Shown piece by piece: positions 1 to 64,000 of a stretch of DNA of 64,000 bases (its first letter is position 1; each line of letters begins with the position of its first letter). The translations under genes were made by a program, and so were the position numbers. Under the pieces are notes generated by a model. The model did not search any database, was not told the origin of the DNA, and worked only from the letters and a program-made list of their open reading frames with translations. This DNA comes from Diadema setosum (Eukaryota > Echinodermata > Echinoidea > Diadematoida > Diadematidae). The stretch lies in NCBI RefSeq assembly GCF_964275005.1, contig NW_027307657.1:350602-414601 (forward strand). The letters run 5' to 3'.

Positions 1-3000
1 TCGCACCCGTCCGCTGCGACTGTTTCTGGGCACTTTATTGTTCCGCGAGGTGGTGGGTGGTGTGTGTGGTGTGTGGTGCTGGTGCTGGAGTCCATTGGAA
101 AATCCCCCTTCATCGATTTCCGAGGAAAAATTCTGGATTTAATTTTTACCTGTTGTGCACATTAGGTACTTAGCTACATTTGAAGTGATTTCTTTTTGGA
201 TTTGTCATGGAGTACGTTGCAACTGGAGCTTATTTCAACATCACCACTAGGCACTACTGAAGTTCTATTGGAATGCAATGCCAAGGTCAAATGAAGGTCA
301 ACAAGAGTACGTGTCTCATTGAGTAAAGGACATTATCTGTGATATCAAACATCCTCCATCTAGAGTAGACTCTATATGAAATGCAGTAACCATGCCTAGG
401 AAACCCAAGTACCCATGTGGAGTGTGCAAGAGAGCAGATGGCATACAGTGTGAAGGATATTGTGAGCAGTGGTTCCATGCTCAGTGTGTTCAATTTAACT
501 CCACAGAATACAGGGACCTAGGGAACATTTCCATCATTTGGATTTGCAATGCATGTGGGATGCACAACATTGGAATGTCAAATGTGTCGGATCATACAGG
601 TCTTAGGTGTCAGAACTCCTTTGATATCTTAAGCTCATCTGGCGTAAATGACTCTGCTATTAACAATGAGGCTGATATCAGCAAGCAGGAAACACATCTC
701 TCCCAAGCTGATATATCAGAAGTGTCCTCCTTGGGTTCACCAAAATTGAAATCATCTCCAACTAACCCAAAGAAGAAGCAGGGCCCCAGGACAAAACGAA
801 GTAGCAGTAGATCTCTGAAACTACTCAACGTAAACTGTCAGAGTATTAGAGCAAAGAAGCAAGCATTCTCAGTATAAGTACAAGATCCGGATATCATCGG
901 AACAGAGTCATGGCTGTCTGATGACATCAACAGTAATGAAGTTTTCCCAACAGAACAGTACGATGTTGAGCGAAGAGATCGCCCTAATGACTCTCATGGT
1001 GGTGTATTCATTGCCTCAAAAAAGGACCTGCTTGCCGTGAGGGAATTTGAACTAGAGACAGAGTGTGAAATTCTCTGGTGCAAGATCGACATGGCTGGAG
1101 CAAAAACCCTGCATATTGTAGCATATTACAGAACCCACGAAGGCCAGCCTTATAGAACTTGGCCACTCATTTTCCAGGCTGAGCCCTTCCCACACGGTTG
1201 TAGGAATCGCAGGGGATTTCAACCTTCCTGGATGGAATTGGAAAGAAAAGACGATCGTCAAATGCAACCATCCAACATTGCACCACGACTTTGGTTCACT
1301 CATAGGAGACCATGGTCTCACTCAACTAGTCACAGAGCCAACCAGAGGCCAGAATGTATTAGACCTTGTACTCACTACCAACCCAACAGTGGTCACCAAT
1401 GTCACCATTATTCGTGGAGTGTCTGATCATGATTGTCCTCTTGTCACCATGAACATAAAACCAAACAGAAGACAGCAGAAAAGAAGAAAAGTACTACTCT
1501 ACAAAAAAGCAGATTGGGAGCAATTTGGGGAGCTTATGAATGAAGTTAATGAGATATCATCCAAGCTACATTCAGCCTCTGCTGACGACCTTTGGCAGAT
1601 TTTCAAGTTGGGAGTGGAAAAGGGCATTGGAGAATTCATTCCCCCAAAAAACAACCCCGAAGAAAGACAACTTACCATGGGTTACCAGTACTGTCAGACG
1701 ACTCATCAAAAAACGTGACCGAATAAGCAAGAAATGCCGAGACATCAAGAGAAAACGTAATGGCCCTATCCCATACACTATGGAAGAAGATCTCCGTAAT
1801 CTCAAACACAAACTACAGGCAGACTCAGGAAGTCCTATTGGAACTATCTTGAGTCAATCTTCACAATCGATGACAATGTCGATAGTGGCACCTCCTCTAG
1901 GAAGCCTGAGTGTACAAAGCGTTTCCGGAGGTTCATCAAACACAACAGAACGGACCACACTGGTATTATCACACCGAAAGCAAATGGAGTGACCATGTCT
2001 GATCCAAACGGAAAGGCAGAAGCACTGAACAGGCAGTTCAAGAAGGCATTCACCAGGGAGACCCAAATCCCGCCTGACATCCTGCTTGTGACACATCTCC
2101 TTATACAGACATGGCTGACATTGAATTCAAGGTACATGGAATAGAGAAAATGCTCACCGAGCTCAAGACACACAAGGCACCAGGACCCGATGGTATCACA
2201 CCTCCAGTCCTAAAGCAGCTTTCCAGTACAATCGCACCCATCCTATGCAAAATCTACAAGGTATCATTATGAAACCGGCAAGGTACCTGAAGACTGGCGT
2301 TGGGCATATGTCGTCCCTATCTTCAAGAAAGGTGACAGACTGGACCCCTCGAACTATCGACCCATATCACTGACTTGCATTGCCCGCAAAATGATGGAGC
2401 ATGTACTTGCCACCAACATCATGAGGCATTCAGATGAACAGAACATCCTCTTCCCACTGCAATACGGGTTCCAACGAAAAATCCTGTGAGCTCCAACTCC
2501 TGGGTTTCATCAGTGACCTCCACAACAACTTGGATCAGGGTCGGCAGACTGATGTTTTGATTTTGGACTTCAGCCAGGCATTTGACAAAGTAGGTCATCA
2601 GAGACTTCTTCAAAAATTGGACTTCTATGGAGTGAGAGGCAAAATCCTTCCATGGATCTCCAACGTCCTCCTTCATCGAAGCCAGCAAGTCGTCTTAGAT
2701 GGACATAAATCATCTGTCGATGTCGACTCAGGTGTCCCACAGGGATCTGTTCTAGGCCCATGCCTCTTCCTCCACTACATCAATGACTTACCTGACAAGC
2801 TCTGTTCAACAGTACTGCTCTTTGCGGATGATGCCATTGTCTACCTCACCATTGAGAATCAACATCAAGCGCAACAGTTCCAGGATGACCTCACCAGGTT
2901 GGGAGAATGGGCATCCACATGGATGATGGAGCTGAACTCACAAAAATGCGAGGTGATAACCATCTCCAGAAAAAGGAAGAATATACAGCACCAATACGCT

Positions 3001-3782
3001 CTGAACAACACTCCCCTTAGATCTGTCAACTCAACAAAATATCTGGGAATCACAATTACATCTGACCTGAAATGGAACCAACACATCAACAACATCTGTC
3101 AAAAAGCCAACAACACTCTTGCCTTCCTCCGTACCTGCGTATTAACTCCCCTGAACTGAAAACAACAGCCTAAAAGACTCTCGTCCGCCTTCTTGTGGAA
3201 TATGGAGCTACGGTGTGGGACCCTTCCACAAGCAAGAGCAACCACCAACTAGAAATGGTTCAACGACGTGCAGCCAGATTCACACTGAACAGATACCACA
3301 CGTCTAGTGTGCAATCCATGCTGGAAGAGCTACAATGGCCTTCCCTTCAACAACGTAGAGAAGAGTCCAGACTCACAATGATGTACAAACTCCACCACCA
3401 CTGCATAAACTTCCAAACCCAGTCCTACATCACTCCAGTTGCCGCACCTACAAGAGCTCTCGATGCACAAGGCTATGTCATTCCCCGCTCCAGAACAGAA
3501 CATCACAAAATGTCCTTCTTCCCCAGAACACTAAGAACATGGAACATCCTCCAACTGAGTACTGTAACCGCACCATCACTGGAAGCCTTCCGCCATCGAC
3601 TGACGGAAGGCAGTGGATAAGTCCCTGGACTGTTTTTACTTGCACCGTGTATATACTCTGCACCATGCACCTCAACCACTACGTTTCACCCACACACTCA
3701 CACACATCCAAAGTTTGCAAGAATCTTCAAGTTTGAAGGAGGCAGACTGAACCAGAAGAAGAAGAAGAAGAAGAAGAATAAA
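1..3782 (+). mobile_element. Nearly full-length, degenerate CR1/L2-like LINE
   Basis: Non-LTR retrotransposon read on the plus strand: a GT-rich 5' leader, a coding region from 392 with a PHD-like finger, an apurinic-type endonuclease and a reverse transcriptase, a short 3' leader and a terminal (GAA)n run at about 3755-3777 that ends in AATAAA. Several stops and frameshifts break the frame, so it is a fossil. The 5' end may lie outside the window. The CR1/L2 placement rests on domain order and on the FADDA reverse transcriptase signature; it was not tested by alignment. Confidence 0.85.
392..3620 (+). pseudogene. LINE polyprotein: PHD-like finger, endonuclease, reverse transcriptase (broken)
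   Basis: The enzyme would nick target DNA and reverse-transcribe the element RNA. The start at 392 (MPRKPKYPC) precedes a PHD-like cysteine/histidine pattern over about residues 9-55 (CGVC, CEGYC, HAQC, CNAC). The endonuclease begins at NVNCQSIRAKK and continues after an in-frame TAA at 875-877 with DPDIIGTESWL. GDFNLPGWNW lies near 1212 and SDHD near 1421, both typical of this nuclease. The RT shows DFSQAFDK (about 2566), GVPQGSVLGP (about 2731) and FADDA (about 2821). The C-terminal part, with WDPSTSK and FFPRTLRTWN, is at 3195-3620. Frame changes near 1150-1280, 1680-2430 and 3160-3195 make it non-functional. The finger and the nuclease appear to have been one ORF before the stop arose. 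Confidence 0.85.
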
Positions 3783-4075
3783 GAGTTCGACAAAATGACC
3801 GACATCGACCAAACACCTTGTTTGAGAGTCTGGGTATTTTTGTTGGTTATGATGGTTCGTTAATCCAAAATAATTAACCTCCGTAACAATATTGAATGGT
3901 TCTCCGAATGGGTTCAGAGCACGTCTTGACAGCAGTCTCACATATTAAGCAAACATAGTAGCATGTTTGTCACCAATGCGTTATACCAAATTTATTAGGA
4001 ATAAACAGGTATATATTGGTTACGCTGTCTACAAAATTCAGTAACGATGGAAGGGCGTAAAGACGGACGGGGTCA
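3783..4075. other. No gene seen; contains a short dispersed repeat
   Basis: This spacer has no credible ORF. About 50 bases at 3899-3948 (around GTCTTGACAGCAGTCTCAC) recur at 38931-38980 in the same orientation, so a fragment of a dispersed repeat is present. Confidence 0.5.
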
Positions 4076-4356
4076 TTCCACTAGACCGACACACACGATT
4101 CATACAGCCTACGAGTTACACAGTCCATGAGTTCGACAGTAGGCAAATAAAGCCAATAAGTTCGACACTAGGTAAAAACAGCCCACGAGTTCGACAAATA
4201 CAACACGGGGCTTAATGTGTCGGTCTTGTGGGCCTTGTTAGCTTAGTGTCGAACTAATGGGTTGTATGACTCGTGAGCCGTATAACTCATGGGCTGCATG
4301 ACTTGTGAGCTGTATGACTCGTGGGCTGTATGACTCGTGGGTGTCGGTCTCGTGAC
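4076..4356. mobile_element. Small foldback/MITE-like element with inverted ACGAG/CTCGT subrepeats
   Basis: The left half repeats words such as CCCACGAGTTCGACA. The right half carries the inverted kind (GGGCTGTATGACTCGTG), several times each. The ends pair as CAC(T/G)AGACCGACAC against GTGTCGGTCTCGTG, so the whole unit can fold. No protein is encoded and no clear target duplication was found. The type of element is inferred from symmetry only. Confidence 0.5.
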
Positions 4357-5054
4357 GTGCACCCGGACGGGCAACCCTAAAACTTTATGCATCCGGCGAC
4401 ACACTTCATGGCGGAGGTAAAAAATTAAATCTTTCGAAACTGCTACATTCTAGTGTGTGCAAGCTTGTTTCGTGGTATGCACAAACGTCATGATTCTGCC
4501 ATGCAAAATTACTATTTCGCTGACCACTAAATTTAATATGTATACATAACCCTAAATTAAAAACTGAATACACATTAAGATATTACTTCGTGTTTACATA
4601 ATTATTCATCAACATGCTCATTCTACTATGGAAGTTAAGTGACTATTGAATAGTCGCGAGATAATGGCGTTTGTATGTCACATGATAACCGGCTGAAATT
4701 CTATCATGTCTTCAAAAGTTCTATCAATTATTGCGTATAGTAAGTGGAGTCCTTTAATAAGTAAATTAATGTGTAGAACAATTTCAACTAAAATTTGCGG
4801 TGTAAAGGTATTTTACCCGAATTCCCTTCATTTTTCCTTTTTTTTTTTTCTTATCCAGAACACTTCTTGGAGCAAAAATTGAACAGGTTTAGCAAACCTT
4901 TTCACCTTCCCTTCAAAATGGCGCAGGGGACGTAAAATCACTATGATGGGTAATTTGTCAAGCAGTAAAAATAATTGTTGACCTCTCTCTCCATGAAAAT
5001 GTTGCGATAGACGGTATACACGGTGTAGACATAGTTATGTGCATGTAATTTCTT
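4357..5054. other. AT-rich sequence, nothing recognised
   Basis: No ORF of note, no tandem repeat and no long inverted repeat were seen in this stretch. Confidence 0.5.
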
Positions 5055-5251
5055 TTCATCAGGATGAAGTAACCCATTATCCCAACCAAATTACGGGTCC
5101 AATAATTGCCTCGATGGGGAGGTAGTCATTGGCTACCAACCAAATAACAATCAACGGGTGCCACGTAGAGTATGATTGCTTTCAGTACCTCTCTACTGGT
5201 CCCATTTATTAGTCATATGCCTACTTTCAGGCGAGTGAGATGTCTACGTGC

Positions 5252-5271
5252 ACACACACACACACACACAA
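5252..5271. repeat. (CA)n microsatellite
   Basis: Uninterrupted CA run inside the paralogous segment. A second impure (CA)n lies at about 5599-5640. The corresponding site of copy 2 (about 56140-56170) also holds CA-rich sequence. Confidence 0.8.
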
Positions 5272-5595
5272 ATATTGTTAGATTCAACACACATGCTACC
5301 GGATGTGATGCACATTTGCCCGTATTTGATATGATTATGATTTTACGGTTAACGTCGTGCCAAATTTCTTACAATAAGCCGGTATCTGTTCTTACTTGCT
5401 CGTTATTGCGATCGGAATCACGGGCCTGGATTTTCAGGTTAATCCCATGAATGCAGTTTACTAAGTAATTGACTCTGCTCATCTTACATGGCATACATTA
5501 CCGAAATATAGCGTGCCATCCTGTCATCAGGTTTGAATAGGGCCTAGATGCCCAACAAAAAATCACTGATATTTTTCCAACGTCCTCCCAAACCG

Positions 5596-5628
<33 letters not shown>

Positions 5629-5786
5629 TACACACAGACAGACTGTAAATATCCTAGATTTAAAAAAAAAATCAGTTTTCCTTGCTTTTACACAAAACAA
5701 CAATTATGCTCACTGCTTTGTCTCATGAACCATATTATATATATATATAATATATATTATATCAAGTCACCGTTGTCATTTTGATC

Positions 5787-8406
5787 TACTACTAGAGGTG
5801 GGCTGAAGAGAGTCAATTTTAGGTCACATTTTCAGAACATGCTCATCACACCTTATAGTTTGATGACTTTTTGCCTACTGACACCATTTTTGAAAAAAAA
5901 AAACAAACAAAAAGAACGAAAAAAAGCGAAATCCGGGGACTGGTGCCACCGGCCGAAATCGTAAAAAATCCATGATGGCCGCCGTTTCGGCTTACAAAAG
6001 ACATTTTTGGCTATAAGTCGGCTATGTTTTGGTCTATGGTGATGGTTTTGGTATCTAACCCCATGTTTTAGGGGTCAAGCAAATGGATTATAATGATAAT
6101 CTTAGTGTAAGACCTAATCTTCCACATGATACTAAACTTTTTCCCATATTTAGGTTTCAATTTTTCTTCTCCTTTACCTCTACCGCAACCGTCTTTTTTT
6201 TTTGCACTTTTTTCTGTATTTTTTCAAGTCATGTTAACAATTATACTCTTAATAACAAGTTGTAGCTTTCAATCTGGTGTTTGTTTGTTTTTTTTAACCA
6301 ACAATACAGCCAGATCCTATACAAATAACTTACATTATACATGTATTACATGTGTCATGCACATACAGCTATGTGGCTGGTGCATTCAGGCTGCATGGTA
6401 GTTGTGAGGCCAGTGCTTTTACTGTATCTGCTTTGTGATGCTATTGCTAATTAACAAGTGTACATTAGACCTGTAGTCAGAGTGTACAGTTCTACTGTAG
6501 GCGCATGCACAAATGAATAAGACTTCTATGATATGCCAATTGTCTAGCACATAAGTAATGTTTCGACTGGATGATGCATCCCATGAGCTAATTACATTAC
6601 ATGGAAGAATCTGCATCAGCAGTACTGTCTGTACATCACCTTGCTTTGGCCATCTCACCAGTGCCGATGCCGATTTTTCTCGATTTCATGTGCCTCATGC
6701 TCTTGGTCTCAACACATACCAAGGTACCCATTTTTGTGCGCCTTTGTAATCCCATATCACAATACAAAATTCATTGATGCCCAGTTCACTATCAGCAGTT
6801 TCTTAAAGGTTCGATGGGCGGTTGGTTGTGTGATGCCATTGGTTGACTTTAGATCGACTACATTCACTTCTGAACAGTAGGCAGATCAGGGGCAGGAAGA
6901 TTATCAGACTCTCCTCCAGTCTATAGAGGAGTCAGGTTCGCCTTAATTCATTCCCACCTCAGAGATTTGTTTTTAAGACCTTGAATACACGTGTAGGCGC
7001 ACAATAATCTTGATGGGATATGAGTCTGCAGTATGACAGCTCTCCACATAATATCGCTTTGAGTTTGGTTGGATCTTGAGTATCCAGGCATTCCTTGAGC
7101 TCATCAACATTTGTTTATGGGCCTCACCCATGTTGACATTCCTGTAACAGACAGCCTATGCACATACATGTACTCTAACTGCTTGTTGTGCTTGGACCAC
7201 ATTTTGGAATCGGAAAAGAGAACTGGAAATAACACATAGGGTCAAAAGACGTTCATTACCTCAGCTTTAGGCACTTTCAGTCACAGAGAGTAAGATGATG
7301 ACTTTACTATAATAAATGCTATGTGAGGAACATACATTGTACATAGCATTTGCTTGTCATAGAATTGGTGGAATCACCCAAATAGTATCAAATTTCCCAT
7401 CAAATCTGAGGACTCTATCGCTTTATAAAAGGACCGCAATATACATGGTAGGAAAAAGCAGGCATGAGAAATGAAGGACCAAGTGGTGATAATGAATCAC
7501 CAAAAGTGCCTGAAATGAATGATTTAAATCTTATATGAATGTAAGAATGAAGGACTTGGGTCATTCTTACATTCATATTATAGCGCCCTCTCTCATCTTT
7601 CTCTCATCTCCTATAGCAGAATATCATGTATATGATTCAAAGAACGACCCAAGTCCATATGAATCAAAGAACGACCCAAATCCATCACACAAAATGGCCT
7701 CTCCACAATCAATGTAAATTTTAATTGTCATAATAATATATGTTTTAATTTGTATATACAATGTTGCCTTCCCATCACAGTTAAATAGAATATTATTGGA
7801 CAAATAAAAAAATATGAAGTTTTTTTTTAAGTTTACTCGAAATGGTCTTCCATGGACTTGGGTCGTTCTTATATTCAGATACTCATATGTATAATGTAAG
7901 TTATTTGTATATTTATTACTCTAATTGTTGAAAGAAAACGCCAGACTGACAGCTGGAACTTGTTATTAAATGTATAATTGTTAACATGACTTGAAAAAAG
8001 AAAGAAAAAAGTGCCAAAAAATGGCGGTAGGGGTACGGGTAAAGAAGGAAAATTTAACCCTAAATATGGGGAAAAGATTACTATCATGTGGAAGATTACG
8101 TTTTACATCAAAATTATCATTATAATCCATTTCCTTGACCCCTAAATCATGGGGTTAGTCACCAAAACAATCACAATACACCAAAAAAAAAATAGCTGAG
8201 TTATAGCCAAAAATGTATTTTTTAAGCCGAAACGACGGCCATCTTGGATGTTTAACGATTTCGGCTGGGGCATCCCGGATATTGCATTTTTTTCGTTGTT
8301 CTTTTCTTTTTTCAAAAATGGTGTCAGTAGGCAAAAATTCATCAAATTAAGTTGTGATGAACATGTTCTGAATATGTCATCCTCTATAGCCATCCTCTAC
8401 TACTAC
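5787..8406. mobile_element. Long terminal-inverted-repeat DNA element, non-autonomous
   Basis: The left arm (about 5787-6290) is the reverse complement of the right arm (about 7920-8406). Paired landmarks include TTCAGAACATG near each end, the GGCCGCC/GGCGGCC word, CCCCATGTTTTAGGGGTCAA against its complement near 8135, and ATGTTAACAATTATA against its complement near 7975. The paralog at 56300-56330 reads straight through (AATCTACCACCATGAC), so this is an insertion. The flanks CTAC/CTAC may be the target duplication. The interior (6290-7920) has only short ORFs and no transposase was recognised. Confidence 0.8.
7533..7578. repeat. Perfect 18-bp inverted repeat with 10-nt loop
   Basis: ATATGAATGTAAGAATGA at 7533-7550 is exactly complementary to 7561-7578. 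The loop word GACTTGGGTC recurs nearby, inverted at 7646-7665 and direct at about 7856-7870, so the hairpin is part of a small cluster of inverted words inside the larger element. Confidence 0.8.
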
Positions 8407-10165
8407 CATGACCCAGAAGAAAAAGCACCATACATGAACACCCTGAGCCTGCGGCTATAGGGTGCGTTCGAGCGCTCTAAAGCGAACCAAAGCGAACTGA
8501 ACCAAAGCGTACCGTACCGAACTGTGCCAGTTTTGGAGCGTTCGAGCGCTCTATGGAGAAAGCGTACCTCACGAGTTATTTTTAGAAAAGGTCACGCATT
8601 TTGTAGCAAGAATATCATCCACCTGGCGCTTGAACAACTTGCACCTGTCCCGAACAAAGAGAATGATGCCTTTGCATTGTGACGTATGCGCATGATACGC
8701 GCATGCTTCACAACGAACTTTTGGTACGCTTTGGTACGCTTTTGGAGCACATCGGGAAGTGGTCCACTTTTGGCTCGGTACAGTACTAGTCCAGTCAAAA
8801 TACGACAAAATGGGGGTTAACCCACAACTAATTGCAACAGAAACGATTCTACTTGCATTTGACCCGGAAGAGCTATTAAAATAACATATTAAAAGTTCCC
8901 TAAAATTCGAGTGGTGGATCAGTGTCTAATTTGCATAAATTCAAAATGGCCGCCATATAACCTATTTATGCCTATATCTTGGGATATATAACCCACAGAA
9001 AGTAAATTCCGGTGTCTAAACCTATGTTTTTTAGGTCAAGGAATCCAATTATGTTATCTGTAGCAACTTTCAAGCATCGCTTTATATAGTTTTTGCATAT
9101 ATTTGCATATAATTACATGCAAAATGGCCGCCATATTGCCTGTGCTAGCCCGTATCTTCGTATACCATTAAAGGGAAGCAGTCCTGAGATTTTCACTGTA
9201 GTGATAATCAAGAAGAGTAAAAAATGCAACCTTTCACCAATTTATACGCGTGGACATCAAAAATTGTCTCCGTACGCGATTTTTAAAAAATAATTCCTGC
9301 AAGCGATCGTGTAAGAGCCAGCCAAAAAGTGCAACGTCATTGATGCCCTACTCTCAAGTTGACAGCCGTGCCTCAGAAAACCAATTTAAGTGTTCAAAAT
9401 GATCATATCTGATTTTTTCATAAAATGTGACAATATGTGGTTTTATTATTTCAAACAAAATATTTCAAGCTTATTTATATATACAATTAATATAAAAATA
9501 AATAGTAAACATGTATTTATAAATAACTAGGGATGACGAGCAGAACACCGCTGGAAAGAGTTGTGCATCGATGACGTATGACTCTCCGCCAAGACCTGCT
9601 CATTTGCAGAGTCACACTTTTTTAACCGAAATGTACGAGCTTATTTGGTGATTTGAAAGTTTGTTTTTGATGAAAGTAGTTCATTGGAGGTACCAACAAC
9701 AACATATTTTTCTAAATTTCGTGAGGACTGCGTCCCTTTAATGTAGTACACTCAGGAATAAGTCCCTATATATCTGGACATAAAACCCGCAGAAAATAGA
9801 TTCTGGTGTCTAAAACCTATTCTTTCTTTTTTTATGTCAGGGAATAGAATTATGATATAAACAATAACTTTCAAGCTTCCCTTTATACATTTTTTTTGCA
9901 TATATTTGCATTTATTTAAATGCAAAATGGCCGCCATAATGCCTCTACAGGCTTATATCTCTATCTGTAAAAAGTACCCTGTGATGGTGTCTGTGGTCTT
10001 AATTGTACTGCTGAGAATCACTGATGTAGAATACGTTCCAGTCAGGAATAATTACCTGTATTTCACTAAACATTTGCATGTATCTATACATAAATCTATT
10101 CAAATTAAGAGTATCTTATATCCATAAGCTACTCTACAAAAGTTTCATGAGTTTGGACATTTGTT

Positions 10166-10927
10166 TAGGGAATGTTCTTGCCATATCAGGGTACCATGTC
10201 ACTCACTCACTTTCTGAATAAAGGACCCAGGGGTCCAGCCCTCACCCGAGTATCTCAAGTTCACCTTCCATGCATTCTTACATACTATTACTTGGGAGAG
10301 AGGAAATTGGAAGACTTTGGGAACCTCTAGGGCCATATCTGGAAGCCTTTAGGGACCTCCAGGGCCCAGGGGGGCATGATGTTCATACATGACACTAGCG
10401 ATAATTGCAACTACAATACTAAGTTTGTTAAAAATTTGACCATGTGTTTTCAAAAAGACTGGCTATAAGAGGATCAAAAATGAAAATTGGTCCCCAATAA
10501 TTTGGTCCCAGCCCCAAGGCTGCCACGATCAGATTTTAGGTGCCTTTGGACATCCTGTGGTCGGGGGGGGGGGGGTAGATGGTACCCATTTTACCAATAT
10601 TCTACCAGCCAAGTTTGGTAACAAATTGAACACACTTTTTGTGAAGATGAACGTGTGAAAATTGGTTTCTATTTGGCACTAGCCCCAAGTATGAGTATAT
10701 TGAAAGTATGCTTATACACTCACTGATGTATTTACTCAATGCTCTTCTAGTTTTATAAAAGTAGCAACTCTAAATTCAGAGGGGGACATAGTGCCCACAC
10801 GTAATATATTATATTATATTATATCGTCGAAAATTTGGTCTGGCTAAATAGCACTGTTGGACTGAAATGCATTACCACTCTACTTCGTCATCTTTTCTGT
10901 ACTGGTACCAACACATGGATTACAAGT

Positions 10928-10974
<47 letters not shown>

Positions 10975-12676
10975 GGCCTATATATAATGTGTAATATTTC
11001 GAAAAGAAGATAAAATTGCGAAAGTAAACTTAAAACTATATGCAGTCTCCAAGATATTCAACCTTGTACATTATACCTAGCTCTGTTACGTCTGGTTCTA
11101 CTTTCTTTCTTTTTTTGTGTGTGTGTGTGTGAGGGGGATTTTTTTAAATGATAGATTCCTTAATTTCGGGGTTCTGGGACCTTTTGGACATGGTGTCTAT
11201 TTGAAAGTCTATCATCCTTGGGATGCTACTTGCCTAGTTTGTTGAAAATCTGTCATTACATGGGGTTTTTAAAGAGAATCTGAAAATGGATTTTGAAAAT
11301 GTATGCATGACTGACGACCGGACGGCAGAAGATATATGAAGACTATTTAAAATATTAGCTTGAACCTTTTTTTATTCTTTTTTTCTTTTTTTTGCTGTCT
11401 TGAACCTTTGGCTATTTAAGATGAGTTTACAATCTAATGAATCAAAGTCACTTGATTTCAGGAAAGCTTTCTTTCGTTTCCAGTACATCGTTTTCATTTT
11501 CTACCTTGTGATAATACATATACTCAAGGTATGTAATGTGATCTCTGAAAATATAGATCAATGATAAAAGTATAAAACAAGCACACAAAACTCGCTTACA
11601 CTCACAGTGTTCTATGCGTTTACCACAAATTCTGAACTAGGATAGTGTGAAATTGCAGTTGATTAATTTAAAGCAAACAGGATCTCGGCTCCATTTCATA
11701 CTGAAGCGTGGTGAGTCTCACGTTTGTTGTAAACTGTGTCGATGTCTTTTGGGAATGCTTCTTATTCCTAGTCACCAATTAGAACAGCATCCTCTGACTC
11801 CTCACATATTTAAGAAATACAACATTACAAGTGTCTGATATATAATGGCCCACATCTGCCACTGGTATGTGTTGTGTGCAGTCAAATCTGTTTGCCCTGT
11901 AACTATACACTGCCAGTCGCTAAAAGCCTGTCTTGCAATTGCATCAGACTTCCTTCAGGAGTTCCTTGATAGCTGCAGCTTTGTCTGTAGTGATCAGAAC
12001 ATATTTTTGATTCAACCTCTTCCTCAAATCGTCCTAATTCCAATAATTGTATGTCATTTCCCTTCCACTGTTTAACATGAAGAAAAGCTGCTGCTGAAGT
12101 GGAGGGAAGGGACCTTTTGGAACAGGAACAGAAAATGATGTTGTGTACTTGTTTTGTTTTTTATCTGACTTAAGACTGCTTTTTTGCCAGCAAATTGAAT
12201 TCAATCTTCATGCTGCTCGCATTTCCGAAAAAAACCTGTGTGTTGATGAAAATGCTATTAGTGTGAAGCCTCAATGCAATAGGAAACATTTCTTTTAATA
12301 AAGCTGTAGATACAATGCGAAAATGGTAAAAGTAAGACTTAAAAGAAATTATACGTGTTGTACGAGCTTGAAGCCGATGAGAAGGATGTTGTTTGTATTG
12401 ATTGACTGATGAATCCAGGGTACTAGTAATAGAAATGTTAAGGCATTTCCTTTTTTTTTTTTTTTTGTATCTGGCTGTCAATCACAATGTTTTACATTTT
12501 CAGTAAGTCACTGGGTGAAACCGCACAGAAATATGACAAAATCCACTTCCATACAAATTATCACGGTCATATGTTGCACATTGATATACATTCCTTTACC
12601 AAAAGTTTTGCAACAAAAGACACAATACTAGTATCGACTAAACATGGATGCAAATCATCGCACACTTTGAAAGCTA
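10166..12676. other. Interior of the 5.6-kb element: dispersed-repeat-like, no recognised transposase
   Basis: Two blocks (about 10200-10700 and 11150-11345) share phrases such as AGTTTGTT(G/A)AAAAT, a GGGGTCC-type start, and a GACGACCGGACGG ending, suggesting an older repeat family. A 13-G run at about 10563 and a (TA)n run at about 10930-10968 are also present. A minus-strand ORF at 12170-12481 (103 codons, lysine-rich start) resembles nothing I know. Minus-strand frames across 11850-12070 show short open pieces that may be a decayed exon. Confidence 0.45.
10929..10972. repeat. (TA)n microsatellite
   Basis: Roughly 20 TA units, then an imperfect TATAATATA tail, inside the 5.6-kb element. 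Confidence 0.85.
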
Positions 12677-14058
12677 TATGAGATATGTCCAAACTCATGA
12701 AACTTTTGTAGAGCAGCTTATTGATAATCATGAACTTGATGACATGCCCCCCCCCCCCTCCCACTTTGGCAAAAAAAAAAGAATAAATAATGAATTGCAA
12801 CATAGACACAAGTATAAGCAGTAAACATGAGGGCAAATTACAAAATATAATACATTGAATATACATGAAATATTTTAACGATTCCTACTACATAATTTGA
12901 GACTTTAATATTTGTGTACCTATTGAGCAAACTTTGGAAGCTAACTTGAGATTACAGTTAAATAAAGATATGTTCTATTCGATGCTACTAACAGTTGTTT
13001 TCTGTTCTGAGGCTTTATGTCAAGAAAATGTGAGTACAATGTAATACAATACTTTTAATCAATGCAAGAATATAAGCACTAGGTGTAAGGATAATCATCA
13101 AAGTTGTGAATGGTATCATAATAATTTTCCTTTGAAATCTTGGATGTAGACATTACAGTACAATTAACGTTCTGCAGCTCATATTCGTATTTCTGAAATT
13201 ATATATTCACGGTAGTAATTTGAATAGATTTATGTATAAGCATATGCAAATTTTTAGTGAAATATAGGTAATTATTCCTGAGTGGAACGTATTCCACATC
13301 AGTGATTTTCAGCAGTAAAATTAAGACCACAGACACCATCACTAGGTACCAGCGGTACCTTTTACAGATAGAAATATAAGCCTGTAGTGGCATTATGGCG
13401 GCCATTGTGCATTAAATTGAATGCAAATATATGCAAAAAATGTATAAAGGGAAGTTTGAAATTTACTGCTTATATCATAATTGTATTCCCCGACCTAAAA
13501 AACATAGGTTTAGACACCAGAATCTATTTTCTGCGGGTTTTATGTCCAGATAAATAGCGACTTATTCCTGAGTGTACTACATTATTGGTATACGAAGATA
13601 CGGGCTTGCACGTGGCTTGCACAGGCAATATGGCGGCCATTTTGCATGTAATTATATGCAAATATATGCAAAAACTATATAAAGGGATGCTTGAAAGTTG
13701 CTACAGATAACATAATTGTATTCTTTGACCTAAGAAACATAGGTTTAGACACCGGAATTTACTTTCTGTGGGTTATATATCCCGAGATATAGGCATAAGT
13801 AGGTTGTACGACGCCATTTTGAATTTATGCAAATTAGACACTGATCCACCACTCGAATTTTAGGGAACTTTGAATATGTTATTTTAGTTGCCCTTCCAGG
13901 TCAAATGCAAGTGGAATCGTTTCTGTTGCAATTAGTTGGGGGTCATTTCATATTTTGACTGGACTATACGGTACGGCACACTTTAGGAGCGTTCGAGCGC
14001 TCCTCTGGCGCGGGTAGGTACGGTACAGTTCGCTTTAGGTGAGCACTCGAACGCACCC

Positions 14059-14445
14059 ATACATAACACACCTTATTGTGAAAAGGCCATACAATACGCA
14101 AGCCAGTAGTCAGGTAGAACCGATGCGCTGTTATAGGGCCTATTTGGCGTTCGTGGTATGATTTGCCAATAATACAAAACAAAAGACACATAAAAAGATT
14201 CTACTCACCACTTTGTCTCATGAACCATATACGACGATCGTATTGACGTTTTAATCTACCACCATGACGTAAATAGAAAGCACTATAAACTCCAGTTAGG
14301 CCTATTTGGGATCATAGTAGACGAGCCTGCAGCTTTACACGCCTTTTTGTAAACAGGCCATACAACATACGCAAACCAATATAGTAGTCAGGTAGTACCG
14401 ATGCGTTCTTACGTTTGGCGTTCGTGGTATGATTTGCCAATGATG
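14059..14445 (+). repeat. Local tandem duplication within paralogous segment copy 1
   Basis: The words GGCCATACAA, CAGGTAG(A/T)ACCGATGCG, TTTGGCGTTCGTGG and ATGATTTGCCAAT occur twice (about 14082-14170 and about 14357-14445), with CTACTCACCACTTTGTCTCAT between them at 14202. Copy 2 has this stretch once (56230-56500). A unit of about 270 bp was therefore duplicated in copy 1 only. The first unit was later split by the two long inverted-repeat elements. Confidence 0.75.
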
Positions 14446-15180
14446 GTGTTATTCGTCATACAATTATTTCCCCATGTTATTTCTACGTCGCTACACATGA
14501 ATAATGGGACAGTTAATCGTGTCGACCATTGCTACCATGGGAACGACTGCGAACTAGAACGAGGCTTGCAGGGGTCGTTGAACATGAGAAATTCAAAACC
14601 TTTGTTGCAACTTTAGTCTGGGCACTATTAGCAACTGAATGGCATTCGCAGTATCGGATGAATACCTAAGTCTATATTAGAAGTGCAGAAAAAAAAAATG
14701 CTTGAATAGAAATCATGATTGTCAGTCCACGTATTGTAATCTAGCCGCGGCGGTGAAAACTCATGAAAAAAAAAATGTTTTATACTAGTCATGATTACAG
14801 GACATTTCCTTACCTCCCAACATTCTAACAAACATCACCCTGTCATGTGTTGTAGCTCCACATGGCTAAAAAAAAGGAGCCTTGGTGAGTTTGTTTAATT
14901 CACCTTCTTGCCTTCTCTCCTCAATAAAGACGATTAAATTGCGAGTTTGTACTAGCTGCCTCCAATCACTCTCGTCTTTACTCTCTCTATGCTGCTGTAG
15001 GTATTTCAATTTGTTTTGCTTTGATTTGGTTTATTCTTTGTACGGCATGCTTTAAAATAACATCAATTACCTTCAATGCCTTTAGCAGTGTATTATACAA
15101 ATTTCCCATGGCATGACACAGTAATACAGTAGTATATACATGTAGCTATTTTACACAATTTTAACAGTTTCCGTACTCTT

Positions 15181-15225
15181 TCTTTCTCCCTCCCTCTCAC
15201 TCTCTCTCTCTCTTTCTATATGCTG

Positions 15226-15292
<67 letters not shown>

Positions 15293-15310
15293 AATATATA
15301 ATATATATCC
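15181..15310. repeat. (TC)n then (TA)n microsatellite at the edge of paralog copy 1
   Basis: CT-rich sequence leads into about 35 TA units with an impure tail. Copy 2 has the same order (TC, CA, TA) at 62996-63106, which marks the shared right boundary of the segment. Confidence 0.85.
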
Positions 15311-15315
15311 GCGAT

Positions 15316-15820
15316 GGGTATATATCCGTCGGGAATATCATTTTGAGGCTTGATGAAAAGTGTTCGATGCTGTAAAGCAGGGCATACAAGGCGTATCCGT
15401 GCTTTGGTGTCGTGTCCGCTACCCGCAGTGGTTTCACGCTGTGGCGATCTTCAGGCAGACTGACTTTCAAAATGATGTGCTTCTGTGTTTGTGTTGCGCC
15501 GTGGATCGGCTTAACGCACGGATGGTTTGCCTGTTCCGGTGTCTACATAAGTTCGGACCTTTTGTTAAGCATGTTTTTGTTTCGAATGACTATGGCCTTC
15601 TCAACGAGGCAGGATTGCACAGGTCACTCTTCCTTAGAGTTATGTTTGACTTTTTCTGGACATTCCATGTTAGCGCAAAAATTGCATGTTTGTCTTTCAG
15701 GCTCCAGGTGTAGGCTACTTTGAGAGCTGGGTCTCTTTTTTGTATTTTTCATGCTTGATCGATTTAACATGAACAATGTATCTTTTCATATGGAATGAAT
15801 TTTTGTTCATTTTTTAGCAG
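15316..15820 (-). other. Unassigned; possible decayed minus-strand coding remnant
   Basis: The GC content is higher than in the neighbours. Read on the minus strand, about 15716 to 15360 gives a frame with only two or three stops, containing a C-x2-C-x4-C pattern and the phrase HIILKVSLPEDRHSVKPL. This could be a fragment of an old retroelement protein, but I do not recognise it. Open frames on the plus strand (15360-15713) are of similar length, so coding status is unproven. Confidence 0.25.
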
Positions 15821-15824
15821 ATAA

Positions 15825-16140
15825 AATTGGATAAATTGTCCAAGTGAAACATACAAAGTGATTGGATAAAATTGTCCAAGTGAAACATACAAACCTATTG
15901 GATAAAATTGTCCCACTGAAACATACTAAGATAGGATAACAGAATATTCGGATAAAATCATCCCATATAACATACAAACTGTTTGGATAAAATTGTCCTA
16001 GTGAAACATACATGTACTAAGACAGGTTAACAGACTATTCGGATAATATTGTCCCAGTGAAACATACAAACTGATCAGATAAATTATTGTCCCGCTGAAA
16101 TATACTAAGATAGGTTAATAGACTATTCGGATAAAGCAAT
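15825..16140. repeat. Minisatellite of GGATAAAATTGTCC(C/A)-GTGAAACATAC units
   Basis: Units of about 40-60 bp repeat six to eight times: GGATAAAATTGTCC, then GTGAAACATAC, sometimes followed by a second module with AGATAGGTTAACAGACTATTC. The array is imperfect. It encodes a spurious minus-strand ORF. Confidence 0.85.
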
Positions 16141-16779
16141 GGAACTTCCAATGCAAAACAAAGGAAAATTGCCTGTGTGGATATTAAGATGTGTTAACTT
16201 CTTAATGGGATTTCAACATGAAAGAAAGTGGAAACTGCTCAATTGGAAATATATATATATTGCCCAGCTGGGTTCAAACCCATGAAAAACATTGGTTGCA
16301 GGAATCAGAGGTTGAATTCTTAACCAAGCTCCCATACATCTCCACAAACAAAACGTGTGGAATGGAAGCTTATGTGAAAGATAAACGAAGAATCATTTTA
16401 TGTTTCCATTCGCATTTTCACTTCATGACATTCTTTTTGCTATTCTGAGTAACTCCATTTTCAGCAAGTGTGGGTGCCTGTGGCACACCCTCTCCCTAAA
16501 ACATACAATATTGCTACCTTCTTGTGTCTGACTCAGAGCAATAGTAACAAGGATGAGTCCACACTTGTGAAAACAGCATTTTCAAAAAAAAAAAAAATCA
16601 GATGAAGCATCCAGGATAGGATCTTAACCATTTTCTCTCAATCAATAGGTTCTGATGTTGTGAGTTAAAACTTTTTCTGTTATCTGTTAGGAAAAAGCAT
16701 TATCTGTACTTACGTCAGTCACAAGACTGGTAACTACATGCTATAATGCTCTTTTTTGTGTTGTTGTTTTTGATTGTAG

Positions 16780-19483
16780 AGAGAATCAAGTCAACCAAGC
16801 ACAGTCGAGAACTGACATCTATTCTTCGCATGAGATGCTGTCGGAATTACTGTCTGCACAAGGTGTCCCGCAAGGAAGTGGCCCTGTGCAGGAATGCCTT
16901 CCAAGAGAAGAAAAAGTGTGAGCAGAGACAGTGGATACTGCAGTACTTTCTTAAACACCACGAAGATTCTGGAAATGCTCTGAAGGTCCTCTACACTATT
17001 GGGGTCACAGAGGTGTGTCAACGTGGATGGCGATTGGCTCTTGGGATATCTAGAACCCGTTTTTGGCAGATTGAATGTCATTTTCGAGGTTAGTATTGGA
17101 TTGCATACTTCCGATTTGAATAATAAACAGTAGTTGTACCCAACAACAAGAACAAGATTGGTACCTGGTACAGTTCCACCTCGATTATCCAGCCTCCTTT
17201 TATCCAGAAATCTTTATTATCCGGACACGTTCATGCATTGAAGGACTTTTTTTTTAATCCAAAGATTGAGAAGAAACAGCGACTTTAAACTCAACTAAAA
17301 TTTCTACAAAACTCACACGATTTACCTACAATATTCCCGACAGAACTAACATAAATTCACACCATATTATCATTGTAAAAGTAAGGGACCACTATTTTGC
17401 GCATGCTAGCATAGATTACACCACCGTTGCAGGGTACGCTATCTGCCTAGCTGCCAGTGCACTTGGACGGCAGCTACATACATTAACATTGTGTTTCCCA
17501 TATCCGGCCAATTCGCTTATCTGGATGAGCGCTGGTCCCGACATGGGTGGATAATTGAGGTTGAACTGTATGAACATTGTACCTTCAATAAAGTGTGTCA
17601 ATACCCGAGTATTGTGTTTGCTATATTTGTAGAACATACTTGAGACTTGAGACATGCCTTTTGCAAAATATTAGAATTTTTGTCACTCCAATTGTGCCAA
17701 ACTGTTATGGCGGTATTATCTGATTTATAGAAATATTATGTATACTTTCAGGGGCTATCACAAGTGAATTATTGCTGTTTTTGTGTATCTTAGCTGTACA
17801 CTAATTTGATTTCCATAGTATTGGTACACTTTAAATGTATATTAATAGACTTGGAAAAAAACAAAACAAAACAAGAAGAAGTAATGAAGTAACCATACTT
17901 GATATCATCCAGTATTCCACTCTGCATGTGGGTGATTTAAGTTGGTTCAGGGAGTTAGCCAAAAATTGTTTCATTTGCTAAATGCTAAATTTCCAGTGTG
18001 CCATCTTTTTCACCACTAAGTCTTCTCTGATATCATTTCCTATGTTATAAAACGTCTAGCTTAGTTAAAATGGTGAAATTCTTGTACGGTCGTCAATATT
18101 TGAAACTGAAATCATGTGGTTATATAGAGCAGTGATGTTACGACTGGTAGATTGCAAGTTCAAAACCCATCGTGCTTTTATGCTCTCATTGACCCTATCT
18201 AGGCTAGGTTATTTGGGGAGTTCTTAGAGCCAAATGCTGAAACCACAATAGCCTTACATGTCATAGAGTGATATGCTGTATACAAAAAATGTAGATTGTT
18301 AGGGATGGCTGTGTTAAATTTGGAAATGCTTATGCTTTCATCTCTCCTTTATAGATGGATATCAGACATATCTCCCTCCAAATCAACGGCGACGAGGACT
18401 ACAGTCCAAAGCAGCAGCTTCAGCTGTAATGTGGCTGGATAGATTCTCGAGAAGATTTGGAGACAAACTGCCAGCCCAAGAGCTTATACATCTCCCATCA
18501 TGCTTGACCCGAGCAACTATGTACAATCTCATGAGGGAAGAATTGGAGGAGCAGGGAGAAGAAGTGTGTAGCAAGGCTCACTTCTTACGCATATGGAGAA
18601 AAGAGATGTCTCATGTGTCAATACCAAAGGTAATCATACTATTGGTGCTATGGTAAAATGGTCAATATCAGGATGCATTGCTGTTGTATCTTACCATACC
18701 TGCATAATTCCATGGAGGGGGCAGTATGTACAGGGCTATTTGAGCTCCATTCTGATGGGGATAGTGTGGGTGACACTTGCAGTCAAACAATGTATTCCCT
18801 GACAAAGTTGCCTAAACACCATACTGCTTAAAAATGAAAAGTAAAGAAATCTTGGTGCCCCAATGGAATCTCCAAATTACAACCATATTTCCCATTATTC
18901 CGAGTTTTCAAAACTGTTTACAATTGGGCACCTGATTAGACCCCTAGGAAAATGTTAGCATGGAATCCTGATTAGAAGATGTGAAAATTTTTCAAACCAG
19001 ACATTGTTCTTATGTTTTTGTTGTTTTCTTAGTGTCTTATGTATTCACAAAATATTGAGAGTTTTTCAGTCATTGTGCTGTCATGAAATATGTTGTAACC
19101 TTGGAACTTATGGCCTAACTTTGAAGGACTACCATAAGATGTGCCTGGTTTCTAGTGTCTTACGTATTCACAAATATTGACAGTTTTTTGTCATTGTGCT
19201 GTGATGAAATATGTTATAACTTTGGAACTTGTGGCCTAACTTTGAAGGACTACCATAGGATGTGCCTGGTTTCAAATTCATAAAAAAATTGTCACAATTT
19301 TTGGCTATTGTACAATGATCTCAACTTCTTGATGGGTGTCAAGTTGAACCGCAACCCCAGTTAGACAAGGTTAAAATAAGCTTGGTTTGATAATTGCAGC
19401 CAAGTCTTTACATGCATGTATATTCAAATAACTGCATCCCAATATATTTATGAGTATTCTACCCTATCAATTCTGCTTTACAA

Positions 19484-19535
<52 letters not shown>

Positions 19536-22105
19536 CAAACTCTCTCCAAAAAACGAATTCCTTATCTTTAATTTTCTTTTATAATCAGTAAGACACCCTG
19601 TACCATACCCATATCTGTGAGGCTATGATTTCAATAGTGTTTCCTTTCTTGTATAATAATTGTTTTTGGTCAAATAACACACAAACAAAAGAGTCACTTG
19701 CTGAAAGAATTCCAGATCCTTTTTGTCCTCAACAAATAAAAATATCAATATATGTTCCCCGTTTTCTTCAGGTCAACAGATTTTCAAAGTGCGATGTGTG
19801 TACACAGCTTAAGCAGAGCATCGAGAGAGCCAATGAAAAAGAAGAAAGACAAGCACTCCATCAACAGAGGGAGGAGCATCTGACTCAACAAAAGTATTTT
19901 TTGTGTGTGTCTCTACATGCAGGGCTGCAAAATATTTGATGTTTTGGTGGCCATTATTGCTAATTTTGATACCCAAATAAGTCAAAATATCGTTCAAGTA
20001 AATGATCAATTTTCACATTTTGGTATGCATGCAAAGTAGTTGAAAAAAGGCCAAGTTTTGAGTAATGGGGTAATATTTATAAAATATTGAATGGCCTTGA
20101 GATTGATACAAGGAAATATTGGACGAGCTATGCACAAATATTGGACGAGTCGAAGACGAGTCCAATATTTTACTTAGCGAGTCCAATATTTCCTTGTATT
20201 AACCGAAAATAGGACATCCAATATTATCATTATTATCCTACAGAGGATTTTAGCAAAGAATGTTTTTACTTAGGCCTACCCTTTCTGTCTCCAAGTGCTG
20301 TATGGTCTCCTACTGTACTTGATCCTAACATGATGGGGTATGGTACATGTATACTCTTCAGTGCAAGTTAATCCACTTCAGTCCAAAATAAAACAGTGAT
20401 CTATGTATCCAAGGTAGCCGTCATGTTACTGTTAGGCGGAGATCTAGCTAATTTAGACCAGAATTAGATGTATTTGTATCTGAGATCTGAGACACAATTC
20501 ACGTCACATCTACCGTAGATCGTGAAAGATCGAATTACTACTACTGTATGTAGTCCTACTGTATTTAGTAACACATAACGACCGTACTTTAACATGCATG
20601 CAAATGCAAGCATCGGCCGGCTACATGTATTTATATATCGCGCGTGGGCTACTTGTATCTAGCTGTAGCGCTGAGCTAATCAATCGTCGCCTGCATGCTA
20701 AAAAAACAAAACAAAACAAGATGCAACTTTCCTGTTATGAAAGTGATATTTTGAAAAAAATTGTATGAAAGACAATATCAACTAATTGATATATGAAACT
20801 TGTTTGTATATACACAAAATTTTAGAAGAAACGATATTTTAGTTAATTCGTGATTGACTAATCACAGACGTTTTTACTTCATATTTCAGGTCATTTCGTA
20901 TTTATATCTCAACCAATCACGGTGCAGTTTATAAAAACTTTGGGGGATCCCCCTCTTGCCATCCAATATTTTAAATATTGGTCGCCTCGGAAAAAAAAAT
21001 ATTGGTCGAGTTCAACAAACTTTCTCAGTGGGTCGGAGGTTATGAGGTGCGTCGACAAAATAACACTTGTATTTGGGCTCTAAAAATCCTCTGTATGGAT
21101 AATAATATGACATATTACATTTTCACTACTCTTGGAACATGGATCTAGGACAGTGTCTGGATGTTATGGCTTTTCTTCACTGATTCAAAGACAATTTGAA
21201 GTTGTTTTGTTTTCTGGAATGTATAACACGTACCTCCCCATAATGCTTTACAGTGTGGTACCAAATACATATACAATCAGCAGATGAACTTCATGCTTGC
21301 ATTCCGGGTAGTGGACCAATAGTGTAAACACACTATGCTCTGCTGTCAAGTTTTTGACTGAACAACAACTCTTTAAACGTTGATTCAAATTTTCAATATT
21401 TGAAAATTTCTTTATGGTATTTTCAAACTTGTATCTCTTATATAACATTTGTATCATTCCAGTTAGTAAAGTGACTTGGAGTAAATTTTTACAAAGTTAT
21501 TGAAATTATTTAACCCATAAGTCTGAAGTTACCTGTTTGCAGGGAATCAACACTGTACAGGGAATTGATCACTCTCAGTTGTATTTGTAGTTTACCGGTA
21601 TTTTCACACAGTGCACTCCCGTTATGATGAACAGGGTTATATCGAAGTTCCGGTTTCAATGAAGTAAAAATTCATACTGCATCATTATCCACTCTATCAA
21701 TTTTTATCATTTAGTTGTTTCGTTATTACAAAATTTCGATATAACAAAAGAAAACTGCCAGTCCCGAGGACTTTGTTATAATGGGAGTTGTTACTGTACT
21801 GTTTATTGAATTGTGAAATATGTTTTTTTTTTTCTTTGAACAGGACTGAAAGGCTTAAATACTACAAACACGCACAAAAGGCACGGAAGTACCCAGAGAA
21901 ATACATCAGAATCATCAATGATGGCATGGATCAAAAGTCAACAAGTATACCCAGATTCTACCGCATGTCAAAGTCCTTGTCAGCAGCCTGGAGACTTCCA
22001 TCCCACATTACTGGAACTATCGTACATGGAAGGGGGCAGCACATGTTTGTGGAAACCAAAGAGTATCCACATGACTCAAACCTCACTTCAACTATCCTTC
22101 TGCAG
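16780..22105 (+). CDS. Intron-split gene fragment, uncharacterised DGMDQ-motif family (transposase-like), four exons
   Basis: Exons: 16780-17088, 18355-18629, 19772-19893, 21844-22105. All introns are GT-AG and codon phase carries across every junction, giving 322 uninterrupted codons. The N-terminal exon has clustered cysteines (RCCRNYCLH, EVALCRNAF) and EQRQWILQYFLKHH. Exon 2 has WLDRFSRRFGD and IHLPSCLT. Exon 3 has SKCDVCTQLKQ, a C-x2-C. Exon 4 has YYKHAQKARKYPEKY, then DGMDQKSTSIPRF and ITGTIVHGRG. From memory this resembles an uncharacterised family common in marine animals, possibly the one Pfam calls DUF7869, in which the D of DGMDQ and a later LDN/ENKN motif suggest an RNase H-like DDE fold. 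The later exons were not found. A foldback transposon lies 0.8 kb downstream. The first exon shown is internal (acceptor at 16778-16779), so the true start lies upstream and was not identified. Confidence 0.75.
17089..18354 (+). other. Intron 1 of the DGMDQ-family gene
   Basis: Donor GTTAGT at 17089, acceptor CCTTTATAG ending at 18354. It contains no recognisable element. A B-box-like word near 18155 (GCAAGTTCAAAACCC) is not enough to call a tRNA-derived SINE. Confidence 0.65.
18630..19771 (+). other. Intron 2, with an internal tandem duplication and (TA)n
   Basis: Donor GTAATC, acceptor TTTTCTTCAG. A unit of about 122 bp (GTGTCTTA(T/C)GTATTCACAAA...GATGTGCCTGGTTTC) occurs twice, at about 19032-19153 and 19156-19273. 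A (TA)n run lies at about 19490-19532. Confidence 0.7.
20109..20196. repeat. Hairpin: CAAGGAAATATTGGAC and its complement
   Basis: 16 bp at 20109-20124 pair exactly with 20181-20196. The loop has further ATATTGGACGAG / CGAGTCCAATAT pairs. Related ATATTGGTCG words recur at about 20975-21010 inside the neighbouring element, so hairpin and element may belong to one family. Confidence 0.75.
20230..21106. mobile_element. Non-autonomous inverted-repeat DNA element in intron 3
   Basis: Left end TTATTATCCTACAGAGGATT (about 20230) pairs with AATCCTCTGTATGGATAATAA ending at about 21106, allowing one inserted base. The length is about 0.88 kb and no ORF of note is inside. The superfamily is undetermined. 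Confidence 0.65.
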
Positions 22106-22198
22106 GTTAGTCTGAGTCTGAATACCCTAAAGAAGATTATATCCACTGTTGGCAAAAAAACAAACAAACAAGCGAAAACAAAAAAACTAGAAAAGCAC

Positions 22199-22630
22199 TC
22201 TGAGAGCGCAGACCTCCGCCAAGCATGCAGCTCATTTCCATCACTGATCTTGTTCTTCTATAGAGATATCAGTGATTTCCACCCATATGTACTTATAGCA
22301 TGCTGAACGTGTGTATAGTGTGCTGAAAGTCGCCCGATTTCCCAATATAGAAGCCTTTGTTACGTCATAAACCCTCAGCTGCATGGTGCGCCTCGCCCTA
22401 GCAAAAACTAGAGCACGCACTTTAGTGCGCGCATGCAAACCTCAGTACGCGCAGCCTGAACTCCCAAGTTCATTGACCCTACCTGGCAAAGTACCAAAAA
22501 TCCTTCATAAATACCCCCAAAATTCCCGGATCACTCTCAAAAGTTAATTGTTTGTACTTGTGTCATTCTCAACCTTTCCTGCAAGTTTCATCCCAATCCG
22601 TTAAATACTTTTTGAGTTATTCTAACTAAC
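22199..22630 (+). repeat. Possible dispersed SINE/MITE-like repeat
   Basis: The stretch starts near GAGAGCGCAGACCTCCGCCA and ends near AATCCGTTAAATACTTTTTG. I have a loose memory of such start and end phrases in dispersed animal repeats. No second copy exists in the window to test this. Confidence 0.3.
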
Positions 22631-22663
22631 TATGCAATGCCTCAAGGTGTTTTCTTGAAACTT

Positions 22664-22812
22664 AGGGGGTGTTGCAAGAAAGTCAAGTTGCAATTGATTG
22701 CAAATATCTATTGCAACTTTGCAATAGATAGATCGATTGCAAATTGCAATCAATCGCAAATTCCTGTTGCAAGAAGGGAGCTTGCAATTAATTGCAAGAT
22801 GCAATTGATTGC
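22664..22812 (+). repeat. Cluster of TTGCAAT / ATTGCAA dyads, copy 1
   Basis: About ten TTGCAA(T) words in both orientations follow the start AGGGGGTGTTGCAAGAAAGT. The same start, inverted, ends the related cluster at 36430-36680, so both belong to one repeat family with an internal dyad array. Confidence 0.75.
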
Positions 22813-23505
22813 AAGCTCTCTTGTTGTATTTTGTATTTATATAAGCGACTGGCAAGACAAGCCTAGCCAATTTGTCCATTTTTCAATGCATTTTGCATGC
22901 ATAAAGATTAACAGGAGGGCCAAACCCCAAAAAGTCGCTTACTTAACGAGTGAGTTGCACTCTCTCTACAAACTAAGTAGACCATGCTTATTTTCAAGTT
23001 TTTATTGTAACAAACAACATTCCACTGGTCTACCTCAAAAAATTTGTTGCAAAAGCCTCCAAATCCAAGATGGCGTCCAAGATGGCCGCCCTATTTACTG
23101 AATTTGTTATTTGAAAGATAGATTTTGATTGAAAGATCAGATTTCAACAAATGTGATGTCATATGAAAGAAAATAAAATTTTCTACAAGTTGATACCATT
23201 TTTGTGGGTTATTGTAATAAGTGGATTGAGATTTTAAGGAAAAAACACTCATTTTTTGATATTTTTCTGAAAAAAGGAAAATCATGAAAATGCTTGATTC
23301 AGCATAAATCAGAGAAAGACTAAAGGATTATCTTGAAACGTTTCAAGAATTTTGTTTGACATATGATTAATATTTGGAGAAAATTAGGGGTCAGTACCGT
23401 TTTTGGTTCAGGAGTTATAATGTCTCAAACTTGAAAACTCACTATGTAAAAATGGCCACTTTAGTTGTGACAATACCTTGTTGGTCGTAAAAAGAGCCTG
23501 CGCGC

Positions 23506-23577
23506 GCCAAGACTACTACACGCACCACTGACACTGGCGCTTGTAGCAGTGCCAGTGGTGCGTGTAGTAGTCTTGGC
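23506..23577. repeat. Hairpin with perfect 25-bp stem in the foldback left arm
   Basis: 23506-23530 (GCCAAGACTACTACACGCAC...) pairs exactly with 23553-23577. The inner part (CACTG...CAGTG) can extend the stem. The same palindrome occurs in the other arm (26803-26874) and in both arms of the second element copy (about 49462-49530 and 53036-53103). Confidence 0.85.
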
Positions 23578-26110
23578 AAACGCAGACATTTTCTTTGACA
23601 AACAAGGGTTTGTGCCTGCAAACTAATTTTTCATACCAAGTGGTAGCTCAGGTGACGCTGATTGCTATTATTTCAAAGTAGATTGTTCTGAAGCAGATGA
23701 GATGAAGCAAAACTATCTTTCAAATAGAGGTAGAAGCTTGAAACAACCTTGCTATAGAAAGTTTAAAACAAAATCTGGATCAATCACTCAAAAAATTCAA
23801 GATCGCAGGCCATCAAAGCTGACATAGTGTGTTGCGCCAAAGTAAATGTATCATTTCGATTTTGATACAATGTTGTCTGTTTTGCTGTCTATTTATATGG
23901 TTTTTTATTCTGAACATCTTAATGCTATTTCCAACCATCTTAGGTTTTTACGGAGACATTTTTTTCAGAATGCACCATGAATATTTCTCTAAAAAGTAAA
24001 AAAAAAAAATTGAATTAAAAATGTTTATGAAAACCATGCAGAAATTAACATCTTTCCCATATAATCAATATTTGGAGAAAATTAGAGGTCAGTATTGTAT
24101 TTGGTTCAGGAGTTATAATGTCTCAAACTTGAAATCCCATTTTACATAATATGCATTTACACGCATCTGTTCCCAAAAACGTCACAGAGGGTCAAATCCA
24201 AGATCGTGCTTACTTTTCGAGTTCCACTCTCTCTATAAAAAAGACCATACATAATATTAAGCATACTAAGCAATGTTCCGTAAGTACACCTCAATAGATT
24301 TGTTGCAAAAACCTCCAAAGTACAGATGCGGTCCAATAGGGCCGCCATTTTTATTGAAGTTAACATTTCAAACATAAAATTTGATAGAGACATTGGATTG
24401 CAACACATTTGATGTCATATGAAGGAGAGTAAAACTTCCTAAAAGTTGATACCACTTTAGCTGTGTATTGTGATAAACTGGGGGGGGGGGGGAATCCATA
24501 TTCTTATATTGTTTTGAAAAAAGGAAGAAATGTGAAAATGCATGATTTAGTATTTATCAAAGAAGAACTGAAGAATTATTTTGAAACCTGTGATTGAGAT
24601 TGAGATTTACTGAGATTGAGACATAATTCATATTTCTGGAATTACAGGCAATATCATACACTATTGACAAGTTAACGTCTAAAACTTGAAAAAATTACAT
24701 TTATGCATTATAAATTTTGCATACAATGTGTTTACATGGTCACATGTAATACTGTAACGGTCTAGTGACTTGCAAGTACCTGCAAACTAACTTTTCATGC
24801 CAAGTGGTAGGTGACGCTGATCGCTATTACTGTAGCATTTCATCATAGTAGATTGTTCTGAGGCAGATAAAATTGAACAGAAAGTATTTTCCAAAAAGAG
24901 ATAGGAGCTTGGAATTTGGCACAAATTTTGCCAATGTGTAATATTTAGCGATAAAAATAGTATCCACACAAAATTCAAGATGGCGGTAATCAATCGAGGT
25001 TGTCGTTCAAGGCATTATTTACCATTAGTGCTCGTAAAACAAAAACCCAGCTTTACTTAATCCTCAAACTAGTTCTAAACTGTGAGTTAGGGATAGAACA
25101 ACTAATGTACAAACTAAAATCAGTATAATTAATGCTAAATATTGTTAGATATACTAAATAGATCTGATAAGAATGTTTTTTTTTTTATATACTAAATTGT
25201 CAACAGTTATGGCTATGGTTTCTTGAAAAGCAATGGTGATATCTCCGTATGTTTTAGGCTTTATTATAATTTTTTTACATGGCAGAATGTTTTGTAATAC
25301 AACTAACCTGCACATATAAATCGAATGTGATATCTCTCCCAATGGTAGAATACCTTTAATGTGTTGCGTCAAAGTTAAATCTCAACTTATAACTTATAAT
25401 TTGATATATCTTTTTAACCTTGTTATATTGCTGTCTATTACATGTTCCTTTACATCCGAACGATATTGTGCTAGTGTAAACCATATTTAGGGTCTCTTTT
25501 TTTTTTCTTTTTTCTTTCTTTTTTTTTTTGGGGGGGGGGGGGGGGGCTCATTCCAGTGTTAGGGTAAGGCCCAATCTTTGATAAAAAAAGAAATGCTTCT
25601 CTATCAAAGATATGCTTTTTTACCTGTATGTTACTCTGCTGTTATAGAAACGCCTGAATGATGATGGTATATGTGTAATAATGTCTGATCCGTAGATGTC
25701 CTTGAAAGCCCTTCTGATCCGAACCCCCCCCCCCCAAGAAAAAAAATAAATAAATAAATAAAAAATCCGACATGGCGGCAATTTCTCAACTTTGTTGTGC
25801 GAAATGTGTTGTGCGAAATTACTTTTCAGTATGTTGTTCGAATAAAATTGTCCAAATTGATTATTCGTGCTGTATATTCACATTTACAAATAAGCATGCT
25901 GAAACTGTATTTTCTGTTACCAGATTTTTCTTACATTGTTTTAGGCTGATTTCATGTGGGTTATAGTGTCACAATTGATCTGAGCTTATGCCATTGGTAG
26001 ATGCTTTCCCATATTAGATATCAGGATCACTCGAGAGTGAAAATGTTCATTTTCATTCATTTTAGAGTGACCTCGGGGATCACTCGAAGAGTGACAAGTG
26101 ATCCCTAAGG

Positions 26111-26276
26111 CAGGGCTCGACACTAACGGTGGTCCGGTGGCCTGGGGCCACCAAAAACGCACGTCGGGCCACCAAAATGTCAGAAATGAAGAACATAGGT
26201 GGCCTGATCGGGCCACCAAAAAAGATCGGATATTTGCCTTTGGGCCACCAAAAATAAAAGTTAGTGTGGAGCCCTG
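26111..26276. mobile_element. 166-bp hAT-like MITE nested in foldback copy 1
   Basis: Ends CAGGGCTCGACACTAAC and GTTAGTGTGGAGCCCTG are inverted repeats with one mismatch. The foldback copy 2 has an uninterrupted CCCTGAGG at 52051-52058. Here CCCTAAGG precedes the insert and CCTATTAAGG follows it, an imperfect 8-bp duplication as hAT elements make. The inside is a GGCCACCAAAA/complement palindrome series. Confidence 0.8.
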
Positions 26277-27461
26277 CCTATTAAGGTCACTCTAAAATGA
26301 GTGAAAATGAACATTTTCACTCAAAAGTCACTCCAATTTCACTCTAAATTCAACGTATTCTTGTTATTCACTCCTCACATCAAAAGCAAAAACTTCCACT
26401 CGATTTGGGTTTTTTTTTTTCTTTTTCGGAGAGTAGAATATCACTGGTTCTAAAAATGTGTCCATAAAAACCTAAGACGGTTTAACATAGCACAACAGAC
26501 AACATTGTATCGAAAACGAAATAATACATTTACTTTAGCGCAATTTTATACACTATGTCAGCTTTGATGGCCTGCAATCTGGAATTTTTTGAGTGATTGA
26601 TCCAGATTTTGTTTTAAACTTTCTATAGCAAGGTTGTTTCAAGCTTCTACCTCTATTTGAGAGATAGTTTTGCTTCATCTCATCTGCTTCAGAACAATCT
26701 ACTTTGAAATAATAGCAATCAGCATCACCTGAGCTACCACTTGGTATGAAAAGTTAGTTTGCAGGCACAAACCCTTGTTTGTCAAAGAAAATGTCTGCGT
26801 TTGCCAAGACTACTACACGCACCACTGGCACTGCTACAAGCGCCAGTGTCAGTGGTGCGTGTAGTAGTCTTGGCGCGTGCAGGCTCTTTTTACGACCAAC
26901 AAGGTATTGTCACAACTAAAGTGGCCATTTTTACATAGTGAGTTTTCAAGTTTGAGACATTATAACTCCTGAACCAAAAACGGTACTGACCCCTAATTTT
27001 CTCCAAATATTAATCATATGTCAAACAATATTCTTGAAACGTTTCAAGATAATCCTTCAGTCTTTCTCTGATTTATGCTGAATCAAGCATTTTCATGATT
27101 TTCCTTTTTTCAGAAAAATATCAAAAAATAAGTGTTTTTTCCTTAAAATCTCAATCCACTTATCACAATAACCCACAAAAATGGTATCAACTTGTAGAAA
27201 ATTTTATTCTCTTTCATATGATGTCACATTTGTTGAAATCTGATCTTTCAATCAAATTCTATCTTTCAAATAACAAATTCAGTAAATAGGGCGGCCATCT
27301 TGGACGCCATCTTGGATTTGGAGGCTTTCGCAACAAATTTTTTGAGGTAGACCAGTGGAATGTTGTTTGTTACAATAAAAACTTGAAAATAAGCATGGTC
27401 TACTTAGTTTGTAGAGAGAGTGCAACTCGACCTCTGTTTTTAGCTTTTGGCCCCCCGGTTA

Positions 27462-28431
27462 GATGCTCAATGTGTTGTGTCTCCTTATCCTGTGGTGGAG
27501 GGTTGCTGTGCGATCGTTGGGGATTCGAAACAGAGTAAGTTACAAAAAATGTCGATTTTGATCCCATTATTTACTCACTGTGTCTTGTATTTAAAAGATC
27601 TAGTTCCTTAGACTTACTTCTTATAAGAATTTCCTTGGAAAATGGGAAAATGTGTTTCCTATAACTGACAGAGTCGTGGCCGTCGCGAACACTCAGTGGG
27701 CACACAGTACATCAATCATAGTCCCACACATGGCTTTTTGTGTTAGCATTTTTTTCTTGCATTGGCAAGCTCCTTTTTTTTTCTGCTGCCAGGGCTCTAG
27801 AGGTCTATGTCTATAACCTCTAGAGCTAGGCCAGCAGGCCAAAAAAGTCGATGTCAACTAGACTTTCTGAAAGTAAACGATTTGAAAAGAAAGTTCATTA
27901 TCCAAATCCGCTACTTTCAAGCAGGATTAGGAGCTATCGGTAGAGTGCTGGTGAATGCTATGCCTATGGCGATGAATAGAATTCTAATGTTAGGTGCTAG
28001 GCCTACACAGGCTACGCTACGCCTTTATACACAATGTACGTAGCCTATAATCTATACTCTACGACTCTAGAACCATCTTGGATCTATGATCTAGATTTTA
28101 AATAGCCTAGTAGCCCTAGGCCTACTCCCTTGGCCTCATTCCCCTCCTGTATATGTGGGCTAGAATCCCTAGTTATTTTGCAGTGATACTGTCCATGTGA
28201 CGCGAAAGCTTGCTGAATTTTTGAATTGATGTGACTAGTTATAGATTTACTTTTGATACTCTATTAATGTTAGACTCTAGATGTGGTCTAAGAATAGAGT
28301 CGCTAGACTATATAAAATAGTCTGTAGGCATATTGTAATTTGGGCCAGTTTCTAGACCTAGCTAGGGGTTTAGATCTAGGTAGGGCCTAGAGGTTCTAGT
28401 GGTAGAAATTCTACTATTGCAGGTCTTAAAG
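27462..28431. other. No gene seen; CTAG-dense stretch from about 27790
   Basis: Between 27790 and 28431 CTAG tetranucleotides are unusually frequent (CTCTAGAGG, CCTCTAGAGCTAGG, TCTAGACCTAGCTAGG and others). A 78-codon plus-strand frame at 27807-28043 shows no known features. Confidence 0.5.
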
Positions 28432-28891
28432 AAGGGTAGGAGGGGCCTACGTGCTCCAGGATTTCACTATTTTACATTTATTTTCAGTCCAATGAATGGT
28501 TAGAACTAATTAACCGTATCAACCGTACCAGCGACCCCATCACAGACGTGTCGTTATTGGTGTAGGCCTACAGCACCTCTTTGGGTGGAATAGACCTTGC
28601 TTTTTTTAGGTTGTTCTGTTCTGGAATTTGGATGGATCAATTGAAATCTTGCAATTTATAGTGTTGACTTGCTGGATTAATAAAAAGCTAGAATTTAAAA
28701 CGAACAAGGGCCAAGTGCATCTGTTTGGGTAACTATACAGTCATACACAGCTAGCCCAGGGCCCCAAAACGACACGTCTGTATTGGGGGCGCTGGTATGG
28801 TGGATACGGTTAATTAGTTCTAACCATTCATTGGACTGAAAATAAATGTAAAATAGTGAAATCGTGGAGCACGTAGGCCCCTCCTACCCTT
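28432..28891. mobile_element. 460-bp MITE with inverted repeats of about 125 bp
   Basis: AAGGGTAGGAGGGGCCTACG at 28432 is the complement of the end at 28891. Pairing continues through the TTTCAGTCCAATGAATGG block to about GACACGTCTG with only a few mismatches. The centre (28565-28765) is unique. Target duplication was not resolved. Confidence 0.85.
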
Positions 28892-29986
28892 GTTGGGCTA
28901 CTGTTGGGGGGGGGGAGAAATTGAACCATTTCTATAGCAAGTACCTATGGTACACAAGTAATCAGAGTTGCAATGATAGTACTGTAGTGTAAGTGTATCA
29001 AACAGTGCCAGTAAAACTTTAAGTTTTGTAATACAGTGTGTAAATATAGGTCTATAGTCACCAAGGCTGAAAATTCAGACAAGAAGCGTACGCATAAGAT
29101 GAGCAAACTGACTGTAGGATATCCAAGCAGAAATATTTAAATGTGTCAGTGCTTTTGTTGAAAACAAGAGGTTGAAGGGGTATATGAAAGCTACCTAGGC
29201 CTGGAATTCAAGTGATTTACTTGATGGAGTCATAAATATGAGAACAACAATTCTTTATGCTCTTTTTGTTTGTGGAAAGAACAAATAGGCCTAATTGTTA
29301 GAATGCATTTAAACAAATGGTATTTATGGACACTTACCAATTTGATACCAGAATTTGCATAGTACTCTACTACTTACAAGGTGTATGCCACCCTATATAG
29401 TGTAGTTGTAACCCCGTAGGCCTACCCAAGCCCCAAGTCACAGTGACCTCCAGATTTGGGAGATGAGGAAACATAGTTGAGAGTGCTTGCAATAGGCAGG
29501 ACACATGAGAGCCAAATGGATATGTGGTTTGCAATGTATATACGGCACTAAAAATATTGTACATGTCTGCATATGAATATGAGTGGGGGTGATTGAGGAT
29601 TGATGGGCAGTCAGCAGTTAACTGTGTCTAAGTCGATTTAATTTGGACTAAAGAAATAAATTCTGCTTCAAGAAAATTTGGCTTATGAAGATTAAAATTA
29701 ATAGAATATAAAGAGAAGAGGATGTGAAAAGACCTTAGACTTTGGTGATCATTGACTTTAATATGCAAGGTGAATGACTGTATAGAGGAATAATTTGTCA
29801 CAGAAAGGAGGATATAAAAGCAGTTCAAAGAGTGTTCCAACTTTACTGTAATATCAAGAAAAAAGTGCCTGCTTCTAAACATCAATGTCCATTTTGTTCC
29901 TACACTGTTTGGTTGTAATTTTGCAAATTCTCATTGCTCTTTTGTACTTCTGCACGATGAGACAATTTTTTCTGTTCTATCAACAG
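28892..29986. other. No gene recognised
   Basis: It starts with a G run (GTTGGGGGGGGGG near 28908). The rest is AT-rich sequence with short ORFs only. Confidence 0.5.
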
Positions 29987-30073
29987 GGAATGGAAGAAAA
30001 AGAGGAGAAAACCATGTTTCTTCAAGACCAAGACTCACTCCAGCATGAGAATTCCAGCCAGTGCACACAGACA
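29987..30073 (+). CDS. Possible exon, unassigned gene
   Basis: 87 bases lie between a good acceptor (TTCTATCAACAG) and a strong donor (ACA|GTAAGT), open in the frame GMEEKEEKTMFLQDQDS. Its phase 0 start fits the phase 0 end of the exon at 21844-22105, but nothing else ties it to that gene. An ATG at 29990 could also start a separate product. It may be chance. Confidence 0.3.
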
Positions 30074-30752
30074 GTAAGTGAACATTGTACATTGTACAGA
30101 GTTGTACGATAATTTCTAGTTAAGAGAGAGAATGAAATGTGTAGAACCTCTCAGCTTGAAATGTGAATAGATTGATTTGTTGGAATCTGTCATTATTGTT
30201 TTAGGATAAATTCTGATGTGATGTCTCATTTGAGGATACTCGTAGTTGTACAATGACTTCATCCTACTGAACAAAAAAAATGGACAGCATGGCATAGTAA
30301 TGAGTAAAGAAGACTTCGCGGCAGTTCATACAAGATTATAAGCAAAAATGATGCATTGAAATTTACATAACATAAATTTACTCATAATGAAAGGAATGTT
30401 ATGTACAGCAATGGCTTATATTATGTTTGATAAAGAGTTTAGACATTCAAATCTCTTCATCAAGCTCCCTGAAAACTGAAAATGCTCTACATATCCTGAC
30501 AGTAGTATTCAGGCCTTCATGATTCAGGTACATTGTATCATTTTGGCGCATGAAGTGGCATGTAAATACATATTCTTCAGTATACATGTATTACTGATTG
30601 AAATTTCCCTCATTTTCAAATTAAAATGTTGGCGCCATCATACCTTTACACATAATGCCTTTTGGATGGCCACAAAATGACTTTGTGAGTGCAATGTTTC
30701 CATTTTTATTTCCCATTTCTTATTTCTTCAATATTTCTTGTATCATGCATAG

Positions 30753-30891
30753 GTATAACTTTTGTGAATCAAGGGGAATGGCAGCTGAGGGCAGACAGGC
30801 CAAACTTGATGTCAGGAGACGGTATACACTGCAAAGGATGAGCAGCTCGCTGTCAACAATGAGGAAAAGTGCGAACAAAACAAGGCAGTGA
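30753..30891 (+). CDS. Possible terminal exon, unassigned
   Basis: After the acceptor-like TATCATGCATAG the frame YNFCESRGMAAEGRQAK runs to TGA at 30889-30891 with a basic C-terminus. The phase does not follow from the candidate exon at 29987-30073, so another exon or a chance ORF must be assumed. Confidence 0.25.
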
Positions 30892-31755
30892 TTTTTTAAA
30901 CACATTTCATCAGGCTGAGGTCATCACACTTAGAAAACAAGGGACACACGAAGCAAGCAGTGTTTCAGAGCTGCAACAAGTGCATGGGCAGTAATAATCT
31001 TGGCTGCATCACATGCATCCAAGTATGCTAGCTACAATACATGTCATAGCACATTGTGCTTTTCAAAGATATTGAAGAGTCCTCTGGATATGGATTTCAC
31101 CCCTGTCACTTATTCTGTGTGAGTCATTTATTCTGCAGTATTAGCACTGATAATGGGACACATCATCATCCTTTAACTGAACCATGTTCAAGAAGTTACG
31201 TGTAACATCCAAAACTCTCCACATAGAGATTGGCAGAAAACATATTGCAGAGTTTTGTTATTTTCCATGGGAAGAAATGTTCAGTCCATGATGTGTGTGT
31301 CGATACAGGGAGGTGACTCACCTCCCTCGTATATGTACAATGTATGTACACTGTAAAGCACCACAGTTTGAGTTTCTAGAGAGCTGTAGGACAATTATAA
31401 CTTAAATATATACAAGAGTAATCTGGCCATGTATATCATGTCTATGGACATGTTTTACTATATTTTTTTTCCTTACCCTGGTCCATTATACACTGTAAAT
31501 ACAGCTTCACCTGGTATTCATAATCTCCAAGGTAACAGTTCACTGGTCCTTGTTTTGTTATTCAAACCACAAAATATGGTTTGTTACTCTGAAGGCTTGT
31601 AAGTCTCAGCCATATTCCATTTAAGGCTATCAAACTTTTAGAATAAGGAACATTCAAAATAACAAACAGTTTTAATAAAGGACATCATCGAATTCAAAAC
31701 TGCCAAGGTATATTGTGAGACATTTCATGTTTCTTGGTGGTATAAAAATAGTTCT
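30892..31755. other. No gene recognised
   Basis: AT-rich sequence, short ORFs only, no repeat detected by eye. Confidence 0.5.
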
Positions 31756-32528
31756 TTAACCCTAATCAGGCTGGGGGGGGGGCGGAATCCGCCCCCCCCC
31801 CTCGACGTTTCGCGCAATATCTTCGCAACGCGATAAGCTCCCGCCGCGATGTTTCATGACTTTTTTCTTTCAAGTATCGCGCAACTTTTGAGACCAAAAT
31901 TGTTGCGCCCGCGCGTACCGTTTTGACGCGACGCCCGTTCGAAAAAAAATTGTCAACCCCAAAATTGCTCCAAAACGTGATTTTGTGTACAAATCCAATG
32001 CAAATTGTGTTTTTTCAATTAATTCATATAAAAATTCATATCTTCACTTAGCATGGCCGAAATTAAGTTATTTTAGCATAATAATGCTTCGAAAAATGTC
32101 TGTGACAAATTTTGGCCAAAAAACAAACAAAAACAAAAGGTCAAAAAACAATGAAATACATAAGAAATTCAAAAAACAATAAAATACATAAGAAATTAAT
32201 TTCGATACAGTTTTTTTATCCTATGTCTCAGAAGAATGATACAAGAAACATTTTTAAAAAGAAATTAGCTTAATTTGAGCATTAATAAGTGATTTAGAGC
32301 CCAAAACTGATTTTATGCATAAATTACAATAATTAATTAATATAAAATATAAGAAAAATTTTTCGGAGAAAACAACCATACATTTTGATAGAATACGTCG
32401 CGGGCGTCGCGTGTGCCGATTTTCGGCGCGATCTCGCGTTCCATAGGCGAGATCTGAAGGGGGGGCGGAATCCGCCCCCCCCCCCCAGATATAGCATAGC
32501 CAAAAAAGCCCAGCCTGATTAGGGTTAA
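31756..32528. mobile_element. piggyBac-like MITE at TTAA with GC hairpins near both ends
   Basis: TTAA (31756-31759 and 32525-32528) flanks CCCTAATCAGGCTGGG and its complement, fitting a piggyBac-type TTAA duplication and a CCC start. Just inside each end lies GGGGGGCGGAATCCGCCCCC, a self-complementary word (about 31771-31801 and 32459-32487). Between them are CG-rich patches (TTTCGCGCAATATCTTCG) and AT-rich sequence without a transposase. Confidence 0.85.
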
Positions 32529-33655
32529 TAAGTACTGGTTGAAATTATGATGATCTTGATCTTGTTTACAGTTGTGTAGCACCACCTGGGGGTAGATGAA
32601 CCTGTACTGTGGCAAGATGGCACTGAATTTGATTTCTCAGCCATTGAACCACTTATTTGCATTGCATTCATGGGTCCTGGGATGGTTCCCACTAGAAGGT
32701 TAGAAGGTAGTTACGAGATATCTCCAACAAGCTGCGTATGTTTCACACAAGCACAAAAGATCAGCTAGATACTGCTGTGAGTCAATTTGTAGATTACATT
32801 ACTAATCTGTTGTACATTTACATTTTGGTGAATCTTTTTTGGTTAATATTTTGTTTCCCAGTTGACATTGTGATATTGTAGCATAATTGTACACATTTCT
32901 AGGGCATTTGCATACATTTTTTGGCAAAAATTAACAGTTTTGCATGTCAGAACTATTTTTCGCTGTAACATTTGGTTAACATAAACTTAGTAAAGATATG
33001 TTTGTATGAGTAGATCACAGCACAAGTATACAAATGCAGATAAGTTACATGTAGATAAGCTAACTTTATGTGTGGTTGTCTTGATATTCAGTAATGTCTT
33101 AGTACCTCTATGACCATGCATGCTGAAAAGATATGCATGAGTGCATGACAGTGGGGAACACACACACATGAGTATTCAGCCATAGATGTGGGTTAATTTT
33201 GAGCTCAGTTGATGATATGATCTGGGATAGATAGGGTTTATGCAATGGGAAGAGAAACTTGGTGTATTTCAGATGTAAGTGCATGATGTTATCATGAAGA
33301 TGTTCATGTCATACACTACATATGTATGTGTTCAGTCGTGCTGAACTGCAGAAAAGACATAAGGTATAGAATACAGATTTCAATGTAGAGGCTTTGACAC
33401 ATTCAGCGATAGGCCTACATGTCCTTGGAAGAGAGCATGTGAAGTAATCCTATTTATGAGGATAGCTACAGGTAATTGACTGAAGGGTTTCCAGCAGACT
33501 GTCAACCAGTTTGCAATTAAGCATGTTACAGAGAATGTTCATTTAATTTATCATTTTTAAGTATGAATGAATTTGATTATTGATTTAAAAAAAAAACATA
33601 AAAACATATAGAAAAATCACAAGCAGTAATGAATTATTGAACATTCTCTCAAGCT
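32529..33655. other. No gene recognised
   Basis: AT-rich sequence, short ORFs only, no repeat detected by eye. Confidence 0.5.
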
Positions 33656-34692
33656 GCTAAAAAATAAAGATTTGTATTTATTTAATTTGGGACAATTTAA
33701 GTATACGTACAGCAACAACTCCCCTCCATTTTCGATTCTATGTTTCAAAGAAATCAATCATTCCATGACTATCCCACTTGACGTTCCAATGAATTTCATT
33801 TACAATTGTACCTCTTTTACGAACAATTCTTGCTAAGAACACAATTATTTATATTGGCCCAACTCATTGGAATTTTCTGAATAATGACATAAAAAATGCA
33901 CCCTCTATATTTTCATTTAAAAGGAGATTAAAGTCTTTTTTTTGCAATTTTATGTTCCTACAGATTTGATCAGCCTGTTTGCTCATTTTAATTTCTTTTC
34001 GAAGAATTTTGATTACCAATGATATACTGTCACATATTTTCTCGTCCCTGTTGTCCTGAGACACTTACTGAGTAGATTCCATTCTACTTGTATCACTTTC
34101 GCATCTATTTCTCTCTATTTTTCCATATTTCTGTATCCTTTCCATGCATCCCATTATTCTTTCGATATAGCTCTGTCCAGGATCGCTGGATCTGTTTTGC
34201 CTTTCTGTCCGTTGTATTGTCTTCCTATTATGTCAGTCTTGTCTCGTTCTGTCTTGTATTTTAGTCCCCCTTTATAAGTTTTGTCGTCCATGTCTCGTTT
34301 AATGTTCATTCGCCTGTGTATGTGTGTCTGTCTGTTACTCTGTCTTCCTATTGGACTTCCAGACTTTTTTTATATGACTTTATTCCCAATCTTTTTTCCC
34401 CTTTTTGCATCAGTTCATTTTCTATTGACATTCTGTACCTAAGGGACCCACATTCTACAAGCATTGCCTTTTATGGGTCCCTCCATTTTTCGATACTTTG
34501 TGTAATGTTATATCGTCTATATCACTGCAGTCAATTTTCTTTGTAACGCATTTGTTACCCCAAGGTTCGACAGTTATGTTTTCTCAATTTACTTTGTTTT
34601 GATTATATGTAACCTTATTCTTTGTTACCAAAGAAAATGAAATGTTTATGTTCTTTTCGAAAAATGAAATAAAGTTTGAATTGAATTGAATT
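33656..34692 (+). mobile_element. LINE 3' end (CR1-like), truncated
   Basis: Frame pieces give YTYSNNSPP/RTATTPLHF, then GPTHWNFLNNDIKNAP and SIFSFKRRLKSFF, the usual C-terminal end of CR1/L2-type reverse transcriptases. A pyrimidine-rich 3' leader follows, ending at AATAAAGTTTGAATTGAATT, a typical short-repeat tail. Stops and frame changes show decay. The 5' part of the element is absent. Confidence 0.75.
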
Positions 34693-34849
34693 CATACTTT
34701 ACATCATTAGAAAATGTCATTCTAGTGCTTACAGCTGCCGAAATAAATACTTGAAGTGCACCTTTGAAGTACCATCCCGACATGCACCACAATTTCTTCT
34801 GAATTTCCTGAAAACTGCAGGTGAAGTTAAATCTGCATTTTAAAACTTG

Positions 34850-36240
34850 ATTTTAGGGTCAAAATGCACTGTTTCCATGACAACAGAATTTCAACTGTAC
34901 TCGAGTCTATCACAAATTTGCACTGACCTTGCTATGTGTGTTTGTGTGTGTGTCTGTCTATGTGTATACATATGTGTAGTACCTCGTGAGTACCTGGTGA
35001 ATTTGACTGCTTCACAATTGTGGAAGTAGTTTACTCCACAAGATTTGAAGAAAATATGCAGTAACCATGGCAACACGTCATATACAAACACAAAGAGTGT
35101 CTTGCGTAACTACACCTTTGGATCATTACAGGCCCTACATACTGAATTTGAAATAAATAAAGAAAAAGTTCGTTCCGCAATGTTTTGGGTAGTTACCATG
35201 GCAACGCTTTCCCTGACAGACACACAAAAACATGTCTTGCATTTCTATACCTCAATGTCATTATGTACACCAAATTTGAGTTCATTTGCTTCAAAATAGT
35301 GCAAGAAGTTCAAATCTTAAGATTTTAAAGAAAATATGTTGTTACCATGGCAACGCCTTGTCGGGTACAAACACAATCAAGTGTGTCTTGCATAATTGCA
35401 CCTATAGATCATTGTACATACCAAATTTGAAACGAATTGCTTAAATACTATGAAAGTAGTTCACTCCACAAGGTTTTTGGAAAATTGTGGTTACCATGGC
35501 AACGCTTTCTCTGACAAACACACACAAAAAAAATGTCTTGCACGTCTACACCTCAATGTCATCATGTACACCCAATTTTAGTTCCACTGCCTTAAAACTC
35601 GAAATAGTTTCACCCCACATGATTTACAAAGAAAAAATTGCCGTTACCATGGCAACGCCCTGTCAGGTACAAACACAAAGTGTGTCCTGCATAAGTACAC
35701 TTATAGATTATTATTTACATACCAAATTTGAAACAAATCGCTTAAGTACTGTGAAAGTAGGTCACTCCACGTAGTTTTTGGAAATTTGTGGTTACCATGG
35801 CAACGCTTTCCGCGACAAGCACAAAAAACATGTCTTGCACATCTACACCTCAATGTCATTATGTACATCAAATTTGAGTTCAATTGCCTCAAAATTGTGG
35901 AAGAAGTTCACTCCACACGATTTTCAAGAAAATATGCTGTTACCATGGCAACGCCTTGTCGGGTACAACACAAAGTGTTTCTTACATAACTACACCTAAA
36001 GATCATTGTACACATGAAATTTGAAATGGATTACTCAAATACTGTGGCAGTAGTCTACTCCACAAGGTTTTTTGGAAAATCGTGGTTACCATGGCAACGC
36101 TTTGTCCGATAAAGACAAAAAAAAAAACGTCTTGCACATCTTCACTTCAATGTCATCATGTAACCTAAGTTTCATCAAAATTGCTTCAAAACTGTAGATG
36201 GAGTTCGCGACGCAAGATTTGCAACGGACTGCCTGACCGA
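34850..36240 (+). repeat. 148-bp tandem array, each unit with a palindromic RFX X-box
   Basis: Eight clear units carry GTTACCATGGCAAC (first one GTAACCATGGCAAC) starting at 35061, 35192, 35341, 35490, 35643, 35791, 35939 and 36085. Spacings are 131-153, mostly 146-153. A diverged ninth (TTTCCATGACAAC) is near 34872. Odd and even units differ (GCCTTGTCGGGTAC against GCTTTC(T/C)CTGACA), giving a two-unit period of about 297. The plus-strand ORFs here are by-products of the array. Confidence 0.9.
35061..36098. promoter_or_regulatory. Array of eight X-box (RFX-type) palindromes
   Basis: GTTACC-AT-GGCAAC fits the RFX consensus GTNRCC-N(0-3)-RGYAAC on both strands. RFX proteins control ciliary and immune genes in animals. 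Whether they bind here is inference. No gene directly adjacent was identified. Confidence 0.5.
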
Positions 36241-36429
36241 CCACATGCTGATTCATCATACTAGTATACTGAGTAACCCCTTATACATTTTGTGTATGTA
36301 AAAAAAAAAAAAAAAGTACAGTGTATCTTACACAATCATACATTACATAAAAATGTCATTTGTACGGAATATTTTCTTCTTTTTTCTTACAAGAAATGAA
36401 CAAATTTGGAGATTTGTCCCCCAGCATCT
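36241..36429. other. Spacer with A17 run
   Basis: Short unassigned sequence between the X-box array and the TTGCAAT cluster. Confidence 0.5.
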
Positions 36430-36680
36430 ATATAAGCAGCCGCAATTATGACATTTGCAATCGATTGCAAAATTTGCAACTACCCCTGAATCTATTGCAA
36501 AGTTGCAATTGATTAGCAATTGATTGCAGGGATGCAATTGATTTGCAATCAATTGCATCTTTCTTGCAACAGAATTGATTGCAACTTGCAATTGATTGCA
36601 AATTTGCAATGGATTTCAGGATTTGCAATAGATTTTGGGGATTTGCAATCAATTGCAACTTTCTTGCAACGCCCCCTTAG
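36430..36680 (-). repeat. Cluster of TTGCAAT / ATTGCAA dyads, copy 2
   Basis: At least fifteen TTGCAA words in both orientations. Read on the minus strand it begins TAAGGGGGCGTTGCAAGAAA and GTTGCAATTGATTGCAAAT, matching the start of the cluster at 22664, and ends near TATATAAG-type sequence as that one does. Confidence 0.75.
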
Positions 36681-36689
36681 TCTTTAAAA

Positions 36690-38250
36690 ACAAGACATAA
36701 ATTTTAGCTGTTATGTAGTTATGAAGTAAGTTCCGATACTGTGGCCCATCGTAATGGAAGGTGTTCTGAGACAGCAAAGTTCTTAAAATGGATTTTATTC
36801 GATCGCCTTTTTGGATAATGTGAACGGATTGATATCTTCGAAATATTGTTTAAGATATATTTGGAAAAGTATTTTATCATAATTGAATAAAAATCGTCTT
36901 AGATTAAAAAAGTAAATCTTTAATTGACAATTGTGTTAAAAATAACGTATAATGAGACAAAAAAGCAGTATGACATACATGATACGAAGTGACTTCTTTT
37001 GTAGAAGTGATTAAAGTAAGAGTGCTTGATACCTATTTCCCCATGCAAGGATACCATAATTTCAAAAAAAAAGGCAATATTAGGGAGGAATATGATGTAA
37101 GCATGGACGATAAGGGAAGACAAAATTTAAGCTCGGTGATTATAAAAATGTTTCTTGAAATAGCTTGGTTACACTAACAACATAACGTTTCCATAAAAGC
37201 CCATTATCAACTGTTATTCTAGTAAATTTAAAATGGGAAACATGTTCCACTGGAGCAGCATAAAAAACAACATATCGACAGGTATAGTGCCTCTGTACAG
37301 TTGCTAAAAATCATGCTAAAACCATTATGTTGCTTTTGAAGACTAAGAGATAATTTATTTGCCTTTATTCATTGGGCGACAATTTTTAAATCAGAGTTTA
37401 TTGTATTTACAAGATTAAGATGGGTTATTGTGCGCGAAAATATTTTTTTATTCTTCCACATAGAGAATAAATCTCATGATCTCCAAAAATCATTTATATC
37501 AAGAATAAACAAGAGAGGACCTCCGAGTTAACTTCCATACCACATGATAGATATTTATGTTTGTTACAGCCATTTAAAGGGGCATATTACTTCCTCTTCA
37601 TTAGGTAGCTCCTGAACTACTCCAAAGCCTTCCCAAGCATGTAAAATATCAAAATTAATGGTATCGAAAGTCTTGGAGCAGTCCAGTAACAAACCTATCA
37701 AATGAAAAAATGTGTTCCACTTTTCTATAGAACTCAATAATACGTTGTTGTGCAATGTTTTACCCTATCCAAACTTAAGATTTGAATTTTTAAAATATTG
37801 AATTTGAATAAATTAATAGTTCTTTTATGAATATTCTTTTCATGAACTTTGGCTCATGGACAAAACGAAGAAATTAGTCGTCCATAATTGACATCTAATT
37901 TGTCACCCTTTTTATACAAAGCAATGACTTTTGATTTTTTCATACTTTTGGGGACGACGCTATTAAAAAAAGATGGATTAAATATGTGAACTGAAGGATT
38001 CACGGTTGACGATATTACCCCTTCAGAAGAAAATCACTGATGTCATCCTGTCCAGCACTATTTTGATCTGAAATAAAAAACAGTGTTAATTATTTCCTGA
38101 TTATGATATGGACTAATTAGACATATTGAACTAAAATACGATGGATCTAGAAATTCGGAAATATATTTTGTGTATAGGGAGGAATATTACTGTAAAGATT
38201 TTCTCCAATTGAAGAAAAATTATTATTTAGGATATTACACATTTGATCTG
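36690..38250 (-). pseudogene. Decayed LINE reverse transcriptase (minus strand)
   Basis: Translating the minus strand and shifting frames gives, in order, NSAGQDDISDFLLK (about 38050), VVPKSMKKSKVIALYKKGDK (about 37930), LLLDCSKTFDTINFDIL (about 37690), GGPLLFILDINDF (about 37510), LVNTINSDLKIVAQ and IKANKLSLSLQK (about 37380-37340), HFKFTRITVDNGLLWKR (about 37210), and SLLQKKSLRI (about 37000). These are the ordered motifs of a Jockey/RTE/CR1-type RT: fingers, motif A, B, C region, thumb. The catalytic aspartate pair is lost. Many stops make it an old fossil. Confidence 0.75.
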
Positions 38251-40563
38251 AAACTTCAATTATCTTTAATCAAATCTAATTTAAGTGATATTACCTAATA
38301 ATACGGAACCTTCGTTTTAAACTTTCCCGTGTTTGTCTTACAACAAAAGTATGCAAAACACAATCCGATGTAATAAACGAGTCTGGTTGACCCTATTTTC
38401 TTTTTCTAGTGAGGAGATACAAACTATTTCCTTTCTAAACTGAGGCCTATGATAATCTTCGGATACACACTTGTTTTTAGTTCAGATGTAGGTATTAAGT
38501 ACGGGACTAAGCATATACAATCATTATCGTAGCATAATGCACGCCATGAAATATTTACTGTAGATTTTGCAGAATGCACAATTAACAGTAAACACAGACA
38601 CGGAGAGACAAAAGTAACAAATATGTTTGTACCGTCCTTTAGATCACTCACTTGTAAAGCGAGTGGAAATGTGTACTAAGACCATATTAAACAACAAATA
38701 ATTTTCAAGACTGTATTCATATTCGTGCCAATATTGGCTACTGTAACGGCCCCCTTTTTAATAACATGAGCATTTGTTTCAAATTGTCAATAGGTTCCAA
38801 TTGAAATAAACACGAGTTTGTCATAGACTAAGCCTGATTCCTCTTAAATTACTCGTTGGCAGAGGAGAAAAAAAGAGAAATGTCGCCATGAAGACTGGTG
38901 TGCCTTCTCCATACATCTGTATTTTATTGTTCTCCCAATAGGTTCAGAATACGTCTTGACAGCAGTCTCACCTATTACGCGGAAAAACAAAATGAAAAAT
39001 TGCGTGGATACTGTATGCATGAGCATGAAGCGGTCATCCTTCAACCTTTTATTAAAGTAAGATCATAGCTTTTCAATATTTCACTCAAAGTGTGCACCAG
39101 ATCGTTGAATTTCAATTCTAAAATTATTAACTCTCTCTTCTTCGGGAAGGGGGTACTCCCTCCTAAGCCCTCCCCCCTCGCGCCCCCTTCCATAGCCTTA
39201 GTGTATTTCAGATTTATGACAAAATCACAATAATTCCGAGTGCACAAAACTCATCACTTATATTCCTTTAGATCAACCTTTTCTGCGTATATATAATTCC
39301 AATAATTCCATCAAATTTGCGTATACGAGATATCTCAATTTCAACTTTAAAACGGCTCCTTTATACGGGAATGATGGGGATAGCACTCTCCAACGCCTTC
39401 TCCCTGCTCGCCCCCCCCCCCCCCTTCCTCCACTTCAGACAGTTAGACTACACTTGAACATAGATAGTTTTCCAAATATGGCACAAAATGTGTGCACCGA
39501 AACGTGTTAAAACGGTAGTTGTAACTTAGATTCATAAATGCTCAGTGACTTACTTTACTTTTATTTACGTAGATGTTACACTTTTGCTTCGCTTAATAAT
39601 GTTTCTTTTTTTTTTCATTGAGAGTTGTATGTACATTGCTTGAAGTCCACCTTGATATCGATTGGCTGGGATGAGTTGACAAAAAAATAAACAACCAAGA
39701 TTTTCATCATTTTTGTTCATGTAAAATGTAATATTGTTTTAATTTTCGTAATAATGTACTCTGTTCCACGGGTTATACATACATACATACATACATACAT
39801 ACTTTGCATTCACTTTTTCATTCTTAAATAATGAGAACAATAATGACAAAGATAACACGACTCAATAGGGTTGAAGGACAGTCATTTTTTTTAAACTCTA
39901 TATAATGGAGCATTTATGGGCATATAGGCCTATGTTTCATTTTAGGCCAAGTTAATTTCAGCCTACCTATATGTAATGCACTTACGAAGAGTGGCGGTGT
40001 AATTTTCTTTTTCACGAGAGATCAAACTTTGATTTGCTATTCTTCACATCCAATGCAAATATTGAATGCATATGAACGAACCTATTATATTATACATGGT
40101 GTCCCGGCAGACAGAATGCTACAAAACTGTCTCTCATTTAAAAAGATATGAGCGACTGAACGAAATCGTTACATTGTTCAATAGGAAAACACACCTCAAA
40201 TTCTATTTGACACAATGATAATCAATCTTTATGCAGGCGCTTTGATCTCCATGAAAATTTGTGATTTACAAAATCTGTAACTTTGGGCACTGATATCCTA
40301 CTTGACTGAGCGATAGTGCAGCCGTTAAAAACTGATAACGAATGCGTCAAAAAGTAACTACTAAAAACGGATAGAATGAATGAATACAAGTGAATGCATT
40401 TTTTTTTTTTTTGGGGGGGGGTACCTTTTTGATTGGCTCATAAACAGAGTGATCAGTCTTTATCATCGTTTTTTTTTTCAGGAAAAATGACTATATAATC
40501 GAAACGCCTGCGCGAGAATTGAGAATTGTGGTTTAAAAATAGGAAGAGTGTTCTTCTATCAAC
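38251..40563. other. No gene recognised; contains (TACA)n and C-runs
   Basis: A minus-strand frame at 38424-38651 may be the upstream part of the decayed LINE but shows no nuclease motif. (ACAT)n lies at 39778-39802, a C14 run near 39411 and a G8 run near 40419. At 38931-38980 is the second copy of the short repeat found at 3899-3948. Confidence 0.45.
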
Positions 40564-41481
40564 TATAGGTTTTCCCGGCCAATTTCGCTCTTTTGTCAGT
40601 CCAATTCCTAATAGCTGCATTCAATTTAGCAAAATATAGCATAGATGACATGTTCGGAAGTTCAATTTTATGATCTCTTCATTCAAATTCATTTTGGAGC
40701 ATTAAAATTACCTTTAGCCTTATTCTAATTAACACTTTTTCAATTGAAATTCGTAAAAAAAGCACCATTTCGTTATTCGTTCATTTAGTTTAGAATTATA
40801 TAGTCACGTGAACACGGACATGCTGCTCTCGTTCATTCAAATTCATTTTGGCAATCAATTTAACATCTTTTGCAGTCAATTTAGCACGCATGTTTATGGT
40901 TTGGTTCTTTCTTTTTTATAACTTAGTTACTGTTCTCCAAGCGTCATTACGTTTCATATTTTCGTACTCATTTTAGACATTTTGGCAACATTTTTTTTTT
41001 AAATGTGCTTAGTGACTCTTCAAGTCCGAAGATAATGCAACATGAGCATGGCCACAACTTATCTCGCAGTTGAGCGCTTTATTCCGTGTGTCGGCCAGTT
41101 CTAGGAAGTCAAGGTTATGATCATCAAATATTCCTATGATTCTTTTTCTGTCCCCTTGACCAGTGTTGACAAAATTGTAATACGTCTGTTTCTAACTTGT
41201 GCCGTCATGACTGGAAGAAGATGAAGTTAAACTATATAATAGTATTGGTACATGTAGGCCTAAAATGGCATGTATGAAATAAAAGGGGCGTTACAGAACA
41301 GCAGACTCGAGAAATGGTAAAAAATACGATACTTTTACTGCTTAACAGTGCGTGGATGAAACAATAAGTCACATAGAAATCTATGTAAATGTTATCAACT
41401 TTTCAAAAAAGAAATAACATGGCATTAATTTGAATGAACATGTTAGGAATTTGACTGCCCATACGCGAAATTGATGACTAA

Positions 41482-41640
41482 AGTGGAATTTATTTTCGCT
41501 AGCGAGCGCATACCTCTTCCTTCTGTTGCGCATTTTTTTTTTTTGTTGCGTAATTGTTCGCATTCTCCTCCTCGCCTGCTTATATACTCTCCTAGTTAGC
41601 CTTTCAGGCTTCATTCTCGGTCAAGCATTCCACCATCACC
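41482..41640 (+). repeat. Split direct repeat A1 with core promoter features
   Basis: Matches A2 (45247-45402) except for T-run length and a few substitutions. It contains GCTTATATACTC (TATA-like, about 41577-41588) followed about 25 bp later by GGCTTCATTCTCGG, which could be an initiator. This would place transcription about 75 bp before the gag ATG. Confidence 0.85.
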
Positions 41641-41685
41641 CATCAGTCTGCGCTCTCCTCATCGTTTCGAGCCAGCCTACGTACC

Positions 41686-42363
41686 ATGGACGGCGACACC
41701 GCCCCGTCGAACCTCGACATTCTACAAGCCATCAACGCCATACAGAAGAGAGTCGACCTCGCCTGCAAACACCAGTCATCGGACCTTCCCGTCTTTAAGA
41801 GCGAAGGCAACAAGCAGCAATTTGAGCACACCGCCAAAGTTGCTAATCTCATTGAATCCGCTCTTTCTTCTCTCGAAGAGGTCGACCCAAGCTCCGCCGT
41901 CCAGCACCTCAAGCAGGCGCTCACAGAGCTACATCAGCGCCAGAAGCTCATCAAAATAGCCGACCGTTCCCCCCTCAGTTGGTTGACAGTTAAGGAGTAT
42001 GTCGCAGACGAGCTCGCAAACGATTCGGGGGACGAGAAGCGTTTACGGAAGGCAGAGAAGGCAGCCGCCACCAAGAAATCAGAGTCCACCAAGAAAGCAG
42101 CCAGGGCACAGGCCCGGCCACGCCCATGTCCACGTTCTCGGGCTCTTCCGTACTCTTCTGCTCCTTGCGGCTACGCTTCCTTTCGTCGCTACACACCAAG
42201 GCCCTTCACCCCCGCATTCCGAGCAGAGAACCGCATTTGTTTCCAATGCGGTATCACAGGCCACGTTCGCACCAACTGCCCCTCCCTCAGAGCCAGCAGA
42301 CAGGCCTTCCGCCAGCTTCCCGGAGCCGGATCCCTCGTCGGTCCACCAGGAACCTCCAGCTAG
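41686..42363 (+). CDS. Gag-like protein with CCHC zinc knuckle
   Basis: A 225-codon ORF, intact, starting at the first good ATG after repeat A1 (context ACCATGG). The N-terminal half is acidic and helical in character (ALSSLEEVDP, HLKQALTELHQRQK). A basic lysine/arginine-rich linker follows at about residues 125-155. A zinc knuckle CFQCGITGHVRTNC (C-x2-C-x4-H-x4-C) lies at about residues 186-199. Such proteins package element RNA. Its end overlaps the RT frame, which is usual where RT is made by frameshift or reinitiation. It is the only unbroken ORF of the element. Confidence 0.8.
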   Translation: MDGDTAPSNLDILQAINAIQKRVDLACKHQSSDLPVFKSEGNKQQFEHTAKVANLIESALSSLEEVDPSSAVQHLKQALTELHQRQKLIKIADRSPLSWLTVKEYVADELANDSGDEKRLRKAEKAAATKKSESTKKAARAQARPRPCPRSRALPYSSAPCGYASFRRYTPRPFTPAFRAENRICFQCGITGHVRTNCPSLRASRQAFRQLPGAGSLVGPPGTSS

Positions 42364-42598
42364 ACACTGGGAGCATGCTGAGCCAGATCTCCAGACACCA
42401 CTTCCCCCAGGAGTGAAAGGTAGATTGAAACAATGTTTTTCATTTTGGGAGCAAGAACTTAAAGCCAGCAAATTCATTCTTGATTTGGTAAAGGACGGGT
42501 ATAAAATTCCTTTTGAGACGATTCCTCCCCCTTTTTGTGCCAAGAACTGATCGTTCTAGTTTAAAGCACCCCGACTTTGTGGAGTCGGCAATCTCTGA

Positions 42599-43193
42599 TT
42601 TGTTAAGAAAGAAGTGCATTGTCGAAGTTGACACCCGCCCAACGTGTTGTAATCCTTTAACTGTTTCCGAAGACAAGAAGTTACGCTTGGTTTTAGATTT
42701 GCGACATCCAAACAAATTTGTCAAGAAAATCAAATTCAAATACGAAGATTTACCTCATATCACTCAAGTTTTAGATAAAGATCAGTTTTACTTTTCATTT
42801 GATTTTGAATCCGGTTATCATCACTTAGACATATTCCCTCAACACCAGCAATACTTGGGTTTCTCATGGAAACACGCAGATTCCACTTTGAGATAATATC
42901 TCAAAGTGGAATCTGCGTGTTTCCATGAGAAACCCAAGTATTGCTGGTGTTGAGGGAATATGTCTAAGTGATGATAACCGGATTCAAAATCAAATGAAAA
43001 GTAAAACTGATCTTTATCTAAAACTTGGGTGATATGAGGTAAATCTTCGTATTTGAATTTGATTTTCTTGACAAATTTGTTTGGATGTCGCAAATCTAAA
43101 ACCAAGCGTAACTTCTTGCCTTCGGAAACAGTTAAAGGATTACAACACGTTGGGCGGGTGTCAACTTCGACAATGCACTTCTTTCTTAACAAA
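42599..43193. repeat. 297-bp near-perfect palindrome (X and X')
   Basis: 42599-42895 is the inverse complement of 42897-43193 around a single central A at 42896. I see one mismatch (GAAGACAAG against GAAGGCAAG). The left arm is the real RT sequence. The right arm is its inverted copy. Confidence 0.9.
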
Positions 43194-43259
43194 GGCCGAA
43201 TGGAAGTACAGTGAATTTATAATATTATTATAAATTCACTGTACTTCCATTCGGCCTTT
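43191..43259. repeat. 69-bp perfect palindrome (Y' and Y)
   Basis: AAAGGCCGAATGGAAGTACA at 43191 pairs with the segment ending CGGCCTTT at 43259, centre 43225. The right half is the RT frame (KFTVLPFGLSS-type motif B). The left half is its inverted copy, abutting the X' arm with AAA shared at the joint. Confidence 0.9.
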
Positions 43260-44699
43260 CTTCCGCATCCTATATTTTTACTAAATTGACCAGACCTCTA
43301 GTCTATCAATGGCGCTCGCAAGGTATTTCGTCCTTCATATATATTGATGACGGGCTCATTATTTCTCCCTCTCTCGGCGTGGCCAGTCTCAACGTGGCCA
43401 TAGTCCGCGATACAGTTGTTCGCAGCGGCTTTGTTTTCAGCGAGAAAAAATGTATTTGGCAACCTTCTCAAAGCATTTGCTATCTTGGTTTCATCATTGA
43501 TTCTAAAACGGAACAGTTTTACGTGCCGAAAGCTAAAATCGACAAACTCTTATCCTTGATAGATCAAATTCTGATTTTGAGTCGATCAAAAAACAAAGTG
43601 CCGGTCAAAACGTTGGCATCTTGTGCCGGTCATTTAATTTCCATGTCTCTTGCCCTTGGCCCCGCTTCTAGCCTCATGACCCGCGCATTGTATCGGGCCA
43701 TCGAATCGCGTTCTTTTTGGACTGATTCAATCTTTCTTCCTGAGCCAGCTTCAGACGAGCTGCATTTTTGGTTCGCTAACATTTCATCGTTCGATGGCAA
43801 CCCATTCAGGTTTCGTTTAGCTCCTACTATCCACGTGTATTCGGACGCGAGCGACATTGGTTTCGGGGGGTTCATCGCGGCCCCCCCCCCCCCCAATACG
43901 GTCTTTCACGGCGTTTGGAGCGAATCAGATGCAAAAAACAGTTGGCCACCGTTCATAATATTTTGTCGCAAGGCTTGACTATTTTTTCCACTCAGAAGAT
44001 TAAATGGTTCACAGATAATTCAAGCGTTCCTCGAATTATTAGGAAGGGCAGCGTGAAGCCAGATTTGCATTCTTTAGCCCTTAGCATATTCAATCTATGT
44101 AGAGCACACAATATTGTTTTATCTCCCGAATGGTTGCCTAGAATCGAAAATAAACTTGCCGACAGGATAAGCAGATATCGCGATTTCGACGATTGGTCTA
44201 TCGATCAACGGTCTTTTCTGTTTATCGATTCTATTTGGGGCCCTCATTCGGTTGACAGATTCGCTTCGCCTCAGAACACCAAGATTCCTGTGTTTAACTC
44301 CAGATTTTGGTGTAAGGGATCCGCCGGCATAGACGCCTTTTGCCAAGATTGGAGCGCAGATAACAATTATTTTTGTCCCCCCGTTTCTTTAATACCCCAA
44401 GTCATCAAGCGCATGGCTTCGTTCAAAGCCATCGGCACCTTGCTAGTTCCTAAATGGCCATCGTCTTCCTTTTGGCCTTTCATATGCCCGGACGATTTAC
44501 ATTTTGGTGGGCATGTGCACGATTGGAGGCTATCAGTGTATCATTCACTCCTCCTTCCTTGGGGGACTCTACCGTATTTTGCGAAAATCCTTCTTTCCTC
44601 TCCTTGGCACTGAGGTTCAACTTTAGGATTCCGCCTAGAAGAACCAGGCGCGGTTTTTGTTCCTCCGAATTAGGTTACTGCGCAGCATGCACCTAAAAT

Positions 44700-45070
44700 T
44701 TCAGAAGTGTTGATAGACTCGAATAATTTCCGATCGTTTGATTTCGACTTTATTGCTTCCTTTTGAGAGCCGAAAAGCAACGATTATTTTGATCGTTTAC
44801 CGGAACACATTACGCCTCCTTATTTACACGGCCGATTTGAGCGCCGAACGGCAGAACTTTTTGTTCTGTTTTATGGAATATTTTGGTCCATTTTCGCACT
44901 TAGCGAAACGTTGAGAGCCAGATTAATATTGGCCGATGCCAATTTGAGAGCATCAATTGTTCATAAAGCACACCCTTTTCTGGTGCCACAGTTCTCAGAG
45001 TTCTACTATCTTGAAGTTACGTCCTTCAGAATTTGCATGTCTTCTCCTTCCGTACTTTCTTTGGCGTTTC
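44700..45070 (+). other. Non-coding stretch between RNase H and repeat B1
   Basis: Short frames only (such as 44911-45204, which runs on into repeat B1). No methyltransferase motif of classical DIRS elements is seen. Confidence 0.5.
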
Positions 45071-45402
45071 TCGAGAGCGCGTGGTATGCTCAATCCAATT
45101 GCAGGGTGTTCACAAAATTCAACGTTTTCACGTGTCATGATTTCATTATGTCTGTGCGTGTGTCATCCGTATGCGTGTATGAGCGAGATAAAGAAAATAA
45201 ATGAACTTTCTTTCGGAGTGAGAGCGTAGCGGTAACGGAGATAGAAAGTGGAATTTATTTTCGCTAGCGAGCGCATACCTCTTCCTTCTGTTGCGCATTT
45301 TTTTTTTGTTGCGTAATTGTTCGCATTCTCCTCCTCGCCTGCTTATATATTCTCCTAGTTAGCCTTTCAGGCTTCATTCTCGGTCGAGCATTCCACCATC
45401 AC
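45071..45402 (+). repeat. B1-A2 junction repeats of the retroelement
   Basis: B1 45071-45249 matches B2 47574-47752. A2 45247-45402 matches A1. They overlap by AGT. B carries AATAAA (45196-45201), and A2 carries GCTTATATATTC, so the junction holds a polyadenylation signal followed by a promoter. Confidence 0.88.
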
Positions 45403-45589
45403 TCCCACCCAGCATACCCCTCCCTTGCAGTTAATGCTTGTCTTCCATATACTTTAGTATACTGACATTTTTACAAGTTTGCTTTGATCATTTCGATCAT
45501 CACATTTATGCTATTTTTATATTCCGCAAGATTGTTCCCAAGCAAGGTTGCTGGTCTGTCGTTCTTTTTTCCTTCTTGATTTCACAGGC

Positions 45590-46562
45590 GAATGGGCTAA
45601 GTACACCGCTTCCTTACACGATCCAGCCCTGCAACGTCTGGCAGCCGTAGATCTTCCAGCACTCCTCGCATCCGCCAAAGCCGATTCCACCACAAGGCTC
45701 TATCTCACGTATCTCACGTATCTCGCATCCAAGCATTCCAGCTTTCCCGGTCGCCCCTTTTCACCTCTCCCTCTACCTGGCGCACCTGGCAGCTACCGGT
45801 CCCAAGTCCGTCGCAGACCCAACAATAGCCGCCATCAAGTGGATTCACAGTTTAGCAGGTTTTCCGTCACCCACCGACGATTCCATGGTCAAGACTGCTC
45901 TTCAGGGTTTCAAGCGCCTGCATTCTTCTCCAACCTCACGCAAGTTACCGTTAACTCCCCATATTTTGCAAGAAATCTGGAAAGTGTACGGCCAAGCCAA
46001 CGCGTCTTTGGCGGATCTCCGGATCCTGTTCATTTCTTTTATCTCCTACGCCGGTTTTCTGCGTTTTGACGATCTCAAAAAGGTATCTCGAAAAAGCTGC
46101 ACCTTCTCGCAGGATTGTCTTAGTATCCACCTACCAAGTTCGAAATCGGATCAATTCAGACAAGGTAGCGACATAGTCATCGCCAGGACAGGCAAGGACA
46201 CCTGTCCAGTTCGCGTAGCGGAGCGCTATTTTGCCGCTCTCGGTGATCCTCTAGATTGTTCCCTCCCAGTTCTTCGTAGGTTGCAGGTCTCCAAGCGCGG
46301 CCTGATTCCCACCTCCCATCCTTTAAGTTACTCTCGCACTCGCGAGATCATATTGGATGCCTTTAAGCCTTTTGTGCCCGACATCTCAAGGTACGGGCTT
46401 CACAGTATGAGGTCCGGCGGCGCTACAGCCGCATTCAATGCTCACGTTCCTACTTTTTTTATTTCTAGGCAGGGTAGATGGAGCTCTGATAAGGCTCGCA
46501 ATAAATACGTGCAAATTGATTTAGAGTCCAAGCTATTAGCTTCCACCTCTCTCGGCATTTAA
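45590..46562 (+). pseudogene. Tyrosine recombinase (YR) of the retroelement, one frameshift
   Basis: The enzyme would integrate the circular DNA form by site-specific recombination. The N-terminal frame (EWAKYTASLHDPALQRLAAV) follows an acceptor-like TTGATTTCACAG at 45589, so the message may be spliced. The frame shifts near 45745-45765, where TATCTCACG is repeated, and continues through FISYAGFLRFDDLKKV (catalytic R), HSMRSGGATAAF (H-x2-R) and GRWSSDKARNKYVQI (catalytic Y), ending at 46562. The R-H-R-Y set is present. It lies between repeats A2 and B2. Confidence 0.85.
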
Positions 46563-47573
46563 TCGCTTTGATTTAGCCTTTCTATCCCATATTATAGCAA
46601 GGATTTCATCTTCCTTTTGCACAGTTTCTTTTTCGTAAACGTCCCAGTATCTCTGGTCAGATACCCTGTATAGTTTTGTACTGTCACTCCATAGGTCTCA
46701 TATCCCACTACGAAGTTTATTCTCAATTTTTGAATGTTCGTAAACGGCCGCATCTAGCAGTTCCTACATTTTCAGCATTTTTTGGAATTTCGTTACTTTT
46801 CGTATGTCATCTCGTATAGTTTGACGTTTTGTACCCCATTTGTTTCTCGACGCCTTTTTTCAAAACAGGCAAATCTTGTACCAACCTCACGCCTTATCTT
46901 TGATAGCAGGCGTTAAAAGGCTTCATTTATCCCGCTTGCTCATTGGTTTACGCTTTTAATTTTCCCCATACGGTCATTTTTTTTATCCTTCATGTCCGAG
47001 CAAGGAGCCAGGGAGTGCGCCCTCGTTTAGTATCCTTGGTCGCAACCACGTTTCCTCCACGGGGGGGGGGGGGGGGGGGGGGGGGGTTTCCGTGGCCTCC
47101 GTAACTTTTGCTCACGCATTAATTTTGATACTACACGCTTGCTCTTCATAGGGCTCGTTCTTCCATTTCCCTATATAGAGGTAACTAGCACAGTCGTATC
47201 CCTCGTTCCAACCTCTCTCGTACGTCCTACGCTTAACATCCGTACTTCTCATTTTTTCCTCATCTCTGCTTTACATTTACGATACCTTTCTTACCTTAAG
47301 ATTTGCAGGCTATGCTTTTGGTGGAACTCATATCTCAAAATTTTCGCTCAGTTATTTCCGGCCTTTACTATGCTTATGGACTTGTTGCTATGATAAACGC
47401 ATTATTGATATTTACGAGCATTTCATATTGGATTTTCAAATAATTTCCAAACATTGAAGTTCAGATGCGAAAACCCGCTATCTTCGTCTACGATATGTGT
47501 TCTTTTATATTTCCCCGACACACGCATTGTCTGAGACCCCTTTTGGTCTTTAATGTTCTCTCTTATGAATAAA
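46563..47573 (+). other. 3' non-coding part of the retroelement with a long G run
   Basis: AT-rich sequence with no credible ORF. An uninterrupted G run of about 27 lies at 47060-47086, flanked by CCTCCAC and TTTCCGTGG. Such a run is prone to length errors in sequencing. Confidence 0.6.
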
Positions 47574-47752
47574 TCGAGAGCGCGTGGTATGCTCAACCCA
47601 ATTGCAGGGTGTTCACAAAATTCAACGTTTTCACGTGTCATGATTTCATTATGTCTGTGTGTGTGTCATCCGTATGCGTGTATGAGCGAGATATAGAAAA
47701 TAAATGAACTTTCTTTCGGAGTGAGAGCGTAGCGGTAACGGAGATAGAAAGT
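47574..47752 (+). repeat. Split direct repeat B2 (3' end of retroelement)
   Basis: Nearly identical to B1. AATAAA at 47699-47704 may be the polyadenylation signal. It ends at GATAGAAAGT. Confidence 0.85.
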
Positions 47753-47987
47753 ACCCCTTTCGCCAGTGCTAGCGAATTTGAATGACTGAAGAGCACGTGC
47801 CAATTTGAATGCCCGTTTTACGAATTCGAAAGGCACATGTGCAAATCTCATGGATCGGAATGCTAATTGAACGAACAACTTGCAATTTTGAATGAAAGAA
47901 TGTGCAGTGACGAGGATTTCGCTAAATTGAATGAACCTTTTATCAAATGGACTGACAAAAGTGCGAAATTGGCCGGGAAAACCTATA

Positions 47988-48861
47988 CCACTTGAAAGAT
48001 AATCATTTCTTTCGTTCATTCATGCTTTTGCAATTAATAGTCAGTTTTATAGCACTCTTTTGGGACATGCCGTATTCAAGTATAAATACTGAATTGTCTC
48101 ATATAACCAAATGAATAACTGTAACCAATTCTTCTTTCACTCAATCACTGTACGAACCTGCCGACCCGTTCGATGCAAGATCTTACACAGATCGTGTCAT
48201 GTCGAGCTGGTCTAAGAAGTCCAGTAGAAATCGAGTATTGACCGTGTAGCGATCGTGTATTGATTGTGTGTAGATCGGGATGTTCCAGTAGAGATCTATG
48301 TGGTTGTCGAGGAGAGATTCTGGAGATGTCGAGAATGGTCGGGTGTGGATCGTACAAGATCGAATAGCGGTCGGGAAGGGATCGTGTTGAAGGACGATCG
48401 AGCATTTGGTCGGGATTGCTCTGGTAAAAATAGGTGATCGGGATTGATCTCGCTTGATCGAGTTGATCTGATCGGCAGTGGGAACGGGGTATTAGACTTG
48501 AAATTCAGCGATCGGGTGCAAAATTTTGTTGCCAAATAATTATGGAAATAGATAGGGCTTTTTCAGGGAAGTGTTTAAATCATGGAATTTAGCTCTTATT
48601 CCTAATGTTCATCATCTGGTGTATATGTACAAAGTCTAGTGAGGTAGAGCTCAGGGGAGGGTGTGGGAGGAGGATTCCCCCTCCCGCTCGACGGAGCTTT
48701 TGCGCTTTTAGAATTGAAATAAAGCGATCTGGAGCACACTTTTTGTGGAAAATTCGGAAATTGTCATTCCTCCAACACATAATCTCTATAGTTCAAATGA
48801 AATTTTGCATACTTTAGATTAATATTAAGTGTATTCAGTGTATTCTGCAATCCACCAAACG
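47988..48861. other. No gene; GATCG-rich stretch and decayed relatives of the satellite-element flanks
   Basis: 48150-48480 is dense in GATCG words (GATCGTGT, AGATCG, GGTCGGG) on both strands. 48490-48520 (TTGAAATTCAGCGATCGGG) and 48640-48760 (GGGGGAGG...GGAGCTTTTGCGC...GCGATCTGGAGCACACTTTT) resemble 57020-57150 and 60335-60400 inside the hAT-like element, so they are probably fragments of that family. Confidence 0.5.
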
Positions 48862-51800
48862 TAACCGGAGGGCCAAACCCAAAAAACTCGCTTATTTAAC
48901 GAGTGAGTTGCACTCTCTCTACAAACTAAGTAGACCATGCTTATTTTCAAGATTTTATTGTAACAAACAACATTCCACTGGTCTACCTCAAAAAATTTGT
49001 TGCGAAAGCCTCCAAATCCAAGATGGCGTCCAAAATGGCCGCCATATTTACTGAATTTGTTATTTGAATGATAGAATTCGACAGAAACATCAGATTTCAA
49101 CAAATGTGATGTCATATGAAAGAGAATAAAATTTTCTACAAGTTGATACCATTTTTGTGGGTTATTGTGCTAACTGGATTGAGATTTTAAGGAAAAAACA
49201 CTAATTTTTTGATATTTTTCTGAAAAAAGGAAAATCATGAAAATGCTTGATTCGGCATAAATCAGAGAATGACTGAAGGATTATCTTGAAACGTTTCAGG
49301 AATTTTGTTTGACATATAATTAATATTTGGAGAAAATTAGGGGTCAGTACCGCTTTTTGTTCAGGAGTAATAATGTCTCAAACTTGAAAACTCACTTTGT
49401 AAAAATGGGCACTTTAGTTGTGACAAGACATTGCTGGTCATAAAAAAAGTCTGCGCGCGTTAAGACTACTACACGCACCACTGGCACTGGCGCGTGTAGA
49501 AGTGCCAGTGGTTCGTGTAGTAGTCTTGGCAAACGCAGACTCTTGCATTGACAAACAAGAGTTTGTGCCTGCAAACTAACTTTTCATACCAAATGGTAGC
49601 TTAGGTGACGCTGATCGCTATTATTTCAAAGTGGATTGTTCTGAAGCAGATGAGATGAAGCAAAAATTTCTTTCAAATAGAGGTAGAAGCTTGAAACGAC
49701 CTGGCTTTAGAAAGTTTCTAACAAAATTTGGATCAATCACTCAAAAAAAAAAATCAAGATTGCAGGCCATGAAAGCTGACATAGTGTGTTTTGCCAGAGT
49801 AATGTATCATTTCCATTTTGATATAATTTTGTCTGTTTTGCTAAAATGGTTTGTTTATATGGTTTTATATAAATTTGAAAATTGTAATGCTATTTCAAAC
49901 CATCTTAGGTTTTTATGGAGACATTGTTCAGAATGCACCGTAAATATTTCTCTAAAAAGTAAAAGAAAATAAAATAAATTAAAAATGTTTACGAAAACCA
50001 TGTAGAAATTAACATCTTTCCCATATAATCAATTTTTGGAGAAAATTAGAGGTCAGTATTGTATTTGGTTCAGGAGTTGTAATGTCTCAAACTTGAAATC
50101 TCATTTTACATAATATCATGTTTTTACACGCATCTGTTCCCAAAGATGTCACAGAGGGTCAAATCCAAGTTTGTGCTTACTTTTCGAGTTCCACTCTCTC
50201 TATGAATAAGACCATACATAAAGTTACTAAGCGTACTAAGCAATGTGTCGTAATTACACCTCAGTAGATTTGTTACAAAAACCTCCAAAGTACAGATACG
50301 GTCCAATAGGGTCGCCATTTTTATTGATTTAACATTTCTATTGATAGAGACATCGGATTGCAGAAACTTTGATGTCATGTGAAAGAGAGTATAAAAGCTT
50401 CCTAAAAGTTGATACAACTTTAGCTTGTATTGTGATAAATGGGGGGAGGGGGAGGAAATTCATATTTTTATATTGTTTTGAAGAAAGAATGAAATGTAAA
50501 AATGCATGATTTAGTATTTATCAAAGAAGAACCGAATAATTATTTTGAAACCTGCGATTGTGATTGAGATCTACTGAGAGGAGACATAATTCATATTTAT
50601 GGAATTACAAGCAATATCATACACTGTTGACACGTTAATATCTAAAACTTAAAAAAAGATATATCTATGCATTATAAATTTTGCATACAATGTGTTTACA
50701 TGGTCACATGTATACATGGTCACATGTAATACTGTAATGGTCTATTGACTTATAAGTGCCTGCAAACTATCTTTTCATGCCAAGTGGACAGGTAGGTGAC
50801 ACTGGTCGCTATTACTGTAGCATTTCATGGTAGATTGTTCTGAGGCAGATTAGATTGAACATTGAACAAAAAGTATATTCCAAAAAGAGATAGGAGCTTG
50901 GAATTTGGCACAAATTTTGCCAATGTGTCATATTTAGCGACAAAAATAGTATCAGCACAAAATTCAAGATGGCAGTAATTGATTGAGGTTGTCGTTCAAG
51001 GCATTATTTACCATAAGTGCACGTAAAACCAAAACCCACCTTTAGTTAATTCCTCAAACTAGTTCTAAACTGTGAGTTAGGGATAGAACAACTAATGTAC
51101 AAACTTAAATCAGTATAATCATTGCAAATATTATTAGATATACTAAATAGATCTGATAAGAACGGGGGTTTTTTTTATACTTAGCTGTCAACAGTTATCA
51201 TGGTTAATGGTTTCTTGTAAAGAAATGGTGATATCTTCGTATGATTTAGTCTTTATTTTAATTTCTATACATGGTAGAATGTTTTGTGATACAACCAACC
51301 TGCACATATAAATCGAATGTGATATCCCAATGGTAAACAATACATTATGTGTGTTGCGTCAAAGTTAAATCTCAACTTATGATTTAATATATTCTTTTAA
51401 TCATCTTATATTGCTGTCTATTATATGTTTCTATACATCCGAACGATATTGTATAGTGTAAACCATATTGAGGGTCTTTTTTTTTTTTTTTGCGGGGGGG
51501 GGGGGTGGAACTCATTCCAGTGGAACTCATTTTGGGTCACATAAGGCCCAATCTTTGATGAAAAGGAAATGCTTCTGTATCAAAGATATGCTTTTTTTTT
51601 TACTTGTATGCTACTCTGCTATTGCAGAAACGTGAATAATGATGGTGTATGTGTAATAATGTCCGTAGATCCTTGTCCTTGAAAGCCCTTCTGATCCCCC
51701 CTCCCCCCGGAAAATCCGACATGGCGGCAATTTCTCAAATTTGCCTTTAAATATCTTGTGCGAAATCATTTTTCAGTATATTTTTCGAATAAAACTGTCC

Positions 51801-53692
51801 AAATGTATTTTTTGTGCTGTATATTCACATTTACAAATAAGCATGCTGAAACTGTATTTACTGTTATAAGATTTTTCCTACATTGTTTTTAGGCTGATTT
51901 CATGTTGGTTGTAGTGTCATAATTATTGATCTGAACTTAGGCCATTTCATGCTTTCCCATAGTAGATATCAGAATCAATTTAGAGTGAAAATGTTCATTT
52001 TCATTCATTTTAGAGTGACCTCAGGGATCACTCGAAGAATGACGAGCGTTCCCTGAGGTCACTCTAAAATGAGTGAAAATGAGCATTTTCATTCAAAATT
52101 CACTCCAATTTCACTCTAAATTCACTGTTTTCTGTTATTCACGCCTTCAAAAGTGAATACTTCCACTCGATTTTTTCTCTTTTTTGGAGAGTAGAATATC
52201 ACTGGTCTTAAAAATGTCTCCATAAAAATCTAAGACGGTTTGAAATAGCATTACAATGTTTGAAATATGTAAAAACATATAAATAGATAGTACAACAGAC
52301 AAATTTTATGAAAATCATGATAATACATTTAATTTGGCGCAATAAACTATGTCAACTTTGATGGCTGTCATCTTGATTTTTTTTTTTTTTGTGGTTGATC
52401 TGAATTCTGCCTTAAAGGACAAGTCCACCTTCATATACATAAGGATTGAGAGAATGCAGCAATATTAGTAGAACACATCAGTGAAAGTTTGACTTTACTT
52501 TTTAAATAAAGTGCACATTTCTTCGACTTGCGACTGACGTATGTTAATGGTAATATTATTCCCCCTGCCTTCTGAAAGAGAGAAGTCATGTGTTCTTTTG
52601 TTATGCGAGAAAAATGGAAATATGTTGAATTTTCTTTATTCTTTCTTTATATCGTTGTACTCATGTGACATCACAAGCTATAGTAGTCTTTCCATCCAGC
52701 CATGACTAAGTAGAAACTTCAAAAATTCATAATTTTTTTAACAGATTGTCTGATTTTGCTCAAACTCTCACTGATGTGTTCTACTGATATTGCTGCATTC
52801 ACTCAACCCCCATGTCTATGAGGGAAAACTTGTCCTTTAAACTATCTATAACAAGATTGGTGCCAAGTTTCAAGCTACTACCTCTATTTGAAAAAAAAAA
52901 ATGCTTTATCTCATTTGCTTCAGAACAATCTACTTTGAAATAATAGCGACCAGCGTCACCTGAGCTACCACTTGGTACGAAAAGTTAGTTTGCAGGCACA
53001 AACCCTTGTTTGTCAAAGCAAGAGTCTGCGTTTACTAAGACTACTACACGCACCACTGGCACTGCTACACGCGCCAGTGCTAGTGGTGCGTGTAGTAGTC
53101 TTGACACGCGCAGACTTGTTTTATGACCAACAAGGTCTTGTCACAACTAAAGTGCCCATTTTTACAAAGTGAGTTTTCAAGTTTGAGACATTATTACTCC
53201 TGAACAAAAAGCGGTACTGACCCCTAATTTTCTCCAAATATTAATTATATGTCAAACAAAATTCCTGAAACGTTTCAAGATAATCCTTCAGTCATTCTCT
53301 GATTTATGCCGAATCAAGCATTTTCATGATTTTCCTTTTTTCAGAAAAATATCAAAAAATTAGTGTTTTTTCCTTAAAATCTCAATCCAGTTAGCACAAT
53401 AACCCACAAAAATGGTATCAACTTGTAGAAAATTTTATTCTCTTTCATATGACATCACATTTGTTGAAATCTGATGTTTCTGTCGAATTCTATCATTCAA
53501 ATAACAAATTCAGTAAATATGGCGGCCATTTTGGACGCCATCTTGGATTTGGAGGCTTTCGCAACAAATTTTTTGAGGTAGACCAGTGGAATGTTGTTTG
53601 TTACAATAAAATCTTGAAAATAAGCATGGTCTACTTAGTTTGTAGAGAGAGTGCAACTCGACCTCTGTTTTAAGGTTTTGGCCCCCCGGTTA
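48862..53692. mobile_element. Foldback transposon, copy 2 (arms of about 1.05 kb)
   Basis: Same orientation, ends and internal order as the copy at 22909-27461: ACCGGAGGGCCAAA at left, TTGGCCCCCCGGT at right, TA on each side, with a diverged inner copy of the arm (about 50040-50900). It carries an extra TTAA MITE (52412-52840) and lacks the 166-bp MITE of copy 1. No transposase is present. Confidence 0.88.
52412..52840. mobile_element. TTAA-flanked MITE nested in foldback copy 2
   Basis: TTAA at 52412-52415 and 52837-52840 bracket AGGACAAGTCCACCTTCAT and GGAAAACTTGTCCT, inverted ends. The same site in copy 1 is empty with one TTAA (26614-26617). Inner pairs include GTGAAAGTTTGA against TCAAACTCTCAC. 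Insertion at TTAA fits piggyBac-type transposition, although the ends do not start with the usual CCC. Confidence 0.85.
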
Positions 53693-54135
53693 GTGCGCTA
53701 AACGTTCGCGAGAATGTCTCAAAAGGTACGCGAACAGTTTGCGATTACGTCGTAAAATGACCGGAAAAACTTTGCAGATTTCGCGTAACATACGCGAGAC
53801 ATTCTCCAAAGTTTCGGAGTCTGTCTGGGGTTTCAAGAACATTTTGCTAACATCGCGCGTGTCTTGCGAAGGTCTTGCGCATTTGACGAGGCTTTGAAGA
53901 CACTTTCGAGAACAATTTACGAGCAAATCACGACCAAGTATGCGGAAAAGGTTCGCAAAAAATTTCAAATTTTTTTGAAATTCTCGCCGAAGTAAAAACG
54001 ACATTCGCGAACAATTGACGACGCTTCCGAACCCTCACGTTCGTTTGGCGATCTTTTGCAGACTAAAATACGAATGCTGGATTTTGCCATTCGCGTCCTT
54101 CGCAAATTGTTCGCGTGCTCCGTGAAATCCCACCC
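53693..54135. repeat. TTCGCGAA-rich stretch
   Basis: CGCGAA/TTCGCG words occur many times on both strands (ACGTTCGCGAGAA, ACATTCGCGAACAATT, CCATTCGCGTCCTTCGC, AAATTGTTCGCGTG), much above the low CpG level of the surroundings. No ORF is convincing. It probably belongs to an internally repetitive mobile element or satellite. Confidence 0.45.
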
Positions 54136-54686
54136 TTAGAGTGTTGTTTGGAATAAACTTCCTCTTTATATTGAATCATTTAAAATTCTTCTCAAAACTC
54201 ATTTGTTTGATCAGATGTAATACAGAGCGTATCAAAAACAAAAAGGCAATCCAACTTTGGAGGGCTGCCATTTCTTAATTGTCAGTTATGAAGAGCACAA
54301 TGTTATTGTCATTGTCTTTAAAGTCAATGTGATCAGTCATGCATGACAATTGTCAACATAATTAGGTATGAATGGAAAGAGGAAGAGTTCCTCTTTCCCT
54401 ACAACCAACATTGTGCTCTTCAAAACTGACAATTAAGAAATGGCATCCCTCCTAAGTTGGATTACCTTTTTGTTTTTTGATACGCTCTGTATTTTTTTCT
54501 CTGGAGGCGCACACAGTCAGTTATCAATTATTGTATTTTTATATTTTGTTTTCTTTTTCCTTTTGTTACTGTTAATATTGGTTTGGTAATGTTACTGTGT
54601 TTTCTAGTTTTCTAGTCTTCTAGTCTTTTTGCATGAATAGCACATGTGCGCTCAGACACGCCAGTATGAAGCGCCATATAAATGCA

Positions 54687-54717
<31 letters not shown>
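54136..54717 (+). mobile_element. LINE 3' end (L2/CR1-like) split by a MITE
   Basis: Before the MITE the frame reads VWNKLPLYIESFKILLKTHL and a stop, the familiar C-terminus of L2/CR1 reverse transcriptases. After the MITE (54493 on) comes a 3' leader ending GCGCCATATAAATGCAATTA and (TTA)n to 54717. The 5' portion is missing. Confidence 0.75.
54220..54492. mobile_element. TA-site MITE (mariner-like ends) in the LINE 3' end
   Basis: ATACAGAGCGTATCAAAAAC pairs with its complement ending at 54492. Pairing reaches about 85 bp, through TTAATTGTCAGTT and GAAGAGCACAATGTT. TA at both ends suggests a Tc1/mariner-type target. Confidence 0.85.
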
Positions 54718-54721
<4 letters not shown>

Positions 54722-54838
54722 GGTAATGCTGTGTGGTACTGCCCTGTGGTAATGCTGTGTGGTAATGACCTGTGGTAATGTCCCGTGGTAATGTCCCAAA
54801 ATACCACAGGACAGTTCCTGTGGTAGTTTTCTGTGGTA

Positions 54839-55371
54839 CACTGTAAAAACTTCGGTGTTAGATTTAACACCATGGGTGTTAAATCTAACACCGATCAAAC
54901 TCCAATAGAGGACCACACCTACAGGTGTAGAAAATGTATTGTGACGGTGTTAAAAAGTGTTCACCTGGCACTTCGTGGTGTTAAGTTGTGTCACTGTGGC
55001 TGGTGATATTTTTGACACTGCGCTAGAGTTAATTCAATAATGACACCGCATGGTGTTGATTTGATATTGGTGGTGTTAATTTTAATGGTATAACACCCGT
55101 CCAGCTTCAATAGGGGACCACACCAACTGGTGTTACTGTGGTGTAAATGTATTTACACATTTTTTTCAAAAATCAAGTACTTTATCGGAAAATTCTTTAT
55201 CGTCTTGTTGAAGTTCAAAATTAACAAGAAGTGCAGTACCTAAGAAACTATTCAAAAAAAAAAAAAACTTTTGAAATGACACCCGGAGGTGTTCATCTAA
55301 CACCATGAATGAGCACCAGAAATTTAACACCAGCTCGGTGTTTCATATTTAACACCGGCCTTTTTGCAGTG
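54839..55371. mobile_element. 533-bp TA-site element rich in GGTGTTA / TAACACC
   Basis: Ends CACTGTAAAAAC and TTTTTGCAGTG, TA on both sides. The inside repeats GGTGTTA-type words in both orientations, including a perfect hairpin at 54853-54893, and the phrase TCCAATAGAGGACCACACC twice (second as TTCAATAGGGGACCACACC). Non-coding. Confidence 0.8.
54853..54893. repeat. Perfect 19-bp hairpin, 3-nt loop
   Basis: CGGTGTTAGATTTAACACC at 54853-54871 and its exact complement at 54875-54893, loop ATG. Confidence 0.9.
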
Positions 55372-57384
55372 TACTGCCCTGTGGTACGTCCCAAAATATC
55401 ACAGGACAATTCCTGTGGTACTGTCCTGTGGTACTGTCCTGTGGTATTTCCCAAAAGACCACAGAAACCTGCGGTACTGTCCTGGTGGTATGTCCCAAAA
55501 TACCACAGAACAATTCCTGTGGTACTGTCCTGTTGTAATTACTACACGAGTACCACAGGAATTTTTTGTAAGGGATATCATCAGTGAACTTATGTATTAT
55601 GTACCCCATTATCCCAACCAAAGTCCGGAGCCAATAAATTACTTTGATGAGGAGGAAGTCGTGAGCTACCAAACCAATAACAGTCAACGGGTTCCACGTA
55701 AAGGCCGATTTCGGTATACCTCTCAGCACTACTTGGCCCTTGTTTAACGCCATATATATTTGTCCTGTTAAGGCCTATATACCTTCAGGCCAGCAAGATG
55801 CCCACGTGAGATGTCTCCGTGCATACATTAAGATTCATCACACATGCTACCGGACGTGATGTTTTGCCTGTATTTGATATTGCATGATTTTACTGTTAAC
55901 GTCCCGCCAAATTTCATACAATAGACCGGTGTCTGATCTTGCTTTCTCAAACCCTTTGTACAATAAAACCGCCACCATTGAAGCGCAAGGCCAGTCATTT
56001 GAAATCTCGGACCTGAATGCAGTGTACTGAGTAAATTGACTCTGCTCATCGTGCATGGCGTACATTACGGAAATATAACATGTCATCAACTTCGATTAAA
56101 AAATATATATCGCTGGTATGTTTCGAACGTCCTCCATAACCACACAACACACACGTAGACACAACCACAAACATGTAAATGTCCTACATAGAACGACAAA
56201 ATAGTCGCCATTGTACCCCTTCACTTATGATAACAATTCTACTCACCACTTTGTCTCACGAACCATGAATTATGAAGTCATCAAGCGACGATCGTATTGC
56301 AGTTTTAATCTACCACCATGACCTCAGTAGAAAGCACCATAAACTCCCTGTTCAAGATTATACCATGGAGCTCCATGATTATACAGACAAGCCTGAAACC
56401 GTACACGCCTTATTGTGTACAGGCCATACAAAACACAAGCCAGTAGTCTGGTCCGTAGGGCCTACCGATGCGCTGTTACGTTTGGTGTTCGTGGTATGAT
56501 CATTTTCCTTTTGTTATTCCTATATTACGTCGCGACGAAGGAATAATAAGACGGTTGAATGCGTCGAAAACGACTGTGAAGTGGGGTGCTGCTCGTAAGG
56601 CCCTTTGAACACGAGAAATTGAAAGCCACTGTTACAACTTTACTCCGCGCAATTATTAGCAAGAAAGCGGTATTCGCAGTGTTATTTGGATGAATTATGA
56701 TCACCATCAGAAGTGCAGAAACATAACTGCTTGAACCAATGGCGTAAATCCGTACTGAGGAGTGGGGGGGATGGTCACCATCACCACGATTACAAGCCCA
56801 TAACCGGACGGGGGGGGGGGGGGGGAAGAAGCTTGGTGCCCCCCCCCCCCCCCACACACACACACTTTACAGGGACCGGATGTCCCACTCTTTTGCATGA
56901 AATATAAAGTGGGAGGAAAGTGGCAGCAAAAATATGAAGACTTTTTGTTCTTGTTGCTTTTTTTTTGTGCTTGTCAGATGACTTTCGGCGGAAAATCAGA
57001 CCTTTGTTTTTTAAATATCTGTGAGAGGGAGCGGAGCGACCGAACGGGGGGAGGGTGCGTAGGGGGGGGGGGGGTATCCCTCTCCCACACGAGGAAGATT
57101 TTGCATGTTCATACCTGAAATTCAGCGATCTGGTGCACACTTTTGGTGAAAATTTTCTTTTCTTTTCTTAAAAGAAAAATAAGAAAATGAAATATTTACA
57201 ATATATTATTGAAAGACTAAATCGTGGTATTTCAGCTCTTGCTCCGCCTGTGCGACATCACTGTGAAGGCCTACTAAATAATGGGGCCTATTACCGGCGA
57301 CAGGATTTGACCTATAGGAGGAGCGGTTATGTGAGGGAGCGAAGCAAACGGGGGGGGGGGGGTATAAATCTTTTTGTATTGAAA

Positions 57385-60185
57385 ATTTTGACATTTTACA
57401 GTCCAAAAACTGCCGTTTGTAGCTATATTTTCGCTTTGGAAATTAAGGGGGGCACACCGGGTGCAACTGCTGTCAACCACTGGCAGCAACATCAGGAGAA
57501 TGGCCGCTATTTGATAGCGATTAAATGCGAGCGAGCTTGAAAATTGTGACATTCTACAGTCTAAAAACTGCCGTTTGTCGCTATACTTTTTCGCTTTGGA
57601 AATTATGGGGGGGGGGGCGCCGGGCGCAACTGCTGTCAATCACTGGCAGCAACATCAGGAGAATGGCATAGCGGTCAAATGCGAGCGAGCGGAGCGAGCG
57701 AGCTTGAAAGTTTTGACATTTTACAGTCCAAAGATTGACGTTTGTGGCTGTATTTTTTCGCTTTGGAAATTAAGGGGGACCACACCGGGCGCAACTGCTG
57801 TCAATCACTGGCAGCAACATCAGGAGAATGGCATAGCGATTAAATGCGAGCGAGCGGAGCGAGCGAGCTTGAAAATTCTGACATTTTAGAGTCTAAAAAC
57901 TGCCGTTTGTAGCTATACTTTTTCGCTTTGAAAATTAAGGGGAGCCGCACCGGGCGCAACTGCTGGCAATCACTGGCAGCAACATCAGGAGAATGGCATA
58001 GCGGTTAAATGCGAGCGAGCGGAGCGAGCGAGCTTGAAAATTTTGACATTTTACAGTCCAAAGACTGCCGTTTGTGGCTGTATTTTTCGCTTTGGAAATT
58101 AAGGGGGGCGCACCGGGCACAACTGCTGTCAATTACTGGCAGCAACATCAGGAGAATGGCATAATGATTAAATGCGAGCGAGCGAAGCGAGCGAGCTTCA
58201 AAATTTTCACATTTTACAGTCCCAAAACTACCGTTCGTAGCTATATTTTTCGCTTTGGAAATTAAGGGGGGTGCACCGGGCGCAACTGCTGTCAATCACT
58301 GGCAGCAACATCAGGAGAATGGCATAATGATTGAATGCGAGCGAGCTTCAAAATTTTCACATTTTACAGTCCCAAAACTGCCGTTCGTAGCTATATTTTT
58401 CGCTTTGGAAATTGAGGGGGGCGCACCGGCCGAAAACTGCTGTCAGTCACTGGCAGCAACATCAGGAGAATGGCATAGCGATTAAATGCGAGCGAGCGGA
58501 GCGAGCGAGCTTGAAAAATCTGACATTTTAGAGTCTAAAAACTGCCGTTTGTAGCTATACTTTTTCGCTTTGAACATTAAGGGGAGCTGCATCGGGCGCA
58601 ACTGCTGGCAATCACTGGCAGCAACATCAGGAGAAGGGCATAGCGGTTAAATGCGAGCGAGCTTGAAAATTTTGACATTTTACAGTCCAAAGACTGCCGT
58701 TTGTGGCTGTATTTTTCGCTTTGGAAATTAAGGGGGGCGCACCGGGCGCAACTGCTGTCAATTACTGGCAGCAACATCAGGAGAATGGCATAATGATTAA
58801 ATGCGAGCGAGCGAAGCGAGCGAGCTTCAAAATTTTCACATTTTACAGTCCCAAAACTACCGTTCGTAGCTACATTTTTCGCTTTGGAAATTAAGGGGGG
58901 CGCACCGGGCGCAACTGCTGTCAGTCACTGGCAGCAACATCAGGAGAATGGCATAATGATTGAATGCGAGCGAGCTTCAAAATTTTCACATTTTACAGTC
59001 CCAAAACTGCCGTTCGTAGCTATATTTTTCGCTTTGGAAATTGAGGGGGGCGCACCGGCCGAAAACTGCTGTCAGTCACTGGCAGCAACATCAGGAGAAT
59101 GGCATAGCGATTAAATGCGAGCGAGCGGAGCGAGCGAGCTTGAAAAATCTGACATTTTAGAGTCTAAAAACTGCCTTTTGTAGCTATACTTTTTCGCTTT
59201 GAACATTAAGCGGAGCCGCATCGGGCGCAACTGCTGGCAATCACTGGCAGCAATATCAGGAGAAGGGCATAGCGGTTAAATGCGAGCGAGCGGAGCGAGC
59301 GAGCTTTAAAATTTTGACATTTTACAGTCCAAATACTGCCTTTTAATTGTGGCTGTATTATTTCACTTTGGAAATAAAGGAGAGCGCACCGGGGGAAAAC
59401 TGCTGGCAATTACTGGCAGCAACATCAGGAGAATGGCATGATGATTAAATGCGAGCGAGCGAAGCGAGCGAGCTTCAAATTTTTCACATTTTACAGTCCA
59501 AAAACTACCGTTCGTAGTTATATTTTTCGCTTTGGAAATTAAGGGGGACCGCACCGGGCGCAACTGCTGTCAATCACTGGCAGCAACATCAGGAGAATAG
59601 CATAGCGATTAAATGCGAGCGAGCGGAGCGAGCGAGCTTGAAAATTTTGACATTTTACAGTCCAAAGACTGCCGTTTGTGGCTGTATTATTTCACTTTGG
59701 AAATAAAGGGGAGCGCACCGGGGGAAAACTGCTGGCAATTACTGGCAGCAACATCAGGAGAATGGCATAATGATTAAATGCGAGCGAGCGAAGCAAGCGA
59801 GCTTCAAAATTTTCACATTACAGTCCCAAAACTACCGTTCGTGTAGCTATATTTTTCGTTTTGGAAATTAAGGGGGGCGCACCGGGCGCAACTGCTGTCA
59901 ATCACTGGCAGCAACATCAGGAGAATGGCATAATGATTGAATGCGAGCGAGCTTCAAAATTTTCACATTTTACAGTCCCAAAACTGCCGTTCGTAGCTAT
60001 ATTTTTCGCTTTGGAAATTGAGGGGGGCGCACCGGCCGAAAACTGCTGTCAGTCACTGGCAGCAACATCAGGAGAATGGCATTATGGTTGAATGCGAGCG
60101 AACGGAGCGAGCGAGCTTTAAAATTTTGATATTTTACACTCCAAAAACTGCCGTTTGTAGCTATATTTTTCGCTTTTGTTTGTCC
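57385..60185 (+). repeat. Satellite array, about 160-bp unit, 17 copies, with higher-order repeat
   Basis: Each unit has GGCAGCAACATCAGGAGAA, then AAATGCGAGCGAGC(GGAGCGAGCGAGC), a TTTTACAGTCC block, ACTGCCGTT(T/C)GTAGCTATA, TTTTTCGCTTTGGAAATTAA, GGGG and CACCGGGCGCAACTGCTG. Spacing is 150-173 bp. The block from about 58074 repeats with an offset of 629 bp at 58703 (four units), and part of it again at 59861. Frames stay open on both strands because the unit lacks stops in several frames. They are not genes. Confidence 0.9.
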
Positions 60186-60659
60186 CACTTTTATGGGAGA
60201 ACCATCCCCCCCCCCCCATCGACGCCTCTGCATATGAGGGTGCTTTTGTTAAGTGAAAGATCTGCTGCACACTCTTTGATGAATTAGGGATATACGTCAA
60301 TGTCAAAAGTGTACAAAATTTATCGAAAGGGATCCTGTATAGCGGAGCTTTTGCATGCTTATGATTGCAATACAACGATCTGGTGCATAGTTCTGGGGAT
60401 ATTTGGACAATTTTCCATTAAGAAATTTCGAGATTTGTCCTCATCTCTGGAATTGCTTGGGGGATAAATGATTTGTCCTACTAAACACTTCCAAAGGGGT
60501 GGGGCAAATGCTCTTTGCCCCCCCCCCCCCCCCCCGAGATAGATTTGACGCCCCTGATCTTCCCTGGGAATGCCCATAGATGTATCCTGACTGAGTAATC
60601 AGTCACTGTCGTTTCTCAGGAATGATTCAGGAAATGGAGGGGGTTCAATTATGACGATA

Positions 60660-60860
60660 TAGTTTTTGTTATTGTTTGTTTGTTTGTTTGTTTGTTTGTT
60701 TTCGTACATATTTTGCAGATGGTCCCCAGTTACTCGCGTCATAGCATGTTTACATGTAGGCCTATACTATTTGACGTTGTCAACGTCTGAGCCATACCTT
60801 ACAGTGACTGTATGTCGATGTTACTTTCTTCGCGAGCGAGCGAAGCGAGCGAGCGCTTGA
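60660..60860. repeat. (TTTG)n microsatellite and isolated GAGCGAGCG block
   Basis: GTTTGTTTGTTTG at about 60670-60700. At 60832-60853 the GAGCGAGCGAAGCGAGCGAG motif of the satellite recurs alone, outside the array but within the same element. Confidence 0.75.
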
Positions 60861-61365
60861 GAAAATTATGTATACATTTTCCTACAAGATAGAATACTGT
60901 TCAGCTATGTTACCTGTCTGAAGGCCGGCGTACAAACGTCATGCAATAATTATGTCAAAATTGTTGCAATCACATTTCTGCTTCCTCCATTTTTTTCCTC
61001 AAAATTCAGGGGGGGATGATTGTACAGGCCATCCCCCCCTCCTCCATTTCAGGGGGGGATATATCCCCCCCATCCCCCCCGGGATTTACGCCCATGGCTT
61101 GAACAGAGATTATGATTGTCAGTCTATACGCATTGTCATCCATCTGGCGGTGAAAACTCATGAAAAAGAAATGTCTTATTCTCGCCATGATTGGAGGACA
61201 TTATTTTAATCACCTCCCAACACTCACACAAAAATCACCCTGTCATATGATATAGCCCCGCATGGTCAAAGAATACACCTTGACGAGTTCCTTTTAATTC
61301 ACCTCATTACCTTCTCGCCTTAACAAAGATATTTTGCGAGTTTGTACTAGCTGCCTCCAACTATT

Positions 61366-62778
61366 TATTTTTTGTTTATTTATTTGAACATAAAAAAATG
61401 TGACCCTGCACCACAAAACAAACAAAAAGTCGCCAGACATGAAATTTTAGTTAAGGGCATATTCTGAAAGAGCAGACTTTTAGCTTTAAAATGATGTATA
61501 CCTAACTCAAACAAATTTGACTCTCCTAACCTATCTAAATATTGGAAGGAAGGCACACACTCAGGAAAAGTGTGAACTGAGAAAGAGGCTCTGAAGTACA
61601 GTGTCTATTTAAGCGCTTAATCTTTACCAAGCCGTGCTGGCTGTGCAATGAATGGGACAAAAAATGGGATGTAAACCACCGGAGTAACAACAATGAAGGT
61701 ATTATCAGATTAAATTGATCACGCCTTATCAACACATTCTGTCCTTAATTAATGCCAACTTTCAAAGCAGCAGCGTTATCCCTTCAAAAGTTATAGGACT
61801 TGAAAGTAAAGAGTGTGTACAAGGTTTTTAAGAAATGAAAACTGGACTCTAAAGACACACTTAATCACAATATTCTGCCAAATAATGTTCCAGAAAAACG
61901 GCTACAAAGCACACTTTCCTGCCCGTTTTATAATCCCAAATGTTAGCATAATGTAGAAGAAGACTACTTGCTCTTTCAGAAAATATGAAAAAGTTACCTT
62001 CGGCTTGGTTGACCCTTTTCACCTATAACCAGACCTCACACAAAATCAGTGTGAGCGACTTTTTGTTCGTTTTGTGGTGCACGGTCACATATTTATACAG
62101 GATAAAAACGATCAGCTAAAAGCTGTTTTACATCGAAGTCGTGTGTAGTGGACATTGCAGTTTCTTGCAGAGAGAATTACTGTAAAATAAACAACATCAA
62201 GAGACCAGAAAATAAATATATACATATGTTTTTTTATATATTTAGATCTAAAGGACTGCCGGGCTGAGATACAAATAAATAATTCTTTAAAAAATACCAA
62301 GTTTTGGAGAATCGCTGCACACTACTAATAAAGAAGCAATACAGTGTATAAGAAAATGGTGATACAATACATGCAAGACTCAAATAGAGCAACCCCATTG
62401 CTACAGCACATTCATTCAAGCAACGACAAGCAACGCAATCAAAACGCTTTTTAAAAGGCGTTCCTCTCCACTAAACAATAGAATGAAAAGACTTCAGACA
62501 TTTTTCAATACAAATATGTTGAGCGTTGCTATGACGAAGTTAATCTACCATTGTCCAGCACCATTTTGCACTGGGAAACGATATTACTACGTTTAAAAAC
62601 AAAATAAAAGAAGCACACCCGTTCAAACACACACACACAGATTCACACACACACGCACGTCCACACATACCCAAATACAAACACACACACACACGAACAT
62701 TTTACACATTCTATTGCAACACACGTAATACGCAGCAATACGACACAAAGGCATTATACATAAGTACATGAAAATATG
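61366..62778 (-). mobile_element. Retroposon-like insertion in paralog copy 2 (minus orientation)
   Basis: The paralog reads GCCTCCAATCACTCTCGTC without a break (14958-14978). Here CAACTATT (61358-61365) and CAACCATT (62779-62786) flank the insert, a likely 8-bp duplication with one change. On the minus strand the insert ends in ATGTTCAAATAAATAAAC-type sequence, an A-rich tail, so it is probably a LINE/SINE-derived piece. CA-rich sequence lies at 62625-62695. A nested MITE is at 61399-62089. No RT motif was found. Confidence 0.6.
61399..62089. mobile_element. 691-bp MITE with TGTGACC ends
   Basis: TGTGACCCTGCACCACAAAA at 61399 pairs with the complement ending at 62089 (one or two mismatches over about 35 bp, through AACAAAAAGTCGC). 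It is inside the minus-oriented retroposon, near its A-rich tail. Superfamily not determined. Confidence 0.85.
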
Positions 62779-62995
62779 CAACCATTCTCGTCTTTTCTCT
62801 CTCTATGCTGCAGTATAGGTATTTTGATTTGCTTTGATTTAATTTGATTTATTCTTTGCATACCGTGCTTTTAAATTCACATCAATTATCGGCAATATAC
62901 CTTTAGCATTGTATTTACAAATATGGCACGACACAGTTTTACACTGTATGATTAAAGACATTTTATACAATTTTAACAATTTTCATATACTCTCT

Positions 62996-63030
62996 TTCTC
63001 TCTCTCTCTCTCTCTCTTTCCACATACAAT

Positions 63031-63106
<76 letters not shown>
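62996..63106. repeat. (TC)n-(CA)n-(TA)n compound microsatellite
   Basis: Right edge of paralog copy 2, equivalent to 15181-15310 in copy 1. Confidence 0.85.
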
Positions 63107-63108
<2 letters not shown>

Positions 63109-63110
63109 CC

Positions 63111-64000
63111 TATCTGTAATGGGTATATCTTTCTCTCAACACAGGATGACTGTCAAGAATAAGCACAAATCTTGACTGTTTGGCAACCGATCGACTGAAT
63201 AACATTACTAGTATGCAATAACACGAATCAAGGGTGTCCAACATGATCCTCGTGGAATAAAGGGTTCTACAGAAAGAGAGAAAGAGAGGAGGAGTCAGTA
63301 ATACAGATATCCTGATACTAGTCTTGCCATATCAACTTTCAATACATACATCCATAATTATAATTACTTAGTATACTTATAAGAGATTAAAGTAATGCAT
63401 TCAGGGAGAGTATATCTGGCACACAGTGTTGCTATTGTCATGCAACAAGTCTCTACACATTGGAAAGAAAAGACACATACGTGTATCAAGGAAGAGATAA
63501 TAATCATCTATTTTCTCCCACTTTGCATTATGCAAATTAGTATAGTATTTCTGTTCTGTATCTATTTTTCTGATGACTGACAGGTTGCTTCATTTATAAC
63601 AATGCTGAGAAACATTCATTATTTTGTGTAGATCTCTCTCTCTCTCTCTCTCTCTCTGTCATGCCAATGGTGGCTGTGGTTTGAAAGTCAGACGTTACCA
63701 CGATTCAGAAATGCGGGTAACTTAAATCTGATATGCGTGCGTTTCATCAGCATGTAACTGGGCATTTTTATCCCTCCGTGAAAATAAGAGAAAACCACAT
63801 TGTTGCTAAGCATGTGTCTTAATCACAACTTCCTGACACTGGGGTCAGGCGTTATTTATCGTAACAAATCTTGGAACATAAAAAACAGAATTCAATTAAG
63901 ATTTACAAATATGATAGCAAGCAATATAAGTAATCGGGACAAAGGGCGGGCTTATATCACTTGATGATATCAAAATCTAATTGTTTATGAATAATGTCAG
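63111..64000. other. No gene recognised
   Basis: Short ORFs only. (TC)n at 63634-63657. No match to the sequence after paralog copy 1. Confidence 0.5.

What the first reader, a model, noticed from the sequence alone, without database searches (positions are those of the whole stretch)
56737..61096. A hAT-like transposon that carries a 2.8-kb satellite array, proven by an empty site in the window
The element has a perfect 8-bp target duplication (GCTTGAAC) and inverted ends. The paralogous segment keeps the unoccupied site (GCTTGAAT at 14700-14707). About two thirds of the element is a 17-copy tandem repeat. That makes it a vehicle that could seed satellite DNA at new loci. Satellites inside DNA transposons are known in principle, but an example with both duplication and empty site visible is rare and tells us the array moved as cargo or grew after insertion.
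Basis: partly seen in the sequence, partly recalled or inferred. Interest (0 to 1): 0.8.

Follow-up and report, generated by a model that had tools for sequence, protein, structure and literature searches.

The report
hAT transposon carrying a satellite array
This is a member of a young family of cut-and-paste (hAT) transposons that carries a tandem-repeat array as cargo, so satellite-like DNA is spread around the genome and its arrays differ in length from copy to copy; it is a clear new example of a known phenomenon.

Summary
Window 56737-61096 is a 4,360-bp element with an 8-bp duplication (GCTTGAAC), 15-bp inverted ends and a ~165-bp x 17 array; the paralogous segment (14198-14965) aligns straight across the insertion point. 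It belongs to a young high-copy family: 1,088 exact 3' ends and 492 exact 5' ends genome-wide, reversed controls 0. Of 23 elements examined, 22 have a perfect 8-bp duplication. All 21 array copies read in full carry the array (5-24 units); one more is 12.1 kb, an estimated ~63 units.

Units match by position across insertions, while units within one element are no more alike than units of different elements. Two copies at unrelated sites carry the same 15-unit array (8 mismatches in 4,065 columns). So whole arrays jump. Interiors differ between copies by blocks of units gained or lost; whether in place or around a jump is not settled.

One 8.6-kb element with the same ends and a perfect duplication contains a hAT transposase gene, but is composite. 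A related array lies in one diverged hAT-like element. Array-carrying transposons are known in Helentrons, foldback elements and MITEs; this is a hAT member.

The parts
56729..56736 (.). left 8-bp target-site duplication GCTTGAAC
56737..56751 (+). 5' terminal inverted repeat CAATGGCGTAAATCC (20 of 20 fetched copies start CAA, 17 of 20 read CAACGGCGTAAATCC, counted by eye)
56737..57378 (+). 5' non-array part (rich in G and C tracts), about 640 bp, matched in 20 of 20 fetched copies (a stretch is missing from L029's match)
57025..57041 (+). degenerate copy of the unit motif in the 5' subterminal region (288 bp from the end; found within 3 substitutions in 20 of 21 copies); a second degenerate copy lies about 600 bp from the end
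57379..60176 (+). tandem array, ~165-bp unit, 17.4 copies; unit-type order FEBEADBEADBCACAD
57808..58449 (+). first copy of a 4-unit block (BEAD), 3 mismatches from L041's single copy
58450..59078 (+). second copy of the 4-unit block, 9 mismatches from the first, 8 from L041's
60177..61096 (+). 3' non-array part, about 920 bp, about 95-97% identical over its main match in the 20 fetched copies
60832..60854 (+). 23-bp motif GCGAGCGAGCGAAGCGAGCGAGC in the 3' subterminal region; its 17-bp core is 259-270 bp from the 3' end in 21 of 21 copies; also in many array units
61082..61096 (-). 3' terminal inverted repeat (GGATTTACGCCCATG on +)
61097..61104 (.). right 8-bp target-site duplication GCTTGAAC
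14198..14965 (+). paralogous segment with the unoccupied site (GCTTGAAT at 14700-14707)

Best explanation
A non-autonomous hAT-type DNA transposon whose interior is a tandem array. Shown: short inverted ends, 8-bp target duplications, an empty site, many young copies, and the array in the same place and orientation in each of the 21 copies read in full. Shown for one pair (L034/L035): a 15-unit array present at two unrelated sites, nearly unchanged, so whole arrays travel. Shown between copies: the edge units keep their order while interior blocks of units are gained or lost, so copies range from about 1.7 to an estimated 63 units. Inferred: the ancestor of the sampled copies already carried several units in a fixed order (5' F-E-G-A-B-C ... 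A-D 3'); movement is by a hAT transposase supplied in trans, the gene in the 8.6-kb L045 element being the best candidate; the block changes come from unequal exchange, slippage, or template-switching repair after excision, either in place or around a jump.
For: Duplications: 22 of 23 elements perfect (window, L025-L044, L045, C13 copy). Array inside 21 of 21 array copies read in full, 5-24 anchors. Units: 237 of 245 anchor intervals used (8 interrupted ones dropped); mean distance within element 0.110, between elements 0.106; same first 5' position 0.051, same last 3' position 0.046; position effect reached in 0 of 2,000 shuffles from either edge. Unit maps (counted by eye): 13 of 21 begin F-E-G-A-B and 13 of 21 end A-D; type F (18 units) only at position 1; type G (17 units) at position 3, or at 1-2 in three copies that lack the first units. 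L034 and L035: 8 mismatches and 17 gap columns in 4,065, different duplications and flanks. Window and its closest relative L041 (0.8% in each end region) share the array's 3' half, but the window has two 4-unit blocks where L041 has one. C13:17597366-17609441: 12,076 bp, both ends, duplication CTATGTTC on both sides. Copies differ from the majority of the sample by 1.3% on average outside the array (21 copies). hAT transposase: L045 585-9149, same terminal sequences, GTTTGGGT on both sides, PF05699 and DUF4371 inside.
Against: The 20 fetched copies are those closest to the window's 3' end, so the sample leans to young relatives. No correlation between similarity of the non-array parts and of the unit maps over 15 elements (rho -0.01, p 0.49). 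None between array length and divergence over 21 elements (rho 0.06, p 0.81). The window's first 4-unit block is closer to L041's than to its own second block (3 against 9 mismatches), so that doubling is not simply an event after the window insertion. On C1, 10 of 29 unit clusters in the capped list have no exact 3' end within 6 kb (18 with one by the script, plus one it merged across an end); of two checked by sequence, one had a mutated 3' end and one broke off mid-unit in unrelated DNA. 12 of 43 exact 5' ends had no exact 3' partner within 30 kb. L042 has a 6-of-8 duplication. The 901-bp transposase piece searched has one match, its own, and the L045 element is composite.
Confidence: 0.92

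Rival explanations
1. The array grew independently after each insertion from one or two units carried by a small element.
For: Array lengths differ widely, the C13 copy has repeated large blocks (equal-scoring unit matches at spacings of 1,938, 2,118 and 2,760 bp), and the short L045 copy has only about 1.7 units.
Against: Units would then be closest within their own element; only 26 of 237 have all nearest neighbours in their own element, and position predicts similarity across elements. L034/L035 share one 15-unit array.
Confidence: 0.04
2. The copies are segmental duplications or independent satellite blocks, and the 8-bp matches are incidental.
For: Some copies do lie in regularly spaced segments (5' ends at C3:45226716-45273308 every 11.64-11.66 kb), and motif-bearing arrays occur away from this subfamily's exact markers (17 of 33 motif clusters in the capped C1 list).
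Against: Perfect duplications flush with the ends in 22 of 23 elements at different sites; a clean empty site in the window.
Confidence: 0.02
3. The hAT transposase gene in L045 has nothing to do with the family: the 8.6-kb unit was made by chance from an outer 5' end and a nested array copy.
For: The inner array copy (585-2143) lacks its own duplication; of 40 places scored (1,604 candidates) only L045's own matches past the junction at 2143/2144 by more than about 10 bp; the transposase piece searched occurs once; the outer 5' end shares only 34 bp with the array copies.
Against: The outer unit ends in the family's terminal sequences with a perfect 8-bp duplication, so it was most likely mobilised as one piece; the gene is of the superfamily that the 8-bp duplications call for.
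Confidence: 0.4

Closest known systems
Cg_HINE Helentron elements of the Pacific oyster (PMC7492417; abstract start and passages seen)
   Same: Non-autonomous DNA transposons with central satellite-like repeats of about 140-180 bp dispersed through the genome
   Different: Helentrons lack target duplications and prefer oligo-T; here 8-bp duplications and hAT ends. Their longest array in the clusters studied is 29 monomers; here one element with both ends has an estimated ~63.
Tetris foldback transposon of Drosophila virilis (PMC4079207; abstract and sections 12, 19, 20 read)
   Same: Internal ~220-bp tandem repeats that share a 37-bp stretch with the flanking domain, vary in number, and were amplified within the element to arrays of up to 66 copies
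   Different: Tetris repeats lie in its inverted repeats; here the array is internal, between 15-bp inverted ends with different subterminal regions. The authors suggest large arrays may disrupt Tetris; the 12.1-kb copy here keeps both ends.
Xmix and miDNA4 MITEs of Xenopus, DINE Helitrons of Drosophila (listed in review PMC9659126; passages seen)
   Same: Satellite monomers inside or derived from a non-autonomous DNA transposon
   Different: Other superfamilies (miDNA4 Tc1/mariner, DINE Helitron; Xmix given without one); in the table passages seen no hAT carrier is listed.

Membership tests
hAT superfamily | 8-bp target-site duplication | tested here: met
   22 of 23 elements perfect
hAT superfamily | short terminal inverted repeats beginning CA and ending TG | tested here: met
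   CAANGGCGTAAATCC-type 5' end and GGATTTACGCCCATG 3' end; that this form is typical of hAT is recalled
hAT superfamily | hAT transposase (Dimer_Tnp_hAT) in an element with the same ends | tested here: inconclusive
   found once, in L045 (PF05699 E 5.6e-10; DUF4371 E 2.4e-19), but that element is composite. Of the 40 hAT-domain matches only the two on C1 and C2 could be held against the capped list of 3' ends
hAT superfamily | weak target preference nTnnnnAn (recalled) | tested here: inconclusive
   T at position 2 in 9 of 22 and A at position 7 in 13 of 22, both together in 4 of 22
Helitron/Helentron with central repeats | no target-site duplication | tested here: not met
   duplications present
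Foldback element (Tetris-like) | long inverted repeats containing tandem repeats | tested here: not met
   the window self-comparison lists no inverted match over 120 bp between the two end parts; array units lie in one orientation
Classical satellite DNA | long arrays in heterochromatin or centromeres | not testable with these tools
   no chromatin or cytogenetic data; unit matches were found on many contigs

The most novel reading that the evidence does not exclude
The array is not passive cargo. Many of its units carry a 23-bp motif (GCGAGCGAGCGAAGCGAGCGAGC) whose 17-bp core also sits 259-270 bp from the 3' end of 21 of 21 copies and, in degenerate form, about 290-345 bp from the 5' end in 20 of 21. 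The array would then be a block of extra protein-binding sites that raises mobility, as has been suggested for Tetris and Galileo (PMC4079207, section 19), and related arrays would be shared between hAT families with different ends (L030:523-2725 carries a 78-85% similar array between CAGTGGCGTA-type ends). Against: 68 of 237 units hold only half the motif and 39 fit neither form, and the transposase-bearing part of L045 lacks it on the element strand.
Probability: 0.13. Interest if true: 0.7.

Novelty: new member of a known kind. Interest (0 to 1): 0.5.

Why it matters
Transposons have often been proposed to seed satellite DNA, but transport of an array and its later growth are hard to tell apart. 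Here duplications mark nearly every insertion read and unit types act as positional markers, so transport of whole arrays can be shown directly and the interior changes can be mapped. With hundreds of young copies the family is a natural series for measuring how arrays of 2 to about 60 units change, and whether long arrays still move. The estimated load is about 7,800 units or 1.3 Mb, 0.14% of the genome (extrapolated from the sampled copies).

Tried and rejected
Array grown anew after each insertion: rejected as sole account. Array length as a clock: no correlation with divergence. Unit map inherited in step with the end sequences: no signal over 15 elements. Motif as a conserved transposase site: weakened, since the transposase-bearing part of L045 lacks it and many units are incomplete. 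Unit derived from the subterminal regions: after the motif the 3' side scores above most shuffles (7 of 1,000 reach it) but the aligned stretch is displaced; the other three comparisons are at chance (333, 221 and 148 of 1,000). Motif count genome-wide: 5,619, but the reversed control has 933, the motif reading nearly the same backwards. Naming the organism: one paper search gave nothing decisive. Literature on hAT elements with internal arrays: I saw none in the listings (titles and starts of abstracts); some listed papers that hold such terms, for example PMC10794571, PMC12694884 and PMC2871265, were not read, so absence from print is not claimed.
Full report
Observation. The array runs 57379-60176, 17.4 units of about 165 bp, 64% of the element. 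The window's paralogous segment holds the empty site: the joined flanks align without a gap at the insertion point to 14198-14965, 529 of 711 columns identical (separate alignments). The paralogs are about 26% diverged while the sampled family copies differ by about 1.3% from their majority outside the array (21 copies), so the insertion is much younger than the duplication.

Family. The 3' 16-mer occurs 1,088 times and a 5' 29-mer 492 times exactly, reversed controls 0. Of 43 exact 5' ends on C1, C2 and the first 6 Mb of C3, 31 have an exact 3' end on the same strand within 30 kb, 29 within 8 kb, median span 3,750 bp. All 20 have both ends; lengths are 2,739-5,764 bp.

Duplications. With the window, L045 and a 12.1-kb copy on C13, 23 elements were examined; 22 have a perfect 8-bp duplication, and L042 has 6 of 8. 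The sites differ.

Array in each copy. The 21 array copies read in full have the array in the same place and orientation, 5 to 24 anchors each, 266 in total. The C13 copy (17597366-17609441) is 12,076 bp with both ends and the duplication CTATGTTC. Its two edges were read. In its unread middle, unit matches are listed at intervals, with three gaps of about 1.0-1.2 kb where none is listed; if the array is continuous it holds about 63 units by length (estimate). Its 5' edge begins with type F and then repeats B-C-A. Equal-scoring matches spaced 1,938, 2,118 and 2,760 bp apart suggest duplication of blocks of roughly 12 to 17 units.

Cargo or growth. I cut 237 of 245 unit intervals of normal length (8 interrupted ones dropped). 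Mean distance between units of one element is 0.110 and of different elements 0.106. Units at the first 5' position differ by 0.051, at the last 3' position by 0.046. The position effect is reached in 0 of 2,000 shuffles from either edge. Clustered into types, 13 of 21 maps begin F-E-G-A-B and 13 of 21 end A-D (18 of 21 end in D), with a variable interior; types F and G do not appear in the interior duplications (counted by eye). L034 and L035 have the same 14-letter map and differ by 8 mismatches and 17 gap columns in 4,065, with different duplications and unrelated flanks: a 15-unit array moved whole. The window's nearest relative by its ends is L041 (0.8% in each part). They share the 3' half of the array, but the window has two BEAD blocks (57808-58449 and 58450-59078) where L041 has one, and lacks the G-A pair. 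The window's first block is 3 mismatches from L041's and 9 from its own second block; the second is 8 from L041's. So the doubling may be older than the split of the two copies, with one block lost in L041, or the blocks drifted unequally; it is not clean evidence of growth after insertion. Other results against a tidy history: no correlation of map with end similarity (15 elements, p 0.49), none of array length with divergence (21 elements, p 0.81).

Are arrays only inside elements? An exact 27-mer of the unit occurs 5,034 times. It is present at 172 of 266 anchors of the read copies, implying about 7,800 units, 1.3 Mb, if the sample is representative. Of the other 10, two were read at the 3' side: L050 has the 3' end with a mutated terminus; L049 breaks off mid-unit in unrelated DNA, with further units and a 3' end about 9-10 kb on, as expected of a nested insertion (the last step is inferred). 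The other eight were not read.

Source of movement. A Pfam search found 40 hAT dimerisation-domain matches; only the two on C1 and C2 could be held against the capped list of 3' ends, and one of these lies 6.4 kb from a family 3' end. Reading L045 showed an 8,565-bp unit (585-9149) with the family's terminal sequences and GTTTGGGT on both sides. It contains open frames on the opposite strand with DUF4371 (E 2.4e-19) and Dimer_Tnp_hAT (E 5.6e-10), separated by gaps that could be introns. It is composite: positions 585-2143 are a short array copy with about 1.7 units that shares the 3' end, and of the 40 places scored only L045's own matches past the junction by more than about 10 bp. A 901-bp piece of the transposase region has one match, its own, and the C-terminal frame's protein relatives in the genome are 30-53% identical (24 matches with itself). 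It is a candidate helper, not a proven one.

A shared motif and a second carrier. A 17-bp core (GAGCGAGCGRAGCGAGC, within 3 substitutions) occurs in many units and near both ends of the element: 3' side in 21 of 21 copies, 5' side in 20 of 21 (L029 lacks it). It occurs 6 times in about 181 kb of flanking and window DNA, both strands. Four of the six are in L030, where an array 78-85% like this one (matches of about 400-660 bp) lies between CAGTGGCGTACC... (523) and ...TACGCCACAG (ending 2725), with flanking GATAGGAT/GATACGAG, 6 of 8. This looks like a diverged hAT family with a related array, from one locus. Among the first 100 exact 23-mer places, 17 of 33 clusters (64 of 100 places) are away from this subfamily's exact markers, many at 162-182-bp spacing or multiples of it; old or mutated copies of the same subfamily could also lack exact markers.

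Comparison. Satellite-like arrays inside non-autonomous DNA transposons are established: oyster Helentrons (PMC7492417, passages), Tetris (PMC4079207, abstract and sections 12, 19, 20), and Xenopus MITEs and Drosophila DINEs (PMC9659126, passages). What this case adds is a hAT vehicle with duplications at nearly every copy read, an in-window empty site, positional unit maps that show transport of whole arrays, and a 12.1-kb copy with both ends and an estimated 63 units against 29 as the longest in the oyster clusters studied. I rate it a new member of a known kind.

Noticed in passing
window 42599-43193: A 595-bp near-perfect palindrome (99.2%) inside the reverse transcriptase-like reading frame of a retroelement that also has a downstream frame resembling a tyrosine recombinase (41686-46562; naming recalled from the reading frames, not searched); either a real inverted duplication or an assembly fold-back.
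   Followed up: no
window 22952-27428 and 48862-53692: Two related elements with long inverted ends (about 940 bp at 97% and 836 bp at 95%), 86% alike over 3.2 kb.
   Followed up: no
genome C3:45226716-45273308: Five family 5' ends spaced 11.64-11.66 kb apart on one strand, as if a segment carrying the element had been tandemly amplified.
   Followed up: no
L045:3320-4402: The N-terminal reading frame beside the hAT transposase frames contains, by eye, four full and one partial copy of a ~42-residue repeat, i.e. a tandem repeat within the presumed coding part.
   Followed up: no
L045:9150-9200: The 51 bp beside the transposase-bearing element are 100% identical at 38 other listed places, so it sits in another high-copy repeat.
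   Followed up: no
L030:523-2725: A diverged hAT-like element with different ends (CAGTGGCGTACC) and an imperfect 6-of-8 duplication that carries an array 78-85% identical to this one.
   Followed up: partly
genome C1, e.g. 13221658-13223520, 15083641-15084512, 15970068-15971437: Clusters of the 23-bp motif at about 167-179-bp spacing (or multiples) without this family's unit 27-mer or exact 3' end nearby: probably related arrays in other hosts or in older copies.
   Followed up: partly
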